Part shown: positions 1 through 64,000 of the stretch, one piece after another
How the letters are laid out: each line of letters opens with the position of its first letter
Position numbering within the stretch: the stretch's first letter is position 1
Source: Actinoplanes italicus
GTDB taxonomy: Bacteria; Actinomycetota; Actinomycetes; Mycobacteriales; Micromonosporaceae
Length of the DNA stretch: 64,000 nt
Assembly (NCBI RefSeq): GCF_003001815.1
Contig: NZ_PVMZ01000002.1
Coordinates: forward strand, 372,001-436,000
Direction: 5' to 3'
Notes under the pieces: generated by a model
The model's input: only the letters and a program-made list of their open reading frames with translations
Database searches by the model: none
What the model was told of the DNA's origin: nothing
Program-made: the position numbers and the translations under genes

Positions 1-282
1 CACGTGGCCGAGCAGCGTGACCGCTATGCGGCCCGCCGCGAGATCCTGCGACCGGCGCTGCTCAAGGCCGGTTTCGAGATCAGCTGGTCGGAGGCGGGTC
101 TCTACCTGTGGGCGACCCGCGACGAGGACTGCTGGGCCACCGTCGACCGGCTCGCCCGGCTCGGCATCCTCGCGGCTCCGGGCGCCTTCTACGGCCCGTC
201 CGCCGCGAAACACGTACGAATCGCCCTGACCGCGACCGACGAGCGGGTGTCGGCCGCGGCCGAGCGCCTCGCCACTTTGTAG
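1..282 (+). CDS. dapC: Succinyldiaminopimelate aminotransferase, C-terminal part
   Basis: Partial gene, open at the left edge of the window; 93 residues remain before TAG. The residues match the C-terminal small domain of class I/II PLP aminotransferases: a segment with GLYLWATRDED, then LARLGILAAPGAFYG and HVRIALTATDE, where the Arg of HVRIALT is the usual carboxylate-binding Arg. In actinobacteria this branch transfers an amino group from glutamate in the succinylase route to meso-DAP and lysine. dapD and dapE lie about 9 kb downstream, which favours dapC over other aminotransferases. The PLP lysine lies outside the window, so the exact substrate is inferred from context. Confidence 0.72.
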   Translation, partial: HVAEQRDRYAARREILRPALLKAGFEISWSEAGLYLWATRDEDCWATVDRLARLGILAAPGAFYGPSAAKHVRIALTATDERVSAAAERLATL

Positions 283-314
283 AGCTCGTCTCGCTGCAAG
301 AAGGAGTGCCCGCC

Positions 315-971
315 GTGGACCCCACGATCGTGACCGTCCACGGCGAGGCACGCCGTGACGTCCCACCGGAGCAGGCCGTCTTCTCGGTGACGGTCACCGC
401 CAAGGACCGCGACAAGCCCTCCGTGGTCGCCCGCCTCACCAAGCGGGCCGCGGAGGTCAGCGAGATCCTTGACCGTTACGGCCCGGCCGTCGAGCGCCGG
501 GAGACCGCCGGCCTGCACGTCTACCAGGAGTACCGCCGCCGCGGCGAGCGCAGCGCGATGCATTCGGGCTCCCTCACCACCACCGTGACGGTCCGCGACT
601 TCGACTCGCTCGGCGAACTGCTCGCGCAACTCGCCTCCGGCGACTCCGTCCAGGTCTCCGGTCCCTGGTGGCGGCTTCGTCCGGGCAGCCGGGCCGGAGC
701 CGATGTACGCCGTGAGGCCGTCACCGACGCCCTGGACCGGGCCCGGGAGTACGCCGCCGCGGTCGGTTCCGAGCTGGACCGCATCGTCGAGATCTCGGAC
801 GCCGACGCCGCCGGTGGCGGGTACTCGATGGCGATGCGGGTCGGCGCCGCCGGAGCGGGCGCCGAGGGTGACGACAGCGCGGCCTTCGAGCTCGACCCGC
901 GTCAGCAGACGGTCGAGGCCAAGGTCCTGCTGCGGGTCACCATCACGGATCCGACGGTCCTGCGAGCCTGA
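315..971 (+). CDS. SIMPL domain (DUF541) protein
   Basis: 218 residues. GTG at 315 is chosen because AAGGAG lies about 9 bases upstream (301-306); reading frames open further upstream overlap dapC. The N-terminus (TIVTVHGEARRDVPPEQAVF) is the typical SIMPL/DUF541 start, an oscillin-like beta/alpha fold, and the C-terminal half has the conserved REAVTDALDRAREYAAAVG helix. No signal peptide or membrane segment is visible, so it is probably cytoplasmic, unlike the periplasmic members of proteobacteria. The family has no firm biochemical role. It lies about 30 bases after dapC and may be co-transcribed with it. Confidence 0.8.
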   Translation: MDPTIVTVHGEARRDVPPEQAVFSVTVTAKDRDKPSVVARLTKRAAEVSEILDRYGPAVERRETAGLHVYQEYRRRGERSAMHSGSLTTTVTVRDFDSLGELLAQLASGDSVQVSGPWWRLRPGSRAGADVRREAVTDALDRAREYAAAVGSELDRIVEISDADAAGGGYSMAMRVGAAGAGAEGDDSAAFELDPRQQTVEAKVLLRVTITDPTVLRA

Positions 972-1021
972 TCCGCCGAAAACGCCGCCGGGCGGCCGGG
1001 TGGTCGGCAAGACTCGGCAGC

Positions 1022-2269
1022 ATGCGCAAGGGCCTCGGGCACCTGCTGCTGCGGGTGGCGAACGTGAATCCCCGGAGTGTGGCGACGCACTCGGACCGCG
1101 TTCTTTATCGATCGATCGGCGTCTTCATCCTGCTCTACTTCGTCTACGCGACGGTGGGCGGGGCCGCGTTCATCGACGCCAGTTCCGGCTACACCCATCC
1201 CTGGTATCAGTGGCTGGTCGGGCCGCTGGTGGCGGTCGGTGTGGTCGCCTACGACCGGGCCGTGGTGGGCCGGGTGACCATCAGCTACGAACGGCTGGAG
1301 TCGTCCGATCCGCGGCATCTGCTGCGCCCGCCCACGCTCGGCCTGTACCTGGGCCGGCTCAGCCTGGCGCTGCTGTTCGCGATCGTCATCACCGAACCGC
1401 TGATGCTGGCCCGGTACCGCGGCGAGATCGACGCCCACCTGGCCCGGGTGCACAGCGAGCAGCTCAGTGAACTCGACTCGGGTGGTGCGGTCGCCGGATA
1501 CACCGCCCGCCTCGCGGAACTGCGCGACGAGACGGCCGCCGACGACTCCGCGGTCCGCCGCCTCGTCGACGAGGCCGCCCGCAAACGCGAGGACTCCCGC
1601 CTGACGTACCGGCAGGCCCTCGACGACTCGGCCGGCCGCGGTGTAACCCGCAGTCCCGGATGCCCCCGCGGCGGCTACTGCCATCAGCTGGTACGCCGCT
1701 CGCGCTCCCTCGACGACCAGGCCGGACGGCTCGAGAAGCAGGCCGCCGCCCTGCAACGCGACCAGCGGGAGGCGCGTGCCGCCCGGGCCGGCGAACAGTC
1801 ACGGCTCGCCGAGCGGATCAGCGACGAACGCGCCGACAACGCCGAGGTGGTCCGTGGAGACTCCGGCTTCGGTGCCCGTACCGCCGCGATGTGGCATTTG
1901 ATCCGCACCGACTTCTGGGGTGTCGGCGTCTTCTACCTCGGTATCGCGCTGCTGCTGGTGGCCCTGGACTGTGCGGCCATCGCCCTCAAGCTCGTGTCCC
2001 GCGGCAACGCCTACGAGCGGGCCGAGGCCCGGATCGCCCGGCTCCGCGAGCACGAGGCCTCCCTCATGCACGAGCGTGAGATCCACGACGCCCGCACCTA
2101 CGGAGAGGCCACCGCCAAGGTCATCGCCGACGGCATCGAGGCGGCCAGCCACGACGGAGGCCTGGCCCGGGCCGCCACCGACCGGGCCAGGCACGTCCTG
2201 CACGACGCCGTCGTCGTCGACCCGGCGCGGATCGAGCGTCCGATCCCGCGCCACCGCATCAACGCCTGA
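1022..2269 (+). CDS. DUF4407 membrane protein with central coiled coil
   Basis: 415 residues. Two hydrophobic segments lie near the N-terminus (around residues 33-50 and 60-80), followed by a third (GRLSLALLFAIVITEPLML, around 115-135). A long charged helical region (about 140-275), rich in Arg/Glu/Ala and likely a coiled coil, follows, then another membrane segment (VFYLGIALLLVALDCAAIALKL) and a second charged helical tail. This arrangement is typical of DUF4407. Function unknown; the architecture suggests a membrane-anchored scaffold. A Cys pair lies in the coiled-coil region (CPRGGYC). It stands alone, convergent with the next operon. Confidence 0.75.
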   Translation: MRKGLGHLLLRVANVNPRSVATHSDRVLYRSIGVFILLYFVYATVGGAAFIDASSGYTHPWYQWLVGPLVAVGVVAYDRAVVGRVTISYERLESSDPRHLLRPPTLGLYLGRLSLALLFAIVITEPLMLARYRGEIDAHLARVHSEQLSELDSGGAVAGYTARLAELRDETAADDSAVRRLVDEAARKREDSRLTYRQALDDSAGRGVTRSPGCPRGGYCHQLVRRSRSLDDQAGRLEKQAAALQRDQREARAARAGEQSRLAERISDERADNAEVVRGDSGFGARTAAMWHLIRTDFWGVGVFYLGIALLLVALDCAAIALKLVSRGNAYERAEARIARLREHEASLMHEREIHDARTYGEATAKVIADGIEAASHDGGLARAATDRARHVLHDAVVVDPARIERPIPRHRINA

Positions 2270-2273
2270 TCCT

Positions 2274-2837
2274 TCACGGCCGCGAGGCCTGGGCCCGCAC
2301 CGGAACGGTGAACGTAGCCCCCTGACACGCGGCCGATCCACCGGCCCGCATCGTCAGAGCGCCGTTCAGGATGAACGCCCCCACCGTGTTCCGCGGCACC
2401 TCCCACGACACCGGGAACTCGCTCCGGGTGAACTCCACCCGGGGCTCGACACAGCCGGCCTCCCGATGCACCTCGTCGGCGATCACCGGCCCCGGGCCGG
2501 GAACGATCGAGGTCAGTTGTACGGAAGCCGCGTGCTGGTTGGTGACGGTGATTGTCAGGTTCCCGGTGGAGCCCGGCCGCAGCGGCCGCCCGGGATCCGA
2601 GATGGCGGTCAGGGTGACCTCCACCCGGGAGCCCGCCGCCCACTCGTCCTGAGGTTCCGGGCTGTTGAACCGCCAGTACGCCCAGGCCGCCCCCGCATTG
2701 GCCAGCAACGCCGCCACCGCCGCCGCGCCGAGGATCATCCGGGCCCGCCGGTCGAACCGGCGCCGCGGCCCGGGCTGCCGCACCTCCCAGGTCGGCTCCT
2801 CATGGTCGGCGGTGTCGAGCTCGAGATGCGACGCCAT
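2274..2837 (-). CDS. Membrane-anchored exported protein with PGS motif
   Basis: 187 residues, start ATG at 2837. After a charged cytoplasmic N-terminus there is one hydrophobic segment (MILGAAAVAALLANAGAAWAYW, about residues 34-55), so it is a type II anchor or uncleaved signal. The extracytoplasmic part is beta-rich and contains LRPGSTGNLTITVTNQ followed by two Cys (AGCVEP, SAACQG) that could form a disulfide. The same PGS-x(1-4)-I-T-V-x-N pattern occurs in two proteins just upstream on this strand (4005-4484 and 4549-5037), so the genes are paralogous. No function is known to me. It lies about 480 bases beyond the upstream operon's terminator and probably has its own promoter. A longer GTG start is possible. 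Confidence 0.6.
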   Translation of the reverse strand: MASHLELDTADHEEPTWEVRQPGPRRRFDRRARMILGAAAVAALLANAGAAWAYWRFNSPEPQDEWAAGSRVEVTLTAISDPGRPLRPGSTGNLTITVTNQHAASVQLTSIVPGPGPVIADEVHREAGCVEPRVEFTRSEFPVSWEVPRNTVGAFILNGALTMRAGGSAACQGATFTVPVRAQASRP

Positions 2838-3261
2838 GCGGCCGTCGCTCTCGGTGAAACCGGGTAGGGTGTCGCGCCGATTCACGAAGCGACCTGGGTC
2901 GGGGCCGCCGCGCGGGTTTCGCTCAGGTCGGGCATGCGGCTCGTTCCTCCTCGGAGGCCGGTGGGAAAGATGCCGGGTTCGGCGCTCATATAACGTTCCC
3001 CGACGCAGATGTCCGATGTGATCGGTTTTCCGTCCGCCCTTCCAGCGCATAAATCGGACAGGTCTGCCGATACGGCTTACCCCTGCGGGGTGACGCGATC
3101 GACCGTACGGCCACGCGGCGCGGATGATCCCTGCCCGCCTGTAACCGGTTAACCCAGCCCCGACGCCCAACGGTCGCCGTCGCACACCCGTCCGGTTCCC
3201 GCGACCCTCATCCGGAGGTGCCGCCCCCACAGACGGCTACCGGCTGTATCGCATCGCTGCC
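2838..3261. other. Intergenic region between exported-protein genes
   Basis: About 420 bases with no convincing gene on either strand. Open frames here lack ribosome sites and recognisable protein features. It must hold the promoter for the minus-strand gene ending at 2274. The stretch 2985-3070 is lower in GC than its surroundings and is the likely promoter zone. Confidence 0.4.
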
Positions 3262-3312
3262 GAGATCGTTCGAGCCCTCGGCGCAGCCGCGCCGAGGGCT
3301 CGAACAGATCTC
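3262..3312 (-). terminator. Long hairpin ending the exported-protein operon
   Basis: GAGATC-GTTCGAGCCCTCGGCGC (3262-3284) pairs with GCGCCGAGGGCTCGAAC (3289-3305) and, past one bulged base, GATCTC (3307-3312); loop AGCC. The stem is 23 bp and starts three bases after the stop codon of the minus-strand gene 3316-4008. No U-run follows, as is common for actinobacterial terminators. Confidence 0.75.
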
Positions 3313-3315
3313 GTC

Positions 3316-4008
3316 TTATTTCTCGGCCGGTGGCTCCGGCGCCTCGCCGCTGCTGGACTCGAACGGCTGTGGCGGAGGACCATCCGACTTCACCGGCTCT
3401 GGGGTCGTCGTCTCCGGTTGCTTTTCCGGCGCCTTCGTGCCGTCGGAGGCAGGGGACTTCATGGCCGCCGGCCTGGAACTCGACACGACCGTGGCCGGGC
3501 TGCGACTCGAACCCGAAGTCGGCGATGCGGTCGCCGAATCGCCAGGGGTCGCCGACCGGGCCACGGGAGCCACCGGGAAGGCTAGGTTGTGGCTTTTCCC
3601 GCTGGCTGCCCCGATCCATTCCTGGAACTTCGGCCTGATCGTCCAGTTCCATGTGCCGCCTGCCAGTTCGGCGCCGGTGAAGGTCACCGACTCGGTCGCG
3701 TTCCCGGACGCGACGACGGTTCGTGCGATGTCCGGCTTGGTGGAGGCGCCGGTGTGATGCGCCGTGACCACATAACGATCCATGAGAGATCCCGGCGCGA
3801 TCTCCTGAGCCGGCCACACGACCACGGCCTGCCCGCTCTGCTTCGCCACGCTCGGCTTGACTCCACGAGGCATCGCTGCGACTCCGGCGGCGAGGGTGGC
3901 CTTGTTGTCGGGCAGGATCCATCCGCCCGCGTAGGCGAGAACTGTCCCACCCGTGCCCATGGCGATGACCACGGCGACCATCAGTAGGAACTTCGCGGAG
4001 CGCCTCAT
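3316..4008 (-). CDS. Exported protein, Ser/Pro/Thr-rich tail
   Basis: 230 residues, ATG at 4008, overlapping the stop of the upstream gene by four bases (ATGA), so the two are translationally coupled. The N-terminus is a signal or anchor (FLLMVAVVIAMGTGGTVLAYA). The middle domain is beta-rich (residues about 40-140; RYVVTAHHTGASTKP, VTFTGAELAGGTWNWTI) and resembles a fibronectin-III-like repeat. The last 90 residues are low-complexity Ser/Pro/Thr/Lys/Glu, typical of a wall-spanning or surface-exposed tail. There is no LPXTG motif. It belongs to a three-gene operon with 4549-5037 and 4005-4484. Function unknown. Confidence 0.65.
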   Translation of the reverse strand: MRRSAKFLLMVAVVIAMGTGGTVLAYAGGWILPDNKATLAAGVAAMPRGVKPSVAKQSGQAVVVWPAQEIAPGSLMDRYVVTAHHTGASTKPDIARTVVASGNATESVTFTGAELAGGTWNWTIRPKFQEWIGAASGKSHNLAFPVAPVARSATPGDSATASPTSGSSRSPATVVSSSRPAAMKSPASDGTKAPEKQPETTTPEPVKSDGPPPQPFESSSGEAPEPPAEK

Positions 4009-4484
4009 CGGTTCGTCCGGAGGCCGACACCGTAGATGGTGACAGTGAAGTCTGTTCCGGCGCAGTTGATGGATGCGCCCATCGGCATCGTGATCGGGAT
4101 CGCTCCCGGCAATTCGGTGCGCCCGGCCGGATGCACGGTGACCGGCAGTCCGCCGCTGTAAGCACCGACTTGGAGGTTCGCGGGCATGGTCGGGCAGTCG
4201 TGTCGCGACGAGGAGGACACTTCGGCGGTCACCTGCTCCAACCTCAGGCGCTGGTCGAGCGGGTTCTCCACGGTGATCTTCATGTGCCGTGTCGAGCCGG
4301 GGTAGAGGTTCCGGACCGGCTTGCCTCTCAGTTCGAAGTGGACCTCGCCGCTTTGCCGGCCTTCGGATCGGCTGACCATCACCAAGGTGTCCTCGTCCGC
4401 GAAGGGGGAAACGACGGTGAGGGTGGCGACGGCACCGCTGAGCACTACCGCTGTCATGACCGCGATCCACCGGTTCTTCGGCAT
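4005..4484 (-). CDS. Exported protein with PGS motif
   Basis: 159 residues. ATG at 4484 is chosen because AGGAAGG sits just upstream; longer in-frame starts lack a ribosome site. A signal or anchor segment (WIAVMTAVVLSGAVATLTVV) is followed by a beta-rich domain with LYPGSTRHMKITVENP and two Cys (HDCPTM, INCAGT). The paralogue encoded by 4549-5037 has the same order: hydrophobic N-terminus, NLYPGS, N-P, first Cys, second Cys, terminal beta strand. It is the second gene of the operon and overlaps the third by four bases. A surface beta-sandwich role is inferred from shape only. Confidence 0.65.
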   Translation of the reverse strand: MPKNRWIAVMTAVVLSGAVATLTVVSPFADEDTLVMVSRSEGRQSGEVHFELRGKPVRNLYPGSTRHMKITVENPLDQRLRLEQVTAEVSSSSRHDCPTMPANLQVGAYSGGLPVTVHPAGRTELPGAIPITMPMGASINCAGTDFTVTIYGVGLRTNR

Positions 4485-4548
4485 GGCCCTTCCTGATGTG
4501 TGTCGATGGAGTGGGGGCGCACCCATTGCCCCCACTCCGAGCGGTGGA

Positions 4549-5037
4549 TCAGGCCTCTGGGAGGCTCTCGGCGGTGAACGAGTAGTTGATCTTGATCGTC
4601 TTACCCGCGCATGCCTGCGGGATGCTGCCGATGGTCACGTCACCGGGTACGGGCTTCTCCTCACCGGCGAGGAGGGTTGGCGTGCCGGGGAAGGTGGTGG
4701 TGAACATGCCAGCGTCCTTCATGGCGGCAGCGCAGGTGTCGGCGTCGGCTCCAGCCGGAGTAGCGGTCGCGGAGTCCACCTGAATCTGGCCGGTGAGCTG
4801 GACGCCGAATTCGTTCGGGTTCTTGATCGTGGAGTCCAGCGGCGACTTCGACCCGGGGTAGAGGTTCTCGGTGAAGGTGGTCGTCGCGGTCAGCTTTTTG
4901 ACCTGCGCCGCCTTGGCGTTCGCCTTGCCCTCGCCGTCGATGCTCCAGCCGTTGATTGCGGCCCAGGCGGCACCGCCGCTGATGGTGAGAGCGGCGACGC
5001 CGGCGATGACTGCGGTGCGCTTGGTGAACTTGCCCAT
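4549..5037 (-). CDS. Exported protein with PGS motif, first gene of operon
   Basis: 162 residues, ATG at 5037 with a strong AGGAGG about 8 bases upstream. A clear signal peptide (KRTAVIAGVAALTISGGAAWAA; likely cleavage near AWA-A) is followed by NLYPGSKSPLDSTIKNPNEFG and two Cys (DTCAAAM, PQACAGK). At 64 bases before the next gene it heads a three-gene operon. The layout recalls small secreted beta-sandwich proteins, but I cannot place it in a named family. The strong ribosome site suggests high expression. Confidence 0.7.
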   Translation of the reverse strand: MGKFTKRTAVIAGVAALTISGGAAWAAINGWSIDGEGKANAKAAQVKKLTATTTFTENLYPGSKSPLDSTIKNPNEFGVQLTGQIQVDSATATPAGADADTCAAAMKDAGMFTTTFPGTPTLLAGEEKPVPGDVTIGSIPQACAGKTIKINYSFTAESLPEA

Positions 5038-5557
5038 GGAAATGTTCCTCCTGGAACGTGGTAAGCGTGCGGTAACCCCGCGTTAGTCGGTCGCGACTGA
5101 AACGGGGATCGCGTCGTTAATCGGATGTCCGCCGGGGCCACAAGGCCACCCGGCGCTGCGACAAAGATGACCGACTCGTCCTGACTCGACGATCGTCCGC
5201 AAGGGCTGGCTAGTGCGTGCTGATCGGAGCCGCAGCGCGCCCGTCCCGGCTACCCCGCAGGGGTGAGGCCGCCCCGCAGGTCGATCCGTGGCGGCCGTCG
5301 GAAAGATCGACGAAAAGCGCCCGACCAGCGAAGCAGCCGCAGTGCACCGCCGTCGCCGGAGGGCAAGCCTGAGTCGCGTTCGGATTGCCGGAAAGGCCCG
5401 GATCCGACCTTCCGCGATGCTTGAAACGTGAAGCAACGCCACCGTTTCGTCGTGAAGCGGAGTGAAAACGGAAAAGGGCTCGGAACTATTTGTTGTCCCG
5501 GTACCCGGAAGGATTAGGCCGCCTGGCAGCGGCCATCCCCTGAAAGAAGCTTGCGCC
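5038..5557. other. Intergenic region, promoter of exported-protein operon
   Basis: About 520 bases without a supportable gene. The reading frames here are high-GC shadows without ribosome sites or family resemblance. The part near 5400-5500 is lower in GC than its surroundings. The promoter of the minus-strand operon starting at 5037 must lie within it; I cannot place its elements with confidence. Confidence 0.4.
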
Positions 5558-6307
5558 TTATGCCTCTGTCGGCCGCTCGGCCCGGACGAGGAATCGGTGA
5601 GAGCGCACCGTGAACCCGCCCCGAGCCCGGATGGTCGCCGACAGGCGGGCGAGCTCACGTTCGTACCGCAGGGGGGTGAAGTCTCTGATCTGCCAGGGCA
5701 CCGATCGCAGCTGGCGGACCACCGCGGCGATGTCGTGGAAGGACAGGAGCGGGTGCTCCTCGCGCACGTCGGTGACCCGCAACCCGGCCGCCCTCAGGGC
5801 CGCCGCCGCCACCTCGGCGTCCCACCTGCGCGGATGCGGGGGTGGGGCGCCGAGGGCGGTGTTCAGCTCGGCCATGTCGTCGCTGCCGACCTGCTGGGTG
5901 AGCAGCGTGCCGCCGGGCTTGAGCAGCCGGGCGATGTCGGTGGCCGGGAGCCGTCCGTGCCGGCTCAGGACCAGGTCGAACGCGTTCTCCTCGGAGGGCA
6001 GCTCGGTCTGCACGGCGACGCCGAACGGGGCGAGCCGCTCGCGGGCGGCCGGAGTGTTGCGTGCCCAGGTCTCCACCGCGACGGTGTGCGGAGGGAGCGG
6101 GGCCAGCTCGGCGAGCAGCTCACCGCCGCCGGTGTCGAGGTCGAGGACGCTGGCGGAGCGGCGCAGCAGGACGCGGGCCTGGTCAAGGTACGACCAGGAC
6201 GGCTCGGACGCCACGGCCAGGCCGTCCAGCCAGGCGAATTCCCACCCGGTCATGGAGGCGCCGGTAGCCGCGGCGTCGAGTTCCTTCTCCTGCCGGTTGC
6301 TGCGCAC
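5558..6307 (-). CDS. Class I SAM-dependent methyltransferase
   Basis: 249 residues from GTG at 6307. The start is a judgement: ATG at 6253 is possible, but residues before it (ELDAAATGASMTGWEFAWLDG) look like the conserved N-terminus of this family. SAM-binding motif I is VLDLDTGGGELL (about residues 53-64) and motif IV/post-I is AFDLVLSRHGRL; LLKPGGTLLTQQVG is the motif VI region. The C-terminal PLRYERELARL and FLVRAERP are typical of small actinobacterial methyltransferases that act on unknown small molecules. It is a single gene, convergent with nothing; its substrate cannot be read from context. Confidence 0.75.
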   Translation of the reverse strand: MRSNRQEKELDAAATGASMTGWEFAWLDGLAVASEPSWSYLDQARVLLRRSASVLDLDTGGGELLAELAPLPPHTVAVETWARNTPAARERLAPFGVAVQTELPSEENAFDLVLSRHGRLPATDIARLLKPGGTLLTQQVGSDDMAELNTALGAPPPHPRRWDAEVAAAALRAAGLRVTDVREEHPLLSFHDIAAVVRQLRSVPWQIRDFTPLRYERELARLSATIRARGGFTVRSHRFLVRAERPTEA

Positions 6308-6404
6308 GCCTGCGAAAGTAACCGGGCGAGGTCTCCACCAGCGACTCGATCCCACGGCCTTTCCAGGACCGGTGCCGGACTGTGGCTGAACGGTTACCAA
6401 GCTC

Positions 6405-7442
6405 TCAATGGCGGACCGGCATGAGTAGCGAGAAACGGGATTCGGCGCCTACCGCGCGCACGATCAACGGCTTCACCGGGCCGTCGAGTTCCAGCTCCAG
6501 CTGTCCGGCGGCGCCCGCGTCGAGGGCCTGGAGCAGGAACTCCCGGTTGACCGCGACGTGCGAGTCGGTGTCGGCGGCCCATTCAGCGGCTCCGGCGAAA
6601 CGGAGGCCGCCCTCGGTGTCGAGGGCGAGCACCGTGACCGGGTAGGGACGGCCCTCGTGCTCCCGGTCGATCACCGGGGCGCCTGCGAGCAGTTCGCGCA
6701 GTTCGGCCACGTCGACGGTGACGGCGGGGGAGGCCGGGGGCAGCAGCCGGCGGTAGTCGGGGAAGTCCATGTCGATCGGCTCGCCCTCGACGGTCCGGTC
6801 GCCGGCGCGGGCGGTCACCAGTTCGGCGGTCAGGTCGATGGTGATCGCGCCGGTACGGATGTCGTGCAGTTGCTCGGCGAGACCGTACGGCAGGAACAGC
6901 CGGGCGGCCGAGCCCTCCACGGTGGCGGGTGCGGTGGCGACGGCGAGCCGGAACCGGTCGGTCGCGACCAGCGTGACGGCGTCGTCGCCGGTTTCGAACA
7001 GCACTCCGGCCGGGATCGGGTCGGCGGACCCGGCGGCGGCGAACAGCACGGCGCCGAGGGCAGCTGACAGGTCGGCGGCGGACAGGGTGATACGGGTCAT
7101 CAGGTTCTCCTCCAGGTCGAGCAGGGTGTGCAGGCGGAGGAGCTCACGTCTGGCATCGGCGAGACCCGACTCCAGCCGAACGAGATGGGCGTCCAGCTTC
7201 ACCCGTACCGAAGCAGGGTCTTGAAGAAGGTCTTGGACCGCCCCGGCGATCTCGGCGACCGGCATCCCCACCCGCCGTAGCCCGGCGATGAGCCGGGCCG
7301 CTCTGATCTGCTCGGCGGTGTACCGGCGATAGCCGGTCGACGGGTCCACCGCGGCCGGGACGAGCACGCCCGCGCTGTCGTAGAACCGCAGCGCGCTGAT
7401 GCTCAACCCGCTGGCCCGGGCCACCTCGCCGATGCCTCGCAT
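6405..7442 (-). CDS. MerR-family regulator fused to sliding-clamp-like region
   Basis: 345 residues, ATG at 7442 with GGAGAG five bases upstream. Residues 1-70 are a MerR winged helix (IGEVARASGLSISALRFYDSAGVL, YRRYTAEQIRAARLI). Residues 75-112 form the usual dimerisation helix (LDAHLVRLESGLADARREL). From about 117 onward the protein resembles DNA polymerase III beta clamp, not a drug-binding domain: VTLVATDRFRLAV, then the GEPIDMDFPDYRRLLP stretch typical of clamp domain 2/3 joins, VAVNREFLLQAL, and a C-terminal SRFSLLMPVRH like the MPVR/MPMR end of DnaN. It could act as a DNA-bound regulator whose effector region has a clamp fold. The gene is 48 bases downstream of lysE on the same strand. 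Confidence 0.78.
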   Translation of the reverse strand: MRGIGEVARASGLSISALRFYDSAGVLVPAAVDPSTGYRRYTAEQIRAARLIAGLRRVGMPVAEIAGAVQDLLQDPASVRVKLDAHLVRLESGLADARRELLRLHTLLDLEENLMTRITLSAADLSAALGAVLFAAAGSADPIPAGVLFETGDDAVTLVATDRFRLAVATAPATVEGSAARLFLPYGLAEQLHDIRTGAITIDLTAELVTARAGDRTVEGEPIDMDFPDYRRLLPPASPAVTVDVAELRELLAGAPVIDREHEGRPYPVTVLALDTEGGLRFAGAAEWAADTDSHVAVNREFLLQALDAGAAGQLELELDGPVKPLIVRAVGAESRFSLLMPVRH

Positions 7443-7489
7443 GTCGCTCTCCACGTCCCGGAACTCTGGTGTCTCGACCTTCTCGAGAG

Positions 7490-8089
7490 TCAAGCTTGCA
7501 CGATCAGGGTGATGCCGAGACCGGCCATGACCAGCGCGATCGATCCGTCGAGCACCCGCCAGGCGGACGGCCGGGCCAGTAGTGGGGCGAGCCGGCGCGC
7601 GCCGACGCCGAGCGAGACGAACCAGGTCAGGCTGGCGGCCGCCGCGCCCAGACCGAAGGCCCAGCGGTCGGCGTGCTGCTGTGCGACCGAGCCGAGCAGC
7701 AGAACGGTGTCCAGATAGACGTGCGGGTTGAGGTATGTCAGGGCGAGGCACGTGAGCAGCGTCGCGCGCAAAGTCGCGGGCGCCTTCGACGCCGGGTCGA
7801 GGGCCTCCGGACGCAGTGCGCGACGGGCGGCCAGGACCGCGTAACCGAGCAGGAAGATCGCGCCGGACCAGCGGATCACGGTGATCAGCGCGGGCTGAGC
7901 GGTGAGGACGGCACCGAGGCCGGCGATGCCCGCGGAGATCAGGGCGAGATCGGAAAGAGCACAGGTCAAGACCACCGGGAGTACGTGTTCCCGACGCAAT
8001 CCCTGGCGCAGGACGAACGCGTTCTGGGCCCCGATGGCGATGATCAGCACAGCGGACGCGACGAACCCGGCGATGGCGGAGGAGAGCAT
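7490..8089 (-). CDS. lysE: LysE/ArgO-type amino acid exporter
   Basis: 199 residues, about the usual LysE length, with five to six hydrophobic segments. The family signature is clear: IGAQNAFVLRQGLRREHV near the N-terminus, then LNPHVYLDTVLLLG in the middle. It exports basic amino acids (L-lysine, L-arginine) across the cytoplasmic membrane. It is divergent from a LysG/ArgP-type regulator at 8161, the classical arrangement in Corynebacterium, and a perfect inverted repeat lies between them. Presence next to dap genes fits control of lysine overflow. Confidence 0.9.
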   Translation of the reverse strand: MLSSAIAGFVASAVLIIAIGAQNAFVLRQGLRREHVLPVVLTCALSDLALISAGIAGLGAVLTAQPALITVIRWSGAIFLLGYAVLAARRALRPEALDPASKAPATLRATLLTCLALTYLNPHVYLDTVLLLGSVAQQHADRWAFGLGAAAASLTWFVSLGVGARRLAPLLARPSAWRVLDGSIALVMAGLGITLIVQA

Positions 8090-8124
8090 GCCCCGACGCT
8101 ACGGCCGGCTCTGACATCACTCCA

Positions 8125-8150
8125 GCTAATCATTCTGACGATGGATTAGC
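8125..8150. promoter_or_regulatory. Inverted repeat operator between lysE and lysG
   Basis: GCTAATC (8125-8131) and GATTAGC (8144-8150) form a perfect 7-bp inverted repeat with 12 bases between the arms. It sits in the 71-base gap between the divergent lysE and lysG starts and ends ten bases before the lysG start codon. Size and A/T-rich arms suit a LysR-type binding site, so it is the likely LysG operator; the gene pairing makes this a good inference. Confidence 0.65.
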
Positions 8151-8160
8151 GTTGCTTAAC

Positions 8161-8961
8161 GTGGACCAGGTGCAGTTGACTACTTTCCAGGCCGTCGTCG
8201 AGCAGGGCAGCTTCGAGGCCGCGGCGCGTGCGCTGCACGTCACACCGTCCGCCGTCAGTCAGCGGATCAAGGCGCTCGAGCAGACCGTCGGCCAGGTGCT
8301 GATCCGGCGGGCGAAACCGTGCACGGCCACCACGGCCGGCCAGGGACTGCTCCGCTTCGCCAATCAGGTGGCACTCCTGGAGCGGGAGTTCCTGGGCGCC
8401 GACAGCGTCCGCATCTCGGTGGTCGTCAACGCGGACTCGCTGGACAGCTGGTTCCTGCGGGTGCTGACGGACGTGCCCGGGGTGCTCTTCGAGATCCACA
8501 CCGACGACCAGGAGCACACCACCGAGCTGCTGCGATCGGGCACCGCGATGGCGGCGGTCACCTCCGAGCACGTGCCGGTGCAGGGCTGCCGGGTGGAGAA
8601 GCTGGGCGTCATGCGTTACCTCGGCGTGGCCGCACCAGGTCTCGACGCGGCGGCGCCGATGCTGGTCTACAACCGCAAGGACCGGCTGCAGCACCGATTC
8701 CTCGGTCTGACCCAGGACCCGCCGATCCACTACCTGCCGGCCACGTCCGCCTTCAACCGGGCTCTGCTCATGGGTCTCGGCTGGGGCATGCTCTTCGAGC
8801 ACGAGGCCCGGCCGCACCTGGACGCCGGCCGTCTCGTCGAGATCCGCCCCGGCCGTCACCTGGACGTGCCGCTGTACTGGCAGTGCTGGCGGCTCTCCTC
8901 ACCGGCCCTGGACGCACTGACGGCCGCCGTTCGCACGGCGGCCGCCCAGGTCTTGCGATAG
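8161..8961 (+). CDS. lysG: LysR-type regulator of lysE (LysG/ArgP)
   Basis: 266 residues from GTG at 8161, chosen because the protein then begins like Corynebacterium LysG (VDQVQLTTFQAVVEQGSFE); a TTG three codons earlier is also in frame. The N-terminal HTH is standard (AARALHVTPSAVSQRIKALEQ). The effector domain has LysG/ArgP features such as FLRVLTDVPGVLFEIHTDDQEHT and a terminal segment LSSPALDALTAAVR. Known family members activate the exporter when lysine or arginine is high. The divergent exporter and the palindrome at 8125-8150 support that role here. Confidence 0.88.
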   Translation: MDQVQLTTFQAVVEQGSFEAAARALHVTPSAVSQRIKALEQTVGQVLIRRAKPCTATTAGQGLLRFANQVALLEREFLGADSVRISVVVNADSLDSWFLRVLTDVPGVLFEIHTDDQEHTTELLRSGTAMAAVTSEHVPVQGCRVEKLGVMRYLGVAAPGLDAAAPMLVYNRKDRLQHRFLGLTQDPPIHYLPATSAFNRALLMGLGWGMLFEHEARPHLDAGRLVEIRPGRHLDVPLYWQCWRLSSPALDALTAAVRTAAAQVLR

Positions 8962-8964
8962 AGA

Positions 8965-9912
8965 TCAGTCGTTGGCGTGCAGCGCGCTGTTCAGCTCGAT
9001 GCCGGTGCCCTTGCGCGACCTGGCCTCCAGAGCACCGGTGACCGAGTTACGCCAGAACAGGAGATTGTTCACACCGGAGAGCTCGATGGCCTTCACCACA
9101 CGGCCGTCGGTCAGCGTGATCTTGGAGGCCGCGGTGATGTACGTGCCGGCCTCGATCACGCAGTCGTCGCCGAGCGAGATGCCGACGCCCGCGTTCGCGC
9201 CGAGCAGGCTGCGCTCACCGATCCGCACCTTGTCCTTGCCGCCGCCGGAGAGCGTGCCCATGATCGACGAACCGCCGCCGATGTCCGAGCCGTCGCCGAC
9301 CACCACACCCTGCACGATCCGGCCCTCGACCATCGAGGTGCCGAGCGTGCCGGCGTTGAAGTTGACGAACCCCTCGTGCATGACGGTGGTGCCGGAGGCC
9401 AGGTACGCGCCGAGGCGGACCCGGTCGGCGTCGGCGATCCGCACCCCGGACGGCACCACGTAATCGGTCATGCGGGGGAACTTGTCCACGCCGTAGACGG
9501 CCAGCTGCCGGCCCGCCGCGCGCTCCAGGAAGCGCAGCTCGTCGACCCGCTCCGGCGGGCACGGGCCGGCCGACGTCCACGCCACGTTCGCCAGTCTGCC
9601 GAAGATGCCGTCCAGGTTCAGCTCGTTCGGCCGGACCAGCCGGTGCGACAGCAGGTGCAGGCGCAGGTACGCGTCGGACGCGTCGGCGATCGGGTCGGCC
9701 AGAGACTTGACCACCACCCGTACCTCGACGGTGCTCAGTCCGGGCAGCAGCTTCGGGCCGGCCTGTCCGGCGGGGAGCACCGGAGCGTCGGCGGGCTCAT
9801 CGCCCAGGCCCAGGTATCCGGCCGGGAACCAGGTGTCGAGCACCTGTCCCTCGGCGGTCACGGTGGCGAGGCCGATGCCCCAGGCGGGCGAAGTCGAGAT
9901 CGCGGTTTCCAC
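8965..9912 (-). CDS. dapD: Tetrahydrodipicolinate N-succinyltransferase
   Basis: 315 residues from GTG at 9912, the usual length of actinobacterial DapD; a longer frame toward 10017 overlaps dapE and is rejected. The C-terminal two thirds form a left-handed beta helix with hexapeptide repeats (ASGTTVMHEGFVNFNAGTLG, GDGSDIGGGSSIMG, IGERSLLGANAGVGISLGDDCVIEAG). It transfers succinate from succinyl-CoA to tetrahydrodipicolinate, the first dedicated step of the succinylase route to DAP. It is divergent from dapE with 37 bases between starts, so the two probably share a control region. Confidence 0.93.
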   Translation of the reverse strand: METAISTSPAWGIGLATVTAEGQVLDTWFPAGYLGLGDEPADAPVLPAGQAGPKLLPGLSTVEVRVVVKSLADPIADASDAYLRLHLLSHRLVRPNELNLDGIFGRLANVAWTSAGPCPPERVDELRFLERAAGRQLAVYGVDKFPRMTDYVVPSGVRIADADRVRLGAYLASGTTVMHEGFVNFNAGTLGTSMVEGRIVQGVVVGDGSDIGGGSSIMGTLSGGGKDKVRIGERSLLGANAGVGISLGDDCVIEAGTYITAASKITLTDGRVVKAIELSGVNNLLFWRNSVTGALEARSRKGTGIELNSALHAND

Positions 9913-9949
9913 GGTCCGAACCCTACCGGGACCCCGGTATGGTGCGCTC

Positions 9950-11020
9950 ATGGCCAACCCGCTTACCCCGGACGTGCTGCTCGACCCGGTGGTGCTCACC
10001 CGTGCCCTGGTCGACATCGAGTCCGTGTCCCGCGACGAGAAGGCGATCGCCGACTGCGTCGAGGACGTTCTGTCGAAGGCCGGTCACCTGAGTGTCCGCC
10101 GCCTGGGCAACACGGTGATGGCCCGTACCCGGCTGGGCCGCGAACAGCGGGTGATCCTCGCCGGGCACCTCGACACCGTCCCGGTGAACGGGAACCTGCC
10201 GTCCACCGTGGTCGACGACCTGATCTACGGCTGCGGCACCTCCGACATGAAGAGCGGGGTCGCGCTCGCCCTGCACCTGGCGGTCACCCTGCCCGACCCG
10301 CGCTACGACGTGACCTACCTGTTCTACGAGGCGGAGGAGATCGAGTCCGAGTTCAACGGGCTCAACCTGGTCGCCCAGGAGCACCCCAAGTGGCTGCGGG
10401 CCGACCTCGCGGTGCTGCTCGAGCCGACGTTCGGCGCGGTCGAGGCCGGCTGTCAGGGCACCGTGCACGCGCTCGTGCGCACGACGGGCCGGCGGGCGCA
10501 CACCGCCCGGTCCTGGCGCGGGACCAACGCCATCCATGCCGTCGGTGAGGTGCTGCGCCGGCTGGACGACTACCGCGCGCGGACCGTCACGATCGACGGC
10601 TGTACGTACCGGGAGGGTCTGAGCGCCGTCCGGATCGCCGGGGGCGTCGCCGGCAACGTGGTGCCCGACGCCTGCGAGGTCGAGGTCAACCTGCGCTTCG
10701 CACCGGACCGCTCGGAGAAGGACGCCGCCGAGCACCTGCGCAAGGTGTTCGACGGTTTCGACCTGGAGATCACCGACTCGGCTCCGGGCGCCATGCCCGG
10801 CCTCGACGCCGCACCGGCCGCCGAGTTCCTCACCACCATCGGTGTCGAGCCGGCCGCCAAGCTCGGCTGGACCGACGTGGCCCGGTTCGCGGCGCTGGGC
10901 ATCCCGGCGCTCAATTACGGCCCGGGTGACCCGTCCCTCGCGCACGCTCCCGACGAACACGTCGAGATCGGCAAGATCCGCGACGGCGCGGCCACCCTGT
11001 ACCGGTGGCTCGCGCCCTAG
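9950..11020 (+). CDS. dapE: Succinyl-diaminopimelate desuccinylase
   Basis: 356 residues, ATG at 9950. An M20-family metallopeptidase: metal ligands appear in VILAGHLDTVPVNGN (His and Asp of HxD), CGTSDMKSG (bridging Asp), YEAEEIESE (catalytic and bridging Glu) and LLEPTFGAVEAGCQG (Glu ligand); the last His is in SLAHAPDEHVEIG. It hydrolyses N-succinyl-LL-DAP to LL-DAP and succinate, after DapD and DapC. The stop TAG overlaps the stop of a small convergent gene by two bases. Confidence 0.93.
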   Translation: MANPLTPDVLLDPVVLTRALVDIESVSRDEKAIADCVEDVLSKAGHLSVRRLGNTVMARTRLGREQRVILAGHLDTVPVNGNLPSTVVDDLIYGCGTSDMKSGVALALHLAVTLPDPRYDVTYLFYEAEEIESEFNGLNLVAQEHPKWLRADLAVLLEPTFGAVEAGCQGTVHALVRTTGRRAHTARSWRGTNAIHAVGEVLRRLDDYRARTVTIDGCTYREGLSAVRIAGGVAGNVVPDACEVEVNLRFAPDRSEKDAAEHLRKVFDGFDLEITDSAPGAMPGLDAAPAAEFLTTIGVEPAAKLGWTDVARFAALGIPALNYGPGDPSLAHAPDEHVEIGKIRDGAATLYRWLAP

Positions 11021-11187
11021 TACTCAACTGTCACCCGGCCCACCGCGCGCTGCGGTGGCGGGATCTCCATGGTCGCCTCCGGATCCACGGCGGGCTCGGA
11101 GTCGCGAGCGGCGAAGGCGGCTCGCCGTTCCTCCAGCACGAGGCGGATCCGGCGCTGCATCCGGAGGCGGTCGTTTCGATTGGTCAC
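11017..11187 (-). CDS. Small hypothetical basic protein
   Basis: 56 residues from GTG at 11187, preceded by AAGGAG at a good distance, which is the main reason to accept it. The sequence starts VTNRNDRLRMQRRIRLVLEER and is strongly helical and basic in its first half, with an acidic then Pro-rich tail. No domain is recognised. It is convergent with dapE, and their stop codons overlap. A real small protein is likely but unproven. Confidence 0.5.
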   Translation of the reverse strand: MTNRNDRLRMQRRIRLVLEERRAAFAARDSEPAVDPEATMEIPPPQRAVGRVTVEY

Positions 11188-11360
11188 GGTGGTCGCTCCT
11201 TCGCCGGGAGCCCGGTGATGCCAGGTCGGTAACTGTACAGACGCGTCAGAGCTACTGTCGGTTGCTTCAATCTGGCAAAAAGGTCTGCGGGTCGCAATCC
11301 TCTTACCGAAACGCAGCCGGTTATTCACCGGGTACTGGCCGTCCGCACTACCTTTGTGGC

Positions 11361-12125
11361 ATGACGGAGAGCACCAACGGGCGACAGCCGGGGCCGGAGC
11401 GTCATCGTGGAGCCGTCACGTTGCGCCGTGACGCGATCCCCCCGAGCACGGCTGATCAGAAGCTTCTCGACTCGCATCACCGTGACGACTGGAAGACCAA
11501 GGACGCCTGGCGGGCGCTGCGCATCCTCTCCGAGTTCGTCGAGGGGTTCGACACGCTCGCCGACCTGCCGAGGGCCGTCAGTGTCTTCGGATCGGCCCGC
11601 AGCGCGCCCGACAGTTTCGAGTGCGAGCTGGCGGAGAGTCTCGGCGCGGCCCTCGCCGAGGCCGGCTACGCGGTGATCACCGGCGGTGGGCCCGGCGTCA
11701 TGGAGGCCGCCAACAAGGGCGCCACCGACGCGGGCGGCGTCTCCGTCGGCCTCGGCATCGAGCTGCCCTTCGAGCAGGGTCTCAACGCCTGGGTCGACAT
11801 CGGCATCGACTTCCGCTACTTCTTCGTACGCAAGACCATGTTCGTGAAGTATGCCCAGGCCTTCGTGGTCCTGCCCGGCGGCTTCGGCACGCTCGACGAG
11901 CTGTTCGAGGCGATCACCCTGGTCCAGACGAAGAAGGTCACCAGATTCCCGGTCATCCTGATGGGCACCGAATATTGGGGCGGACTTCTCGACTGGATGA
12001 AGCGCCGGATGCTCGACGACGGCAAGATCAGCACCATGGATCTCGATCTCATCCAGGTCACCGACGACGTCGCCGAGGCCGTCCGGATCATCACGGACGC
12101 CGACCCCGCACAGGGGCAGCGCTGA
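11361..12125 (+). CDS. LOG-family (TIGR00730) Rossmann protein
   Basis: 254 residues. It has both signatures of the LOG/lysine-decarboxylase-like fold: GGGPGVMEAANKGA and PGGFGTLDELFEA. Enzymes of this type release the base from nucleoside 5'-monophosphates (cytokinin-activating phosphoribohydrolase in plants). An N-terminal extension of about 60 residues rich in charged amino acids (DSHHRDDWKTKDAWRAL) marks the longer actinobacterial form. A second LOG gene starts two bases after its stop, so they form one operon; different substrates or a mixed oligomer are possible. Confidence 0.85.
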   Translation: MTESTNGRQPGPERHRGAVTLRRDAIPPSTADQKLLDSHHRDDWKTKDAWRALRILSEFVEGFDTLADLPRAVSVFGSARSAPDSFECELAESLGAALAEAGYAVITGGGPGVMEAANKGATDAGGVSVGLGIELPFEQGLNAWVDIGIDFRYFFVRKTMFVKYAQAFVVLPGGFGTLDELFEAITLVQTKKVTRFPVILMGTEYWGGLLDWMKRRMLDDGKISTMDLDLIQVTDDVAEAVRIITDADPAQGQR

Positions 12126-12126
12126 C

Positions 12127-12717
12127 GTGGCGGCGATCTGCGTCTTCTGCGCCTCCTCGACCACTCTCGAACAGCACCGGATCGACCTGGCCATCGAGAC
12201 CGGCCGGGCCGTTGCCGACCGCGGTCACACGCTGGTCTCCGGCGGCGGCTGCGTCGGCATGATGGGCGCCGTCACCGACGGGGCCCGCTCGGCCGGCGGG
12301 CACACCCTCGGCATCATTCCGCAGTACCTGGTCGATCTCGAGGTCGCCGACCTGAACTCGGGTGAGCTGGTCATCACCGACGACATGGCTTCCCGCAAGA
12401 TCGTGATGATCGACCGGTCGGACGCGTTCATCACCCTGCCCGGCGGCCTCGGCACCCTCGACGAGCTCTTCGAGGTCTGGACCACGGCGACCCTCGACGT
12501 CCACCGCAAGCCGATCGTGCTGCTGGACCCGGACGGCTTCTACGACGGCCTGGTCGGATGGCTCGGCGGCCTGGTCGACCAGAAGTTCATCCGGCCCGCG
12601 GCCATGGAGATGCTGCTGGTCGCCCGGACGATCGGCGAGGCGATCGACATGATCGAGGCGGCTCTGGCGGCACCGCCCCGGTCCACGTCCGGCACGGCGA
12701 GCCCGGCAGAACATTAA
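12127..12717 (+). CDS. LOG-family (TIGR00730) protein, second copy
   Basis: 196 residues from GTG at 12127, two bases after the previous stop. Short form of the family: begins AAICVFCASSTT, then SGGGCVGMMGAVTDGA and PGGLGTLDELFEV. The Gly-rich loop and the PGGxGTxxE active-site motif are intact. It is shorter than its neighbour and only moderately similar, so the pair is ancient rather than a recent duplication. Confidence 0.87.
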   Translation: MAAICVFCASSTTLEQHRIDLAIETGRAVADRGHTLVSGGGCVGMMGAVTDGARSAGGHTLGIIPQYLVDLEVADLNSGELVITDDMASRKIVMIDRSDAFITLPGGLGTLDELFEVWTTATLDVHRKPIVLLDPDGFYDGLVGWLGGLVDQKFIRPAAMEMLLVARTIGEAIDMIEAALAAPPRSTSGTASPAEH

Positions 12718-12909
12718 CCCCTTCCTTCGGTACGGCTACGCGTTCACTTCCCGAGCCGGGCTCGGCAGTTCGTCCCGCGGTTCGGGCGGTGCGCCCGTCC
12801 GCGGGGCCGGGCTGCGCGCCCGTTTCCCGGTTCGGGCGTTGCGCTCGTTTCGAGGGCCGGGCTACGCCGCTCGCGAATAACGTCATACCGGCGTGCTTCC
12901 ATTGGTGCC

Positions 12910-15900
12910 GTGAGCACGCCGGTTTCCCCAGCCCCGGTGCGCCGGCCCACCTATCGCCTGGTCCGCCGCCCCCGCCCGGTGACGCCCGAGCTGCCGGTCG
13001 ACCCGGTCCAGCGGCGGGTCATCGAGCACGCCTCCGGTCCACTCCTGGTCGTCGGCGGCCCCGGCACGGGCAAGACGTCGCTGCTGGTCGAGTCGGTCGC
13101 GGCCCGCATCGCCGAGGGCACCGACCCGGAGCGCATCCTCGTGCTGACCTTCGGCCGGCGCGGCGCCGCGGCCCTGCGCGACCGCATCGAGGCCCGGATC
13201 GCCGACGACCCGGGCCGCATCGTCCACGAGCCCCTGGTCCGCACCTTTCACGCCTACGCGTTCGGCCTGCTCCGCCGAGCCGCCGCCGAGCGCGGCGAGC
13301 CGTCCCCGCGCCTGCTCACCGGCCCCGAGCAGGACCTGATCATCCGTGAGCTGCTGTCCGTCGTGGCCGACCCGGACGCGCAGGACGAGATCGGCTGGCC
13401 GGAGGGCCTGCGCCCGGCCCTGCCCACGAGAGCCTTCGCCCAGCAGCTGCGCGATCTCATGCAACGAGCCGCCGAGCGCGGCATCGGCCCGATCGAGCTG
13501 GCCCGCCTCGGCGAGGAGCTGGGCCGCGACGACTGGCCGGCCGCCGCCCGCTTCCTCCGTGAATACGTGGCGGTCCTTGCCCTCCGCGACGTCACCACGC
13601 GCGGCTCGGCCGCGTACGACCCGGCCGAGCTGGTCCGCGCCGCGACCGGCCTGCTCGCCGACGAGCCGGATCTGCTGGCGGCCGAACGCCGCCGCCTCTC
13701 CTACGTCTACGTCGACGAACTGGCCGAGACCGACCCGGCCCAGGTCGACCTGCTCGCCCAGGTCGCCGGCGGCGGCACCCCACTGGTCGCGTTCGCCGAC
13801 CCCGACTCGTCGATCTACGGCTTCCGCGGCGCCGACCCGGCCGTGGTCCAGACCTTCCCGGCCCGTTTCCGCGCGGTCTCCGGCGCGCCCGCCGAAACCG
13901 TCGGCCTGCACACCAACTACCGCGCCGCCCCACCCCTGCTCACCGCCACGAGCCGCGTCGCCCGCCGCATGCGTGGCCCCATGGGCCACCGTCCCATGTA
14001 CCCGCCGCCGGCCGCTGACGCATCGCCTCGCGCCGACCTGCCGCCCGGCATCACCCCCACGGCCGCGCCTCCCGCGATCGGCCCTTCATCGTCGCCGCCG
14101 GCCACGCCGGACACCTCCGCCGCTCCAGTTCCTCCCGGCGTCCCTCACCCACGCAGTGCCTCTTCCGCGCCGGTTGATTTCGGGGTGGTGCCGGAGGCGG
14201 TGGTCCGGACGTTCCGGTCGACGGCCGCCGAGACCGCCTACATAGCGCACGCCCTCCGCGAGGCCCACCTGCTGCATGGGGTGCCGTGGTCGCGGATGGC
14301 GGTGCTGATGCGTTCGACGACGTTGCAGCAGCCGTCGGTGCAGCGGGCGCTGGCCGCGGCCGGGGTGCCGACCGTGATCCACGCCGAGGACCTGCCGCTG
14401 CACCTGCAACCGGCCGTCGCCCCGTTCCTGCTGTTGCTGCGCTGCGCGGTCGACCCGGAGGCGCTCAACGAGGAGGCCGCCGTCGCGCTGCTGCACTCCC
14501 CGCTGGGCGGCGCCGACCCGCTTGCCGAACGGCGGCTGCGGCAGGGCCTGCGGGCGCTGGCGATCAGTGCCGGTGACCGCCGCCCGTCGGGTGAGCTGCT
14601 GGTCGACGCGGTTCGGGACCCGGCCGGACTCGACCTGGTCGAGCGCCGCTGGGCCCGCCCCGCGCAGAACGTCGCACGGCTGCTGACCGTCGCCCGCGAG
14701 GCGGCCGCCGAGCCGGGCGCCTCGGCCGAGCAGGTGCTCTGGACGGTCTGGCGGGAGAGCGGCCTGCACGACCGGTGGTACGCGATGAGCACCGGCAACG
14801 TCCCCATGCCCGATCAGCGCGACTCGGCCCGTGCCCGGGAGTGGCGCTCCGAGGCCGCCGATCGTGACCTGGACGCCATGGTGGTCCTGTTCGACGCCGC
14901 GGCCCGGTTCGTCGACCGGTTGCCCGGCGCCGGTGTCTCGGTCTTCCTGGACCACGTCCTCGGCCAGGAGCTGCCGGCCGACTCGATCGCCCCGAGCGCC
15001 GACCGCGGCGAGGCCGTCCGGCTGCTCACCGCACACGCCGCGAAGGGCCTGGAGTGGGAGGTCGTGATCCTGGCCGGTGTGCAGGAGGGCATCTGGCCCG
15101 ACCTGCGGCTCCGCGGCAGCCTGCTCGGCTCCGAACGCCTCGTCGACGTGCTGGCGGGCCGTCCCGCCTCCGGCCCGGAGGCCATCCTCGGCGAGACGTC
15201 GGCCCTGCTCGACGAGGAACGCCGGCTCTTCTACGTGGCCGCCACCCGGGCCCGCCGCCGCCTGGTCGTCACCGCGGTGAACTCGGCGAGCGTCGGCGGC
15301 TCGGTCGGCGAGGAGCAGCCCAGCCGCTTCCTCACCGAGCTGGCCACCCCGAGCCGGGGCCCGGGCGGAGGACACCCGCCGGACCCCTGGGACACCGGCC
15401 CACCGGACCCGCCCCAGGGCCCGGCCGGCCCGCGAGGCCCGCAAGGCCCACCCGGCCCATCGGACACGACACCGGATCCGGCTCCGTCCGACATCCCGCC
15501 GGACCCGGGCCCCTCCGGCACACCACCGGACCCGGGTCCGGCGGAACTACCGGGCGACGGCGAGCCGAGCGGCGCGATCGAGGACGAGGCGGAGCTCCCC
15601 GTGGGCCGGCCGCCCCGGGCCCTGACACTGGCCTCACTGGTGGCCGAGTTGCGTACCGTCGTGGTGGGAAGTTCCGAAACGCCCAGCCGCCGCCGCGCCG
15701 CCGCCGCCGAACTCGCCCGCCTCGCGGCCGCCGGGGTCCACGGCGCCCATCCGGACGAGTGGTGGGGCCTGCGCCCGCTCTCCGATGACCGCCCGCTGGT
15801 CGACGAGGGCGAGCCGGTCAAGGTCACCCCTTCGTCGATGGAGAGCGCGCTCCGCTGCAGCCTGCGGTGGCTGCTGGAACGCCACGGCGGCGCCGCCCCG

Positions 15901-16599
15901 GCCGGACCGGCGCAGGGCATCGGCAACCTGGTCCACAACGCGGCGATGCTGGCCGAGGACGCGAACGCCGACCGGGAGAAGCTGGTCGAGTACGTGGCGG
16001 CCCGGTTCGACTCGATCGAGCTGGCCGCGCAGTGGCTGGCCGGGCCGGAGCGGGAGCGGGCCCAGGCCATGGTCGACAAGCTGCTGCGCTGGCTCGCGGT
16101 GAATCCGAGGCGGCTGCTCGCGATCGAGCACGAGTTCACCGTCCAGCTGGAGGACGAGCGCAACCCGATCCAGCTGACCGGCCGGGTGGACCGGCTGGAG
16201 GTGGACGAGTCGGGCCGGCTCGTGGTGATCGACCTGAAGACCGGCAAGACAACCGCGGTCTCCGCCGAGGTGGCCGAGAACGCACAGCTCGGCGGCTATC
16301 AGGCGGCGATCGACGCGGGAGCGTTCGCGGACTACGGCACCGACAGCGGCGGTGCGGCGCTGGTGCAGCTGGGCCCCGGCAAGGACGCCCGGGAGCAGAT
16401 GCAGGTGCCGCTGGCCGAGGCCACCGACCCGAACTGGGCGGACAGCATGGTGCGCCGGACCGCTGCCGCGATGGCCGCCTCCACCTTCTCGGCGGTGGCG
16501 AACAGCCGGTGCCGGGTGTGCCCGGTCCGGACCAGCTGCCCGATCTCCGGCAAGGGCCGGCAGGTCGTCGAGCCGAACGGACCGGACGAGGAGCGATGA
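12910..16599 (+). CDS. adnA: AdnA subunit of AdnAB helicase-nuclease
   Basis: 1229 residues, GTG at 12910. UvrD/Rep-type motor: Walker A GGPGTGKTSLL (about residues 48-58), LTFGRRGAAAL, motif II region VYVDELAETDPAQ (the helicase DExx is altered to DELAE), HTNYRA, TAHAAKGLEWEVV and LFYVAATRARRRL. A RecB-like nuclease follows: VVIDLKTGK near 1106. Four Cys (one near 982, three in CRVCPVRTSCP near 1200) have the spacing of an Fe-S-stabilised AddB-type nuclease. Two Pro-rich insertions are unusual: about residues 355-415, and a Gly-Pro-rich stretch at about 815-885. With AdnB it resects double-strand ends in actinobacteria. Overlap of four bases with adnB. Confidence 0.88.
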   Translation: MSTPVSPAPVRRPTYRLVRRPRPVTPELPVDPVQRRVIEHASGPLLVVGGPGTGKTSLLVESVAARIAEGTDPERILVLTFGRRGAAALRDRIEARIADDPGRIVHEPLVRTFHAYAFGLLRRAAAERGEPSPRLLTGPEQDLIIRELLSVVADPDAQDEIGWPEGLRPALPTRAFAQQLRDLMQRAAERGIGPIELARLGEELGRDDWPAAARFLREYVAVLALRDVTTRGSAAYDPAELVRAATGLLADEPDLLAAERRRLSYVYVDELAETDPAQVDLLAQVAGGGTPLVAFADPDSSIYGFRGADPAVVQTFPARFRAVSGAPAETVGLHTNYRAAPPLLTATSRVARRMRGPMGHRPMYPPPAADASPRADLPPGITPTAAPPAIGPSSSPPATPDTSAAPVPPGVPHPRSASSAPVDFGVVPEAVVRTFRSTAAETAYIAHALREAHLLHGVPWSRMAVLMRSTTLQQPSVQRALAAAGVPTVIHAEDLPLHLQPAVAPFLLLLRCAVDPEALNEEAAVALLHSPLGGADPLAERRLRQGLRALAISAGDRRPSGELLVDAVRDPAGLDLVERRWARPAQNVARLLTVAREAAAEPGASAEQVLWTVWRESGLHDRWYAMSTGNVPMPDQRDSARAREWRSEAADRDLDAMVVLFDAAARFVDRLPGAGVSVFLDHVLGQELPADSIAPSADRGEAVRLLTAHAAKGLEWEVVILAGVQEGIWPDLRLRGSLLGSERLVDVLAGRPASGPEAILGETSALLDEERRLFYVAATRARRRLVVTAVNSASVGGSVGEEQPSRFLTELATPSRGPGGGHPPDPWDTGPPDPPQGPAGPRGPQGPPGPSDTTPDPAPSDIPPDPGPSGTPPDPGPAELPGDGEPSGAIEDEAELPVGRPPRALTLASLVAELRTVVVGSSETPSRRRAAAAELARLAAAGVHGAHPDEWWGLRPLSDDRPLVDEGEPVKVTPSSMESALRCSLRWLLERHGGAAPAGPAQGIGNLVHNAAMLAEDANADREKLVEYVAARFDSIELAAQWLAGPERERAQAMVDKLLRWLAVNPRRLLAIEHEFTVQLEDERNPIQLTGRVDRLEVDESGRLVVIDLKTGKTTAVSAEVAENAQLGGYQAAIDAGAFADYGTDSGGAALVQLGPGKDAREQMQVPLAEATDPNWADSMVRRTAAAMAASTFSAVANSRCRVCPVRTSCPISGKGRQVVEPNGPDEER

Positions 16600-19500
16600 C
16601 CCAGCCGACGCTGTTCGCCGAGGGGCCGCGGCCACGCCGCCGGGCCGCTGCGGGGCCCCGTTTCACGCCGCGTGAGCTGGCCCGTCTGCTGCGCCTGCCG
16701 GAGCCGACGGCCGAGCAGGACGCGATCATCTCGGCGCCGGTGGAGCCGCTGCTCGTGGTGGCCGGCGCCGGGTCGGGCAAGACGGAGACGATGGCCTCGC
16801 GGGTGGTGTGGCTGGTCGCGAACGGGTACGCCCATCCCGGTGAGATCCTCGGCCTGACCTTCACGCGCAAGGCCGCGGGGGAGCTGTCGCACCGGGTCCG
16901 GACCCGGCTGGGCCAGCTGGGCCGCCGCCTGGGCCGGGACGAGGCCCTGGCCGGTGAGCCGACGATCTCGACCTATCACGCGTACGCGGCCCGGGTGGTG
17001 ACCGAGCACGGCCTGCGGGCCGGGTACGAGCCGTCCGCGCGCCTGCTGACCGAGGCGGCCCGCTGGCAGATCGTCGACTCGCTGGTCCGGACCTACACCG
17101 GTGAGATGACCGGGCTGAACCGGGCGCCCGGCACGGTCACCGACGACGTCCTGGCCCTCTCCGGCGAACTGGCCGAGCATCTGGTCGGCCCGGACGACCT
17201 GGCGGCCTGGACCGGCCGGTTCTTCGCCGATCTCCAGGAGTACCCGGGCCGGGTCTACAAGGACGTCTCCGAGGTGCTGCGCCGCCAGCAGAACCGGCTC
17301 ACCCTGCTGCCCCTGGTCCGACTCTACGAGCAGCGTAAACACGACCTGGAGGCGATGGACTTCGGCGACCAGATGGCCCGGGCCGCCCTGGTCGCGCGGG
17401 ATCATCCGGAGGTCGGCGCGACCGAGCGCGGCCGGTTCCGGATCGTCATGCTCGACGAGTACCAGGACACCAGTCACGCCCAGGTGACGATGCTGAACAA
17501 CCTGTTCGGCGGCGGGCATCCGGTGACCGCGGTCGGTGACCCCTGCCAGTCGATCTACGGCTGGCGCGGTGCCTCGGCCGGCACGCTGGAACGCTTCCCC
17601 GAGGAGTTCCGCGACTCGGCCGCCCATCCGGCCTGGGTGCGGACCCTGACCCGGAGCTGGCGCAACCGGCCGGAGATCCTGCGGGTGGCGAACACCCTCT
17701 CGGCGCCGCTGCGGGCCCAGGTGCAGCGGCTGGAGGCCGCCGACCGGACGGCGGAGGCGGTCGGCGGGCGGACCGTGACGTGCGCGCTGCTGCCGACGTA
17801 CGCCGACGAGGCCGCCTGGATCGCCGACTCGATGCTCACCGCCTGGCGCCTGGCCGCGGGCCTGCCACGGGCGCCGGCCGGTGAGATCCCGCTGGAACGC
17901 CGTCCGACCAGCGCGGTGCTGGTCCGGGTGCGCAGCCAGATCCCGGTGATCGAGGAGGCGCTGCGGTCCCGTGGCCTGCCGGTCGAGGTGGTCGGCCTCG
18001 GTGGTCTGCTGGACACCCCGGAGGTCCGGGACGTGGTCTGCACGCTGCGGGTGCTGGCCGACCCGACCGACGGCGCGTCGCTGTTGCGGCTGCTGACGGG
18101 GGCCCGCTGGCGGATCGGCCCGCGTGACCTGGTGGCCCTGCACCGGCGCTCGCGGACGATCGCGGCGGCCCGGGTGGCCGCGTCCGGCCGGACGGCCGCC
18201 GACCCGGAGCAGGTGAACACCGACCGGCTGGACGACGCGACCCTGGTCGAGGCGATGGCCGACCTCGGTGCCCCCCGCAACTATTCGGCCGAGGGCCACC
18301 GCCGCCTCCAGGAGTACGGCCGTGAGCTGGCCGCCCTGCGCCGCCGCCTGGACCAGCCGCTGCCCGACCTGCTCGCCGACATCGAGCGCACCATCGGCCT
18401 GGACGTCGAGGTGGCGGTGCGGGGCTGGGCGGCCGGCGACGCCGGTCTGGCCCGCGGTCACCTGGACGCGCTCGGTGAGGCCGCGACCCGCTACATCGGT
18501 GAGAACGAGTCGGGCACGGTCGCCGGGTTCCTGGCGTTCCTGGCCGCCGCCGAGGAGGAGGAGCGCGGCCTGGAACCGGGCCAGATCGACGTGGTCGAGG
18601 GCGCGGTGCAGATTCTGACCGCGCACGCCGCGAAGGGCCTGGAGTGGGACGTGGTGTCGGTGGCCGGCCTGTGCCGCGGTGTCTGGCCGGGCCTGGCCCG
18701 CGCCTCCGACCACTACCTCGGCGGGATCGGGGTGCTGCCGTTCCCGCTGCGCGGCGACGCGTCCGGGCTGCCGGTGCTGGATCTCTCCGACGCCGAGGAG
18801 CAGAAGGACGTGGCGGCCGCGGTGACCGCTTTCGGTCGCGCCTGGCGGGAGCACGACGAGCGTGAGGAACGCCGTCTCGCGTACGTGGCGGTGACCCGGC
18901 CACGCCGCCTGCTGCTCTGTTCCGGCTACTGGTGGGGCGACGGCGTGAAACGTCCGCGCGGCCCGTCGGTCTTCCTCGACGAGATCCGTGAGACGTGCGC
19001 GGCCGGTGCCGGGGTGGTCGACATCTGGACGCCGGAGCCCGCTCCCGGCGACACCAATCCGAGCGACCAGGTGGTGCCGACGGCCGAGTGGCCGGCCGAC
19101 CCGCTGGGCCTGCGCCGTCCGGCGATGGCGGCCGCGGCCGACCTGATCCGTCGCATGATCGAGCAACCGGACGCCTCCGCGGCGGAGGCGTTCGCGGATC
19201 TGGCTGCCGCGGATCCCGAGGTGGCGGCACGGGCGGGCCTGGCGGCCGATCTGGTCGGCCTGGCCGGTCCGGGCGAGGTTCCCGGCCCCCAGGGCTGGTC
19301 AACCCCTGGGGCGGTACGGGAGAACGACGCACCCGAAGCCTCACCAGCACCTCCGGCCGCTCCCGCCCCTGACGAGCCGGACCCGGCTGACCTGGAGCGG
19401 GCCGGTGTGCCGGAGGAGGCCGGCGGGCCGGACCGGGCTGACCTGGAGCGGGCCGGTGTGCCGGAGGAGGCCGGCGGGCCGGATCGGGCCGGGCTGGTCG

Positions 19501-20225
19501 CGGCGGTGGAGGCGGCCGACCGTGCCGCCGAGGCCGCGGACCCGGACATCGCCCGCTGGCGCCGCGAGGCGAAACTGCTGCTGGCCGAGCGCTCCGAGCG
19601 CGCCCGGCGGGACGGCCCGATCGAGGTGGCAGTGCCCAGCCACCTGTCGGTGTCGCAGCTCGTGGTGCTGCGCAAGGATCCGCAGGCGCTGGCCCGGTCG
19701 TTGCGCCGCCCGCTGCCGCACCGCCCGGCGCCGCAGGCCCGCCGCGGCACGGCCTTCCACGCCTGGCTGGAGCAGCGGTTCGGCGCGGTCCGGCTGATCG
19801 ACATCGACGACCTGCCGGGTGCCGCGGACGAGGGCGCGGCCGACGACGAGGAACTGGCCGCCCTGCAGGAGGCGTTCCTGACCGGTGAGTGGGCCGAGCG
19901 GACACCGGTCGAGGTGGAGGTGCCGTTCGCGACGACCGTGGCCGGTGTGGTGGTCCGTGGGCGGATGGACGCCGTCTTCGCCGACCCGGACGGGCGTTTC
20001 GACGTGATCGACTGGAAGACCGGCCGCCGGCCGTCCGGTGCGGAGGCCGAGGCCGCGGCGGTTCAGCTCTCGGCGTACCGGATCGCCTGGGCCTCACTGG
20101 CCGGGGTGCCGGTCCGGAAGGTCCGTGCCGGCTTCCACTACGTCCGCGAGCAGGTCACTGTCCGCCCCGCCGACCTGATGGAGGCCGCCGAGTTGGCCGC
20201 CCTGATCGAGGACATCCCCGTATGA
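16596..20225 (+). CDS. adnB: AdnB subunit of AdnAB helicase-nuclease
   Basis: 1209 residues, ATG overlapping the adnA stop (ATGA). Intact SF1A motor: TAEQDAIISAPVEPLLVVAGAGSGKTETM (Walker A near residue 56), GLTFTRKAAGEL, MLDEYQDTSHAQ (motif II near 285), GDPCQSIYGWRGA, TAHAAKGLEWDVV and RLAYVAVTRPRRLL. The C-terminal nuclease has FDVIDWKTGRRPSG near 1136 and AFHAWLEQRFG; it lacks the Fe-S Cys set seen in AdnA. AdnB is the main motor of the heterodimer in mycobacteria; the degenerate DELAE of AdnA against DEYQD here agrees. A 17-residue tandem repeat lies near residue 935 in the linker before the nuclease. Confidence 0.9.
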   Translation: MTQPTLFAEGPRPRRRAAAGPRFTPRELARLLRLPEPTAEQDAIISAPVEPLLVVAGAGSGKTETMASRVVWLVANGYAHPGEILGLTFTRKAAGELSHRVRTRLGQLGRRLGRDEALAGEPTISTYHAYAARVVTEHGLRAGYEPSARLLTEAARWQIVDSLVRTYTGEMTGLNRAPGTVTDDVLALSGELAEHLVGPDDLAAWTGRFFADLQEYPGRVYKDVSEVLRRQQNRLTLLPLVRLYEQRKHDLEAMDFGDQMARAALVARDHPEVGATERGRFRIVMLDEYQDTSHAQVTMLNNLFGGGHPVTAVGDPCQSIYGWRGASAGTLERFPEEFRDSAAHPAWVRTLTRSWRNRPEILRVANTLSAPLRAQVQRLEAADRTAEAVGGRTVTCALLPTYADEAAWIADSMLTAWRLAAGLPRAPAGEIPLERRPTSAVLVRVRSQIPVIEEALRSRGLPVEVVGLGGLLDTPEVRDVVCTLRVLADPTDGASLLRLLTGARWRIGPRDLVALHRRSRTIAAARVAASGRTAADPEQVNTDRLDDATLVEAMADLGAPRNYSAEGHRRLQEYGRELAALRRRLDQPLPDLLADIERTIGLDVEVAVRGWAAGDAGLARGHLDALGEAATRYIGENESGTVAGFLAFLAAAEEEERGLEPGQIDVVEGAVQILTAHAAKGLEWDVVSVAGLCRGVWPGLARASDHYLGGIGVLPFPLRGDASGLPVLDLSDAEEQKDVAAAVTAFGRAWREHDEREERRLAYVAVTRPRRLLLCSGYWWGDGVKRPRGPSVFLDEIRETCAAGAGVVDIWTPEPAPGDTNPSDQVVPTAEWPADPLGLRRPAMAAAADLIRRMIEQPDASAAEAFADLAAADPEVAARAGLAADLVGLAGPGEVPGPQGWSTPGAVRENDAPEASPAPPAAPAPDEPDPADLERAGVPEEAGGPDRADLERAGVPEEAGGPDRAGLVAAVEAADRAAEAADPDIARWRREAKLLLAERSERARRDGPIEVAVPSHLSVSQLVVLRKDPQALARSLRRPLPHRPAPQARRGTAFHAWLEQRFGAVRLIDIDDLPGAADEGAADDEELAALQEAFLTGEWAERTPVEVEVPFATTVAGVVVRGRMDAVFADPDGRFDVIDWKTGRRPSGAEAEAAAVQLSAYRIAWASLAGVPVRKVRAGFHYVREQVTVRPADLMEAAELAALIEDIPV
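19386..19487 (+). repeat. Two copies of a 51-bp tandem repeat inside adnB
   Basis: The unit at 19386-19436 recurs at 19437-19487 almost unchanged, giving two copies of the peptide ADLERAGVPEEAGGPDR. It lies in the flexible acidic linker between motor and nuclease, where length change should be tolerated. Confidence 0.85.
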
Positions 20226-20258
20226 CCCCACAGGCAGCGGTACAACACAGCCGGGGTT

Positions 20259-20663
20259 CTACAGGGCGGCGGCCAGCAGGTGCTGGAGTGCCTGGGCGTA
20301 CGCGTCCTCGGCGGTTCCGGCTCGGAAGTCCTGCTCGGCGCCGAGCAGCTCCATCCGTACGACATAGGTTTCCCTGTCCTGATGCAGCGACCGGAAGGTG
20401 CCGCCGAGCAGCTCGCGAAGCTGATCTTCGCGGGGTAGCCACAGCGCCTCGTCCAGATCGACGTCGTCGAGCGCCCACTCGGTGGTGCCGTTGAAGCCGA
20501 TGATTCGCCCCTCCGGGCGATCGTGGACCTGGATCGTCATGTTGCTGAGCACGAACAGCTCGTCGTCGAGGTCGCGGTCGGGAACGGTGAAACGGTCTCC
20601 CAGCTGTGGCTTCCATGTGAGTCCGGCAGCCTTCAGCTGCCGCGCCACTTCTATGCCGAGCAC
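20259..20663 (-). CDS. Conserved actinobacterial hypothetical protein
   Basis: 134 residues from GTG at 20663. It begins LGIEVARQLKAAGLTWKPQLGD and contains FVLSNMTIQVHDRPEGRIIGFNGTTEWALDD and LWLPREDQLRELLGG. Similar proteins are common in actinobacteria, sometimes labelled CpaE-like, but no ATPase motif of CpaE is present, so that label is not supported. Soluble, mixed alpha/beta, function unknown. It is convergent with adnB, 33 bases away. Confidence 0.7.
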   Translation of the reverse strand: MLGIEVARQLKAAGLTWKPQLGDRFTVPDRDLDDELFVLSNMTIQVHDRPEGRIIGFNGTTEWALDDVDLDEALWLPREDQLRELLGGTFRSLHQDRETYVVRMELLGAEQDFRAGTAEDAYAQALQHLLAAAL

Positions 20664-20726
20664 TTCGCAGCCTCCTTCGCCGTGCTAGGCTCCCCATCGT
20701 TGTCAGTTTGGTTCCCAAGTACTCAG

Positions 20727-20759
20727 GAGCGCCTGTGGGGAAGTCTGCCCCAGGCGCTC
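20727..20759 (+). terminator. Hairpin upstream of the cold-shock gene
   Basis: GAGCGCCTG (20727-20735) pairs with CAGGCGCTC (20751-20759), with a further GGG/CCC inner pairing, followed by TTTGT. It lies 128 bases before the cold-shock start codon. It may be a terminator for an upstream short transcript or a structural part of the cold-shock leader; I cannot tell which. Confidence 0.5.
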
Positions 20760-20886
20760 TTTGTCGTAACCCGGGTTTCTCCGGTAGGGCGATCAGTACG
20801 GCAGCACGAGACCCACAGAATGCGGGTCTTATTACCTCGTTCCCGTCCATAATGGTCGGGAATGATCGATCGTCGAGGAGACGAGC

Positions 20887-21090
20887 ATGGTTACCGGTGT
20901 TGTGAAGTGGTTCAACGCGGACAAGGGCTTCGGGTTCATCACCCCGGACGACGGCGGCGCCGACGTCTTCGCCCACTTCTCCGCGATCCAGATGTCGGGC
21001 TACCGGGCCCTGGAGGAGAACCAGCGGGTTGAGTTCGAGGTGACCCAGGGTCAGAAGGGCCCGCAGGCCGCCAACATCCGCGCCCTCTGA
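20887..21090 (+). CDS. Cold-shock domain protein
   Basis: 67 residues, ATG at 20887 with GAGGAG upstream. A single cold-shock domain of normal length: [13 protein letters not shown] carries RNP1 and [10 protein letters not shown] carries RNP2; residues [15 protein letters not shown] and GPQAANI complete the OB fold. It binds single-stranded RNA/DNA as a chaperone. Monocistronic, between a 220-base upstream region and a strong terminator. Confidence 0.95.
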
Positions 21091-21138
21091 TTCACGTCTG
21101 AACTTCGGCCGCCTAGCGCGACCGACAGCGTGTAGAGA

Positions 21139-21180
21139 CAGGTGGGTGAGACCCGGGTTCGCCCGGATCTCACCCACCTG
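21139..21180. terminator. Bidirectional terminator after the cold-shock gene
   Basis: CAGGTGGGTGAGA (21139-21151) pairs perfectly with TCTCACCCACCTG (21168-21180), and the loop region adds CCGGG/CCCGG. It lies between the cold-shock gene (stop 21090) and the convergent plsC-like gene (stop at 21205), so it can serve both. Confidence 0.85.
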
Positions 21181-21204
21181 CTGCGTTGTGGGGAGGGCCT
21201 GAGG

Positions 21205-21924
21205 TCAGACCGTGTTGGCGGAGCTGGGCGGCAGCGGCGCGGTGCCGCCGAGGTGCGCCGGCAGCCACCAGCGGTCGTCCGGGCCGGCCGGCTTGTCCGG
21301 GTAGGCCTGCTGGACCGCGTCGAGCAGCACGGTGAGCCGCTCCTTCAGCGTCGCGGTGATCGCCTCGGGGGTGGCGTCCGCGGGCACCGGGATCGCCTCG
21401 CCGATCCTGATGATGACCGGCACGTGACGCTTGGTCAGCTCCTTCTTGCGGCCCTTGGTCCAGAGCCGGTGCGGACCCCAGACGGCCATCGGGATCAGCG
21501 GGACCGAGGCCTCCTGGGCCATCCGGGCGGCACCCGACTTCAGCGCCTTGATGGTGAACGACTCGCTGATCGTGGCCTCCGGGAAGACGCCGACGATCTC
21601 ACCGCTGCGCAGCGAGTCGATGGCGTGCTTGAAGGCCGCGGTGCCGGCCTTGCGGTCGACCGGGATGTGCCGCATGCCGCGCATCAGCGGGCCGCTGATC
21701 TTGTGGTCGAAGACCTGCTTCTTGGCCATGAACCGGACCAGCCGCTTGGCCGGCTGGGCACCGAACCCGCAGTAGATGAAGTCCAGATAGCTCGAGTGGT
21801 TACTGGCCAGCACCGCCCCGCCGGTCGTGGGGATGTGCTCGGCGCCCTCGACGGTGATCTTGTTGTCGAGCACGCGGAACATCGTCTTGGCGAGGGTGAC
21901 GACCGGGGGATACACCAGTTCCAT
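21205..21924 (-). CDS. 1-acyl-sn-glycerol-3-phosphate acyltransferase family protein
   Basis: 239 residues. The PlsC signature NHSSYLD (His-x4-Asp) and the second motif FPEATISES (variant of FPEGTR) are present; VPLIPMAVWGPHRLW is block IV. It probably transfers an acyl chain to lysophosphatidic acid or a related acceptor at the inner face of the membrane. No strong membrane helix, as usual for short actinobacterial members. Substrate not assignable. Confidence 0.85.
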   Translation of the reverse strand: MELVYPPVVTLAKTMFRVLDNKITVEGAEHIPTTGGAVLASNHSSYLDFIYCGFGAQPAKRLVRFMAKKQVFDHKISGPLMRGMRHIPVDRKAGTAAFKHAIDSLRSGEIVGVFPEATISESFTIKALKSGAARMAQEASVPLIPMAVWGPHRLWTKGRKKELTKRHVPVIIRIGEAIPVPADATPEAITATLKERLTVLLDAVQQAYPDKPAGPDDRWWLPAHLGGTAPLPPSSANTV

Positions 21925-22053
21925 GGCAGCACGGTAGCCGAACAGTCTGGGAACGTCGCGGGTCGGCCGGACATTTCAAACCCGGCTCACCGCCGGTGTG
22001 GGACGTCGCGGTAGCCACGGCGTTCGCCGCGGTCGTGGTGTTCACTGGTGTGC

Positions 22054-22929
22054 ATGTCCGAACCCCACCCGCAGGCCTTCGTCCCGGACCGGCCGGGCGG
22101 GACGTGGTCGTCGGGGATGGTGACCGCGTACGGCGTACCGCCGCAGAGGTCGCAGCCGCCCGCACCACCGGAACCGCCCCGTCCCGACGGGGCACAGCGG
22201 CGCAGGCGGCAGTTGATGATCTTCGGTGGGGTGGCCGGTGCGATCCTCGCGGCCGGGATCACGGTCCTGCTCGTGGTGATCCTCGGCGGGGACGGCGACC
22301 CGTTCGGTGACCGGGCCGCACCGCCCGCCGACGTGCGGCCGCCGCTCGCGCAGGCCTGCCCGGCGCCCAGCGTCCTGCCCAGCGAGGCCCCGAGCGCCCC
22401 GGCGCCGGCGACCGGGGAACGGACCGTCGATCAGGAAGCCGGGATCTCCTACCGGAAGTACGGCGCGCCGTGGATCCCCTGGAACGAGGTGTGGAACGCC
22501 GGCACCCTGCAGGTTCCCTACCGGGTCGGGCAGCACATCGTGACCGAGATCTATCAGGGCGGGCGGTACCACGCCTCGATCCTGTCGGCGGCCGTCCCGG
22601 CCGCCGACAACGACGCCTTCACGCTGGATCTGGAGTGCGTCGGCCGGCAGATCGCGGCGGACGTGCGTGCCGAGTACTACCCGCAGCCCAACACCATGCA
22701 GCCGCTGCGCGACGAGCTGACGACACTCGGCGGGCGGCCCGCATGGGTGAGCGAGTTCCGGCTGAGCTTCCGACAGACGGGACTGACCGCCACCTCGGAA
22801 CTCTCCGCGGTGGCGGTCGTCGACGTCGGCAAGCCGACGGCAGCGGTGCTCTACGTCTCGATTCCCAACACCCACGACGAGTACGACCACATCGTGGACG
22901 AGGTGCTGGATTCGGTCCGGCCGGTCTAG
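22054..22929 (+). CDS. Membrane-anchored protein with extracytoplasmic domain
   Basis: 291 residues; ATG at 22054 preferred over GTG at 22048. Residues 1-52 are Pro-rich and end in a basic cluster (AQRRRRQ), then one membrane segment (IFGGVAGAILAAGITVLLVVIL, about 55-77). The outside part begins with a Pro/Ala/Ser linker, contains two Cys (QACPAP, LECVGR) and a folded domain (GISYRKYGAPWIPWNEVW). Similar topology is common in actinobacterial envelope proteins of unknown role. The stop overlaps that of the convergent ABC permease by three bases. Confidence 0.6.
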   Translation: MSEPHPQAFVPDRPGGTWSSGMVTAYGVPPQRSQPPAPPEPPRPDGAQRRRRQLMIFGGVAGAILAAGITVLLVVILGGDGDPFGDRAAPPADVRPPLAQACPAPSVLPSEAPSAPAPATGERTVDQEAGISYRKYGAPWIPWNEVWNAGTLQVPYRVGQHIVTEIYQGGRYHASILSAAVPAADNDAFTLDLECVGRQIAADVRAEYYPQPNTMQPLRDELTTLGGRPAWVSEFRLSFRQTGLTATSELSAVAVVDVGKPTAAVLYVSIPNTHDEYDHIVDEVLDSVRPV

Positions 22930-23834
22930 TTGCCGGTCAGGCCCCAGCGCCGGCGGAGCGCGCCGTCGGCCGCATTGAACAACTGGTCGACCAGGATGCC
23001 GATGACCAGGACGACGATGATGTACGCGAGGACCGCGACCGCGTCGTTCAGGTCACGGGCGGTCTGCATGCGGACACCGATCGAGACCGTGCCCGGCACG
23101 ATGACCAGCAGCTCACCGGCCATCAGGCTGCGCCAGGAGAACGCCCAGCCCTGCTTGAGCCCGGAGACGAACGACGGCAGCGACGCCGGCAGGATCAGGT
23201 GCCGGTATTTCGCGATGCCGCTCATGCCCATCACCTGTCCGACCCGCAGCCAGGTCCGCGGCACATAGTCGATGCCGCTGATCAGGCCGTTCGCCACCGA
23301 CGGCGCGGCACCGATGACGACCACGAACAGGATCGCCTCCTCGCCGAGCTGGAAGAGCAGGATGGCGAGCGGGAACCACATGATCGACGGCATCGTCTGC
23401 AAACCGGTGATCAGCGAGCCGATCGCGGCCCGCAGCGGTTTGAACTGGGAGACCAGGGCACCGATCAGGGTGCCGATCGCCACGGCCAGCGCGAAACCGG
23501 TGATCGCCCGGGTCATGGTCAGCTGAACGCCGTCCCAGAATCTGGGTTCGGTGATCAGCTCGCCCAGCTCGGCGAAGACCTCGGCCGGTGCCGGGAAGAC
23601 GTACGCCGGCCGCCATTCGGACAGGTAGACGAGCTGCCAGGCCGTGACGACGATCGCGATCGCCAGCAGCTTCGGCCAGGTGCTCGCCCAGACCCGCTTG
23701 CCGACCTTGCCCTTTTCCTTCTTCGGGCCCAGTTCGAGCGCGTCGAGTCCGCTGACCCGGTCGGCCGCGGTCGCCCTTTCCTCGGGCCGGGATCCGGTGA
23801 GGGTGTCTCCACCGGTTGGCAGCTCAGTTGGCAT
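22926..23834 (-). CDS. ssuC: ABC transporter permease, sulfonate/taurine type
   Basis: 302 residues, six predicted membrane segments after a charged cytoplasmic N-terminus of about 55 residues. The cytoplasmic EAA-type loop that docks to the ATPase is present near KYRHLILPASLPSFVSGLKQGWAFSW; SFVSGLKQGWAFSWRSLMAGELL is characteristic of the SsuC/TauC/NrtB group. It forms the channel of the importer with the ATPase and binding protein upstream. It overlaps the ATPase gene by eleven bases. Aliphatic sulfonate is the most likely substrate; nitrate, taurine or thiamine precursor importers use similar permeases. Confidence 0.8.
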   Translation of the reverse strand: MPTELPTGGDTLTGSRPEERATAADRVSGLDALELGPKKEKGKVGKRVWASTWPKLLAIAIVVTAWQLVYLSEWRPAYVFPAPAEVFAELGELITEPRFWDGVQLTMTRAITGFALAVAIGTLIGALVSQFKPLRAAIGSLITGLQTMPSIMWFPLAILLFQLGEEAILFVVVIGAAPSVANGLISGIDYVPRTWLRVGQVMGMSGIAKYRHLILPASLPSFVSGLKQGWAFSWRSLMAGELLVIVPGTVSIGVRMQTARDLNDAVAVLAYIIVVLVIGILVDQLFNAADGALRRRWGLTGN

Positions 23835-24570
23835 GACGGGCGACCTCCGCGCGGAGCCGGTCGGTGATCTCGGCGGCCTGGCCGGAGACCTCGGGGGAGT
23901 CGATACGCCGGGGACGCGGGTGGTCGATCTTGAAGTCCTCGATCACCCGGCCGGGCCGGCTGCTCAGCAGGATCACCCGGTCACCGAGGCGGACCGCCTC
24001 GCGGACGTTGTGGGTGACGAAGAGAACGGTGAGCTCCTGCTCGCGCCAGATCCGCTCCAGCTCGTCGTGCAGGATGTCGCGGGTCATCGCGTCGAGCGCG
24101 CCGAACGGCTCGTCCATCAGCAGGACGTCGGCGTTCTGGGCGAGCGCCCGGGCCAGCGCGACCCGCTGCCGCATGCCGCCGGAGAGTTCGTGCGGCCGCT
24201 TGTGACCGAAACCGCTCAGCCGGACGATCTCCAGCAGCTCCTCGGCGCGCTTGCGGCGCTCGGCGCGGCCGACCCCCTGGAGCTTCAGCGGCAGCTCGAC
24301 GTTGCCGGCCACCGAGAGCCAGGGGAAGAGGGCGGCCTCCTGGAACATCAGCGCGACATGCCGCCCGCCGATGTCCAGGGTGCCGGTAGTGATCTTGTCG
24401 AGGCCGGCCACCAGCGAGAGCAAAGTGCTCTTGCCGCACCCGGAGGCGCCCAGGAGGCAGACGAACTCCCCCTTGTCGACCTCGAGCGAGACGTGGTCGA
24501 GGGCGAGCAGGGCGCTACTCCCCGAACCGTACTGCTTGGTCACATCGTCGATCCGGACAACCGTGCTCAT
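23824..24570 (-). CDS. ssuB: ABC transporter ATPase, sulfonate/taurine type
   Basis: 248 residues from ATG at 24570, with GGGAGGAGG upstream; a longer frame would run through the intergenic hairpin. Walker A GASGCGKSTLL, Q-loop MFQEAALFPW, signature LSGGMRQRVALARAL, Walker B VLLMDEPFGALD and the H-loop FVTHNVREA are all intact. It powers the importer. It is the third gene of the Rrf2-binding protein-ATPase-permease run. Confidence 0.88.
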   Translation of the reverse strand: MSTVVRIDDVTKQYGSGSSALLALDHVSLEVDKGEFVCLLGASGCGKSTLLSLVAGLDKITTGTLDIGGRHVALMFQEAALFPWLSVAGNVELPLKLQGVGRAERRKRAEELLEIVRLSGFGHKRPHELSGGMRQRVALARALAQNADVLLMDEPFGALDAMTRDILHDELERIWREQELTVLFVTHNVREAVRLGDRVILLSSRPGRVIEDFKIDHPRPRRIDSPEVSGQAAEITDRLRAEVARHAN

Positions 24571-24586
24571 ACTCGCCCTCCTCCCA

Positions 24587-24627
24587 TCAAGGTTGCTGTC
24601 AAGTGATCTTCTTGACAGCAACCTTGA
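24587..24627 (-). promoter_or_regulatory. Perfect 17-bp hairpin between binding protein and ATPase genes
   Basis: TCAAGGTTGCTGTCAAG (24587-24603) and its exact complement (24611-24627) flank a 7-base loop. In the mRNA it stands between the binding-protein stop (24660) and the ATPase start (24570), immediately before the ATPase ribosome site. Such hairpins commonly protect the 3' end of the binding-protein message, or terminate part of the transcription, so that binding protein outnumbers the membrane subunits. Confidence 0.7.
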
Positions 24628-24659
24628 GGTTTAGATCTTTTTCAATGGGTAAGCCCGGA

Positions 24660-25739
24660 TCAGGCCGCGGCGTCGCTGACCTCGGCCAGACCCTTGGCCT
24701 TCAGCAGCTCGTTCAGCAGGGTCAGGTCGTAGATGCCCTTGAGGTCCACCGGGTCGAGCAGGCCGACCTCCTCGGCGTGCTTGGCGCTGGTGTAGAGCGA
24801 GGGCGCGATCGGGTCGTAGGTGAACTTCAGGTTCGCGAACGCGGCCTTGAGGATCTCCTCCTTCAGCGGCTTGCTGGTGAGGGTCTCGATCTGGGCGTTC
24901 GCGGCCTTCTGCGCCTCGGCGTCGTTGGCCTTGATGTACTCGACCGAGGCGATGTGGCCCTCGATCAGCTTCTTGACCGTGCCGGGGTACTCCTTGAGGA
25001 ACTTCTGGCTGACGATCAGGTGGGTGGTGACGAACTCCTGGTTCGGCCACAGCGTCTTCTCGTCGACCAGGACCTTGGCCTTGGACTCGAGGATCAGCTT
25101 GCTGTAGTTGGGCTCCGGCACCCAGGCGCCGTCGATGGTGCCCTGCGCGAAGGCCTGGACGGCGGTCGCGTTGTCCTGCGGCAGGATCGAGACGTCGCCG
25201 CCGCCGCTGGTGTCGGCGTTGAGGCCGTTCGACTTCAGCCAGGCGCGCAGCGCGACGTCCTGGGTGTTGCCCAGCTGCGGGGTGGCGATCTTCTTGCCCT
25301 TGAGGTCGGCCGGGCTGTTGATGCCCTCCTTGACGACCAGGCCGGCGCCGCCCGAGGTGCTGCCGGCGACGATCTTCAGCGCCTCGCCCTTGGACTTGGA
25401 CCAGCCGTTGATCGCCGGGTTCGGGCCGATGTAGGTGGCGTCGATCGCGCCGGAGAGCAGCGCCTCGATCGCGGCCGGGCCGGCGTTGAAGGTGGTCGCC
25501 TCGAGGTTGGTGCTACCCAGCTTCTCCTTGAACAGGCCCTTGTTCACACCGACCAGAGCCGGCGCGTGGGTGATGTTCGGGAAGTAGCCCAGCTTGAGGG
25601 TGGTGGCTTCGGGAGCGTTGCCGGAGGCCGCCTCGGCGGCGGTCTTCTCCGGCTCGTCGGAGCCGCAGGCGGCCAGGGCGGTCGAGGTGACCAGGGCGGC
25701 CGTGGCGAGGGCGAGCGCACGTATGGTGCGGGAGCTCAT
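24660..25739 (-). CDS. ssuA: ABC transporter substrate-binding lipoprotein, sulfonate type
   Basis: 359 residues, ATG at 25739 with TAGGAG upstream. A lipoprotein signal is clear: LATAALVTSTALAACGS, where Cys would be lipidated. The mature protein begins with KLGYFPNITHAPALVGVNKGLF, the start of the SsuA/NMT1 fold, with NAGPAAIEALLSGAIDATYIGPNPAI and GAWVPEPNYSKLI. It captures an anionic ligand outside the membrane. The family includes sulfonate, taurine and nitrate/thiamine-precursor binders; sulfonate is favoured by the Rrf2 regulator alongside. Confidence 0.82.
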   Translation of the reverse strand: MSSRTIRALALATAALVTSTALAACGSDEPEKTAAEAASGNAPEATTLKLGYFPNITHAPALVGVNKGLFKEKLGSTNLEATTFNAGPAAIEALLSGAIDATYIGPNPAINGWSKSKGEALKIVAGSTSGGAGLVVKEGINSPADLKGKKIATPQLGNTQDVALRAWLKSNGLNADTSGGGDVSILPQDNATAVQAFAQGTIDGAWVPEPNYSKLILESKAKVLVDEKTLWPNQEFVTTHLIVSQKFLKEYPGTVKKLIEGHIASVEYIKANDAEAQKAANAQIETLTSKPLKEEILKAAFANLKFTYDPIAPSLYTSAKHAEEVGLLDPVDLKGIYDLTLLNELLKAKGLAEVSDAAA

Positions 25740-25747
25740 GCTCACTC

Positions 25748-26161
25748 CTAATTTCGTTTCACTGAGATGCTGGAGAGTTCGGCCAGGGTCTTGTGGTCGA
25801 CGACACCCTCGATGGCGGCCTCGACGGCGACCCACACGTCGTGCAGCGCCGTCGCGGCGCCGTGATACGTCGCCGTGGACGTGGGCAGTCCCCGGACCGT
25901 GGTGAGGGCGCCCCCGACGGCGCGGACCACGTCGCCGACGGTGATCTCCTCCGCCGGGCGGGCCAAGGCGTACCCGCCGTCCACTCCGCGATGGCTGTGC
26001 AGCAGCCCGGCGCGGCGCAGATCGAGCAGGATTCCCTGCAGAAAACTGAGCGGGATGTCCTGGGCGGCCGCCAGTCCGGCGGCTTTGACCAGGCGTGGGT
26101 GCTCGGCGGTGACCGCCAGCATCGCGCGTACGGCGTAGTCCGTTCGAGCCGAGACGTACAC
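25748..26161 (-). CDS. Rrf2-family transcriptional regulator without cysteines
   Basis: 137 residues. Typical Rrf2 winged helix: YVSARTDYAVRAMLAVTAEH, AAAQDIPLSFLQGILLDLRRAGLLHSHRGVDGGYALARP (the last part is the conserved wing). It has no Cys at all, so it cannot hold an Fe-S cluster like IscR/NsrR and resembles CymR-type sensors of cysteine metabolism. It ends eight bases before the binding-protein gene on the same strand and is likely the local repressor of the importer in response to sulfur supply. Confidence 0.82.
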   Translation of the reverse strand: MYVSARTDYAVRAMLAVTAEHPRLVKAAGLAAAQDIPLSFLQGILLDLRRAGLLHSHRGVDGGYALARPAEEITVGDVVRAVGGALTTVRGLPTSTATYHGAATALHDVWVAVEAAIEGVVDHKTLAELSSISVKRN

Positions 26162-26440
26162 GACGCGCTGCCCTCCCGCGGATACTTCCGGTCAATACTT
26201 CGGTTAACCTATCTGTTGGATGGGAATACTGGAGCATGTGGGTTTGGTGCGTCAACCCCGGTCCGCCTTCTGGGAATCCGGCATACCGGCGGGCATCGGG
26301 GCGATTCTTGCCCGCTGTCCGCCGTCGGAGTGACGGGGGTGACACTCGTCCGATTCGCGGCGGAAGATCGCGAACGGATATTGATGTATTTACTCGCCGT
26401 CGCCACTCGACTACGGATGTGTGTCCGCTAGATTCGTACC

Positions 26441-27748
26441 GTGGCGCCCAAAATCAAGATCCCCGCGACGAAATACCCGGTCGAGCGGTTCACCCTCGGC
26501 AATGGTCTGCGCGTGGTCCTCTCCCCGGATCGCAGCGCCCCGGTCGTCGGTGTGGCAGTCGTCTACGACGTCGGCATCCGCAGTGAGCCGGAAGGCCGTA
26601 CCGGTTTCGCCCACCTCTTCGAGCACCTGATGTTCCAGGGCTCGGAGAACCTGGAGAAACTGGCGCACTTTCGCCACGTGCAGGGCGCCGGCGGCAGTTT
26701 CAACGGCTCCACCCACCTCGACTACACCGACTACTTCGAGGTCCTCCCATCCGGCGGCCTGGAGCGCGCGCTGTTCCTCGAGGCCGACCGCATGCGCGGC
26801 CCCCGCCTGACCGAGGAGAACCTGCGCAACCAGGTCGACGTGGTCAAGGAGGAGATCCGGGTCAACGTGCTGAACCGGCCGTACGGCGGGTTCCCGTGGC
26901 TGAAGCTGCCCCCGGTGATGTTCGAGACGTTCGCCAACGCGCACGACGGCTACGGCTCCTTCGAGGACCTGGAGAGCGCGACCGTCGAGGACGCGCAAGG
27001 CTTCTTCGACCGTTACTACGCCTGCGGCAACGCGGTGCTGTCGGTCGCCGGCGACTTCGACGTGGCCGAGGCCACCGCGATGATCGAGCGGCACTTCGGT
27101 GACGTCCAGGCGCGGCCCGCCCCCACGCTGCCCGACTTCGACGAGCCCGACCTGACCGCCGAGCGGCGCGAGTCGTACACCGATCGGATCGCCCCGCTCC
27201 CGGCCGTGGCCGCCGGATGGCGTGTGCCCGACCCGATCGGCACCTTCGAGGACTATCTGCCGTACGTGGTGCTCGCCGAGGTGCTCACCGACGGTGACGC
27301 GTCCCGCCTGGTCGAGCGGCTGGTGCAGCGTGACCGCACCGCCACCACGATGGGCGGCTACCTCGGCTTCATGGGCGACGAATATCTGGTACGCAACCCG
27401 ACCGCCCTTCTGCTGCAGGCGCACCTCCCACCCGGCGGGGACGCCGACAAGGTGCTCCGGACCATCGACGAGGAGCTCGACCGGCTGGCCACCGACGGCC
27501 TCAAGCCCGGTGAGCTGGACCGGACCCAGGCCCGGATGGGAACCCGCGCCCTGCACGGCACCGACGACGTGCTCGGCCGGGCCCAGCCGATGGCCGTCCT
27601 GGAACTGCAGCGCGGCCGCCCGGGCCTGCTCAACGACCTGCCCAAGCTGATCAGCGAGGTCCGTCCGGAGCAGATCTCCGCCGCCGCGTCCACCCTGCGG
27701 CCGGAGCGCCGCGCATCCGTCGAAGTGATCCCGGGAGCATCCTCGTGA
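26441..27748 (+). CDS. M16-family zinc peptidase, catalytic member
   Basis: 435 residues, GTG at 26441. Inverted zinc motif HLFEHLMF (His-x2-Glu-His) is intact, and the downstream Glu lies in NQVDVVKEEIRVNVLNRP. Two tandem M16 half-domains, the second starting near YLPYVVLAEVL. No signal peptide, so cytoplasmic. It overlaps the next gene by four bases (GTGA), and that gene encodes a zinc-free partner, as in heterodimeric bacterial M16B enzymes that degrade peptides or processing by-products. Confidence 0.88.
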   Translation: MAPKIKIPATKYPVERFTLGNGLRVVLSPDRSAPVVGVAVVYDVGIRSEPEGRTGFAHLFEHLMFQGSENLEKLAHFRHVQGAGGSFNGSTHLDYTDYFEVLPSGGLERALFLEADRMRGPRLTEENLRNQVDVVKEEIRVNVLNRPYGGFPWLKLPPVMFETFANAHDGYGSFEDLESATVEDAQGFFDRYYACGNAVLSVAGDFDVAEATAMIERHFGDVQARPAPTLPDFDEPDLTAERRESYTDRIAPLPAVAAGWRVPDPIGTFEDYLPYVVLAEVLTDGDASRLVERLVQRDRTATTMGGYLGFMGDEYLVRNPTALLLQAHLPPGGDADKVLRTIDEELDRLATDGLKPGELDRTQARMGTRALHGTDDVLGRAQPMAVLELQRGRPGLLNDLPKLISEVRPEQISAAASTLRPERRASVEVIPGASS

Positions 27749-29061
27749 CCAAACCCCTGCCCGATCTGGTGCCGGACGCCGAGCTGAACCTGCCGCGGGA
27801 GAGCGAGCGCAGACTGCCCAACGGCCTCACCGTGATCGCGATCCGCCGCTCGGCGGTGCCGCTGGTCGAGGTGCGGCTGCGCATCCCGTTCGCGCGGGCC
27901 CCGCTGGCCCAGGCCACCCTGCTCTCCCAGGCGCTGTTCACCGGCACCAGCGGTATGAACAGCATCGACATCGCCGCCGAGCTGCAGGCGGTGGGCGGCA
28001 GCCTGGCCGCCGGGCTCGACCCGGACCGTCTGCTGATCAGCGGCAACGCGCTCGCCGACGGGCTCGACCGGACGCTGGAGCTGCTCGCCTCGGTGCTGAC
28101 CGACGCCACGTACCCGGTCGAGGAGGTGTCCACCGAGCGAGACCGGCTCGTCGACCACATCCAGGTCGCCCTGAGCCAGCCGGCGCACCTGGCCCGGGTG
28201 GCGCTGCTCAAGCGGATGTACGGCGATCATCCGTACGCCGTCCAGACGCCCGGTCCGGAGGACATCCGCGACCTGACGCCGGACCCGCTGCGCGAGCTGC
28301 ACGCCTCCCGGGTCCGTCCCGAGGGCGCGGTGCTGGTGCTGGTCGGCGACATCGACCCGGACCAGGCCATCGACACCGCGGAGAAGGTCCTCGGCGGCTG
28401 GACCGGCAGTTCCCCGAACGGGAGCCTGCCCGGCACCCCGGCGCTGACGCCCGGTCCGCTGCTCCTCGTCGACCGGCCCGGCGCGGTGCAGTCCTCGCTG
28501 CGGATGGCGCTGCCCGCGCTCACCCGCACCGATCCCGACTACGCCGCCCTCAACCTGGCCAACCTGGTGTTCGGCGGCTACTTCTCGTCCCGCTGGACGG
28601 AGAACATCCGCGAGGACAAGGGCTACACGTACGGCTCGTACTCGTCGATCGAGCACTACGTCGCGGGCTCCGCCCTGGTCGCCACCGCCGAGGTGGCCAC
28701 CGAGGTGACCGGCCCGTCGCTGCTCGAGACGGTGTACGAACTGGGCCGCATCGCCAGCCTTCCGCCCGGCGAGGAGGAACTGGAACAGGCCCGGCGCTAC
28801 GCCCTCGGCACGCTCCGGCTCGGCATGTCGACGCAGGCCGGGCTCGCCGGTCTGGCCAGCGTGTACGCCGGATTCGGGCTGCGGCTCGAACACCTGAGGG
28901 AGTACTCGGCCGCGCTGTCGGCGGCCACCCGCGAGGAGGTCGCCGCGGCGGCCTCGAAGTACCTCGCACCGTCCCGGGCCGTGACCGTGGTCCTCGGCGA
29001 CGCCGAGCGCATCGAGTCGCAGCTCTCCGCCCTGACCCTCGTGGAGCGCAGCGCAGCGTGA
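27745..29061 (+). CDS. M16-family peptidase, non-catalytic partner
   Basis: 438 residues. Same fold as the preceding gene, but at the zinc site the sequence reads FARAPLAQATLLSQALFTG; no HxxEH exists anywhere. The substrate-binding Arg-Tyr pair of inactive partners is present in RWTENIREDKGYTYGSYSS. Co-translation with the catalytic subunit and the missing zinc motif indicate a heterodimer with one active site. Confidence 0.87.
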   Translation: MTKPLPDLVPDAELNLPRESERRLPNGLTVIAIRRSAVPLVEVRLRIPFARAPLAQATLLSQALFTGTSGMNSIDIAAELQAVGGSLAAGLDPDRLLISGNALADGLDRTLELLASVLTDATYPVEEVSTERDRLVDHIQVALSQPAHLARVALLKRMYGDHPYAVQTPGPEDIRDLTPDPLRELHASRVRPEGAVLVLVGDIDPDQAIDTAEKVLGGWTGSSPNGSLPGTPALTPGPLLLVDRPGAVQSSLRMALPALTRTDPDYAALNLANLVFGGYFSSRWTENIREDKGYTYGSYSSIEHYVAGSALVATAEVATEVTGPSLLETVYELGRIASLPPGEEELEQARRYALGTLRLGMSTQAGLAGLASVYAGFGLRLEHLREYSAALSAATREEVAAAASKYLAPSRAVTVVLGDAERIESQLSALTLVERSAA

Positions 29062-30056
29062 CCGGCTCCGAACCACCGAGCGCTCCTCCGCTCGCCCGTA
29101 CCATCCTCGACCGTGCGGCCGAACCACCGAGCGCTCCTCCGCTCGCCCGTACCACCCTCGACCGTGCGGCCGAGCACCGCCGCGACGAGGTCTGGCTCGC
29201 CGCCGCCTGGGAACGTGGCCAGGTCCTGATCGTGGACCTGGCCAAGGGCGGCCGTGCCCTGGTCACCGAACGCCCCGACGGCGGCACCGCATTGATCCTG
29301 GTGCCGCCGTCGGAGGCGCCGGAGGCCGAGCGCTGGTTCCTCGGGCTGGGTCCGGACGGCACCCCGTACTGGGCCGTCGACGCCCCGCTCGAAGGCGACG
29401 GGGAGACCCGGACCGGTGATCTGCGCGCTGTCGGTCACCTGCTCGACGCCCGCGACACCGGTCTGCTGACCACGGCGGTCGCCCTCGGCAACTGGCACCG
29501 CAGCCATCTGTTCTCGCCGCGCACCGGGAAGCCGACCACCACCATCGAGGCCGGCTGGGCGCGTGTCGACCCGGACGGCGTGATGATGTGGCCGCGGACC
29601 GACCCCGCGATGATCATCCTGGTGCACGACGGTGTGCCCGGCCCGAACGGGCGCTGCCTGCTCGGCCACAACGCGGGCTGGCCCGCCAGGCCGGACGGCA
29701 GCCGGCGCTTCTCCTGCCTGGCCGGGTTCGTCGAGGCCGGCGAGTCGGTCGAGGCGGCCGTCGCCCGCGAGGTGCACGAGGAGGTGGGCGTCGATCTTTC
29801 CGAGGTCCGGTACGAGGGGAGCCAGTCCTGGCCGTACCCCGGCTCCCTGATGCTCGGATTCTTCGGCGTCGCCGACCCGGCGCAGGCGCTGACCCTGGAC
29901 CCGGAAGAGATCGACGAGGCGCACTGGTTCACCCGCGAGGAGATCGCGAAGATGTTCTTCGGCGAGGGTTCACAGACGGTGGCGATGAACTCCTCGATCG
30001 CGTTCTACCTGATCGAGAAGTGGCTGCTCGAAGATCAAGAAAAAATTTCTGGTTAG
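29058..30056 (+). CDS. nudC: NAD(H) pyrophosphatase / decapping Nudix enzyme
   Basis: 332 residues, overlapping the previous gene by four bases. The Nudix box is intact: GFVEAGESVEAAVAREVHEEVGVD, followed by the NudC-specific SQSWPYPGSLMLGFF (SQPWPFP in most members). It hydrolyses NADH, and NudC enzymes also remove NAD caps from RNA. The zinc ribbon normally before the Nudix domain is degenerate: RSHLFSPRTGKPT has Ser and Thr where Cys-x2-Cys is expected, and the second Cys pair is missing as well. The first 34 residues are two copies of a 17-residue unit. Confidence 0.88.
   Translation: MTGSEPPSAPPLARTILDRAAEPPSAPPLARTTLDRAAEHRRDEVWLAAAWERGQVLIVDLAKGGRALVTERPDGGTALILVPPSEAPEAERWFLGLGPDGTPYWAVDAPLEGDGETRTGDLRAVGHLLDARDTGLLTTAVALGNWHRSHLFSPRTGKPTTTIEAGWARVDPDGVMMWPRTDPAMIILVHDGVPGPNGRCLLGHNAGWPARPDGSRRFSCLAGFVEAGESVEAAVAREVHEEVGVDLSEVRYEGSQSWPYPGSLMLGFFGVADPAQALTLDPEEIDEAHWFTREEIAKMFFGEGSQTVAMNSSIAFYLIEKWLLEDQEKISG
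29070..29171 (+). repeat. Two copies of a 51-bp tandem repeat at the nudC start
   Basis: The 51-base unit starting at 29070 recurs at 29121 with a single substitution (ATC to ACC), giving PPSAPPLARTILDRAAE then PPSAPPLARTTLDRAAE. The near identity suggests recent duplication at the 5' end of the gene. Confidence 0.9.
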
Positions 30057-30115
30057 GAAGCAACCGATTCGAGGGGCTGCGGCGTCTTCCTCTCAAAGGA
30101 CGAGAGGGGTACCTG

Positions 30116-30997
30116 ATGACTCAGGTGGAGGCGCCGGCGTGGACGCCGATGACCGCGGAGGAGCGGGAGGCGTTCGACCGCGACGGCTACATCGTCGTGC
30201 CGTCGGTGCTGAGTGAGAGCGAGATCGAGGCCGGCCGGGCCGCGATCCTGGGGTACTACGAGAAGCAGAAGTCCGAGGGCAAGCTGAGCGCGACCGGTGC
30301 CCTGCACCAGCTGTCGCCGATCGCGCACGTGCCCGAGCTGGCCTTCCTGATCGACCACCCCAAGGCTTTCAAGTACATCTGGTCGCTGCTCGGATGGAAC
30401 CTGCACATCTACCACTCGCACATCGATGTGCACCCGAAGCTGCACGAGCAGCAGAAGGAGTGGTGGCACTGGCACCAGGACGGTGGCCGCCAGAACCGTG
30501 AGATCGAGACCGACCCGCGGCCGATGCTGTCGGTCAAGCTGGCGTACTGGTTCTCCGACGTGAGCGAGACCGGCCGGGGCAACTTCACCGTCCTGCCCGG
30601 CAGCCACAAGACCAACTGGCTGCCCGGCCCGCCGAGCCGTGGCGTCCCGTGGCCGCAGCCCGAGGGCGCGACCCAGATCACGGCGAACGCCGGCGACCTG
30701 GTCGTCTTCGACCGTCGCATCTGGCACGCCCGGTCGGACAACTACTCCGACATCACCCGTGTCGGCGCCTTCTTCGGTTACACCCCGCGCTGGATCGCCA
30801 TGCGCGACGAGAACGCCGACCTGCCCAACCGGCCGGAGTGGGCGGGCCTCAACGAGGTGCAGAAGCAGCTGCTCGGCGGCTTTGGCAACGGTGACGGTGA
30901 CCACCAGTGGGGTCACTACCCGGAGACCACGCCGCTGTACGGCGCGCTCAAGGAGCGGGGCCTGCTCGACTCGAGCATCCCGGCGCTCATTCCGTAG
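30116..30997 (+). CDS. Phytanoyl-CoA dioxygenase family protein
   Basis: 293 residues, ATG at 30116. Fe(II)/2-oxoglutarate oxygenase of the PhyH type: WWHWHQDGGRQN supplies the His-x-Asp pair, RRIWHARSDN the distal His, and TRVGAFFGY the Arg that binds 2-oxoglutarate. An N-terminal EEREAFDRDGYIVVPSVLS is the usual family opening. It hydroxylates an unknown substrate; hydroxylation of a small secondary metabolite or compatible solute is plausible. It lies 59 bases after nudC on the same strand and ends at a strong terminator. Confidence 0.85.
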   Translation: MTQVEAPAWTPMTAEEREAFDRDGYIVVPSVLSESEIEAGRAAILGYYEKQKSEGKLSATGALHQLSPIAHVPELAFLIDHPKAFKYIWSLLGWNLHIYHSHIDVHPKLHEQQKEWWHWHQDGGRQNREIETDPRPMLSVKLAYWFSDVSETGRGNFTVLPGSHKTNWLPGPPSRGVPWPQPEGATQITANAGDLVVFDRRIWHARSDNYSDITRVGAFFGYTPRWIAMRDENADLPNRPEWAGLNEVQKQLLGGFGNGDGDHQWGHYPETTPLYGALKERGLLDSSIPALIP

Positions 30998-31002
30998 GTG
31001 TG

Positions 31003-31034
31003 TTTATGGGAGGGCCCGACGGCCCTCCCATAAA
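31003..31034. terminator. Bidirectional intrinsic terminator
   Basis: TTTATGGGAGGGCC (31003-31016), loop CGAC, GGCCCTCCCATAAA (31021-31034). A perfect 14-bp stem with flanking A/T on both sides, between the convergent dioxygenase (stop 30997) and mycoredoxin (stop 31037) genes. Confidence 0.9.
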
Positions 31035-31036
31035 AC

Positions 31037-31279
31037 TCAGGCCGCGATGGCGGCGAGGTGCTGCTTGACCTGGACGATCGACGGGTTGGTCAGCGCCGAG
31101 CCGTCGGCGAACTTCAGGGTGGGGACCGTCTGGTTACCGCCGTTCACGCTGCGCACGAACGCGGCCGAGGCCTCGTCCTGCTCGATGTCGACGACGTCGT
31201 AGGCGATGCCCTCCCGGTCGAGCTGCGACTTCAGGCGGTGGCAGTACCCACACCAGGACGTCGAGTACATGGTCAGCAT
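31037..31279 (-). CDS. mrx1: Mycoredoxin 1
   Basis: 80 residues. Glutaredoxin fold with the active site STSWCGYCHRL (CGYC), the TVPTL cis-Pro motif and a C-terminal NPSIVQVKQHL helix. Mycoredoxins reduce mycothiol-protein mixed disulfides in actinobacteria. In M. tuberculosis the same gene (Rv3198A) also sits beside uvrD2, as it does here, divergently. Confidence 0.93.
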   Translation of the reverse strand: MLTMYSTSWCGYCHRLKSQLDREGIAYDVVDIEQDEASAAFVRSVNGGNQTVPTLKFADGSALTNPSIVQVKQHLAAIAA

Positions 31280-31362
31280 CGGTCAGGGCTCCTTCGATAC
31301 AGGTCACACGGCGGTGCGGCTGACAAGCACAACACCCCCTCGGGGTGTCATGATTCCCTACC

Positions 31363-33510
31363 GTGCGGACTGAAGGGGTGCTGACCGGGCTCGACCCGGA
31401 ACAGCGGACTGCGGTGACCGCGCCCGCCGGTCCGGTGTGCATCCTGGCCGGGGCGGGTACCGGCAAGACGAGGGCGATCACCCACCGGATCGCGTACCGG
31501 ACGATCTCCGGCGAGATCAGCCCGCGCCACGTGCTCGCGGTCACCTTCACAGCGCGGGCCGCCGCCGAGATGCGCGCCCGGCTCACCTCGCTCGGCGCCG
31601 GCGGGGTGCAGGCCCGGACCTTCCACGCGGCCGCTCTGCGCCAGGTGCGTTACTTCGCGCCGCGCCTGCTCGAGGGCCGGCAGATGCCCGAGCTGATGGA
31701 GAGCAAGGCGCGCATGGTCGGCCTGGCGGCCGCGCGGGTGGGGGTACGTGCCGACCGTACCGCCGCACGCGACCTGGCGAGCGAGATCGAGTGGGCGAAG
31801 TCGTCCCTGGTCGAGCCGGGGGAGTACGTGGTGGCCGCCGCCAAGGCGTTACGCGAGCCGCCGTACGAACCGGCCCGGGTCTCCGAGATCTTCGCCGCCT
31901 ACGAATCGCTCAAACGCCGGCAGGGCGTGATCGACTTCGAGGACATGCTGCGCGCCGCTGTCTGGGGCATCGAGGAGCACTCCGACGTCGCCGACCAGAT
32001 CCGCGCCCAGTACCGCCACTTCGTCGTCGACGAGTACCAGGACGTCAACCCGCTCCAGCAGCGGCTGCTCGAGGCCTGGCTGGGCGGCCGGGACGACCTC
32101 ACCGTGGTGGGCGACGCGAGTCAGACCATCTACTCGTTCACCGGCGCGACCTCGGCGTACCTCATCGATTTCCCGCGGCAGCGCCGTGACGCCGTCGTGG
32201 TCCGGCTGGTCCGCGACTACCGCTCCACGCCGCAGGTGGTCGGCCTCGCCAACGCGGTGATCTCGCAGGCCCGCGGCACCGAGGCGAGACTGCGCCTGGC
32301 ACTGGTCGGCCAGCGGCCGTCCGGACCGGAGCCGGAACTCAAGATCTTCCCGGACGAGCACGGCGAGGCGCTGGCGGTCGCACGGCGGTGCAAGGAGCTG
32401 CTGGCCGCCGGCACACCGGCGAGCGAGATAGCGGTCCTCTTCCGGACCAATGCGCAATCCGAGACGTACGAGGAGGCGCTGGCCGACGCCGGGGTGCCCT
32501 ACGTGGTGCGCGGCGCCGAGCGGTTCTTCGAACGGGCCGAGGTACGCCAGGCGATGATCGCGCTACGCGCCGCGGTCCGGTCCACCCCCGGTGAGACGCC
32601 GCTGGTCGAGGCGGTGGTGGAGGCGCTCGCCGCGAGGGGCTGGAGCCGCTCCCAGCCGCCGCCCGGTGGTGCCGCGCGGGAACAGTGGGAGGCGCTGGCC
32701 GCCCTGGTGGCCCTGGCCGAGGAGCATGCGGCGTCACCCGAGCTCCTGCCGATCGGCGATGCGGGCCGCGTCCAGCGGGACGTCTCGCTCGCCGCCTTCA
32801 ACGACGAACTCGCCCGCCGCGCCGAGCAGCAGCACGCGCCGACCATGGCCGGTGTCACCCTGGCCTCGCTGCACTCGGCCAAGGGCCTGGAGTGGGACGC
32901 GGTCTTCCTGGTGGGCCTCGCCGACGGCACACTTCCCACGACGTACGCGAAGACGGCCGAGCAGTTGGAGGAGGAGCGCCGGCTGCTCTACGTCGGTGTG
33001 ACCCGCGCCCGGCAGGTGCTGTGGCTCTCGTACGGCCAGTCCCGCGCCTCCGGTGGCCGTACCCGCCGTCCGTGCCGCTTCCTGCCGCAGCTCACCCGCG
33101 ACGGGTCGGTACGCGCCTCGGAGACGCGCGTCACGGAACCGGGTCGGAAACCCGACCGTCGTCGTCCCCAGGTGGCGTCTTGCCGAATCTGCGGCGCCAC
33201 CCTGCTGGCCGGCGCCGACCGCAAGCTGGGCCGCTGCCCGACCTGCCCGTCCGACCTGGACGAGGAGCTCCACGAGCGCCTCCAGAGGTGGCGCGCCAGC
33301 ACCGCCGCGGAGCTCAAAGTCCCTGCGTACGTCGTATTCACCGACGCCACCCTGGTGGCCGTCGCGGAACGGCGCCCGTCGGACCCCGCACAGCTGCTCG
33401 CGATCGCCGGGATCGGCCCCCGGAAGCTGGGCCAGTACGGCGACGCGGTCTTCGCTCTGGTGGCCGGAGCGAGCCCCGATGATCTTGCGTCGAAAAACTT
33501 TGAAAACTAG
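31363..33510 (+). CDS. uvrD2: ATP-dependent DNA helicase UvrD2
   Basis: 715 residues, GTG at 31363. SF1A helicase: Walker A ILAGAGTGKTRAI near residue 30, AVTFTARAAAEM, VVDEYQDVNPLQ near 222, GDASQTIYSFTGA, LHSAKGLEWDAV and LLYVGVTRARQVL. After the motor come a tetracysteine zinc motif (CRIC...CPTC, about residues 607-628) and a C-terminal HRDC domain (YVVFTDATLVAVAERRP, LLAIAGIGPRKLGQYG). This motor-Zn-HRDC order is that of mycobacterial UvrD2. Length and synteny agree. Confidence 0.92.
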   Translation: MRTEGVLTGLDPEQRTAVTAPAGPVCILAGAGTGKTRAITHRIAYRTISGEISPRHVLAVTFTARAAAEMRARLTSLGAGGVQARTFHAAALRQVRYFAPRLLEGRQMPELMESKARMVGLAAARVGVRADRTAARDLASEIEWAKSSLVEPGEYVVAAAKALREPPYEPARVSEIFAAYESLKRRQGVIDFEDMLRAAVWGIEEHSDVADQIRAQYRHFVVDEYQDVNPLQQRLLEAWLGGRDDLTVVGDASQTIYSFTGATSAYLIDFPRQRRDAVVVRLVRDYRSTPQVVGLANAVISQARGTEARLRLALVGQRPSGPEPELKIFPDEHGEALAVARRCKELLAAGTPASEIAVLFRTNAQSETYEEALADAGVPYVVRGAERFFERAEVRQAMIALRAAVRSTPGETPLVEAVVEALAARGWSRSQPPPGGAAREQWEALAALVALAEEHAASPELLPIGDAGRVQRDVSLAAFNDELARRAEQQHAPTMAGVTLASLHSAKGLEWDAVFLVGLADGTLPTTYAKTAEQLEEERRLLYVGVTRARQVLWLSYGQSRASGGRTRRPCRFLPQLTRDGSVRASETRVTEPGRKPDRRRPQVASCRICGATLLAGADRKLGRCPTCPSDLDEELHERLQRWRASTAAELKVPAYVVFTDATLVAVAERRPSDPAQLLAIAGIGPRKLGQYGDAVFALVAGASPDDLASKNFEN

Positions 33511-33523
33511 TCCGTTAATTCGT

Positions 33524-33553
33524 TTGCCCTCCCGTGTAGGGGCGGCATAGCCT
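33524..33553 (+). promoter_or_regulatory. Candidate whiB7 promoter
   Basis: TTGCCC (33524-33529) and TAGCCT (33548-33553) fit an actinobacterial -35/-10 pair with an 18-base spacer. Just upstream of the -35 is an A/T-rich stretch (GTTAATTCGT) in a GC-rich setting, the feature WhiB7 recognises at its own and target promoters. A start here would give a leader of about 550 bases before whiB7. Confidence 0.5.
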
Positions 33554-33628
33554 CATTGCACACCTAGGCGAGCAGTGGGTTCGGCTGGGTTCGACTACGA
33601 GTGCAGTTCAACGGAGGAGGTGGCAAAC

Positions 33629-33964
33629 ATGAAGCTCGACATCACGAAGACGGCTCCGTCGATGCCGCTGACCGCTGCCTGCGCTCTGCCCGTTCTGCTG
33701 CCCACCAACGTCGCCCCGTTGGCGTGGTCGGCCGCTGAGCGGACCCAGGTCGAGCTTGTCCGGGCACTGCCGAACATGGCGATGTTCGCTCCGGCTCCGC
33801 GGGTGCACCAGGTCCAGATCCAGTCCGAGCTGGGCAAGGCCGCTCTGGTGCGCGTCGAAGGAATCAACGGGACCACTGGCTTCAAGGGCAGCAACAGCAC
33901 CATCTCCAGCAAGCGCTACACGGATGGTGGCAGCGGTGTCCCGCCTCGAGGAAGGCCGGTCTGA
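33629..33964 (+). CDS. Leader ORF upstream of whiB7, hypothetical 111-residue protein
   Basis: 111 residues with a strong GGAGGAGG about 10 bases before ATG 33629. Sequence begins MKLDITKTAPSMPLTAAC and ends GGSGVPPRGRPV; no domain or signal is recognised. It lies inside the presumed whiB7 leader, and its last codons contain one arm (33943-33951) of a possible antiterminator. It is either a true small protein or a translated leader that senses ribosome inhibition; a shorter uORF is typical of other whiB7 leaders, so the length is unusual. Confidence 0.55.
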   Translation: MKLDITKTAPSMPLTAACALPVLLPTNVAPLAWSAAERTQVELVRALPNMAMFAPAPRVHQVQIQSELGKAALVRVEGINGTTGFKGSNSTISSKRYTDGGSGVPPRGRPV

Positions 33965-34033
33965 CAAACAGACCTCCGGCTCACCTCGAGGCCGCGGAAC
34001 CCCTAACCGGGATCCGCGGCCTCAAATCTTTTT
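33943..34033 (+). promoter_or_regulatory. Probable attenuator in the whiB7 leader
   Basis: Terminator: GAGGCCGCGGA (33988-33998) pairs with TCCGCGGCCTC (34013-34023), followed by AAATCTTTTT. Antiterminator: GCCTCGAGG (33943-33951), within the last codons of the leader ORF, is an exact complement of CCTCGAGGC (33984-33992), which includes the first bases of the terminator's left arm. The two structures exclude each other. Translation to the end of the ORF would cover the first arm and allow termination; stalling earlier would expose it and allow read-through. Confidence 0.65.
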
Positions 34034-34108
34034 CCGGTCAAACCGGCCGGATGCAAGACCCGAACTGCGATCCAGAAGATCGAGAGAAGAGAGAGGTGAC
34101 CGGGCTTT

Positions 34109-34471
34109 ATGAGTCTGGCGCTGGCCCCGATCGACATGAACGTCGACCTCGAGGCAAACCTGCCCTGTCGGAAGTTCGACCCGGACCTGTGGTTCTCCGA
34201 CTCCCCGGCCCAGCTGGAGCTGGCCAAGTCGCTCTGCGGCGACTGCCCGCTGCGCGCTGAGTGCCTGGCCGGTGCGGTCGACCGCGCGGAGCCCTGGGGT
34301 GTCTGGGGTGGCGAGATCTTCGAGCGCGGCGCCGTCGTCGCCCGCAAGCGGCCGCGTGGCCGTCCGCGGAAGGTCGACGTCGCTCGTGACGCCGAGCTGG
34401 CTGTCGAGGTGGAAGAGCGCCTCGCCGCCAACGGCCTCGAGTCCCGCAACTCGGTTCGACTGGCTGCATGA
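34109..34471 (+). CDS. whiB7: WhiB7 antibiotic-response transcription factor
   Basis: 120 residues. Four cluster Cys: LPCRKFDPD, then CGDCPLRAEC; next the WhiB turn EPWGVWGGE and the WhiB7-specific C-terminal AT-hook RPRGRPRK. It holds a [4Fe-4S] cluster, binds the housekeeping sigma factor and A/T-rich DNA beside the -35, and activates intrinsic resistance genes when translation is inhibited. ATG at 34109; an internal ATG at 34136 also precedes the first Cys. Flanked by uvrD2 as in mycobacteria. Confidence 0.95.
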   Translation: MSLALAPIDMNVDLEANLPCRKFDPDLWFSDSPAQLELAKSLCGDCPLRAECLAGAVDRAEPWGVWGGEIFERGAVVARKRPRGRPRKVDVARDAELAVEVEERLAANGLESRNSVRLAA

Positions 34472-34547
34472 CATGTACACCCTCCCCGTGACCGAGATCG
34501 AAAACCGAAAGCCGAGTACCGAGATGACTTCGAACGGAGACACCAAG

Positions 34548-34691
34548 ATGAGACTCATCCAAGAGGCGTTGTCGAGGGCTCGAATGCCTCGGCCTCAGCG
34601 TGACCGTGCACCTGAGGCTTACCGCTCCGCCCGCCGCATCACGATGGAGGCCCGCACCCGGACCTCCCGTGAACTCGGCGCCGGACTCTGA
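34548..34691 (+). CDS. Small basic protein after whiB7
   Basis: 47 residues from ATG at 34548, preceded by GGAGA eight bases upstream; in-frame ATGs at 34473 and 34524 are alternatives. The sequence (MRLIQEALSRARMPRPQRD, then RSARRITMEARTRTSREL) is strongly helical and Arg-rich. It lies 76 bases after whiB7, before a perfect terminator, so it probably shares the whiB7 transcript. No family known to me. Confidence 0.55.
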   Translation: MRLIQEALSRARMPRPQRDRAPEAYRSARRITMEARTRTSRELGAGL

Positions 34692-34709
34692 CAACCACCA
34701 ACGATGAGA

Positions 34710-34741
34710 AACGGCCCGTCCGCCGATGCGGACGGGCCGTT
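34710..34741. terminator. Bidirectional terminator after whiB7 operon
   Basis: AACGGCCCGTCCGC (34710-34723), loop CGAT, GCGGACGGGCCGTT (34728-34741): a perfect 14-bp stem between the whiB7 transcript and the convergent gene whose stop is at 34756. Confidence 0.88.
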
Positions 34742-34755
34742 CCTTCTGCCGGACC

Positions 34756-35589
34756 TCAGTTGTACGGCGCCCCGGAAACCGGTGGGTGCCGAGGCCGGTC
34801 GAAGTCGCAGTAGACCGTGATTGCGGTTCGATCCAGATCGGCATCGGCCGGTACTCCCGGCTGTCCGGTGTTCGCGCTGGTGACCTCGTGTCGTCCTGGC
34901 TCACAGACATAGAGTTCGGGACCGTTGTTCAAAGTTCCACCGACGATCTTGCCGGTATCGGACCGGAACACCATGGCTACACCGCGCGACGTCATCGCCG
35001 CACAGTGCGGCGATTCCGCGAGATAGGCCACCGAGCCCAGGCCATCCGATGAACGTTTCCCGCTTCCAGCGACGAGGGTGGCCTTGACCCCGCCCAGCCC
35101 GTCTGCACCGTCTCCCGCATCGAGCCACTGACCGATACGGATCGTTACTCTTACTGAGATCCGGCCATCCTGAAACTCCTCGCTCAAAGCGAGCGAATTG
35201 CCCACGGCTACGCTGCCGCCCGGCGGGATGACGGGGACCACCTGTGTCTCGGCGACCTCGTGATCAGCCCAGATGACAGCGCGGCCGTCGGCGCCCAGGG
35301 CATCAAGCGTCACCTCGGTGCGGTAGGCGACCCGCCCGGTCGTGTTCCGCAGGACGGCGCCCATGCTCACCCACGGAGTCTCACCCACCACGCGGCTGTG
35401 TCCCTGTTCGACGACCTCGATTCCCGAGGTGCCACCGACCGGCTCCGCTGATCCGGGTGTGGCGAGCCGGCACGAGGATGTACCGGAAGTCGGTGCCTGG
35501 CTGCTCCGAAGCACCAGAACGACACCGGCGACCAGCACGACGACGATCAATCCGGCCAGGAGCCACTTCCTGTGAAGTACGCCGTTCAC
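34756..35589 (-). CDS. Membrane-anchored extracytoplasmic protein
   Basis: 277 residues. One N-terminal membrane segment (WLLAGLIVVVLVAGVVLVL, about residues 9-28), then a beta-rich outside domain with Cys at SSCRLATP, SPHCAAM, YVCEPG and VYCDFD, enough for two disulfides. The middle (VSMGAVLRNTTGRVAYRTEVTLDALGADG) resembles the DUF4352/FxLYD-type beta-sandwich seen in envelope proteins. Third gene of an operon with 36539-36916 and 35586-36542, overlapping the latter by four bases. Function unknown. Confidence 0.65.
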   Translation of the reverse strand: MNGVLHRKWLLAGLIVVVLVAGVVLVLRSSQAPTSGTSSCRLATPGSAEPVGGTSGIEVVEQGHSRVVGETPWVSMGAVLRNTTGRVAYRTEVTLDALGADGRAVIWADHEVAETQVVPVIPPGGSVAVGNSLALSEEFQDGRISVRVTIRIGQWLDAGDGADGLGGVKATLVAGSGKRSSDGLGSVAYLAESPHCAAMTSRGVAMVFRSDTGKIVGGTLNNGPELYVCEPGRHEVTSANTGQPGVPADADLDRTAITVYCDFDRPRHPPVSGAPYN

Positions 35590-36542
35590 AGATTCTCTCC
35601 CAGTCCGCGATCGGTAGTGACGGTTGTTGCGGTGTGATCAGCCAGCCAGGGCCGCGGGGCGGTGAACATGTCCCTGTTGGAGACCACGATGAGCAGGGAC
35701 ATCGCGAGGCCGTAGGCGATCTCGGTTTCCTTCGCGTGGATCTCCAGGGCCAGCGCGTTGAGCGCCCTCTGCGTCTGATCGACCACCTCGTGGGCGGTGC
35801 CGCCGTCGATTGCCAGCTTGGGAGCGTCTTCACGGGGCACGGCTCCCGCGGCCTGCGCCGCAGCGCCGGCCACGGTCAGAGTCAGAGAAGTGGCGGCGGC
35901 TGTCGTGGCGATGGCAGCCGCTCCGACGCTGAACACGGAAGCGGCTACGGTGAGAGCGAAGACCTGCATCTTAGGATCGACCTTGCCGGTTCCCTGCATC
36001 GCCGTGATTGCCAGGTGGGCGATCTCGTCGACATTCTTACGGGCCTCGGTCCACAGTGCTATCTCGGCCTTCACCGCGCCGGCCAGGACCGCGAGCAACG
36101 TGAACTGATTGGCGGCGACCGCGGGCCACGGCTTCAGAAACTTGCTCTTGAACTCCTCGGCCGCGACACCACGCCAATCCTGAAGAGCAGCACCGACCGC
36201 GGTCATGCCATTCATGACCTGGTCTTCGATGATCATCGCCCCGGTTGCCGGGTCCATGAGGCCGCCCTTGCCGGTGGATAGCTTGCCCTGTGCCTGCGTC
36301 AGCCTCAGATGCAACTCGCGCAGATCGTTCGGGTCCGGGAGCCCGAAGAATGGGGTGAACATCTGCGCGATGCCGGAGTAGCGGCGGTGGGCCGCCGCCA
36401 CGATCAGGTCGGCACCGTCCTCCGTGCCGAACGGCGGATCCCATCCGCTACCGGATTTCCGGAAACCCTGAGCCTGCAGGGACGCCTGGATGGCGAGTGC
36501 CTCGAATGTCACGGAATGCTCGGCGAGCTCGGGATAACTCAT
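35586..36542 (-). CDS. Helical protein, possible type VII secretion substrate
   Basis: 318 residues, overlapping both neighbours by four bases. Long helices dominate: DPNDLRELHLRLTQAQGKL, then an LQDWRGVAAEEFKSKFLKPW segment whose W-x-G is reminiscent of WXG100 helical hairpins, followed by a hydrophobic Ala-rich stretch (VAASVFSVGAAAIATTAAATSL, about residues 200-240). No signal peptide. With a small helical protein encoded just upstream it resembles pairs of ESX/EspC-like substrates; this is inferred from shape and gene pairing only. Confidence 0.55.
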   Translation of the reverse strand: MSYPELAEHSVTFEALAIQASLQAQGFRKSGSGWDPPFGTEDGADLIVAAAHRRYSGIAQMFTPFFGLPDPNDLRELHLRLTQAQGKLSTGKGGLMDPATGAMIIEDQVMNGMTAVGAALQDWRGVAAEEFKSKFLKPWPAVAANQFTLLAVLAGAVKAEIALWTEARKNVDEIAHLAITAMQGTGKVDPKMQVFALTVAASVFSVGAAAIATTAAATSLTLTVAGAAAQAAGAVPREDAPKLAIDGGTAHEVVDQTQRALNALALEIHAKETEIAYGLAMSLLIVVSNRDMFTAPRPWLADHTATTVTTDRGLGENL

Positions 36543-36916
36543 CGGGGCTGCTCGCCGCCTGCTCGGCCGGCTACCGCGGCGGATTTAAGCTTCTCGAATT
36601 CTCTGGCCGCGACCGCGTCGGTGACGAGGTACTCCTCGGATGCCATGGTCAGCACGTCGGCTGTCGCGTCGAGGTTTTCCGCCGATTCGCGCAGCGCCTG
36701 AATCGCGACTTCCGCCACTCGCTCCCAGACATCGCGGACAGGCCCGAAACTGCCACCGAGGCTTTCGTGACGCCAAAGGTGGCTCATCCCGGACTCGGCG
36801 CCGGCGATCAGATCGATCACCTGGCGATAGTGGGCAACGAGCGGCTTGAGTTCGTACTCGCCGGCCTTCCACAGATCGACGCAGTCCGCCGCGAGTTCCG
36901 TGCCCGTGCTGCCCAT
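36539..36916 (-). CDS. Small helical protein, WXG100/EspC-like
   Basis: 125 residues, first gene of the three-gene operon. Entirely helical, with a loop near HLWRHESLGGSFGPVRDVW that could be the turn of a helical hairpin, followed by ALRESAENLDATADVLTMASEEYLVTD, similar in pattern to the second helix of WXG100 and EspC proteins. One Cys. No secretion machinery is in the window. The whole operon interrupts the otherwise conserved whiB7-ABC1 kinase neighbourhood. Confidence 0.5.
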   Translation of the reverse strand: MGSTGTELAADCVDLWKAGEYELKPLVAHYRQVIDLIAGAESGMSHLWRHESLGGSFGPVRDVWERVAEVAIQALRESAENLDATADVLTMASEEYLVTDAVAAREFEKLKSAAVAGRAGGEQPR

Positions 36917-37063
36917 GACGCACCCGCCTTCACGACATTGATCAACATCAGTTCATCGTCGTGATGGAATACGCCATCAGTCGCGGCGGCGTTCAGTCAA
37001 GCTCCCGACTGGTCGCACCGGCCGGGGACATGCCGCCTGGTCGTGCCGGATGCTGGGGCGAGG

Positions 37064-37141
37064 GCTTCAGGGACGGGACTTCAGGAGTTGAGGGCTTCGG
37101 GGATGGGGGCTTCAGGGGACGGGGGCTTCAGGGGACGGGGG
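37064..37141. repeat. G-rich degenerate tandem repeat
   Basis: Short units of the type GGGGGCTTCAGGGGAC occur exactly twice in a row (37105-37120, 37121-37136), with decayed versions before and a partial unit after. Runs of four to five G on this strand could form a G-quadruplex. It lies at the 3' end of the ABC1-kinase gene (stop at 37128), overlapping its last codons. Confidence 0.75.
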
Positions 37142-38474
37142 CGAAGCCCGGCAGCCATTTCTCCAGGATCTCGCGGTACGACGCCTCAGCCTCCAGCTGG
37201 GACAGCACGCCGATCGACCCGAGCGTCACCCGGTGGATGAGCAGGTAGGACGGTGGCAGGTTGAGTTTGCGGCTCAGGGCGTACGCCGGGCCGCGTGGAT
37301 TGGCCAGGCGGCCGGCCTCGTTGCGGATCCACGCTCGGGTGAAGCGGAATCGGTCGACCGCGACCGGTTCGATCATCGGCAGGAGGAAGTCGAGCAGGGC
37401 CTGGGCGTCCAGGTCGTCGGTGGCCTTGACGAAACCCTCCTCGCGCAGGCCGTCGACGACCGCCTGTGCCTCCCCGTTCAGGGCCAGCCTCACGAGGCGT
37501 CCGATCGGCTCCGGATGCCCCTCGGGCAGGCGGGCGACCGCGCCGAAGTCGATGACGCCGAGCCGGCCGTCGGGCAGGATCCGGAAGTTGCCGGGGTGCG
37601 GGTCGGCGTGCAGCAGGCCGGCCCGGCTGGGCGCGGAGAAGTGCAGGATCGCCATCAGGCGGCCGGCCTCGTCGCGCTCCTCCCTCGTGCCGTCGGCGAT
37701 CACGGCGGACAGCGGGGTGCCGTCGACCCACTCGGTGACCAGGATCTGTGGGGCGGAGGCCACCACCCGGGGCACGTAGATCTCCGGGTCGTCCTGGTAG
37801 GCGGCGGCGAACGCGCGCTGGGTCTCCGCCTCCATCTCGTAGTCGAGTTCCTCGACGATCCGGTCACGAAGCTCGGCGATCAGCGGCTTCACATCGATGC
37901 CGGGCTGGATGATCTTGAACATGCCGGCCAGCCGGGACAGCTGTTTCAGGTCGGCGACCAGGGCGTCGCCTGCGCCCGGATACTGCACCTTGACGGCCAC
38001 CCGGAGCAGTTTCGGCTTTGCGTTGCGGCGGGCCGGCGGCAGTTTCCAGACGGCCCGGTGCACCTGACCGATGCTGGCCGCGGCAGCCGGGCTGTCGTCG
38101 AACTCGGCGAACCTGTCCCGCCAGTCCGGCCCCAGCTGCTCGGCGAGCGCCTTGTGCACGTTCGCCACCGGCATCGGCGGCGCCGCCTCCTGGAGCTTGG
38201 TCAGCGCCTGGCGGTACGGCCCGGCCATCTCGTCGGGCAGGGCCGCCTCGAACACCGACAGGGCCTGACCGAATTTCATCGCTCCGCCCTTGAGCTGCCC
38301 GAGCACGCTGAAGAGCTGCTCGGCGGTGCGCTGCTGGATGTCGGCGGAGATGACGTCGGAGGCTATGCCGACGGCCCGCTTGCCCAGGCCCAGAGCGGCG
38401 CGCCCGGCGAAGCCGAGCGGTAGTGCGGCGAGCTTTGCTGTCCGGGATGCGGCGCGGCGCGGTATGTCCGTCAC
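37128..38474 (-). CDS. ABC1/UbiB-family atypical kinase
   Basis: 448 residues, GTG at 38474. The ABC1-specific KxGQ-type motif (LKGGAMKFGQALS) precedes an atypical kinase core: AAAASIGQVHRAVW (Ala-rich loop), VAVKVQYPG (ATP-binding Lys), LLHADPHPGNFRILPDGRLGVIDFGAVARL (catalytic and DFG regions). Family members are linked to prenyl lipid or quinone metabolism. In M. tuberculosis the orthologous position (Rv3197) adjoins whiB7 and contributes to antibiotic tolerance. Here the gene is separated from whiB7 by the three-gene insertion. Confidence 0.88.
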   Translation of the reverse strand: MTDIPRRAASRTAKLAALPLGFAGRAALGLGKRAVGIASDVISADIQQRTAEQLFSVLGQLKGGAMKFGQALSVFEAALPDEMAGPYRQALTKLQEAAPPMPVANVHKALAEQLGPDWRDRFAEFDDSPAAAASIGQVHRAVWKLPPARRNAKPKLLRVAVKVQYPGAGDALVADLKQLSRLAGMFKIIQPGIDVKPLIAELRDRIVEELDYEMEAETQRAFAAAYQDDPEIYVPRVVASAPQILVTEWVDGTPLSAVIADGTREERDEAGRLMAILHFSAPSRAGLLHADPHPGNFRILPDGRLGVIDFGAVARLPEGHPEPIGRLVRLALNGEAQAVVDGLREEGFVKATDDLDAQALLDFLLPMIEPVAVDRFRFTRAWIRNEAGRLANPRGPAYALSRKLNLPPSYLLIHRVTLGSIGVLSQLEAEASYREILEKWLPGFAPVP

Positions 38475-38501
38475 CAGATCATTGTTACCGACGGCTAGCC
38501 C

Positions 38502-39626
38502 TCATCCGGCCCGCTGCAAGGTGGTTTGGTGGTTATGCGGTGAAGGTCCGGTGAAGGTTGGCCCCCGCCGACGCCTCTGACAGCCGCAAGCGGGATGCGG
38601 TGTCCAGGTCCGGCGGCGGAATCGGCCGGGCGCCGAGATCTCCACGGCGGTGCCGAGCGTCTCCGGTGTGGCGCCGTCCAGGAAGGCGAGAGCCTCGCCG
38701 GTGGCGTAGGCGGTGGCGGCGAGCAGTGTGGCGACGGCGCAGGGCTCGGCGCCGCCGGGGACCGGTGCCGACATGCCGGCCCAGCCGCCGCCGCGCTCGC
38801 GCCGGTGCAGGTGAAGGCAGTTCAGGCAGGGGGCGCCGGTGGCGGGCACCAGCGGGCCGATCACCGCGACGCCGTCGCGGACGGCGGCGGCGAGATGCGG
38901 CTGACGCCGCGCGGCGTGTCCGGCGGCGAGAAGGCCGGGCGGCTCGTCGTGGGCCAATTGCACGATCAAGGACGCGGGGGTACGGCGAAGCGGGTGCACC
39001 ACGGTGCCGGGTGCGGTCCGGAGTATCGCCGCCTCGACGGCGGCCCGCCGTGGTGTGCCGACGTCTTCCGGCTGGAGCGGGGAACCGGTGAGCTCGGCCG
39101 CTCCGACAGCACCGGACAGGTCGGGATGCACGTGACCGACGCCGGCCTCGGCGAGGGCGACCGCGATGGTGGCGCCGAGCCTGCCGTGGCCGCTGACAAC
39201 GACCCGGGCCGCTCGGCGGTGGCGCAGGATGCGCGCCGGCGACGGACCGGTGCGTTCGCGTTTCGGAGGACCCGCCGAGCCGAGGGCCAACGCGGCCGCC
39301 TCGCAGGTGAGACGGTGCCGTGTGACGGCAGGCAGGGCGGGCGGCAGCAGAGCCGGGGACGGCAGCACCAGACCCACCGAGTGCAGCAGCTCGAGCAGTG
39401 TCAGGGCCTCGGCGGCGGGCATGCCGAACTCGGCGGCCCTGGTCAGGACGGCGCGCTCGGAGTGCCGGCCGTCGAGCAGGTCGAGGACCCCGGCGGCGCG
39501 TCTGTCGGGTAACTCGAGGACCACGGCGTGCGCGGGATCGAGCCCTAGTTGCAGCTCGCCGGGACCGCGCCAGAAGCGCGGCAGGCCGGGGATGAGGGTG
39601 GGCCGCGGGAGGGGTGTCCGATTCAT
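38502..39626 (-). CDS. ThiF-like (E1/MoeB-type) protein
   Basis: 374 residues, ATG at 39626. A Rossmann region is recognisable (ARVVVSGHGRLGATIAVALAEAGVGHV, about residues 150-176) as in ThiF/MoeB enzymes, followed by PPGLLAAGHAARRQPHLAAAVRDGVAVIGPLV and a CLNCLHLHRRERGGGW zinc-type motif with a second cluster HPACGCQ near the end. The N-terminal 90 residues form a winged-helix-like region seen in the actinobacterial version. The adenylation residues are poorly conserved, so activity is uncertain. Such genes recur near uvrD2/whiB7 in actinomycetes. Confidence 0.65.
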   Translation of the reverse strand: MNRTPLPRPTLIPGLPRFWRGPGELQLGLDPAHAVVLELPDRRAAGVLDLLDGRHSERAVLTRAAEFGMPAAEALTLLELLHSVGLVLPSPALLPPALPAVTRHRLTCEAAALALGSAGPPKRERTGPSPARILRHRRAARVVVSGHGRLGATIAVALAEAGVGHVHPDLSGAVGAAELTGSPLQPEDVGTPRRAAVEAAILRTAPGTVVHPLRRTPASLIVQLAHDEPPGLLAAGHAARRQPHLAAAVRDGVAVIGPLVPATGAPCLNCLHLHRRERGGGWAGMSAPVPGGAEPCAVATLLAATAYATGEALAFLDGATPETLGTAVEISAPGRFRRRTWTPHPACGCQRRRRGPTFTGPSPHNHQTTLQRAG

Positions 39627-39666
39627 GAGTGACAGGGTGTCACTGCGAAGATGCGGAACGATGATG

Positions 39667-39728
39667 TTATCCACAGGCCCCCATCGCCGTGGCGCGGGTT
39701 GTCCACAGCTTTGGGGGAGTTATCCACA
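39667..39728 (+). promoter_or_regulatory. Cluster of three DnaA boxes
   Basis: TTATCCACA at 39667-39675, TTGTCCACA at 39699-39707 and TTATCCACA at 39720-39728, all in the same direction. These match the consensus DnaA box, in its actinobacterial TTGTCCACA form in one case. They occupy the gap between the ThiF-like gene start and the downstream small zinc protein. No oriC genes (dnaA, dnaN) are near, so this is an extra-origin cluster. Confidence 0.8.
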
Positions 39729-39832
39729 GGGGCTGGTGGGACTCCCGTTGACTCAACGTGTCTGAGTGAATACGGGTTACGGCTGGGCCGCCGGGGAGGA
39801 CGACCCGACGGGCCGTCCTCCCCGGATCTTTG

Positions 39833-39994
39833 TCATGCCTTGGCCTTACCCAGGATCCGGTTCATCGTCGTCCCGCAGACGGGGCACTTGCCCTTTGCCA
39901 TGTTCATGCCAGTCTTGGAGACGGCAACCTCACCCTGGAAGTCGCGCTTCTCCTTGCACTTGACGCAGTAGCCGTTGTAGGTGTTGTCGGCCAC
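39833..39994 (-). CDS. Small zinc-ribbon protein (DUF5679-like)
   Basis: 53 residues from GTG at 39994 with GAGGAGGAACC directly upstream. Two CxxC knuckles, GYCVKCKEKRDF and GKCPVCGTTMNRIL, make a zinc ribbon of the DUF5679 type, common in actinobacteria. Probably cytoplasmic; role unknown. It stands alone. Confidence 0.8.
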   Translation of the reverse strand: MADNTYNGYCVKCKEKRDFQGEVAVSKTGMNMAKGKCPVCGTTMNRILGKAKA

Positions 39995-40465
39995 GGTTCC
40001 TCCTCGTCGTATCGTCGGCCGCCCGGCCCGGTGCCTCGTTCGCGGCGGCGGGCGCGAACCTCTCTGCGGCGCTGGACCGCTTTGCGGCCACGTGGATGTG
40101 GCCACCCGTCCGGGCCGCTCACTTACCCAGGTCAGGGCGGTTCCATGTCAGCGCAGCGTCGGCGCTGTCGCCGACGACGTGAGTGTGCCGGTAGTCCGTC
40201 CCTTTTTTGCCAGTTTTGCCGGGACACGCCGACGATTCCCATCGTAAAGGCATAAAACGGACATGAAAGCCGGTTGGTCGCGTGGGTCGACGATGGTCTA
40301 GGTTGACGGAAGTCGCCGATGTTGCCGGTGGGCAAAATTTTTTCGGGTATATGCGGGCGAAGTGCGCATATTCCGCGACCGTCATTGTCCGTACTCTTGC
40401 GGTGACAGGGGTGCGGCGGATTAGCGTCTCAACGTGAACCCGAATCTGGGCCGCGCGAGCCGGTA
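39995..40465. other. Intergenic region with an A/T-rich inverted repeat
   Basis: About 470 bases with no supportable gene; frames here lack ribosome sites. Between 40200 and 40400 the sequence is clearly more A/T-rich than the surroundings. ATATGCG (40349-40355) and CGCATAT (40365-40371) form a perfect 7-bp inverted repeat with 9 bases between, a possible operator for the metallopeptidase gene at 40466. Confidence 0.45.
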
Positions 40466-40993
40466 ATGGCCCGCGTGCGCAAGCCTGTCGTGGAAGTGCG
40501 GCGCAGCCAGCGCCGGCGACGGACGGTGTCCGCGTATCGCGACGGCGAGCGAGTCGTGGTGCTCATCCCGGACCGCTTCTCCCGCGCGGAGGAGACGGAG
40601 TGGGTCGAGCGCATGCTCGCGCGCTTAGCGGCCCGCGAGGAACGACTGCGGTGCACCGACGCCGAGCTGCTGGCTCGCGCCCGCCGCCTGACCGACCGCT
40701 ACCTGGCCGATCACGCCGACCGCGTGGTCCCGGCCAGCGTACGGTGGGTGACGAACCAGAACGGGCGCTGGGGCTCCTGCACACCGGACGACGCGACCAT
40801 CCGGATCTCGCACCGGATCCAGGAGATGCCCGACTGGGTCATCGACTACGTGCTTCTGCACGAACTGGCCCATCTCGTCGTGCCCAGCCACAACGCGCGC
40901 TTCTGGGACCTGGTCAACCGCTTCCCCAAGGCCGAACGCGCCCGAGGCTACCTCGAGGGCGTCTCGGCGGCCGGCATGGTGATGGCCGAATAG
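40466..40993 (+). CDS. YgjP-type zinc metallopeptidase (DUF45)
   Basis: 175 residues, ATG at 40466. The YgjP signature is complete: NQNGRWGSCTPDDATIRIS and the zinc motif VLLHELAHLVVPSHNARFW (HExxH plus downstream His). Short N-terminal beta region VEVRRSQRRRRTVSAYRDGERVVVLIP. Cytoplasmic protease, substrates unknown. In M. tuberculosis a related hypothetical lies in the Rv3196 area. Confidence 0.87.
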   Translation: MARVRKPVVEVRRSQRRRRTVSAYRDGERVVVLIPDRFSRAEETEWVERMLARLAAREERLRCTDAELLARARRLTDRYLADHADRVVPASVRWVTNQNGRWGSCTPDDATIRISHRIQEMPDWVIDYVLLHELAHLVVPSHNARFWDLVNRFPKAERARGYLEGVSAAGMVMAE

Positions 40994-41005
40994 TAGGCTC
41001 GGCCC

Positions 41006-41602
41006 GTGACTCGGCGGGTCGTTGTGGTGATGCTGGTCCCGGTCCGGTGGAGCCCGCCGGGAGTCGGTCTCGCGGCCTGGCGCGCCGCCATGGCCGAGGA
41101 CGTGGTCGACCTGCTCGCCCGCCTGGCCCAGGCCGAGGCCGCGATCGCCACGACGCCCGAGGATCGGTCACTGGCCGAGGAGATCGTCTGGCCCGGCACG
41201 CGGATCTATGAGGTGCCCGCGCCCACAGTCCTCCCCGTGCTGGCGGCTACCGCGGCCGACGGGTTCGATCAGGCGGCCGTGATCGCGGCCGACGCGCCAG
41301 ACGTACCCGGAATGACTCTGGGAAAGCTCCTGCGGCCCCTCGAGGGCAAATCCGTGGCCGTGTCGCCCGGAGGACCCTCCGGAGGGCTCTTCGGTGTCGC
41401 CACCAGTCTGCCCGCGCCGGAGTGGCTGATCGACCACGACCTGGACACCGCGTCGGCCCAGTCGCTGCGCAAAGCGGCGCCCGCCCCCGGCGAGGTCACC
41501 TCGACCCCGCAGTGGCGGCGCCTGCGCGGCCCGGCGGATCTGGCCACGCTGGACCCCGCCCTGGAGGGCTGGGAGAACACCCGAGCCCTCCTCGGCGGAT
41601 AG
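41006..41602 (+). CDS. Nucleotidyltransferase-like protein (DUF2064/CofC-like)
   Basis: 198 residues from GTG at 41006, 12 bases after the protease gene. QAAVIAADAPDVPGMTLGKLLRPL and KSVAVSPGGPSGGLFGVATSL resemble the active-site strands of GT-A-fold nucleotidyltransferases such as DUF2064 and MobA/CofC-like proteins, where an Asp-x-Pro-Asp binds metal. The N-terminal sugar-nucleotide loop is not clearly conserved, so catalysis is uncertain. Possibly co-transcribed with the YgjP gene. Confidence 0.5.
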   Translation: MTRRVVVVMLVPVRWSPPGVGLAAWRAAMAEDVVDLLARLAQAEAAIATTPEDRSLAEEIVWPGTRIYEVPAPTVLPVLAATAADGFDQAAVIAADAPDVPGMTLGKLLRPLEGKSVAVSPGGPSGGLFGVATSLPAPEWLIDHDLDTASAQSLRKAAPAPGEVTSTPQWRRLRGPADLATLDPALEGWENTRALLGG

Positions 41603-41603
41603 G

Positions 41604-42839
41604 TCAGTCCTCTTTCGGGCCTTCGCCCAGGTTGTCGAGCTCGCTGATGTCCCAGTCCGTACGGGTGCGGGCGAAGACCTCGGGGTCGGCGAAGTCCTCG
41701 TCGGTGGGCAGCAGGTCGGGGTGGTCCCACAGCGCGTCCCGGCCCGGAATGCCCCGGTGCTCGGTGACGGCGGTCCACAGCGCGCCGGCCTCGCGCAGGC
41801 GGCGTGGCCGCAGCTCCAGGCCGACCAGGGCGGCGAAGGTCTGCTCAGCCGGACCGCCCGCGGCCCGGCGGCGGCGGAACGCCTCACCGAGCGGCACCAC
41901 CGACGGCAACCGGTCCCCGGCTGCGGCGTCGACCACTTGGCCGACCCAGCCCTCGATCAGCGCGAGCGCCGTCTCCAGCCGGGCCAGACCGGCTTTCTGC
42001 TGCGGGGTGTCCTCGGGCGTGAAGATGCCCTCGAGCGCCATCGCCTGCATCGACTCCGGGTCGGTCGGGTCGACGCGGCTCATCGCCTCCTCGATCGCCT
42101 CCCGGTTGACCGTGATGCCGTTCGCGTACGCCTCGACCGCGCTCAGCACGTGCGCGCGCAGCCACGGGACGTGGCCGAAGAGTCGCTGGTGGGCCGCCTC
42201 GCGCAGAGCCACATACAGCCGGACCTGGTCCTCCGGCAGCTCGAGGCCGGAGCCGTACGCCTTGATGTTGGAGGGGACCAGCGCGGCCGTGCCGGCCGGA
42301 CCGAGCGGAAGCCCGATGTCGCCGGCCGAGAGCACCTCGGCGGCGAGCTGGCCGAACGCCTGCCCGAGCTGACCGCCGAAGAGCGCGCCGCCGAGCGTGG
42401 CGACCATCGACTGCATCGGGCCGAGCTGGAGGCGGGCCTCCTCGGGCACCAGGTCGCCCATGGCGCCGACCATGCGGCCCGCGATCGGCTCGCACAGTTT
42501 CTTCCACACGTCGAGCGTGTTGTAGATCCACTCGTTGCGGTTCCACGCGACGGACTTGCGGATACCACTGGGAAGCGCGGTCACCGGGTCGAGCCAGAGG
42601 TCGGCGAGGCGCAGCGCCTCCTCGACCTGGTGGCGCTCCAGCATGTTCACCGCTGGGTCGCCTGTCGCCGAGAGCTGGCTGGCGGCGACCTGGCGGGCCA
42701 GGTCCCAGTTGACCGGGCCGCTGCCGGGCGCGGCGAACATCTGCTGCAGCTGCGCCATGAACTGCTGCATCTGCTGCGGGTCGGAGGGGTCGGGCGGCTG
42801 AGCGCCCGGCAGGGAGAAGCCGAACGGGATATCAGGCAC
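41604..42839 (-). CDS. DUF2342 (zincin-like) protein
   Basis: 411 residues from GTG at 42839. N-terminus is Pro/Gln/Met-rich (QQMQQFMAQLQQMFAAPGSGP); the domain then runs LARQVAASQLSATGDPAVN, KLCEPIAGRMVGAM and the family core LYVALREAAHQRLFGHVPWL. In this core the zincin position reads REAAH, not HExxH, as usual in the short actinobacterial branch, so protease activity is doubtful. Position matches M. tuberculosis Rv3195, next to a PDZ protease. Confidence 0.85.
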   Translation of the reverse strand: MPDIPFGFSLPGAQPPDPSDPQQMQQFMAQLQQMFAAPGSGPVNWDLARQVAASQLSATGDPAVNMLERHQVEEALRLADLWLDPVTALPSGIRKSVAWNRNEWIYNTLDVWKKLCEPIAGRMVGAMGDLVPEEARLQLGPMQSMVATLGGALFGGQLGQAFGQLAAEVLSAGDIGLPLGPAGTAALVPSNIKAYGSGLELPEDQVRLYVALREAAHQRLFGHVPWLRAHVLSAVEAYANGITVNREAIEEAMSRVDPTDPESMQAMALEGIFTPEDTPQQKAGLARLETALALIEGWVGQVVDAAAGDRLPSVVPLGEAFRRRRAAGGPAEQTFAALVGLELRPRRLREAGALWTAVTEHRGIPGRDALWDHPDLLPTDEDFADPEVFARTRTDWDISELDNLGEGPKED

Positions 42840-42929
42840 GACCCCAACGGTACGCGCGAAAAGCCCGTAGCGGACGGAGGGAGGTATCAGCTCAGAGAGA
42901 ACTCAGACGAGGTGGGTACGCTCACGCGC

Positions 42930-43958
42930 ATGAGACGTCGCGGTGTCACCGTCATCCTCGGCGCCCTGATCACCGCCCTGCTGGCAGCCGGTGTCATGGT
43001 CGCACCGATGCCCTACGTGGTGCTCAAGCCAGGCCCCACCGTCGACACCCTCGGCACGGAGAACGGCACCGAGGTAATCCAGGTCACCAAGGGCGAGACC
43101 TCGAAGTCGGCCGGCCAGCTGCGACTCACCACGGTCAACGTCCAGTCGCAGGTGGAACTGGTGTGGGCGATCCGGGGCTGGCTGAGCGACTCGGACGCGG
43201 TGGTGCCCCGCGAACTGATCTATCCACCGGACCGCAGCGAGCAGCAGGTCCAGGAGCAGAACGCACAGGAGTGGAAGGCCTCGCAGACCAGCGCCGAGAC
43301 GGTCGCGCTGCGGGAGCTGGGCTATCCGGTGCGGGTTTACGTGCGCAAGGTCACGAGCGGCGGCGCCGCCGAGGGCGTGCTCCAGGTCGACGACATCATC
43401 ACGGCCGTCGACGGGACGCCGATCACCGACCCGGGCCAGATCACCGAGACGATCCGGGCCAAGCCCGCGGGTACGACCCTGACCGTGGCTTACGAGCGGG
43501 CCGGCAAGGCCGGCACCGCTCAGATCACCTCGAAGGCCGACGCGAAGGACGGCACTCCGCGGATCGGTATCGAGATCGACACCAAGCAGCCGCATCCGTT
43601 CGAGATCGAGATCGACCTCGACAAGATCGGCGGCCCGAGCGCGGGGCTCATGTTCGCGCTCGGCATCATCGACAAGATGCGTCCCGAGGACCTCACCGGC
43701 GGAAAGATCATCGCGGGCACCGGCACGATCGACGACGACGGCAAGGTCGGCCCGATCGGAGGCATCCCGCAGAAGCTGGTCGGAGCTCAGAAAGCCGGAG
43801 CTCAGCTCTTCCTGGTACCGAAGGACAACTGCGCGGAGGCGCTTCGCAACGCCCGGTCCGGTCTGCCCATGGCAGAGGTGGCCACGGTGGACGACGCGCT
43901 CACCGCACTCAAGACGTTCACCGCCGGCGGCACACCGAAGCCATGCTCGGCGTCGTGA
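42930..43958 (+). CDS. PDZ-containing Lon-like serine protease (YlbL family)
   Basis: 342 residues, ATG at 42930. One N-terminal membrane anchor (VTVILGALITALLAAGVMVA), a PDZ domain (about residues 130-215; VTSGGAAEGVLQVDDIITAVDGTPI) and a C-terminal Lon-type protease domain with catalytic Ser in GGPSAGLMFAL and Lys in GGIPQKLVGAQKAG. The active site faces outside the membrane. Matches Rv3194c in position and layout; it is divergent from the DUF2342 gene. Confidence 0.9.
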   Translation: MRRRGVTVILGALITALLAAGVMVAPMPYVVLKPGPTVDTLGTENGTEVIQVTKGETSKSAGQLRLTTVNVQSQVELVWAIRGWLSDSDAVVPRELIYPPDRSEQQVQEQNAQEWKASQTSAETVALRELGYPVRVYVRKVTSGGAAEGVLQVDDIITAVDGTPITDPGQITETIRAKPAGTTLTVAYERAGKAGTAQITSKADAKDGTPRIGIEIDTKQPHPFEIEIDLDKIGGPSAGLMFALGIIDKMRPEDLTGGKIIAGTGTIDDDGKVGPIGGIPQKLVGAQKAGAQLFLVPKDNCAEALRNARSGLPMAEVATVDDALTALKTFTAGGTPKPCSAS

Positions 43959-44045
43959 TGCACGGAGCCGGTAGTGACGGGACAGTTCTCCCGCGTATTG
44001 AAGCTGGATGCGACATCGTAAGGTGAAACACCGGCCAGACGAACT

Positions 44046-47000
44046 GTGGAGCCAACGTTGGTCATGCGTAACAGTCCTCTGCCGAGGATGAGCCGGCGCG
44101 GTCGCGTCACCGTCGGCGTCCTGGTCGGGGTCTTCATTCTATTCACGCTGCTGGGTTGGGGTATCGACGCGTACACCGACTACCTGTGGTTCGACGAGGT
44201 AAAGAAGACCAGCGTCTTCTCCGGAGTGCTCGTCACCCGGCTCGTCCTGTTCCTCGTGGTCGGTGCGGTGATGACGCTGATCGTCGCCGGAAACCTCTAC
44301 CTGGCATACCGCCTGCGGCCGCTGCTGCGCCCGCATTCCAATGAACAGGTCACCCTGGAGCGCTACCGGATGATCCTGGCGCCCCGCCTGGGCACCTGGA
44401 TCACCGTGACCGGTCTCGTCATCGGATTCTTCGCGGGTCTCTCCGCCCAGAGCCGGTGGGGCGACTGGATGCTGTTCCGCAACGGTGGCGACTTCGGGGT
44501 CAAGGACCCCGAGTTCAACGTGGATATCTCCTTCTACATCTTCGAGTACCCGCTCTGGCGTTACCTGCTCGGTCTCGCCTTCACCGCCGTGGTGCTGTCG
44601 GTGATCGGCTCGCTCGCGGTGCACTACATCTTCGGCGGTGTGCGCCTGCAGGGCGTCGGCGACCGGATGACCACCGCGGCCCGCGCCCACCTGACCACGC
44701 TGGTCGCGATCTTCGTGCTGCTCAAGGCGGTCGCATATGTCCTGGACCGGCGGGCGCTGCTGCTGGAGCAGCACGTGTCCCCGGGGCTGTACGGCGCCGG
44801 CTACACCGACGTGAACGCCCTGCTCCCGGCCAAGGAGATCCTCGCCTACATCTCCGTGGTGGTGGCGATCGCGATCATCGTGTTCTCCAACGCGGTGATG
44901 CGGAACCTGGTCTGGCCGGGCGTCTCGCTGGCACTGCTGGCGATCTCGGCCGTGGCGATCGGCGGCATCTACCCGCTGGCCGTGCAGAACTTCCAGGTCA
45001 AGCCGAGCCTCCTGGACAAGGAACAGAAATACATAGAGCGATCGATCGAGAGTACGCGTACGGCGTTCGCGCTGGAGAACACCGAGGTCACGCAACTGCC
45101 ATCGAGCAGCGGCCGGCCACCGGAGACACTGCCGAGCGACACCAGCGCGCAGAACGTACGGCTGATCGATCCTCAAATCGTCTCTCAGGCGTTCACCCAG
45201 TCGCAGCAGTCGAGAGGCTTCTACGACTTCGGTGACAAGCTCGACGTCGACCGGTACACCGTCGACGGAAAGACCCAGGACTACGTGGTCGGCGCCCGGG
45301 AGATCGACGACAGCAAGCTGACCGCCCTGCAGCGCAACTGGCTCAACCGGCACACCGTCTACACGCACGGCTACGGCCTGGTGGCGGCGCCGGCCAACGA
45401 GTTCTGCGGCACCGGCCTGCCGTACTTCGCCTCTGGTCTGATCGGCAACCAGGGGGCCGAGAACACCGGCGACTGCATCACGCCGACCGCGGCACTCGAG
45501 GCGGAGCAGCCACGGATCTACTACGGCGAGAAGTCCACCGAGTACGCGATCGTCGGCCAGGTCGACTCCGGCAAGAACGTCGAGTTCGACCGGCCGCAGG
45601 ACCAGAGCACCCAGGGCGGCGAGGTCTACTACACGTACTCGGGTGAGGGCGGCGTCGAGATCGGGTCGTTCTTCCGCCGGATGGTCTTCGCCATCAAGAA
45701 CACCGAGAGCAACTTCCTGCTCTCCGACGCCGTCAACGCGAACTCCAAGCTCATGTACATCCGTGAGCCGCGGGAGCGCGTCGCGAAGGTCGCACCGTTC
45801 CTCACCGTCGACGGGGACCCGTACCCGGCCGTCGTCGACGGACGCATCAAGTGGATCCTCGACGGCTACACGACCGCGAAGACGTACCCGTACGCCCAGA
45901 GGATCAACCTGGCCACCGAGACCAAGGACGAACTCACCGGCACCGGGTCGTTCGCCCTGGCCCGTGACGACGTCAACTACATGCGCAACTCGGTCAAGGC
46001 GACCGTCGACGCCTACGACGGCACCGTGACGCTCTACGAGTTCGACGACAAGGACCCGGTCCTCAAGGCGTGGAACAAGTCCTTCGGCGGCGACCTGATC
46101 GTTCCGAAGGACCAGATCCCGCAGTCGCTCGCCGACCACTTCCGCTACCCGGCCGACATGTTCAAGGTGCAGCGCAACCTGCTCACCAGGTTCCACGTCA
46201 CCGACGCGCGGACGTTCTTCTCCGGCGAGGACTTCTGGCAGGTGCCGAACGCGCCGGACTCACCGCAGAGCGGATACCAGCCGCCGTACTACCTCAACGT
46301 CAAGCTGCCCGACCAGAACGAGACCCGGTTCCAGCTCACCGCCGGCGTCACCCCGCTCAACCGGGAGAACATGGCGGCCCTGGTCTCCGGCTCCTACGTC
46401 GCCGGACAGCCGCGACTCGAGATCTTCGAGCTACCCGACGGCAAGGTGGTGCCAGGCCCGGTCCAGGTCCATCAACAGATGGTCAACGCCTCCAACATCT
46501 CCCAGCAGCTGACACTGCTGAACCGAGGAGGCCAGGCGTCGGTCCTGTACGGCAACCTGATCTCACTGCCACTGGGCGGCGACATCCTGTACGTCGAACC
46601 GGTGTACGTGCGGAGCAGCCAGGCCAACGCCGCACCACTGCTGCAGAAGGTCCTGATGTCGTACGGCGACGGCCGTTACGTCGTCCTCGAGGACAACCTG
46701 CAGAAGGGCCTGGAAGCCCTGGCCGCTCTCGGCAAGAGCAACGCGCCACCCAACACCGGAACCACCGACCCCGGCGGTACGACCGATCCCGGCCCCACAC
46801 CCAGTGCGGGCGCCACCACCACACCGCCGGCCAACCAGCCGCCCACCCAGATCACGCCCGAGCTGTCCCAGGCGGCGGCCGCAGTCGACAAGGCGATCGC
46901 CGACCTCAAGGCAGCCCAGCAGGCCGGTGACTTCGTCAAGCAGGGCGCGGCACTGAAGGCCCTGGACGACGCGATCAACCGCTTCCAGGCGGCCCAGCAG

Positions 47001-47066
47001 GCGGCCGGCACGAGTACACCGGCCACCGCCACATCGACAAACCCGTCACCCACTCCAAGCGGGTGA
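44046..47066 (+). CDS. UPF0182 family large membrane protein
   Basis: 1006 residues; GTG 44046 or ATG 44064. Seven hydrophobic segments fill the first 330 residues (TVGVLVGVFILFTLLGWGI, LVLFLVVGAVMTLIVAGNLYLAY and others), followed by a very large extracytoplasmic region containing RFHVTDARTFFSGEDFWQVPN and YYLNVKLPDQNETRFQL. The last 100 residues are a Pro/Thr-rich linker and an Ala/Gln helix. Function unknown; position and length match Rv3193c, next to the PDZ protease gene. Confidence 0.9.
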   Translation: MEPTLVMRNSPLPRMSRRGRVTVGVLVGVFILFTLLGWGIDAYTDYLWFDEVKKTSVFSGVLVTRLVLFLVVGAVMTLIVAGNLYLAYRLRPLLRPHSNEQVTLERYRMILAPRLGTWITVTGLVIGFFAGLSAQSRWGDWMLFRNGGDFGVKDPEFNVDISFYIFEYPLWRYLLGLAFTAVVLSVIGSLAVHYIFGGVRLQGVGDRMTTAARAHLTTLVAIFVLLKAVAYVLDRRALLLEQHVSPGLYGAGYTDVNALLPAKEILAYISVVVAIAIIVFSNAVMRNLVWPGVSLALLAISAVAIGGIYPLAVQNFQVKPSLLDKEQKYIERSIESTRTAFALENTEVTQLPSSSGRPPETLPSDTSAQNVRLIDPQIVSQAFTQSQQSRGFYDFGDKLDVDRYTVDGKTQDYVVGAREIDDSKLTALQRNWLNRHTVYTHGYGLVAAPANEFCGTGLPYFASGLIGNQGAENTGDCITPTAALEAEQPRIYYGEKSTEYAIVGQVDSGKNVEFDRPQDQSTQGGEVYYTYSGEGGVEIGSFFRRMVFAIKNTESNFLLSDAVNANSKLMYIREPRERVAKVAPFLTVDGDPYPAVVDGRIKWILDGYTTAKTYPYAQRINLATETKDELTGTGSFALARDDVNYMRNSVKATVDAYDGTVTLYEFDDKDPVLKAWNKSFGGDLIVPKDQIPQSLADHFRYPADMFKVQRNLLTRFHVTDARTFFSGEDFWQVPNAPDSPQSGYQPPYYLNVKLPDQNETRFQLTAGVTPLNRENMAALVSGSYVAGQPRLEIFELPDGKVVPGPVQVHQQMVNASNISQQLTLLNRGGQASVLYGNLISLPLGGDILYVEPVYVRSSQANAAPLLQKVLMSYGDGRYVVLEDNLQKGLEALAALGKSNAPPNTGTTDPGGTTDPGPTPSAGATTTPPANQPPTQITPELSQAAAAVDKAIADLKAAQQAGDFVKQGAALKALDDAINRFQAAQQAAGTSTPATATSTNPSPTPSG

Positions 47067-47068
47067 CG

Positions 47069-47107
47069 ATCGTCTCCGGGGGTCGTTTCGCGGCCCCCGG
47101 AGACGAT
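47069..47107 (+). terminator. Terminator after UPF0182 gene
   Basis: ATCGTCTCCGGGGG (47069-47082) and its exact complement (47094-47107) form a 14-bp stem, two bases after the stop codon and 22 bases before the tRNA gene. Confidence 0.85.
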
Positions 47108-47128
47108 GCGCTAGGGTTTAGCTACCGA

Positions 47129-47202
47129 CGCGGGGTGGAGCAGCTCGGTAGCTCGCTGGGCTCATAACCCAGAGGTCGCAGGTTCAAATCCTGTCCCCGC
47201 TA
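47129..47202 (+). tRNA. Initiator tRNA-fMet (anticodon CAT), left copy
   Basis: 74 bases without encoded CCA. Anticodon CAT at 47163-47165, the three G-C pairs of the anticodon stem typical of initiators (GGG...CCC), T-loop GGTTCAAATCC. Acceptor stem starts CGCGGGG; the first base does not pair with base 72 (C opposite T), which marks initiators, though most have C opposite A. An identical copy lies inverted at 62980-63053. Confidence 0.93.
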
Positions 47203-47209
47203 CGAGTGC

Positions 47210-47250
47210 AGAGGGTCTATGTCCGCGGAGAACGCGGACGTAGGCCCTCT
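47210..47250 (+). terminator. Terminator after left tRNA-fMet
   Basis: AGAGGGTCTATGTCCGCG (47210-47227), loop GAGAA, then its near-complement (47233-47250), an 18-bp stem with two imperfect pairs. The same element follows the right tRNA copy. Confidence 0.7.
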
Positions 47251-47299
47251 TCGCATTTCTGCCGGGGGCCGAGCCTCCAGACCCCGCGTCACGGTGGTT

Positions 47300-47651
47300 G
47301 CGGTTCGCGGTTCCCTTCCGGTGGGTTGCGCTGGCTGGGGTTTGCGGTCCGCTTTTTGGTCGTTCGGTCGCGGTGTCGGCACTGGCCGCGGTTCGCGGTC
47401 CGCTCCTGGCTGGCTCGATCGCGGTGTCGGCACTGGCCGCGGTCCGCTTCCTGGTGGCTCGGTCGCGGTATCGGCGGTGCTTGCGCGGCTGGGGATCCAT
47501 GGTTCGGTCGCGGTGGTGGCCGTGGCTGGGCCAAACGCTCAGCGCGTGAGCCTTGAGTGCCTGAGCACCTGAGTGCCTGGAGCCCATGGGCTGAGGGCTT
47601 TGACATCCGAGGCCCGAGAAGCTGATCAATTCCTGGAGATCTTGGACACTT
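47300..47651. repeat. Non-coding GC-rich direct repeats
   Basis: No gene is supportable. Imperfect repeats of a CGGTGTCGGCACTGGCCGCG core, with spacers of about 50 bases, occupy 47365-47500. Another T/G-rich run lies just before. The last 100 bases look random up to the IS end at 47652. Confidence 0.5.
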
Positions 47652-48647
47652 ACTGAGGTGATCTCAGCGACCTTCGGATAGATAGCGATATTCGAATTGT
47701 GTGAGGTGGAGTGCGGCTGCGACGACGTCGCCGATTCTTGTCGGGCTGATGGTGCTGTGCCGCAGCGTTTTCCATCGGCCGGTCACCATGGCGTAGCCCC
47801 GTTCGTCCTGCCAGCGCAGGCCGCGCAGCAGCCGGTTCACGGTGCGGTTGGCGACAGCGAGGAGCTTGCCGTTGGCCGGCTGCCGGGTCGGGGTTTTGAT
47901 GCCGAGACCTGCACCTTCGTAGCCCGCGTCGGCCAGCGCGGGCGGTCGAGCTCGGCGGCCGCCCAGTTCAGGGCAGCGGTGACGCCGGCTTCCCGGGCAC
48001 AGCTCAGGTCGTGCAGATGGCCGGGCATCGCCTCGGCGGTCCAGATCGGAAGGCCAGCCGGATTCATGATCGCCTGGATGTTCGCGCCGAAGCCGCGGTG
48101 CTTTCCCGAGTACCAGGCGTCGATCGTTTTCCCTTGATGCTGGCGGTGGTCTCGGCCAGCCGGTCGCAGTCGAACAACTTGCCGTCGAGGATCACGAACG
48201 CCCAGCCGTCGTCGGCTGCGCGGCGTAGAGCGTCGTGCAGGTCGGGCCGCTGGGCGGCCAGGACCGCGACGCCTTCGGCGATGTAGCGGTACGCGGTCGC
48301 CCGCGAGATCCCGAACCCGGCACCGAGCAGAGCGGTGTCCTGTGCCTTGCGAAACCAGACCAGCACCATCAATGCCTGGTAGTAGCAGGTCAAGGCCCGT
48401 GTCCGGCGGCGTGTCCCGAGTAACCGGCGCTGCGCGGCCAGCAGCCGTGCGAGGTGACGCACGAGTTTCCTGGGCACGTCGAGCATGGCTCGATAACCGA
48501 TCACGTGGAGCCCTCTCGAAGACCTGTTTCTGTCGCAAGGACATGTCTATCGATGGCTCCACGCCTATATCCAGTACTGCCCAGCCTGTCCGGATATGAC
48601 CGTGTTCATCAGGCCAGGCGCATTCCTCTCGCTGAGATCATCTCACT
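47652..48647 (-). mobile_element. IS5-type insertion sequence with broken transposase
   Basis: About 1 kb bounded by terminal inverted repeats: ACTGAGGTGATCTCAGCGA at 47652-47670 and its counterpart AGTGAGATGATCTCAGCGA read from 48647 to 48629 (17 of 19 identical). It contains one transposase, interrupted by frameshifts (separate entry). It cut into a helix-turn-helix gene whose remains abut its right end. Confidence 0.8.
47664..48504 (-). pseudogene. IS5-family DDE transposase, frameshifted
   Basis: The protein can be followed through three frames. First (from GTG 48504): IGYRAMLDVPRKLVRHLARL, CYYQALMVLVWFRK, FGISRATAYRYIAEGV (helix-turn-helix), WAFVILDGKLFD. Second, starting near 48140: KTIDAWYSGKHRGFGANI and EAMPGHLHDLSCAREAG. 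Third, ending at 47664: GKLLAVANRTVNRLLRGLRW and TQFEYRYLSEGR. These are the parts of an IS112/IS1647-like IS5-group transposase with HTH and DDE core. At least two frameshifts disable it. Confidence 0.85.
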
Positions 48648-48900
48648 GTCCGGCTGCATTCCTTGTCTCGGTTCTTACCAGATAGCCGGCCGCCTCGATC
48701 TCGCGTAGGGCTGACTGGATGGAGTCGCGCCCGCAGCCATTAGCTTTAGCTATCTGCTCGGTGCGGACTATCCAGTTGTCCGGCTTGCTCAGAATGTAGA
48801 TGAGAAACTCCGCGAGCTTTGAAACTCAAGCGGTGTCCTCTATCAGCGCATTGCTGATGATAAAGAAGTGCGCCTTCGGCCGTGGTGCCCTGTAAATCAT
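48648..48900 (-). pseudogene. Helix-turn-helix protein, frameshifted and cut by the IS
   Basis: ATG at 48900 begins MIYRAPRPKAHFFIISNALI and continues to a premature stop; after a frameshift (LSFKARG / AEFLIYILSKPDNWIV) the frame reads RTEQIAKANGCGRDSIQSAL and REIEAAGYLVRTETR, a winged helix. The frame ends exactly where the IS begins. Proteins of this type occur on integrative elements and plasmids of actinomycetes, suggesting a former mobile element. Lower GC than its surroundings. Confidence 0.65.
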
Positions 48901-49164
48901 TTCTGCCTCAAATCGCTGTGCTCATCCTCGCCGCCGATTTGAAGTGGGGAGCCGGGGTCTAATCCAGCTCCGCACCTTTAGACCGCACAGCGACGAGGAC
49001 CTGTTGAGTACTACGGTTTGAGTTCTTGCCGAACCTGCTCTTGCGCGGTTTCACGTGATCATGGATGAATCCGTCGTGCGCCGAGAAGTCGGTGGGGCTA
49101 CCTCTAACATGGCGGCGCGGCCGTCTCGTTGAAGGAGGTGCGCTGACTATCGTGATGACGGTGA

Positions 49165-49262
49165 GCAGCGACGCACTTGGTCGATCTGTTCGCGGGATGC
49201 GGCGGCATGGAGATCGCTTTCCTTGCGGGCCATCGCCAACACATGCGGGAGGACGAGATGCC
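49165..49262 (+). pseudogene. Possible C5-cytosine methyltransferase fragment
   Basis: A short frame reads LVDLFAGCGGMEIAFLAGH, matching motif I of C5 DNA methyltransferases (DLFAGCGG). Nothing before or after continues the enzyme. The match is short, so this is tentative. Confidence 0.4.
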
Positions 49263-49289
49263 CGACCGTCATGTTGGTGGTAGGCGTGC

Positions 49290-49445
49290 CAGATCCTCAA
49301 GCCCAATGGGGACGAGCCGGAGAAGGTGAGCCCGCTCGACAACGAAATCTCCAAGCGCACCGAGTTCGAGGACCACATCAAGCGCACCGTCTACGAGATC
49401 GAGCACGACAGGATCGCCCACGGCATCGTCAAGCAGGAGAAGTAG
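49290..49445 (+). pseudogene. Unrecognised gene fragment
   Basis: 51 codons ending in TAG: starts QILKPNGDEPEKVSPLDNEI and continues EFEDHIKRTVYEIEHDRIAHG. The composition is protein-like (charged, amphipathic) but no start codon or family is visible. It directly follows the methyltransferase-like fragment in a region of debris. Confidence 0.35.
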
Positions 49446-49498
49446 GGGCTCGACACCTTCGGTGTGGTCGTTATCCACCTCATCGCTGGAGAACCACC

Positions 49499-49731
49499 GT
49501 GCCAGGCGTTCTGATCAACGGGTTGCCCGAGATGAAGGCCTTCGACAACAAGGTCTCCAGGTCCGTCCTCAAGGCGGCTTCGTGGAGAAGGTGAACCTGC
49601 TCGACATCACCGAGGATGACTGCGTACTCGACGAGTTACACGAGGAGCACCCCAAGCGGGCCGTCTTCGACATCCAGTACGACAGGTTCACCAACGACTT
49701 CCTCAAGGTGTGGTTGAGGTTCAAGAACTAA
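49499..49731 (+). pseudogene. Unrecognised frameshifted gene
   Basis: GTG at 49499 with GGAG upstream gives PGVLINGLPEMKAFDNKVSR, then a stop; the neighbouring frame from about 49578 continues FVEKVNLLDITEDDCVLDEL and HPKRAVFDIQYDRFTNDFLK to TAA at 49731. One frameshift near 49575 separates them. No family recognised. Confidence 0.4.
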
Positions 49732-49820
49732 CACTGCTTCAGAACGGCCAGAACCCGAAGGACGTAGTCCGAGGCGTTCTGTGCCTTACTGGTTCTCGTA
49801 AGAGAACTACTTGTTATCTC

Positions 49821-50078
49821 AGTGAGGTGATCTCAGCGAGAGGAATGTGCCTGGCCTGATGAACACGGTCATATCCGGACAGGCTGGGCAGTACTGGATA
49901 TAGGCGTGGAGCCATCGATAGACATGTCCTTGCGACAGAAACAGGTCTTCGAGAGGGCTCCACGTGATCGGTTATCGAGCCATGCTCGACGTGCCCAGGA
50001 AACTCGTGCGTCACCTCGCACGGCTGCTGGCCGCGCAGCGCCGGTTACTCGGGACACGCCGCCGGACAAGGGCCTTGA
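49821..50078 (+). mobile_element. Truncated second IS copy, inverted
   Basis: 258 bases nearly identical to the right end of the IS at 47652-48647, in opposite orientation. It starts with the inverted repeat AGTGAGGTGATCTCAGCGA (49821-49839) and carries the transposase start (GTG 49964; IGYRAMLDVPRKLVRHLARL). Identity stops abruptly at 50078, where a diguanylate cyclase fragment begins. Confidence 0.85.
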
Positions 50079-50612
50079 TGATAACCGCGCCGGTCGAACT
50101 GGTGCACCCGGGCGGACTGCTGAACGTCGTCTTGTTGCCGTCCAACCTCATCGCGGGGGCTGCGGCCCTGCACCCCTCGATGCGGCAGCTCACAATCCCG
50201 TTGCCGCAGCCTCCGACGTTTGTTCGCCCTCGCCTGGCGCTTCTTTCCGCAGCGACCCTGCTCGTCCCGGCTCTGATCTTTTTCCAGGGCGCGGCGGGCC
50301 GTCCTGGGCGGGGCTGGCTCGCGATCGGGTTGGGCTCTGTTGTATTGATTCTGCTCGTTACCGTACGAATGGTCGGCCTGGTCGGGCGGATCGAAACCCA
50401 GGCAGGTCACCTGACAGCGATGGTGCGGCTTGATCCGCTCACCGGTCTGGCCGACCGCCGCAGTCTGGACGAACGGATGGCGGAGGCGATCACCCGCAGC
50501 CGGGCGACCGGAGAAGCCCTCTTCGCGGCGCTGATCGACCTGGACCACTTCAAGCGGTACAACGACACCTACGGCCACCAGGCGGGTGACGAGTTGCTGA
50601 CGGAGGCGGCGG
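50079..50612 (+). pseudogene. Diguanylate cyclase fragment
   Basis: The frame contains a membrane segment (WLAIGLGSVVLILLVTVRMV), a linker helix and the start of a GGDEF domain: RLDPLTGLADRRSLDERM and [21 protein letters not shown]. It breaks off before the GG(D/E)EF signature and becomes alaS DNA of the other strand near 50613-50620. Both ends are lost: the N-terminus joins the IS remnant. Confidence 0.8.
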
Positions 50613-50619
50613 GGGCCTC

Positions 50620-51427
50620 CTCTCGCGCATAGTCGCCGACCTCGACGACCCTCACCTGCTCGCCGTATTTCTCGCCGAAGAGCGCAATCGCGCCGAGCCG
50701 GCGCGCTTGCTGTGGGGAGGTGATGAACGCGTGTACCACAAGGCCTTGCAGGAGAATCTCGTTAACCTGGTGGATCAGGTGGGTCGCCGTGTGCGAACGT
50801 GAGATTGCCCGCCGCCGGGTCACATCGATCTCGGCGAAACCGGCCTCACCCGCGCGTACCTCGCCGCGCAGCACCCGCGCCTTGGTGCACGATCAGGCCC
50901 GGGATCGGCTGCTGCACGTCCACGGCCTTGAGCTCGGCGCCGCCGACCCGGATCACGCCGGTGTCGGACTGCTGGCCGCCGCCCTCCGCGTAGAACGGGG
51001 TGGTGTCGAGCACCAGCTCGACGTAGTCACCCTCACCGGCCACCTCGACGCCGCCGCTGGCGATGAGCGCGCGGACCCTGGACTCGCGGGAGACCTCCTG
51101 GTAGCCCGTGAACTCGACCGGGCCTCCAGCGTCCAGCGCCGTACGGTACGCGGACAGGTCGGCGTGACCCGCTTTACGTGCGTTGGCGTCGGCCTTCGCG
51201 CGGGTCCGCTGCTCGGCCATCAGCCGCCGGAACCCGCCCTGGTCGATCTGAAGGCCCGCTCCTGCGCGATCTCCAGGGTCAGGTCGATCGGGAAGCCGTA
51301 CGTGTCGTGCAGCTGGAACGCCTGGCTGCCCGACAGCTGCCTGCCGCCGACCGACTTGGCCTTGGTGATCGCGGTGTCGAGGATGGTCGTGCCTGCCTTG
51401 AGCGTGGCGAGGAATACGTTGTTGCCA
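50620..51427 (-). pseudogene. alaS: Alanyl-tRNA synthetase internal fragment
   Basis: Three frames together spell the middle of Ala[38 protein letters not shown]; then [33 protein letters not shown]; then [17 protein letters not shown] joined, after loss of about 45 codons, to [20 protein letters not shown] and [10 protein letters not shown]. The catalytic N-terminus and the ELCGGTH region are absent. It is a non-functional piece; the working alaS must be elsewhere. Confidence 0.88.
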
Positions 51428-51430
51428 TAG

Positions 51431-51502
51431 ATCACCCAGATCTACGAGGGCCCCAACCAGGTCCAGCGGATCGTGATAGCGCGCCAGCTCCTGAAGGGCT
51501 GA
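51431..51502 (+). pseudogene. Acyl-CoA dehydrogenase C-terminal fragment
   Basis: 24 codons ([20 protein letters not shown] then LKG and stop) match the conserved C-terminal end of acyl-CoA dehydrogenases (YEGTNQIQR). The rest of the gene is missing; alaS debris joins it directly on the left. The next intact gene starts 113 bases later. Confidence 0.7.
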
Positions 51503-51615
51503 AAGTCGCTGTTCTAGCAGCTCAGATGGTGCCGTCAACTCGCCGCCCGCCCTTGGCGATCTCCTGTCCGTCAGAGATGACTGAACGGTGACGCACGGCG
51601 GACCAGGGAGCCCGG

Positions 51616-52494
51616 ATGGACGTAGTCGACGCGAAGCAGCTCGAAGACCGGCTGAACAAGCGGGACTACTTCCCCGACGAAGGTCTGGTGGCGGCGGCCG
51701 TCCTGGCGCAGCGCCTGCGGAAGCCGGTGTTCCTGGAGGGCGAGCCGGGCGTCGGCAAGTCGACGTTCGCCGAGGCGATGGCCGGCGTCCTGGACCCGGA
51801 CGCCGTCCTGATCCGGCTGCAGTGTCACAGCGGGCTCGACGCCGGTCAGGCCCTCTACGACTGGGACTTTCCCCGCCAGGTGCTCACGCTGCGCGCCGCC
51901 GACCGGGGCGACGCGGTGCCGGTCACCGACCTGTACCGCCCGGAATTCCTGGTGCGGCGACCGGTGCTGGCCGCCTTCGAGAAGCCGTCGGTACTGCTCA
52001 TCGACGAGATCGACCGCGCCGACGACGAGTTCGAGGCCTGCCTGCTGGAGGTGCTGGACAAGGGCACCATCTCCATCCCGGAGCTGGGTCCGGAGCAGTC
52101 CGGCATCACGATGCGGATGCCGTTCATCGTGCTGACCTCCAACGACACCCGGGAGGTGCACGGGGCGCTGAAACGGCGCTGCATTTACCACTGGATCGAG
52201 CACCCGAAACCGCCCCGGGAGGCGGAGATCCTCGAGCACAAGATCGACGGCCTGACCGTTGAGCTGGCCGCGGAGATCGCCGAGGCCATGAAACGGCTGA
52301 GGGCCGACGGCGTGCTGACCCGGCCGCCGGGTGTCGCGGAGGCGATCGACCTGGCCCGTTCGGTGGTCGCCAGCGGCGCGAAGACGCTGGCCGAGGATGC
52401 GGCGATCTCCTGCGCCGGCGCGGTTGCCAAGCACCGCGACGACGTCGATACGGTCCGGCGGGTGCTCGGCGAAGTCGGACGGGACTCTGCGTGA
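51616..52494 (+). CDS. MoxR-family AAA+ ATPase
   Basis: 292 residues, ATG at 51616 with CAGGGAG upstream. Walker [11 protein letters not shown] (about residues 41-50), Walker [17 protein letters not shown] (near 128-134), sensor [13 protein letters not shown] and an arginine-finger region [10 protein letters not shown]. MoxR ATPases act as chaperones on VWA partners. The stop overlaps the VWA gene start (GTGA), and a CHAT protease follows, an arrangement known from MoxR-VWA conflict systems. First gene of the seven-gene operon. Confidence 0.92.
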
Positions 52495-53585
52495 TCACGG
52501 CCGAGCGGGCACTGGCCGGCGGGCTGACCGCGTTCGCCGAACGGCTGCGGGCGGCGGGCATGGTCGTGGAGTTCTCCCGGCTGCAGGCGGCGGCCGAGGC
52601 GCTGATCTCGGCGTCGTTGCTGGAGCTGCCCGGCCCGTACTGGCCGCTGCGTCTGACGCTGTGCGGGCGGCGGTCCGACCTGGCCGTGTTCGACATGGTG
52701 TACCGCGACTGGACCGCCCCGCCCGAGCAGCCCGGCGACGAGCCGCTCGTCGAGGTGATCATGCCCGCCGGCACGGTCGCCGCCACCGAGGCCGGCGCGG
52801 CGCAGACGATCACGGGAACGTCCGGCTCGTCCTACAGCGCCGAACTCGCCGCCCGCGACATGCGCACCCTCAGCGATACGGAGAAGCAGCAGGTGGCGGC
52901 GCTCGTCACCCGGCTCCGGCCGGTCGGCCGGCCCCGGCGGGTGGCGCGGCGGGTCAGCGACGGGTCGGGACGCGTCGACGTGCCCCGGTCGGTCCGGCCG
53001 ATGCTGCGCAACGGCGGGGAACCGACCCGGCTGCGGTGGTGCCGGCGCGACGTACGGCCGCGCCGCCTGCTGTTCCTGATCGACGTCAGCAAGTCCATGA
53101 CGCCGTACGTCGACATGTATTTGCTGTTCGCGCACGCGGCGCTGGTCGCCGGGCCGGGCATCACCGAGGTGTTCACGGTCGGCACCTGCGCCACCCAGAT
53201 CACCGCTCAACTGGCGGCGCCCGATCCGCAGGAGGCGATGAGTCGAGCCACCGAGGTCGAGGCCGACTGGCAGCAGGGCACACGGCTGGGCCATTCGTTG
53301 CGGTCGTTCCTGCGCCGCTGGTCGGGTAACCGCCTGCTGCGCTCCTCGGTCGTCGTGATCTGCAGCGACGGCATGGAGGAGGATCGCGACCCCGGTCTGC
53401 TGCCGCGCCAGGTCGCGCGGCTCTCCCGGATCGCCCACCGGGTCATCTGGGTCAACCCGGCCAGCCGCCGCAAGAACTTCCGGCCGATGCTGCCATTGCG
53501 CGACAGTCTGCGCTACGCCGACCGGGAACTCATCGGTCACACCCTGAACGAGGTGCACGCTTTGGTGGAGGCGATCAAAGGATGA
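52491..53585 (+). CDS. VWA domain protein (CoxE-like), MoxR partner
   Basis: 364 residues, GTG at 52491. The C-terminal half is a VWA domain with MIDAS residues in LFLIDVSKSMTPYVD (DxSxS near 197), TRLGHSLRSFLRRW (Thr) and VVICSDGMEED (Asp). The N-terminal half is helical (ALAGGLTAFAERLRAAGM). It binds metal-dependent partners and is remodelled by MoxR. Couples by ATGA overlap to the CHAT gene, suggesting that it passes a signal to that protease. Confidence 0.88.
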   Translation: MITAERALAGGLTAFAERLRAAGMVVEFSRLQAAAEALISASLLELPGPYWPLRLTLCGRRSDLAVFDMVYRDWTAPPEQPGDEPLVEVIMPAGTVAATEAGAAQTITGTSGSSYSAELAARDMRTLSDTEKQQVAALVTRLRPVGRPRRVARRVSDGSGRVDVPRSVRPMLRNGGEPTRLRWCRRDVRPRRLLFLIDVSKSMTPYVDMYLLFAHAALVAGPGITEVFTVGTCATQITAQLAAPDPQEAMSRATEVEADWQQGTRLGHSLRSFLRRWSGNRLLRSSVVVICSDGMEEDRDPGLLPRQVARLSRIAHRVIWVNPASRRKNFRPMLPLRDSLRYADRELIGHTLNEVHALVEAIKG

Positions 53586-56029
53586 ACGAGCCGGGCTACG
53601 TGACCCCCGAGGTCCATCGGGTGATCGCCCGCGACGACCTGCTGATGCTGGCCGCGGAGACCGACGAGGTGGTCGGCATCGTCGGCAACCAGGTGTCGCT
53701 GGCCAAGCTCAAGAAGGACGACGAGAGCCTGTTCGAGGTCGCTCTCGCCCACTACCTCAAGACCGCCCGCGAGGGCCGCCAGGCGTCGGTGCGCACCAAC
53801 GCCTGGGACAGCGCCGCGGTGATCGTCCGGTTCGGCGACCTGGTCGGGCTCCGGCCGGCCAGCGCGGGCTCCCCGGAGGAGATGCACGAGAACGCCCTGG
53901 CCGAGAATGTGTCGCGCAAGGCCGGATCCCGGCTTGACCGGGCCCTCGCCACCGGGGTGATCAACCGTTACCACGCCGCCCGCAACCTGCGGCTGATCGG
54001 CAAGTTCGAGCGGGCGTTGCCGCTGGTCGCGCGGCCCCTGGCCGACCTGATGGGTACCGGCGCCGAGCCGTACATGGCGCACTACCTGTTCGAGCGGGGC
54101 GCCGGCCTGCTGGCGCAGGGCCAGGCGGGGCAGGTCGACGACGCGCTCGGCGAGTGGGACGAGTACTGGGAGAAGACGCGCGCCCAGGGCTACTCGACCC
54201 GGTACCGGTTCGAGTTCCTGCGGGCGCTGGCCTATTGGGACAGTGACGAGCGCAGCCCGCAGGAGGCGCTCGCCCAGCTCGACTCGTCCCTGGGCCGGCT
54301 CCTCGGCGGCGTGCCGGTGCCGGTGCCGATGGCCGACGGCACGTTCCGTCAGTCGGACGACGACCGGGGCGTCCGGGAGATCTCGGTGACCCTGGCCAAG
54401 GCCGAGTTGCTGACCGCCTGCGCCACCTCCGACGGCGAACGGGCCGAGGCGGCCGCCCTCGGCCGGCGGGCGCTGGAGATCGCGAACCGGGTCCGCGGGC
54501 GGATGCGGGTGATCTCCCGGTCCCGGTCACCGCTGGCCGAGGCCTTCCGGCGGCTGTACGGCGACATCGCGCTGCTGGCCGCCCGGCTGGCCGACGCCGG
54601 GACGCCGGGCGCGGCCGAACTCGGCCTGGAGGTGGCGCTGACCGCGAAGCAGACCGGCTTCGCCACCCGGATCCGTGCCGACCGCGGCCTGATGAACGCC
54701 AACCTGCAGGGCATCCTCGACCGGATCGTGGAGTTGGAGAACAAGCCGGAGAACGACCTGTTGTTCGCCGACGATCCCGACGCGCGCGACCGCATGCTCG
54801 GCGAGCTGCACTTCCAGCTCGGCGACAAAATCTCCGCGATGCTGGCCGAGACCGTTCTGCCCTCCCGGGTCGACCTGGGTCGGGTGACAACCGCGCTGGG
54901 CGGGCGGACGGCGCTGGATTACCTCGAACTGCCGGGCTCGGTCGGCGGGCCGCCGTCGCTGTACCGCTCGCTGCTGCGACCGGGACAGCCGATCCTGTTC
55001 GAGCGCTTCGAGCCGGACGCCGGGGTGGTGGCGTTCTTCCAGGACCGGCGGGCGACCCGGGACCTGTTCGACTGGGTCGGCCGCTTCGGCCCGGCGCCCG
55101 GCAGCGATCCGGCCACGCCGGGCGGCAACCGTGAGGTGGTTCCGCGGAACGCGCGGTCGGTGCCGACCGTCCTGCCGACCTGGGCGGAGATCGCCGGCGT
55201 GCTGCCGAAGGCGCTGCGGGCGGACCTGGCCGGCTCGCCGGACGACCCGATGCCGCTGGTGATCTCGGCCCACTCCTGGCTGAGCCTGGTGCCCTGGGTC
55301 GCGCTGCCGATCGGCGAGGCCGGGACGCGCCTGGTCGAGCGGGCGGTGGTCACCCAGACACCGGTGCTGACCTGTCTGACCGCGCTGGAGGTGCCCACGG
55401 CCGACGGACCGGCCCTGGTCCGGCTCGTCGGCGCGAACAAGGCCGGCCGGGGCGTCAACGTCTCCCGGGAACGCGAGGCCTGGCTGCTTCCGGCGGGAAC
55501 CGATGAGGTGCGGCTCAGCCGGGCGGTGGTCCGTTCGGACCAGGTTCCCGAGCTCTGCCCCGAGCTCCAACTCGGTGACGTACTCACCAGGGATGCCTCC
55601 TGGTCGTTCCTGCACGTCGCGGCGCACGGCGGCCTCGGACCGGAAGAGGAGGCGCAGGGCTCCCACGACGGGCTGCGGCAGGTTCTGGAGATCCCGGAGC
55701 AGCGGCTGACCGCCGCCCGGGCGCTCGGCCTGCACTGGCCGGGATCGGTGCTGATGGCCTCCTGCCATGTCGGGCAGGTGGTCAACACGCGTGACGCCGA
55801 GCCGCTGAACTTCGTGATGGCCCTGCTCACCGGCGGCGCGCGGTGCGTCGTGGCGGGCATCGCGGGCATCGGCGACGAGGGGACCGGCAACGTCGCCCAC
55901 GACATCGTGCGGGCGCTTCGGGGCGGGCCGGGCAGCCTCGACCGGGCGCTGCGCTCGGCCCAGCTCGAGGCGATCAAGCGCGACGCCGCGCCGGCCGGCT
56001 GGGCGCTGCTCGCGGCGTACGTCAAATGA
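53582..56029 (+). CDS. CHAT-domain protease with N-terminal helical repeats
   Basis: 815 residues. Residues 1-420 are helical, including TPR-like stretches (ERALPLVARPLADLM, QVDDALGEWDEYWEK, ALAYWDSDERSPQEALAQL). The C-terminal CHAT domain has its catalytic pair: His in SFLHVAAHGGLG (near 681) and Cys in SVLMASCHVGQVVN (near 728), then NFVMALLTGGARCVVAGI. CHAT proteases (separase/caspase-like) are activated by partner proteins in defence and cut gasdermins or other proteases in known cases. Overlaps the VWA gene by four bases, so part of the sensor module. Confidence 0.88.
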   Translation: MNEPGYVTPEVHRVIARDDLLMLAAETDEVVGIVGNQVSLAKLKKDDESLFEVALAHYLKTAREGRQASVRTNAWDSAAVIVRFGDLVGLRPASAGSPEEMHENALAENVSRKAGSRLDRALATGVINRYHAARNLRLIGKFERALPLVARPLADLMGTGAEPYMAHYLFERGAGLLAQGQAGQVDDALGEWDEYWEKTRAQGYSTRYRFEFLRALAYWDSDERSPQEALAQLDSSLGRLLGGVPVPVPMADGTFRQSDDDRGVREISVTLAKAELLTACATSDGERAEAAALGRRALEIANRVRGRMRVISRSRSPLAEAFRRLYGDIALLAARLADAGTPGAAELGLEVALTAKQTGFATRIRADRGLMNANLQGILDRIVELENKPENDLLFADDPDARDRMLGELHFQLGDKISAMLAETVLPSRVDLGRVTTALGGRTALDYLELPGSVGGPPSLYRSLLRPGQPILFERFEPDAGVVAFFQDRRATRDLFDWVGRFGPAPGSDPATPGGNREVVPRNARSVPTVLPTWAEIAGVLPKALRADLAGSPDDPMPLVISAHSWLSLVPWVALPIGEAGTRLVERAVVTQTPVLTCLTALEVPTADGPALVRLVGANKAGRGVNVSREREAWLLPAGTDEVRLSRAVVRSDQVPELCPELQLGDVLTRDASWSFLHVAAHGGLGPEEEAQGSHDGLRQVLEIPEQRLTAARALGLHWPGSVLMASCHVGQVVNTRDAEPLNFVMALLTGGARCVVAGIAGIGDEGTGNVAHDIVRALRGGPGSLDRALRSAQLEAIKRDAAPAGWALLAAYVK

Positions 56030-56093
56030 CGCGGTGCCGAAGATCCGGCTGTCCGTCAGATAGCAGCGACCGACGAGCAGCGGGAGGCGACCC

Positions 56094-57458
56094 ATGGGAC
56101 TGACCACTGAGGAGATCGAAAAGCTGGCGCAGGGGGTCCGGCACCGGAGCCAGCCCATCGACGACGAGCTGACGCGCACCGTCGAGCGGGAGGTCGAGCG
56201 GTACCGCGACGTCCTGGAACAGCACCCGAGCCAGCGTCCACCGGCCGAGCTGGCGGGGCCGCAGCGGGCGATCGGCTGGCTGATCTACGAGGCGTCCATG
56301 GGGCTGCTGTGGAACATCGCGCCAGCGTTCGAGTCTCTCGAAGGGGCGAAGGGCGAGCAGTCGCGGGCCGACGCCGCCCTGGTCGTCCGGCTGGCCGACG
56401 CGGCCCGTGAGCTGCCGTGGCCGGAGTACGCGCCGCGCGCGCTGGGTGCGATCCGGGCGCACGCGCTGGTGGAGTCCAAACGCGACACCGAGCTCGGCTT
56501 CGACGCGGCCTACATCTGCCACAAGGAGGCCCGCGACCTGCAGCAGGTTTACCTCGACAGCCACGGCACGGACCCCGACCGCGAGCAGTTCGTCCTCGAC
56601 CTGGACGAGGTCATGCTGCAGCTCGCGCTGGCTGAGACCGGCACCGCCTGCCGCACCGCCGAACGCGTCCTGGGACTGTGGGCCGAGGAGCTGGAGAAGG
56701 ACGAGCCGACCTGGACCGCCGACGAGAGCGGCATCTGGACCCAGCGGATGTTCCGCCAGCTCTACGACGGTGTCGCGGTCGGCGAGCACGCCCTGCGGGT
56801 GGCCGAGAAGATCGAGGGGGAGCACGGCTTCACGTTCGAGGTGGACGCGGAGCGGCTCGCGATGCCGACCGCGTACCGCAATCCGGCCATCATGACCTGC
56901 CGCGCGTTGCTGCTGGTCTACTCAATGTCCCCGGAGATGGAGCAGCTCGGCAACGACCCGATCGACGCCAAGAACTGGACCAAGTTCCGCGATCGGCTGA
57001 TCGAGCGGTTCGACTGGGCCTTCGAGCACCTGTGCCGGCCGGTGAAGCGGGCCGACGGCACCGAGTGGACCATGCTGTTCGACCACCTTCGCTCGATGGT
57101 GCAGCTCTGCCTGCACCTCGGGCTGCTGATTCCCGAGCATGCGCTGGCGCAGGACCTCGTCGTCGACGACACCCTGACCCTGCGCTGCCTGAACGACGAG
57201 GCCGTCGAACAGATCTCGAAATGGCTGGCCACGAGGGTGAGCGACGAGAAGGGCGGCGAGAAGCAGCGCGGCGACGCCAACATCATCGGCACCGCCTCGA
57301 AGCCGAGCTTCATCACCTCCGTCGAGGCCTGCCGCACTGACACCGGGCCCGCGGCCGAGTACCGGGAATGGCGACGGCGCTGGTTCGAGCTGGACCGGTA
57401 CGCCGAGTTCACTGGCCGCCGCGAGCGCATCTTCCGGATCCTCGACGCGCGGGACTGA
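56094..57458 (+). CDS. Unknown all-helical protein in defence operon
   Basis: 454 residues, ATG at 56094 with GGGAGG upstream. Mostly amphipathic helices (EEIEKLAQGVRHRSQPIDD, LALAETGTACRTAERVLGLW, EYREWRRRWFELDRYAEF) with no catalytic motif, signal or membrane segment. The pattern is compatible with TPR-like or VMAP-like adaptor folds. It lies between the CHAT and caspase genes, so it is a good candidate for a sensor or scaffold. No family recognised by eye. Confidence 0.65.
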   Translation: MGLTTEEIEKLAQGVRHRSQPIDDELTRTVEREVERYRDVLEQHPSQRPPAELAGPQRAIGWLIYEASMGLLWNIAPAFESLEGAKGEQSRADAALVVRLADAARELPWPEYAPRALGAIRAHALVESKRDTELGFDAAYICHKEARDLQQVYLDSHGTDPDREQFVLDLDEVMLQLALAETGTACRTAERVLGLWAEELEKDEPTWTADESGIWTQRMFRQLYDGVAVGEHALRVAEKIEGEHGFTFEVDAERLAMPTAYRNPAIMTCRALLLVYSMSPEMEQLGNDPIDAKNWTKFRDRLIERFDWAFEHLCRPVKRADGTEWTMLFDHLRSMVQLCLHLGLLIPEHALAQDLVVDDTLTLRCLNDEAVEQISKWLATRVSDEKGGEKQRGDANIIGTASKPSFITSVEACRTDTGPAAEYREWRRRWFELDRYAEFTGRRERIFRILDARD

Positions 57459-57474
57459 CGGAGGACGCGGCACC

Positions 57475-59304
57475 ATGGGAGACATCTACGCGCTTCTGGT
57501 CGGTATCAACCAGTACCAGGATCCGAGACTCAATAACCTGGCCGGCTGCGTGAACGACGTCCGTGACGCGGTCGCGTTCCTGAAACAGCACCGGAGGCCG
57601 GACACCGGCCTGGACGTCAACGAACTGCTCGACGACGAGGCCACCGGTGAGGCGATCGTCAGCGGCATCCGACAGCACCTCGGGCAGGCCGGCCCCGGCG
57701 ACGTCGCGTTGTTCTGGTTCAGCGGCCACGGGGCGACCGAGCCCGTCGGTGACTTCTGGTATCTGGAGTCGAACGGCGAGGAACTCCAGACGCTGGTCTG
57801 CGCCGACAGCCGTGTCGCCGGCCGCCCCGACCTGCTCGACAAGGAACTCGCGGTGCTGCTGGGCGGAGTGGCCGAACGCGGCTGTCACGTCGTGGCGATC
57901 CTCGACAGCTGCCACTCCGGCGGCGCCACCCGCGACGGCGTCACCTACCGCGCCGCCGATCAGGCCACGGAAAAGCCGTCCTACCGGCTCCTGCCGGACC
58001 TCGCCGGACATTATGCCGACGGCCCGCCGCCGGTCCGGCACGTGCTGATGGCTGCCTGCCGCCCGGAGGAGAAGGCGGGCGAGGCGTTGGCCGAGGGCGA
58101 TGTCCGCGGCCGGTTCAGCCATGCCCTGCTGCAGGTCATGGCGGCCGCGCCGGCCGGCACGACGTACCGCGACCTGGTGTTGCTCGCCCGCAACCAGGTC
58201 GAGCAGCGCACCGCCACCCAGCGGCCGATCGTCTTCCCGGAGGGGCGAGGACTCGCTGACGCGCCGCTGTTCGGCGGCGGCGCGATCGTCGACCCGCCCA
58301 CGTTCACCATGCGGCACGGGAAGCGGGGCTGGCAGGGCAACGCGGGCGCGGCACACGGGATCGCGGCCGGACGGACGCGGTTCGCCGTCGAGGGCGCCCG
58401 TCCCGCCCTCGAGGTGGACGTGACCGCCGTCGAGACCGGGTTCAGCCTGGTCGCACCGCTCGACTGGGAGCCCGACAAGACGACCGTGTACCGGCTCGTG
58501 CTCGCCTGTCCGCCGCACCCGGTTCTGTTCGGCATCCATGCGGCCGATACGGGCGCGCTGCGGGCGGCGTTCGCGGACGACGACCCGTACGTCCGGCTGG
58601 TCGGCGTCGAGGACGCGGAACTGATCCTCGAACCGCGCCCGGACGGCGTCCGGCTTCTCGACCGCGGGAACGAGCGGATCGCCAGCTTGGACAGCCTGCA
58701 CGGCGTCGAGCACCTGCACCACATCGCCCGGTGGTGGCGGGTCCTGACGCTGCACAACGACGACTCGGCGATCGCGTACGGCGTCCTGCTGGAGATCGTC
58801 GTTCCCCGGCCCGGCGAGGACAGGCTGTCCCCCCAGGCGGTCGCGACACCGCCCGACGGCGACGGTGTCCTGCGGCTGTCCTATGCGGACGACGGCACGC
58901 CGCCCGGCTGCTTCCTGCGCCTGCGCAACACGACCGGCCGGCCGTTGCACTGCGTGCTGCTCGACCTGACCGAACGCTTCGGGATCGACGACGTCTACCT
59001 CCCCGACGGCCTCGTCCGGGCGGGCGCGACGGTGGCCGTCTCCGAGGGAGAGGTCATCGACGTCCTGGTGCCCGAAGGGTGGCCGACCGAGTACCACGAC
59101 TGGCTCGTGCTGATCGTGTCGACTGACGAGATCGACGCCTCCCCCTATCGACTGGCCCGCTTCGATCCGTCCCGCTTCGAACCGTCCCGCGACGTGCACC
59201 CCCGTCGCCGGCGGCGCGGAGATTCCGTGCCGGTCGAGGGCGACTGGTGGACCTGCGTGCTTCCCGTTGTCACCACCGGCCCCCGACAAGGAGAAACCCG
59301 TTGA
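57475..59304 (+). CDS. Caspase-like protease (peptidase C14), first
   Basis: 609 residues, ATG at 57475 with GGAGG upstream. N-terminal caspase domain: YALLVGINQYQDPRLNNLAGC, catalytic His in LFWFSGHGATEP (residue 85), catalytic Cys in VAILDSCHSGGATRD (residue 146), and HVLMAACRPEEKA. The C-terminal 300 residues are beta-rich (LRNTTGRPLHCVLLDLTERF, VLVPEGWPTEYHDWLVLIVS), a form seen in bacterial conflict proteases. Its stop overlaps the gasdermin start by one base, which indicates that gasdermin is its substrate. Confidence 0.92.
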   Translation: MGDIYALLVGINQYQDPRLNNLAGCVNDVRDAVAFLKQHRRPDTGLDVNELLDDEATGEAIVSGIRQHLGQAGPGDVALFWFSGHGATEPVGDFWYLESNGEELQTLVCADSRVAGRPDLLDKELAVLLGGVAERGCHVVAILDSCHSGGATRDGVTYRAADQATEKPSYRLLPDLAGHYADGPPPVRHVLMAACRPEEKAGEALAEGDVRGRFSHALLQVMAAAPAGTTYRDLVLLARNQVEQRTATQRPIVFPEGRGLADAPLFGGGAIVDPPTFTMRHGKRGWQGNAGAAHGIAAGRTRFAVEGARPALEVDVTAVETGFSLVAPLDWEPDKTTVYRLVLACPPHPVLFGIHAADTGALRAAFADDDPYVRLVGVEDAELILEPRPDGVRLLDRGNERIASLDSLHGVEHLHHIARWWRVLTLHNDDSAIAYGVLLEIVVPRPGEDRLSPQAVATPPDGDGVLRLSYADDGTPPGCFLRLRNTTGRPLHCVLLDLTERFGIDDVYLPDGLVRAGATVAVSEGEVIDVLVPEGWPTEYHDWLVLIVSTDEIDASPYRLARFDPSRFEPSRDVHPRRRRRGDSVPVEGDWWTCVLPVVTTGPRQGETR

Positions 59305-60077
59305 TGCTGTCGAAAGCGGCCACCCGCCTGCTGCGCGTCGAGGACCGTGACTACGTCCCGCTGGCGCTGCCCACGACCGACCTGCGGCTCTTCGACGTGC
59401 TCGCCCGGGCGGGCCGGGTCCTGCGCCGTTACAGCCGGCTCGACGAGGTCCTCACGGTCGAGCCGGCCACGCCGCCGGTGAGCGTCACCGACGACGAGCC
59501 CGTGGTCGCCACCAGCGGCTCCGGCCAGGGAACGGCGAAGCTCGGCATCGGGCTCGCCGCGGTGTCGGCCGTCCTGGAGGCGTTCGGCGGCAAGGGTGAT
59601 TTCACGATCAAGACCGAAAAGGCCAACCGCATCCGGTACGCCTATACGGACGTGACCGCCGACCGCGTCGACCTGGTCTCGCTCGACGCCTGGCTGAACC
59701 ACGCCGACATGCGGACCGACGTGCGTCGTGTCGCCGACCTGCTCGCCGCGCAGCGCCTTTACGTCGTGGTGGCGACCCTCAAGGCCCGCAGCCTCAAGGT
59801 CAGCTTTCTCGACGAGAACTCGGCCGCCGCCGAGATCGACGTGGCGGCCGTGCAGGACATCGCCGGCGGGAACATCACCGTCTCCGGTGACCGCAAGCGC
59901 ACCTCGGAGCTGGTCTTCACCGGCGCCCGGCCATTGACGGTGGCGGCGAAGGCGGCGCAGCTGAGCATCGACGACCACGGCATCTGGGTCAACGAGCGCT
60001 ATGGGGGGTTCGGCGAGATCCGGGGGCTCGGCGACGGTCGCGTCTTCTTCGAGCACGACGTGCTCCACCTGGCCTGA
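59304..60077 (+). CDS. Bacterial gasdermin pore-forming protein
   Basis: 257 residues, ATG at 59304 with AAGGAG nine bases upstream. It matches the bacterial gasdermin pattern along its length: DYVPLALPTTDLRLFDVLAR; GTAKLGIGLAAVSAVLEAFG; NRIRYAYTDVTADRVDLVSL; LYVVVATLKARSLKVSF; AAAEIDVAAVQDIAGGNITV; LVFTGARPLTVAAKAAQLSI. The last 30 residues after DDHGIWV are the likely inhibitory tail removed by protease. Released bacterial gasdermins form membrane pores that kill the cell. It contains no Cys, so the N-terminal palmitoylation reported for some family members cannot occur. Between two caspase-like genes. Confidence 0.82.
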   Translation: MLSKAATRLLRVEDRDYVPLALPTTDLRLFDVLARAGRVLRRYSRLDEVLTVEPATPPVSVTDDEPVVATSGSGQGTAKLGIGLAAVSAVLEAFGGKGDFTIKTEKANRIRYAYTDVTADRVDLVSLDAWLNHADMRTDVRRVADLLAAQRLYVVVATLKARSLKVSFLDENSAAAEIDVAAVQDIAGGNITVSGDRKRTSELVFTGARPLTVAAKAAQLSIDDHGIWVNERYGGFGEIRGLGDGRVFFEHDVLHLA

Positions 60078-60079
60078 CC

Positions 60080-61987
60080 GTGGCCCATCACGCGCTCGTC
60101 GTCGGGTGTGACGCGTACCCGTCGATGTCGAATGCCGACCTGGCCGGCGCGGTCGGTGACGCGCTCGCGGTCCAGGACTGGCTGGTCGGTCCCGGCGGCG
60201 TTCCGGCCGGTAACGTCGTCCTGCTCGCCTCGCCGGCGGCTCACAGCGCGAGCGTTGCGGCGGGTACGCGGGTGACCGGCGAGGCGAGCAGGCTGGCCTT
60301 CGCGCGCGAGGTTGGCCGGCTGGCCGGGCTGACCGACGTGGGCCACGCCGACCGGTTGTACGTGTACTTCGCCGGCCACGGCTGCGGCACCGACCCCGTC
60401 AACGCCGCTCTCTCCGACGACGCGCTGGTGTTCTCTGGCTTCTCCGAGGACGACCCGAGCGCCCACGCGATCGCGCTGCGGGACCTGCTGGCCCAGCTCG
60501 ACCAGGCCCGTTTCGGCGAGGTCGTCATGTTTCTCGACGCCTGCCGGGACTTCCCGTACGGGCGGCCGTTCCGGCCCGGGGGCCTCCGCTTCGACTCGGC
60601 CGCCGGTCGCGGCGTCCCGCCCCGGCTCTACCGGCTGCAGTCGACGCTGCCGGGACGCCGGACCTACGGCGGCGCGTTCACAGCGGCGCTCCTGGCCGGC
60701 CTGGCCGGTGCTGGCGCGGCGAAGGAGTTCGACGAACGCGCCGACCGGCCTTACGTGGTGCGGTGGTCGACGCTGACCGCGTACCTGGAGTCTGAGATGC
60801 GGAACCAGGAGCCGTTCGTCAGCGGCCGCGGTGACCTGGTCCTCGCCGACTTCGCGGACGGGACCTTCGGCGAGGTGGAGCTGACCGTCTCGGTCGCTCC
60901 CGTCGCCGGTGACTCCGGGGACGGCTTGGAGATGGCGGTGACCTACCGCGATCCGTCGTCCTTCGAGGAGCCGCGGCTCAAGCGGCCCGGCCCGGCTCCC
61001 GCGCGGTTCCGTGTCCCGCCGCGACGTCACCGGGTGACCGCGCGAACACCCTCGACGTGGGGGCACAGCGCGGTCGATGCGTACGCCGACACAGCGGTGG
61101 CCGTCACCCTGAGCCGAACGCTTCCGGACGTCGTTTCCGGTGATCGTGACCCGGGATCGGCCCCGGCCGTGATCACGACCGACGACCCGGCGGCCGCGAT
61201 CATGGTGACCACGCCCGGCGGAGGCACGCTGATGCGCGGCGCGGGATCGGTCGCCGGCACCCTGGCCGACGGCCTTTACACCGTGACTGTCACCGATGCC
61301 CTGGGCTGGCGCCATCGCGAAGTGCTCGACGTTCACGAGGGGTCCGGCGGGGAGGTGACGCTCGACCTGCCGAATCCGCCGGGCGGCGCCGAACGCGACG
61401 GACCGCTGCGCTGGGTCGGACCCGCGGCGGCATTCGTCTCGAGCACACCGCTGTTCGCCCGGCCGACGGAGCCCGGCCGGCCCGGCCGGTTCGTCTGCGT
61501 GGCGACGGACCGGTTCCGGGCCACGGGCCGCACGGCCGGCGGGGCGCTCACCGAACTCCGGGTCGAGTCGGTGGCCGACCGGTGGTGGTGGGTGGCCGCT
61601 CCGCCCGAGGCGCAGTGGTTGGAAGTCCGGTTCGGCGATCACCGCCTCGAACTTCCGGCCGCTCCGGGCCTGCGCGCGACGATCGAACTGGCGGCCACCG
61701 GGCTGCTGGTCATGTACTTCGACCGGGCCCACCTAGAGGATCAGGCGTCGCTGGTCTTCGTCGAGCGGGCGCAGCGCCTGATGAGCGCCGGCCGCCTCGA
61801 CGCGGCCGACGTCGTCCTGGGCGCGGACCGGCGGCGGACCGCCCTCGACGGTGTCCTGCTCGGGGCGCACACCCCGTTGCGGCGGCTCGGCCGGACGGCG
61901 GTCGCGCCCGGGAACCGGCCCTACCTGCTGCCGGGCAACCAGTGGGGCGTCCTGCTGGACCGTCCACCGCACCCGGACGACCGGTAG
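60080..61987 (+). CDS. Caspase-like protease (peptidase C14), second
   Basis: 635 residues from GTG at 60080, two bases after the gasdermin stop. Caspase domain: HHALVVGCDAYPSMSNADLAG, catalytic His in LYVYFAGHGCG (residue 100), catalytic Cys in VVMFLDACRDFPYG (residue 155). The C-terminal region has Ig-like or beta-sandwich stretches (GGGTLMRGAGSVAGTLADGL, YTVTVTDALGW) and a terminal helical part. It is only distantly similar to the first caspase, so the two may act at different steps, for example sensor-activated and executioner protease. Last gene of the operon. Confidence 0.9.
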   Translation: MAHHALVVGCDAYPSMSNADLAGAVGDALAVQDWLVGPGGVPAGNVVLLASPAAHSASVAAGTRVTGEASRLAFAREVGRLAGLTDVGHADRLYVYFAGHGCGTDPVNAALSDDALVFSGFSEDDPSAHAIALRDLLAQLDQARFGEVVMFLDACRDFPYGRPFRPGGLRFDSAAGRGVPPRLYRLQSTLPGRRTYGGAFTAALLAGLAGAGAAKEFDERADRPYVVRWSTLTAYLESEMRNQEPFVSGRGDLVLADFADGTFGEVELTVSVAPVAGDSGDGLEMAVTYRDPSSFEEPRLKRPGPAPARFRVPPRRHRVTARTPSTWGHSAVDAYADTAVAVTLSRTLPDVVSGDRDPGSAPAVITTDDPAAAIMVTTPGGGTLMRGAGSVAGTLADGLYTVTVTDALGWRHREVLDVHEGSGGEVTLDLPNPPGGAERDGPLRWVGPAAAFVSSTPLFARPTEPGRPGRFVCVATDRFRATGRTAGGALTELRVESVADRWWWVAAPPEAQWLEVRFGDHRLELPAAPGLRATIELAATGLLVMYFDRAHLEDQASLVFVERAQRLMSAGRLDAADVVLGADRRRTALDGVLLGAHTPLRRLGRTAVAPGNRPYLLPGNQWGVLLDRPPHPDDR

Positions 61988-62472
61988 CGGCAGCCGTTAC
62001 TTGGCTGCCTGCGGAGGGCCTTGAGCTGGGTGTGAGCGTCTTTGGCGGCGTCCCGGACCGTCTTGACCTCGGCGCGGATGGCGTCGCCGTCCGGGCCAGG
62101 CGTGAAGCCGAGCAGGGTATCGACCTTGCCGTTGAGCCCGGCAGCGACCGCGTCGAGCTTCGCGTCGTCGATGTTCTTGTTGTCGTGCAGCTTGGTCACG
62201 GCGGCCAGTTCGGTGTCGATGGCGGCGGTGAGGCGCATCTTGGGACCGGTGAGGATGAAGACGCGGTAGTCGACGATCATCTTCTTGGCGTCGTCCTTGA
62301 GGGCGGCGACCGTGGTCTCGGTTCCGACCTTGGTCTTGAGCGCGGTGAGGCCGTCGGTCTGCGACGTGATCCGCAACTCGCGGATCGCGCCTGTCAACCA
62401 CGCATCGCGCGCCCGCGTGAGAGCGGTGAGCCGGTCTGGCCCTCCGAGGTAGCTACGGATGGAGCCGGTCAT
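61988..62472 (-). pseudogene. Helical hypothetical protein, probably truncated
   Basis: A frame from ATG 62472 (TGSIRSYLGGPDRLTALTRA) gives long helices (LKTKVGTETTVAALKDDAKK, VTKLHDNKNIDDAKLDAVAA) resembling coiled-coil actinobacterial secreted proteins, but without the signal peptide expected. Its frame runs on into the 3' end of the caspase gene; a neighbouring frame ends at 61997 with QAAK, more like a natural end. A frameshift and a lost N-terminus are likely. Confidence 0.5.
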
Positions 62473-62884
62473 CGCGGGTCCGTCGCGGCGGCCTGCTGAC
62501 CGGCCTGATAGCCAGCCGCTTGGCGCCGACTCCAGTTGGCACTTTCCGTGGCACTCCGTTCGCTGCGTGGTGACCTGCGCCCGTATGCGCGTCGTAGGTC
62601 ACCACGCAACAGGGAGCGGCGGGCGTGCCTGCATCACCGGGTGGCGCTGTGGCCAACGCCTGGCATGCGAGGACGATTGAGGGCCAGCGCTGGGTACGTT
62701 CCGGTAATGCCCCGAAGCCGCGTCACTGCAGTGAAGGGAACGGAGCCGCCAAGTCTGCTGTCGCCACCGTGGAAACGCGATCCGTGACCGCCGTCACTGC
62801 AGTGATGGAAACGCGGGTCGCAACGCCGTAGTGACCGTGACCGTGATCGCGAACCGTCACCACCGGGAGCGGAACGCGAATCGC
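62473..62884. other. Non-coding stretch with two copies of a 12-bp palindrome
   Basis: About 410 bases without a supportable gene. TCACTGCAGTGA, a perfect palindrome, occurs at 62723-62734 and 62794-62805, in otherwise low-complexity sequence with repeats of GAAACGCG and GTGACCGT. Confidence 0.5.
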
Positions 62885-63074
62885 CACCACCGTGACGCGG
62901 GGTCCGGGGGCTCGGCCCCCGGGAAATGCGAAGAGGGCCTAGGTCCGCGTTCTCCGCGGACATAGACCCTCTGCACTCGTAGCGGGGACAGGATTTGAAC
63001 CTGCGACCTCTGGGTTATGAGCCCAGCGAGCTACCGAGCTGCTCCACCCCGCGTCGGTAGGTAAACCCTAGCGC
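62885..63074 (-). repeat. Right arm of inverted tRNA-locus duplication
   Basis: Reverse complement of 47108-47299, including the tRNA gene and its terminator (62932-62972). Identity ends on the outer side near 63074 and on the inner side near 62885. Confidence 0.88.
62980..63053 (-). tRNA. Initiator tRNA-fMet (anticodon CAT), right copy
   Basis: 74 bases identical to the left copy at 47129-47202, inverted. Same unpaired first acceptor base, same three G-C pairs in the anticodon stem. Its terminator is at 62932-62972. Confidence 0.93.
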
Positions 63075-63095
63075 ACCTGCTACCGAGGCTGCAAA

Positions 63096-63126
63096 ACGGC
63101 CCTCAAGATTGGATCTGGAGGGCCGT
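63096..63126 (-). terminator. Terminator of the lamin-tail gene
   Basis: On the minus strand ACGGCCCTC pairs with GAGGGCCGT across a 13-base loop and is followed by TTTTGC, a classical intrinsic terminator 17 bases after the stop codon of the lamin-tail-domain gene. Confidence 0.85.
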
Positions 63127-63142
63127 CTCACGCATGGTGGGG

Positions 63143-64000
63143 TCAGCAGTTGGTGTAGCCCCGGCCCGCGGTCGTCCACTTGCAGGTGTCGATCGACTTG
63201 CCTTCGGCGGTTCGCAGGGAGGCGGTGTCGCCGCTGTTGTTCCAGACGTGGTTGCTCTTGCCCCAGTAACGGGTCGCCGTGGTGTTGGTGCCCTTGCCGG
63301 TGCGGACCACGACGCTCTTGCCGGCTCCCAGGGTGTAGCTGGTGGTGAACCGGTAGAGGTTGCCGGCGGCGTCGCGGACGGTCCAGCCCTTGAGGTTGAT
63401 CGTCTTGCTCGTCTTGTTCGTCAGCCGGGCGTACTCGCCGTTGATGCTCTTGTTGGTCTTCTTGTCCACGCCGGCCGCGTTGTACTGGATGCGGGTGAAC
63501 TGGATCGAGCCGACGGCGGGGGTGGTGGACGGCGGCGTCGTCGGCGGCTTGGTGGTCGGCGGGGTGGTGGGGTTGGTGGTGGGCGGCGTGGTGCCGCCGC
63601 CTCCGCCGGTGCCGCCGACGTTGACGCTCTGCGTGTACGTGTTGCTGGTGATCAGGTTCTCGGCGGAGGCGTAGGCCGCGTTGCCGGTCTCGGCGATCAC
63701 GGCTCGGTACGTCTGCTGGCCGCCGGGCTGGTCGGTGACGGTGCCCTGGAACTCGGCGTTGGTGTCGCCGTCGTCGTTGGGCGGGGTGGCGCCACCCTCG
63801 CCGGCGGGGCCGTCGGTGACGCCGGCGGCGATCTGGACCCAGCTGCCGCCGCTCTGACGTTCCACCCGGACCGGGAAGTACGGCTGGTCGGGGCTGGTGT
63901 GCACGTTGAACGTCACGGAGTTGTTGGCCGACGACGTGATGGTGAACGTGGCGCCGACCTTGAGGGGCGCCTGTACGACCCGCGAGTACTCGCCGCCGGA
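63143..64000 (-). CDS. Secreted protein with lamin tail domain, partial
   Basis: 285 residues to the right edge of the window; the N-terminus lies beyond it. Beta-sandwich at the visible N-terminal side (VTFNVHTSP, VRVERQSGGSWVQIA), then a Gly and Pro/Thr linker (GGGGGTTPP, TTKPPTTPPSTT), then a lamin tail domain: IQFTRIQYNAAGVD, INGEYARLTNKTSKTINLKG, WTVRDAAGNLYRF, GAGKSVVVRTGKG and WNNSGDTASLRTAEG. Bacterial lamin-tail proteins are exported and often attached to nucleases, esterases or surface repeats. Position next to the tRNA fits a surface protein gene unrelated to the defence operon. Confidence 0.85.
   Translation of the reverse strand, partial: SGGEYSRVVQAPLKVGATFTITSSANNSVTFNVHTSPDQPYFPVRVERQSGGSWVQIAAGVTDGPAGEGGATPPNDDGDTNAEFQGTVTDQPGGQQTYRAVIAETGNAAYASAENLITSNTYTQSVNVGGTGGGGGTTPPTTNPTTPPTTKPPTTPPSTTPAVGSIQFTRIQYNAAGVDKKTNKSINGEYARLTNKTSKTINLKGWTVRDAAGNLYRFTTSYTLGAGKSVVVRTGKGTNTTATRYWGKSNHVWNNSGDTASLRTAEGKSIDTCKWTTAGRGYTNC

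What the first reader, a model, noticed from the sequence alone, without database searches (positions are those of the whole stretch)
51616..61987. Seven-gene suicide operon: MoxR-VWA-CHAT-unknown-caspase-gasdermin-caspase
Three unrelated types of protein are coupled in one operon: an ATPase/VWA sensing pair, three proteases of the CHAT/caspase clan, and a bacterial gasdermin. Gasdermin-protease pairs and MoxR-VWA conflict systems are each known, but I do not know of this combination. The natural reading is a cascade: MoxR and VWA license CHAT; CHAT activates a caspase; the caspase cuts the gasdermin; pores kill the infected cell. Gene overlaps (GTGA, ATGA, one base, two bases) show a single functional unit.
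Basis: partly seen in the sequence, partly recalled or inferred. Interest (0 to 1): 0.93.

Follow-up and report, generated by a model that had tools for sequence, protein, structure and literature searches.

The report
Gasdermin plugged into actinobacterial suicide switch
An actinobacterium carries a seven-gene operon that joins a bacterial gasdermin (a protein family that punches holes in membranes) and its likely cutting enzyme to a separate, recurring four-gene control block, suggesting that bacteria may swap different membrane-attacking 'executioners' onto one shared self-destruct switch.

Summary
Seven + strand genes at 51616-61987 encode MoxR ATPase, VWA, CHAT protease, a family without a Pfam model ("P4"), caspase 1, a genuine bacterial gasdermin and caspase 2; the motifs checked are intact.

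The seven-gene set was not found elsewhere in what I could search. The operon looks like two modules joined. (A) MoxR-VWA-CHAT-P4 is a recurring core: 13 of 23 P4 loci have all four, 22 have CHAT. Partners in the 22 other loci: CATRA proteins with predicted membrane segments (9), LCAT-like hydrolases (3), another hydrolase (1), caspases (5), none recognised (4). (B) Gasdermin plus caspase 2 occurs without the core in two family genomes; caspase 2 groups with those gasdermin-linked caspases, caspase 1 with core-linked ones.

The operon lies in debris-rich cargo between inverted, identical tRNA-Met genes; the closest relative fetched has one tRNA and no cargo.

Best reading: a swappable death switch whose executioner here is gasdermin, most likely cut by caspase 2. 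Known kinds, joined in a way I did not find in print.

The parts
51616..52494 (+). MoxR-type AAA ATPase (P0001, 292 aa): switch ATPase of the core
   Evidence: Pfam AAA_5 2.8e-12; NCBIfam MadB 202 bits, below its cut-off of 475; P-loop G42 and P44-K48 and D130/E131 invariant in 13 of 13 aligned, window included
52491..53585 (+). VWA protein, CoxE-like (P0002, 364 aa), 4-base overlap with MoxR
   Evidence: Pfam VWA_CoxE 1e-41; D198, S200, S202, T264, D293 invariant in 13 of 13 aligned, window included
53582..56029 (+). CHAT protease with a ~540-aa N-terminal region (P0003, 815 aa), 4-base overlap with VWA
   Evidence: Pfam CHAT 2.4e-18 at 544-810; PADLOC 'chat' 3e-87; H682 and C728 invariant in 10 of 10 aligned, window included; that these are the catalytic pair is recalled
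56094..57458 (+). P4, family without a Pfam model (P0004, 454 aa); proposed coupling or adaptor protein
   Evidence: No Pfam, PADLOC or NCBIfam match; in 18 members only scattered single-member Pfam matches of E 0.05 or worse; no PDB profile match; homologues in 15 of 300 family genomes, host included, and by a CHAT protein in 22 of 23 loci, window included
57475..59304 (+). Caspase 1 (P0005, 609 aa), core-type caspase, His and Cys motifs present
   Evidence: Peptidase_C14 1.2e-17; on the core-linked side of the caspase tree; motifs GHG and DSC
59304..60077 (+). Bacterial gasdermin (P0011, 257 aa), no cysteine anywhere; short C-terminal tail after Arg240 (candidate cut, inferred)
   Evidence: NF051890 166.5 bits; PADLOC bGSDM; profile match to PDB bGSDM 8sl0/7n51 1e-37; R240 invariant in 3 of 3 aligned; no Cys
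60080..61987 (+). Caspase 2 (P0007, 635 aa), gasdermin-type caspase, likely cognate protease of the gasdermin
   Evidence: Peptidase_C14 7.4e-7; 36% identity over nearly the full length to the caspase next to the gasdermin in L008; groups with gasdermin-linked caspases 100/99
47129..47203 (+). tRNA-Met, left edge of the variable segment holding the operon
   Evidence: ARAGORN; identical 75 bases to the right copy
62979..63053 (-). tRNA-Met, right edge, inverted copy
   Evidence: ARAGORN; inverted repeat of 180 nt, 94%

Best explanation
The operon is a composite self-destruct (abortive-infection type) module made of two independently occurring parts. Part A, MoxR-VWA-CHAT-P4 with a core-type caspase, is a recurring actinobacterial control block that is linked in different genomes to different effector candidates, several of them predicted to act on membranes (CATRA proteins with C-terminal hydrophobic segments, LCAT-like hydrolases). 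Part B is a gasdermin and its own caspase. Here part B lies in one apparent transcription unit with part A, so that gasdermin is the executioner of the switch. Likely working order, inferred: an unknown trigger is sensed by the MoxR/VWA/CHAT/P4 assembly; ATP-driven remodelling releases the CHAT and caspase 1 proteases; these activate caspase 2; caspase 2 removes the short C-terminal tail of the gasdermin; pores form and the cell dies. Shown: gene content, recurrence of A and B apart, the caspase grouping, motifs, location in a variable site. Inferred: transcript, trigger, order, cut site, death, defence role.
For: Gasdermin identity. Core recurrence: MoxR+VWA+CHAT+P4 in 13 of 23 P4 loci, CHAT in 22 of 23; the MoxR, VWA, CHAT, P4 and CATRA models matched none of 234 control proteins. 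Effector exchange over the 23 loci: CATRA 9, LCAT-like 3 (one fused to P4), caspase 6 (window included, one fused with P4), DUF900 hydrolase 1, gasdermin 1; CATRA proteins have 3-5 hydrophobic segments in 9 of 9. Gasdermin-caspase 2 pair without the core in L007 and L008. Caspase 2 with gasdermin-linked caspases, caspase 1 with core-linked ones, split 100/99. Motifs present. Variable site, without cargo in a relative.
Against: The full seven-gene set was found nowhere else, so it may be a recent or non-functional juxtaposition. MoxR and VWA are not both found in 10 of 23 P4 loci, so they may not be essential to every version (two of these, L042 and L055, are cut by contig ends). Four loci show no recognised effector. 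The gasdermin has no cysteine, whereas the majority of bacterial gasdermins are reported to be palmitoylated at an N-terminal cysteine (PMC9612521, passages seen). P4 has no predicted structure or known relative. The P4 loci were found by searching for P4, and the models used to label them were built from some of the same loci. The core-caspase model also matched the gasdermin-linked caspase of L007 weakly (7.5e-7), caspase 1 sits on a long branch whose place within its side is open, and the hydropathy rule also flags one segment in some soluble proteins. No result here concerns expression, cleavage, pores or phage.
Confidence: 0.62

Rival explanations
1. Two independent neighbours: a complete core conflict system and a free-standing gasdermin-caspase 2 pair were brought together by insertion and share transcription only; the core does not control the gasdermin.
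For: Gasdermin-caspase 2 occurs without the core in L007 and L008, and 22 other P4 loci have no gasdermin. The site is a debris-rich variable segment.
Against: The gasdermin start overlaps the caspase-1 stop by one base and all seven genes lie on one strand without large gaps, unlike the other 22 P4 loci, in none of which P4 directly follows CHAT on the same strand. A CHAT gene of another architecture overlaps the gasdermin start in L008.
Confidence: 0.2
2. The first reader's linear cascade, conserved as a seven-gene unit: MoxR/VWA license CHAT, CHAT activates caspase 1, a caspase cuts the gasdermin.
For: Seven genes with the motifs present on one strand.
Against: The set did not recur; the two caspases fall on different sides of the tree; most P4 loci lack a separate caspase gene (5 of 23 have one, window included).
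Confidence: 0.1
3. A developmental or stress-triggered lysis programme of a multicellular actinobacterium rather than phage defence.
For: Conflict systems of this style are reported as mainly present in multicellular prokaryotes (PMC7159879, abstract start and passages); the host belongs to the family of Micromonospora, Plantactinospora and Dactylosporangium by contig identity with named records. No defence assay exists here.
Against: Patchy distribution (gasdermin in 2 of 67 genus genomes, host included), location in a variable site and exchange of effector candidates fit conflict systems better than development.
Confidence: 0.08

Closest known systems
Bacterial gasdermin-protease systems (Johnson et al. 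2022, paper not held; review PMC9612521, passages seen)
   Same: Gasdermin of 257 aa with a short tail and an adjacent caspase; CHAT and caspase genes beside gasdermins are already noted there; PADLOC's chat, caspase and bGSDM models match four of the seven genes.
   Different: Two caspases plus CHAT, and a MoxR-VWA-P4 block upstream; the passages seen do not mention MoxR or VWA, and the word ATPase has no occurrence in that text. No cysteine in this gasdermin.
MoxR-vWA ternary conflict systems, VMAP class (Kaur et al. 2020, PMC7159879, passages seen)
   Same: MoxR ATPase plus vWA as the switch, peptidases and effectors attached; effectors vary among loci.
   Different: No VMAP-C match in the seven proteins; 'gasdermin' and 'CHAT' have no occurrence in the text held. 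A locus with a VMAP-C protein and a C-terminal P4 domain lies elsewhere in the same genome (L032).
CATRA conflict systems (Burroughs and Aravind 2020, not held; mentioned in a passage of PMC8195603; Pfam CATRA-N/C, CATASP)
   Same: Nine of 23 P4 loci, with the same CHAT protein family, carry CATRA genes (Pfam-checked in L035 only; others by model).
   Different: No CATRA or CATASP match in the window genes scanned; gasdermin in the effector place.
MADS, methylation-associated defence (full name recalled; MadB/MadC models from NCBIfam)
   Same: MoxR and VWA proteins are distant relatives of MadB and MadC.
   Different: Both far below the curated cut-offs (202 of 475 and 51 of 600 bits); the only other Mad signal is a weak PADLOC mad8 match of the ATPase (E 0.0094).

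Membership tests
Bacterial gasdermin (bGSDM) | Match to the curated gasdermin model above cut-off | tested here: met
   NF051890 166.5 bits, cut-off 100
Bacterial gasdermin (bGSDM) | Sequence relation to solved bacterial gasdermins | tested here: met
   Profile of three gasdermins, window's first: 8sl0 1.1e-37, 7n51 1.4e-37
Bacterial gasdermin (bGSDM) | Protease gene next to the gasdermin | tested here: met
   Caspases on both sides
Bacterial gasdermin (bGSDM) | N-terminal cysteine for palmitoylation (majority, not all) | tested here: not met
   No cysteine in the 257 aa; P0014 has none either, P0012 and P0013 have an early one
Bacterial gasdermin (bGSDM) | Cleavage-activated pore formation | not testable with these tools
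   Needs protein work
MoxR-vWA VMAP ternary system | MoxR ATPase and vWA protein in tandem | tested here: met
MoxR-vWA VMAP ternary system | Third component with VMAP-C domain | tested here: not met
   No VMAP-C match in the seven proteins at E up to 1 (the list for the ATPase stops at 25 families); the model matches L032 at 1.6e-37
CATRA conflict system | CATRA-N/C protein and CATASP | tested here: not met
   No match among window genes scanned with models built from relatives; present in nine other P4 loci
CATRA conflict system | CHAT/caspase-clan protein with repeat-rich N-terminus | tested here: inconclusive
   CHAT met; TPR_12 only weakly in 3 of 10 members, best E 0.1, TPR_2 in 1
EACC1-associated caspase system | Caspase above the NF047832 cut-off | tested here: not met
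   51.8 and 31.7 bits, cut-off 140
EACC1-associated caspase system | EACC1 membrane protein gene | not tested
   No model for it was searched by name
MADS (MadB/MadC) | MadB and MadC models above cut-off | tested here: not met
   202 of 475 and 51 of 600 bits

The most novel reading that the evidence does not exclude
MoxR-VWA-CHAT-P4 is a general, effector-agnostic death switch of Actinomycetota. P4 is its socket: it is fused to or packed with whichever effector the locus uses (LCAT-like hydrolase, caspase, CATRA membrane protein), and in this genome the socket has accepted a whole gasdermin-plus-caspase cartridge, so that four P4 loci in one cell each fire a different effector.
Probability: 0.35. 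Interest if true: 0.82.

Novelty: new variant of a known kind. Interest (0 to 1): 0.68.

Why it matters
The cues that activate bacterial gasdermins are called a major open question (PMC9612521, passage). A gasdermin wired to a MoxR-VWA-CHAT control block would give that question a defined upstream machine to test, and P4 gives a marker for finding sister systems with other executioners. It would also show how suicide systems diversify by exchanging effector cartridges, here perhaps by acquisition at a tRNA-bounded hotspot.

Tried and rejected
Rejected: that the sixth gene is a chance ORF (three model matches). Not supported: that P4 is a divergent VMAP (no such match) or a copy of the CHAT N-terminus (hhalign probability 6.5%, E 0.0056, over 66 columns). 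Rejected: that P4 in L042/L050 has a real N-terminal extension; the extra ~310 residues look to me like a non-coding frame taken by my gene caller.

Led nowhere: P4 in viral contigs, gasdermin and P4 in plasmids, promoter and terminator scans (0 promoter-like against 0.1 expected, 2 terminator-like against 2.4), and P4 against the PDB. AlphaFold predictions for P4 and CHAT could not be run, so the P4 fold is open. Johnson 2022, Wein 2025 and Burroughs and Aravind 2020 are not held, so a mention of MoxR-VWA there cannot be excluded. PADLOC's 'chat' model scores P0003 (292 bits) and the CHAT gene beside the gasdermin of L008 (270 bits) far above the core CHAT of L047 (41 bits) and finds none in L054; this hints that gasdermin-linked CHATs of this genus were already in its training set.

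The partial P4 match in G031 (48 residues) was not fetched. A second P4 in L036 (9928-11289) is seen by tblastn but not by my gene caller. Only 4-5 candidates per genome were scored, so those counts are lower bounds. The gasdermin tallies overlap in genomes and must not be added.
Full report
Observation. A codon-usage caller, trained on the window and related loci, selects the same seven. The proteins are a MoxR-type AAA ATPase, a CoxE-like VWA protein, a CHAT protease, a protein without any family model (P4), two Peptidase_C14 caspases and a gasdermin. The gasdermin has no Pfam match above cut-off but passes the NCBIfam gasdermin cut-off (166.5 bits over 100), and a three-sequence profile that includes it finds solved bacterial gasdermins at 1e-37. 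Junctions: 4-base overlaps MoxR/VWA and VWA/CHAT, gaps of 64 and 16 bases around P4, one shared base caspase 1/gasdermin, a 2-base gap before caspase 2.

Integrity. P-loop (G42, P44-K48) and D130/E131 of MoxR and five metal-site residues of VWA are invariant in 13 of 13 aligned sequences, window included. The CHAT His and Cys are invariant in 10 of 10. Both window caspases keep the His and Cys motifs, as do the caspases of L007, L008, L031, L038, L039 and L042 in the alignment. So the refuter 'protease motifs mutated in related copies' is not met for these; the one caspase domain that has lost its His is in the P4 fusion protein of L032.

Gasdermin distribution. The gasdermin model was sought in genomes around the host: 2 of 60 relatives, 3 of 300 in the family, 1 of 394 in the class, 2 of 67 in the genus, 1 of 396 in the phylum, each count including the host; the sets overlap. 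The host has a single match. In 20-kb stretches around the three other gasdermins no MoxR, VWA, P4 or core CHAT was found. L008, same genus, has a CHAT-WD40 gene overlapping the gasdermin, then a caspase 2. L007 has, of the families modelled, gasdermin and caspase 2 only. L006 has an nSTAND1 NTPase gene next to the gasdermin that overlaps a CHAT-SIR2 gene, with an alpha/beta hydrolase beyond; neither of my caspase models matched there.

Core distribution. P4 homologues occur in 15 of 300 family genomes, one of them a fragment, with five copies at four loci in the host; in 9 loci of the named genome collection, found by short exact patterns (Plantactinospora, Micromonospora, Dactylosporangium, Nocardia altamirensis, a Pseudonocardiales MAG); and in 6 of 397 order genomes. 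After removing duplicates I mapped 23 loci including the window. CHAT of the same family lies by P4 in 22 of 23. MoxR, VWA, CHAT and P4 are all present in 13 of 23; of the ten others, L042 and L055 are cut by contig ends. None of the 22 others has a gasdermin match. As a control, 234 proteins from ten non-P4 loci, the three other gasdermin loci and the window up to 51000 gave no match to the MoxR, VWA, CHAT, P4 or CATRA models; besides the expected gasdermin and caspase 2 matches there were one weak LCAT match (5e-7) and one weak cross-match of the core-caspase model to the L007 caspase (7.5e-7).

What the core is linked to. Across the 23 loci: CATRA protein in 9 (Pfam-checked in L035: CATRA-N 2.6e-23, CATRA-C 8.3e-23, with CATASP; five of the nine were seeds of my model), each with 3-5 hydrophobic segments near the C-terminus by a hydropathy rule that also flags one segment in a few soluble proteins, window CHAT and caspase 1 among them. 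LCAT-like hydrolase in 3: immediately before P4 in L049 and L071 and fused to P4 in L055. Caspase in 6, window included: five as separate genes and one (L032) in a 1593-aa protein that ends in P4 beside a MoxR and a trypsin-VMAP-C protein. A DUF900 hydrolase diverges from CHAT in L033. Four loci (L036, L040, L054, L070) show none of these. Gasdermin: the window alone. The host's own four P4 loci carry four different sets: gasdermin with two caspases, caspase, a fused caspase domain without its His, and DUF900 hydrolase.

Which caspase belongs to what. In a tree of nine caspase domains, caspase 2 falls with the gasdermin-linked caspases of L007 and L008, and caspase 1 on the other side with the core-linked ones; the split has support 100/99, but caspase 1's branch is long and its place within that side is open. 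Caspase 2 is 36% identical to the L008 caspase over nearly its whole length; BLAST finds almost no similarity between the two window caspases (24 residues, E 0.85). Hence caspase 2 is the likely cognate protease of the gasdermin and caspase 1 part of the core, by inference from linkage.

Site. The operon lies between two identical, inverted tRNA-Met genes, with a transposase relic, a truncated GGDEF gene and alanyl-tRNA synthetase fragments on its left. Ten relatives were fetched at the neighbouring UPF0182 gene; two of the stretches are short (4.7 and 9.3 kb). None of the seven genes matched in them. In the closest (G014, 82% identity in the anchor gene) a single tRNA-Met is followed directly by the right-flank gene. 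Inverted tRNA-Met pairs enclose about 0.7, 2.3 and 3.8 kb in G002, G010 and G011. Four others (G001, G004, G005, G009) have a second tRNA-Met in direct orientation 0.5-11 kb away, and the two short stretches show one. So the place is variable, and the operon is probably acquired cargo.

Mechanism. Shown: parts, linkage, motifs, grouping, variable site. Inferred: the core senses and sets a threshold as proposed for MoxR-vWA systems in general (PMC7159879, passages; another paper proposes the vWA protein as the sensor in some systems, PMC10907252, passages); its CHAT and caspase 1 then act on caspase 2 or on a P4-held complex; caspase 2 removes the gasdermin tail. Reported bacterial gasdermins are cut after Leu or Arg about 20 residues from the end (PMC9612521, passages); Arg240 of the window gasdermin, 17 residues from the end and invariant in three aligned homologues, is a candidate. 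The absence of any cysteine means that the palmitoylation reported for most bacterial gasdermins cannot occur at a cysteine of this one.

Novelty. CHAT and caspase genes near gasdermins are known, and PADLOC models match four of the seven genes. MoxR-vWA systems and CATRA systems are known. Library searches for bacterial gasdermin with CHAT and MoxR, gasdermin with CATRA, and gasdermin with vWA and actinobacteria gave one paper (gasdermin only as a cited title), one paper (both terms in one figure legend) and none; key papers are not held. I therefore call it a new variant of a known kind, with P4 and the exchange of effectors as the part that deserves follow-up.

Noticed in passing
L032 9106-16563: Second system in the host genome: trypsin-VMAP-C protein, MoxR and a 1593-aa protein with a caspase domain that lost its His and a C-terminal P4 domain; P4 therefore also occurs in a locus with a VMAP-C protein.
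   Followed up: partly
L055 2292-5168; L049 5403-8161; L071 9123-11602: LCAT-like alpha/beta hydrolase fused to or immediately before P4, suggesting lipid hydrolysis as an alternative executioner.
   Followed up: partly
L031 8557-11344; L036 8464-11289; L038 and L039; L070 8689-11335: P4 genes sometimes come as a divergent pair or as two copies flanking a caspase; the meaning is unknown.
   Followed up: no
P4 loci, c1 family (e.g. L044 15191-17166): A ~330-aa protein family without a Pfam match in the four members tested, often as a tandem pair, lies near the core in many P4 loci; no match in the window.
   Followed up: no
window 47129-63053: Inverted identical tRNA-Met pair bounding cargo; the spacing and orientation of tRNA-Met copies at this place vary among the ten relatives fetched.
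   Followed up: partly
window 47837-51538: Transposase relic, 259-nt inverted repeat at 99% (48390-48648 and 49820-50078), truncated GGDEF gene and alanyl-tRNA synthetase fragments: gene debris left of the operon.
   Followed up: partly
L006 9854-16057: Another gasdermin operon type: alpha/beta hydrolase, CHAT-SIR2, nSTAND1 NTPase, gasdermin, without a match to my two caspase models.
   Followed up: partly
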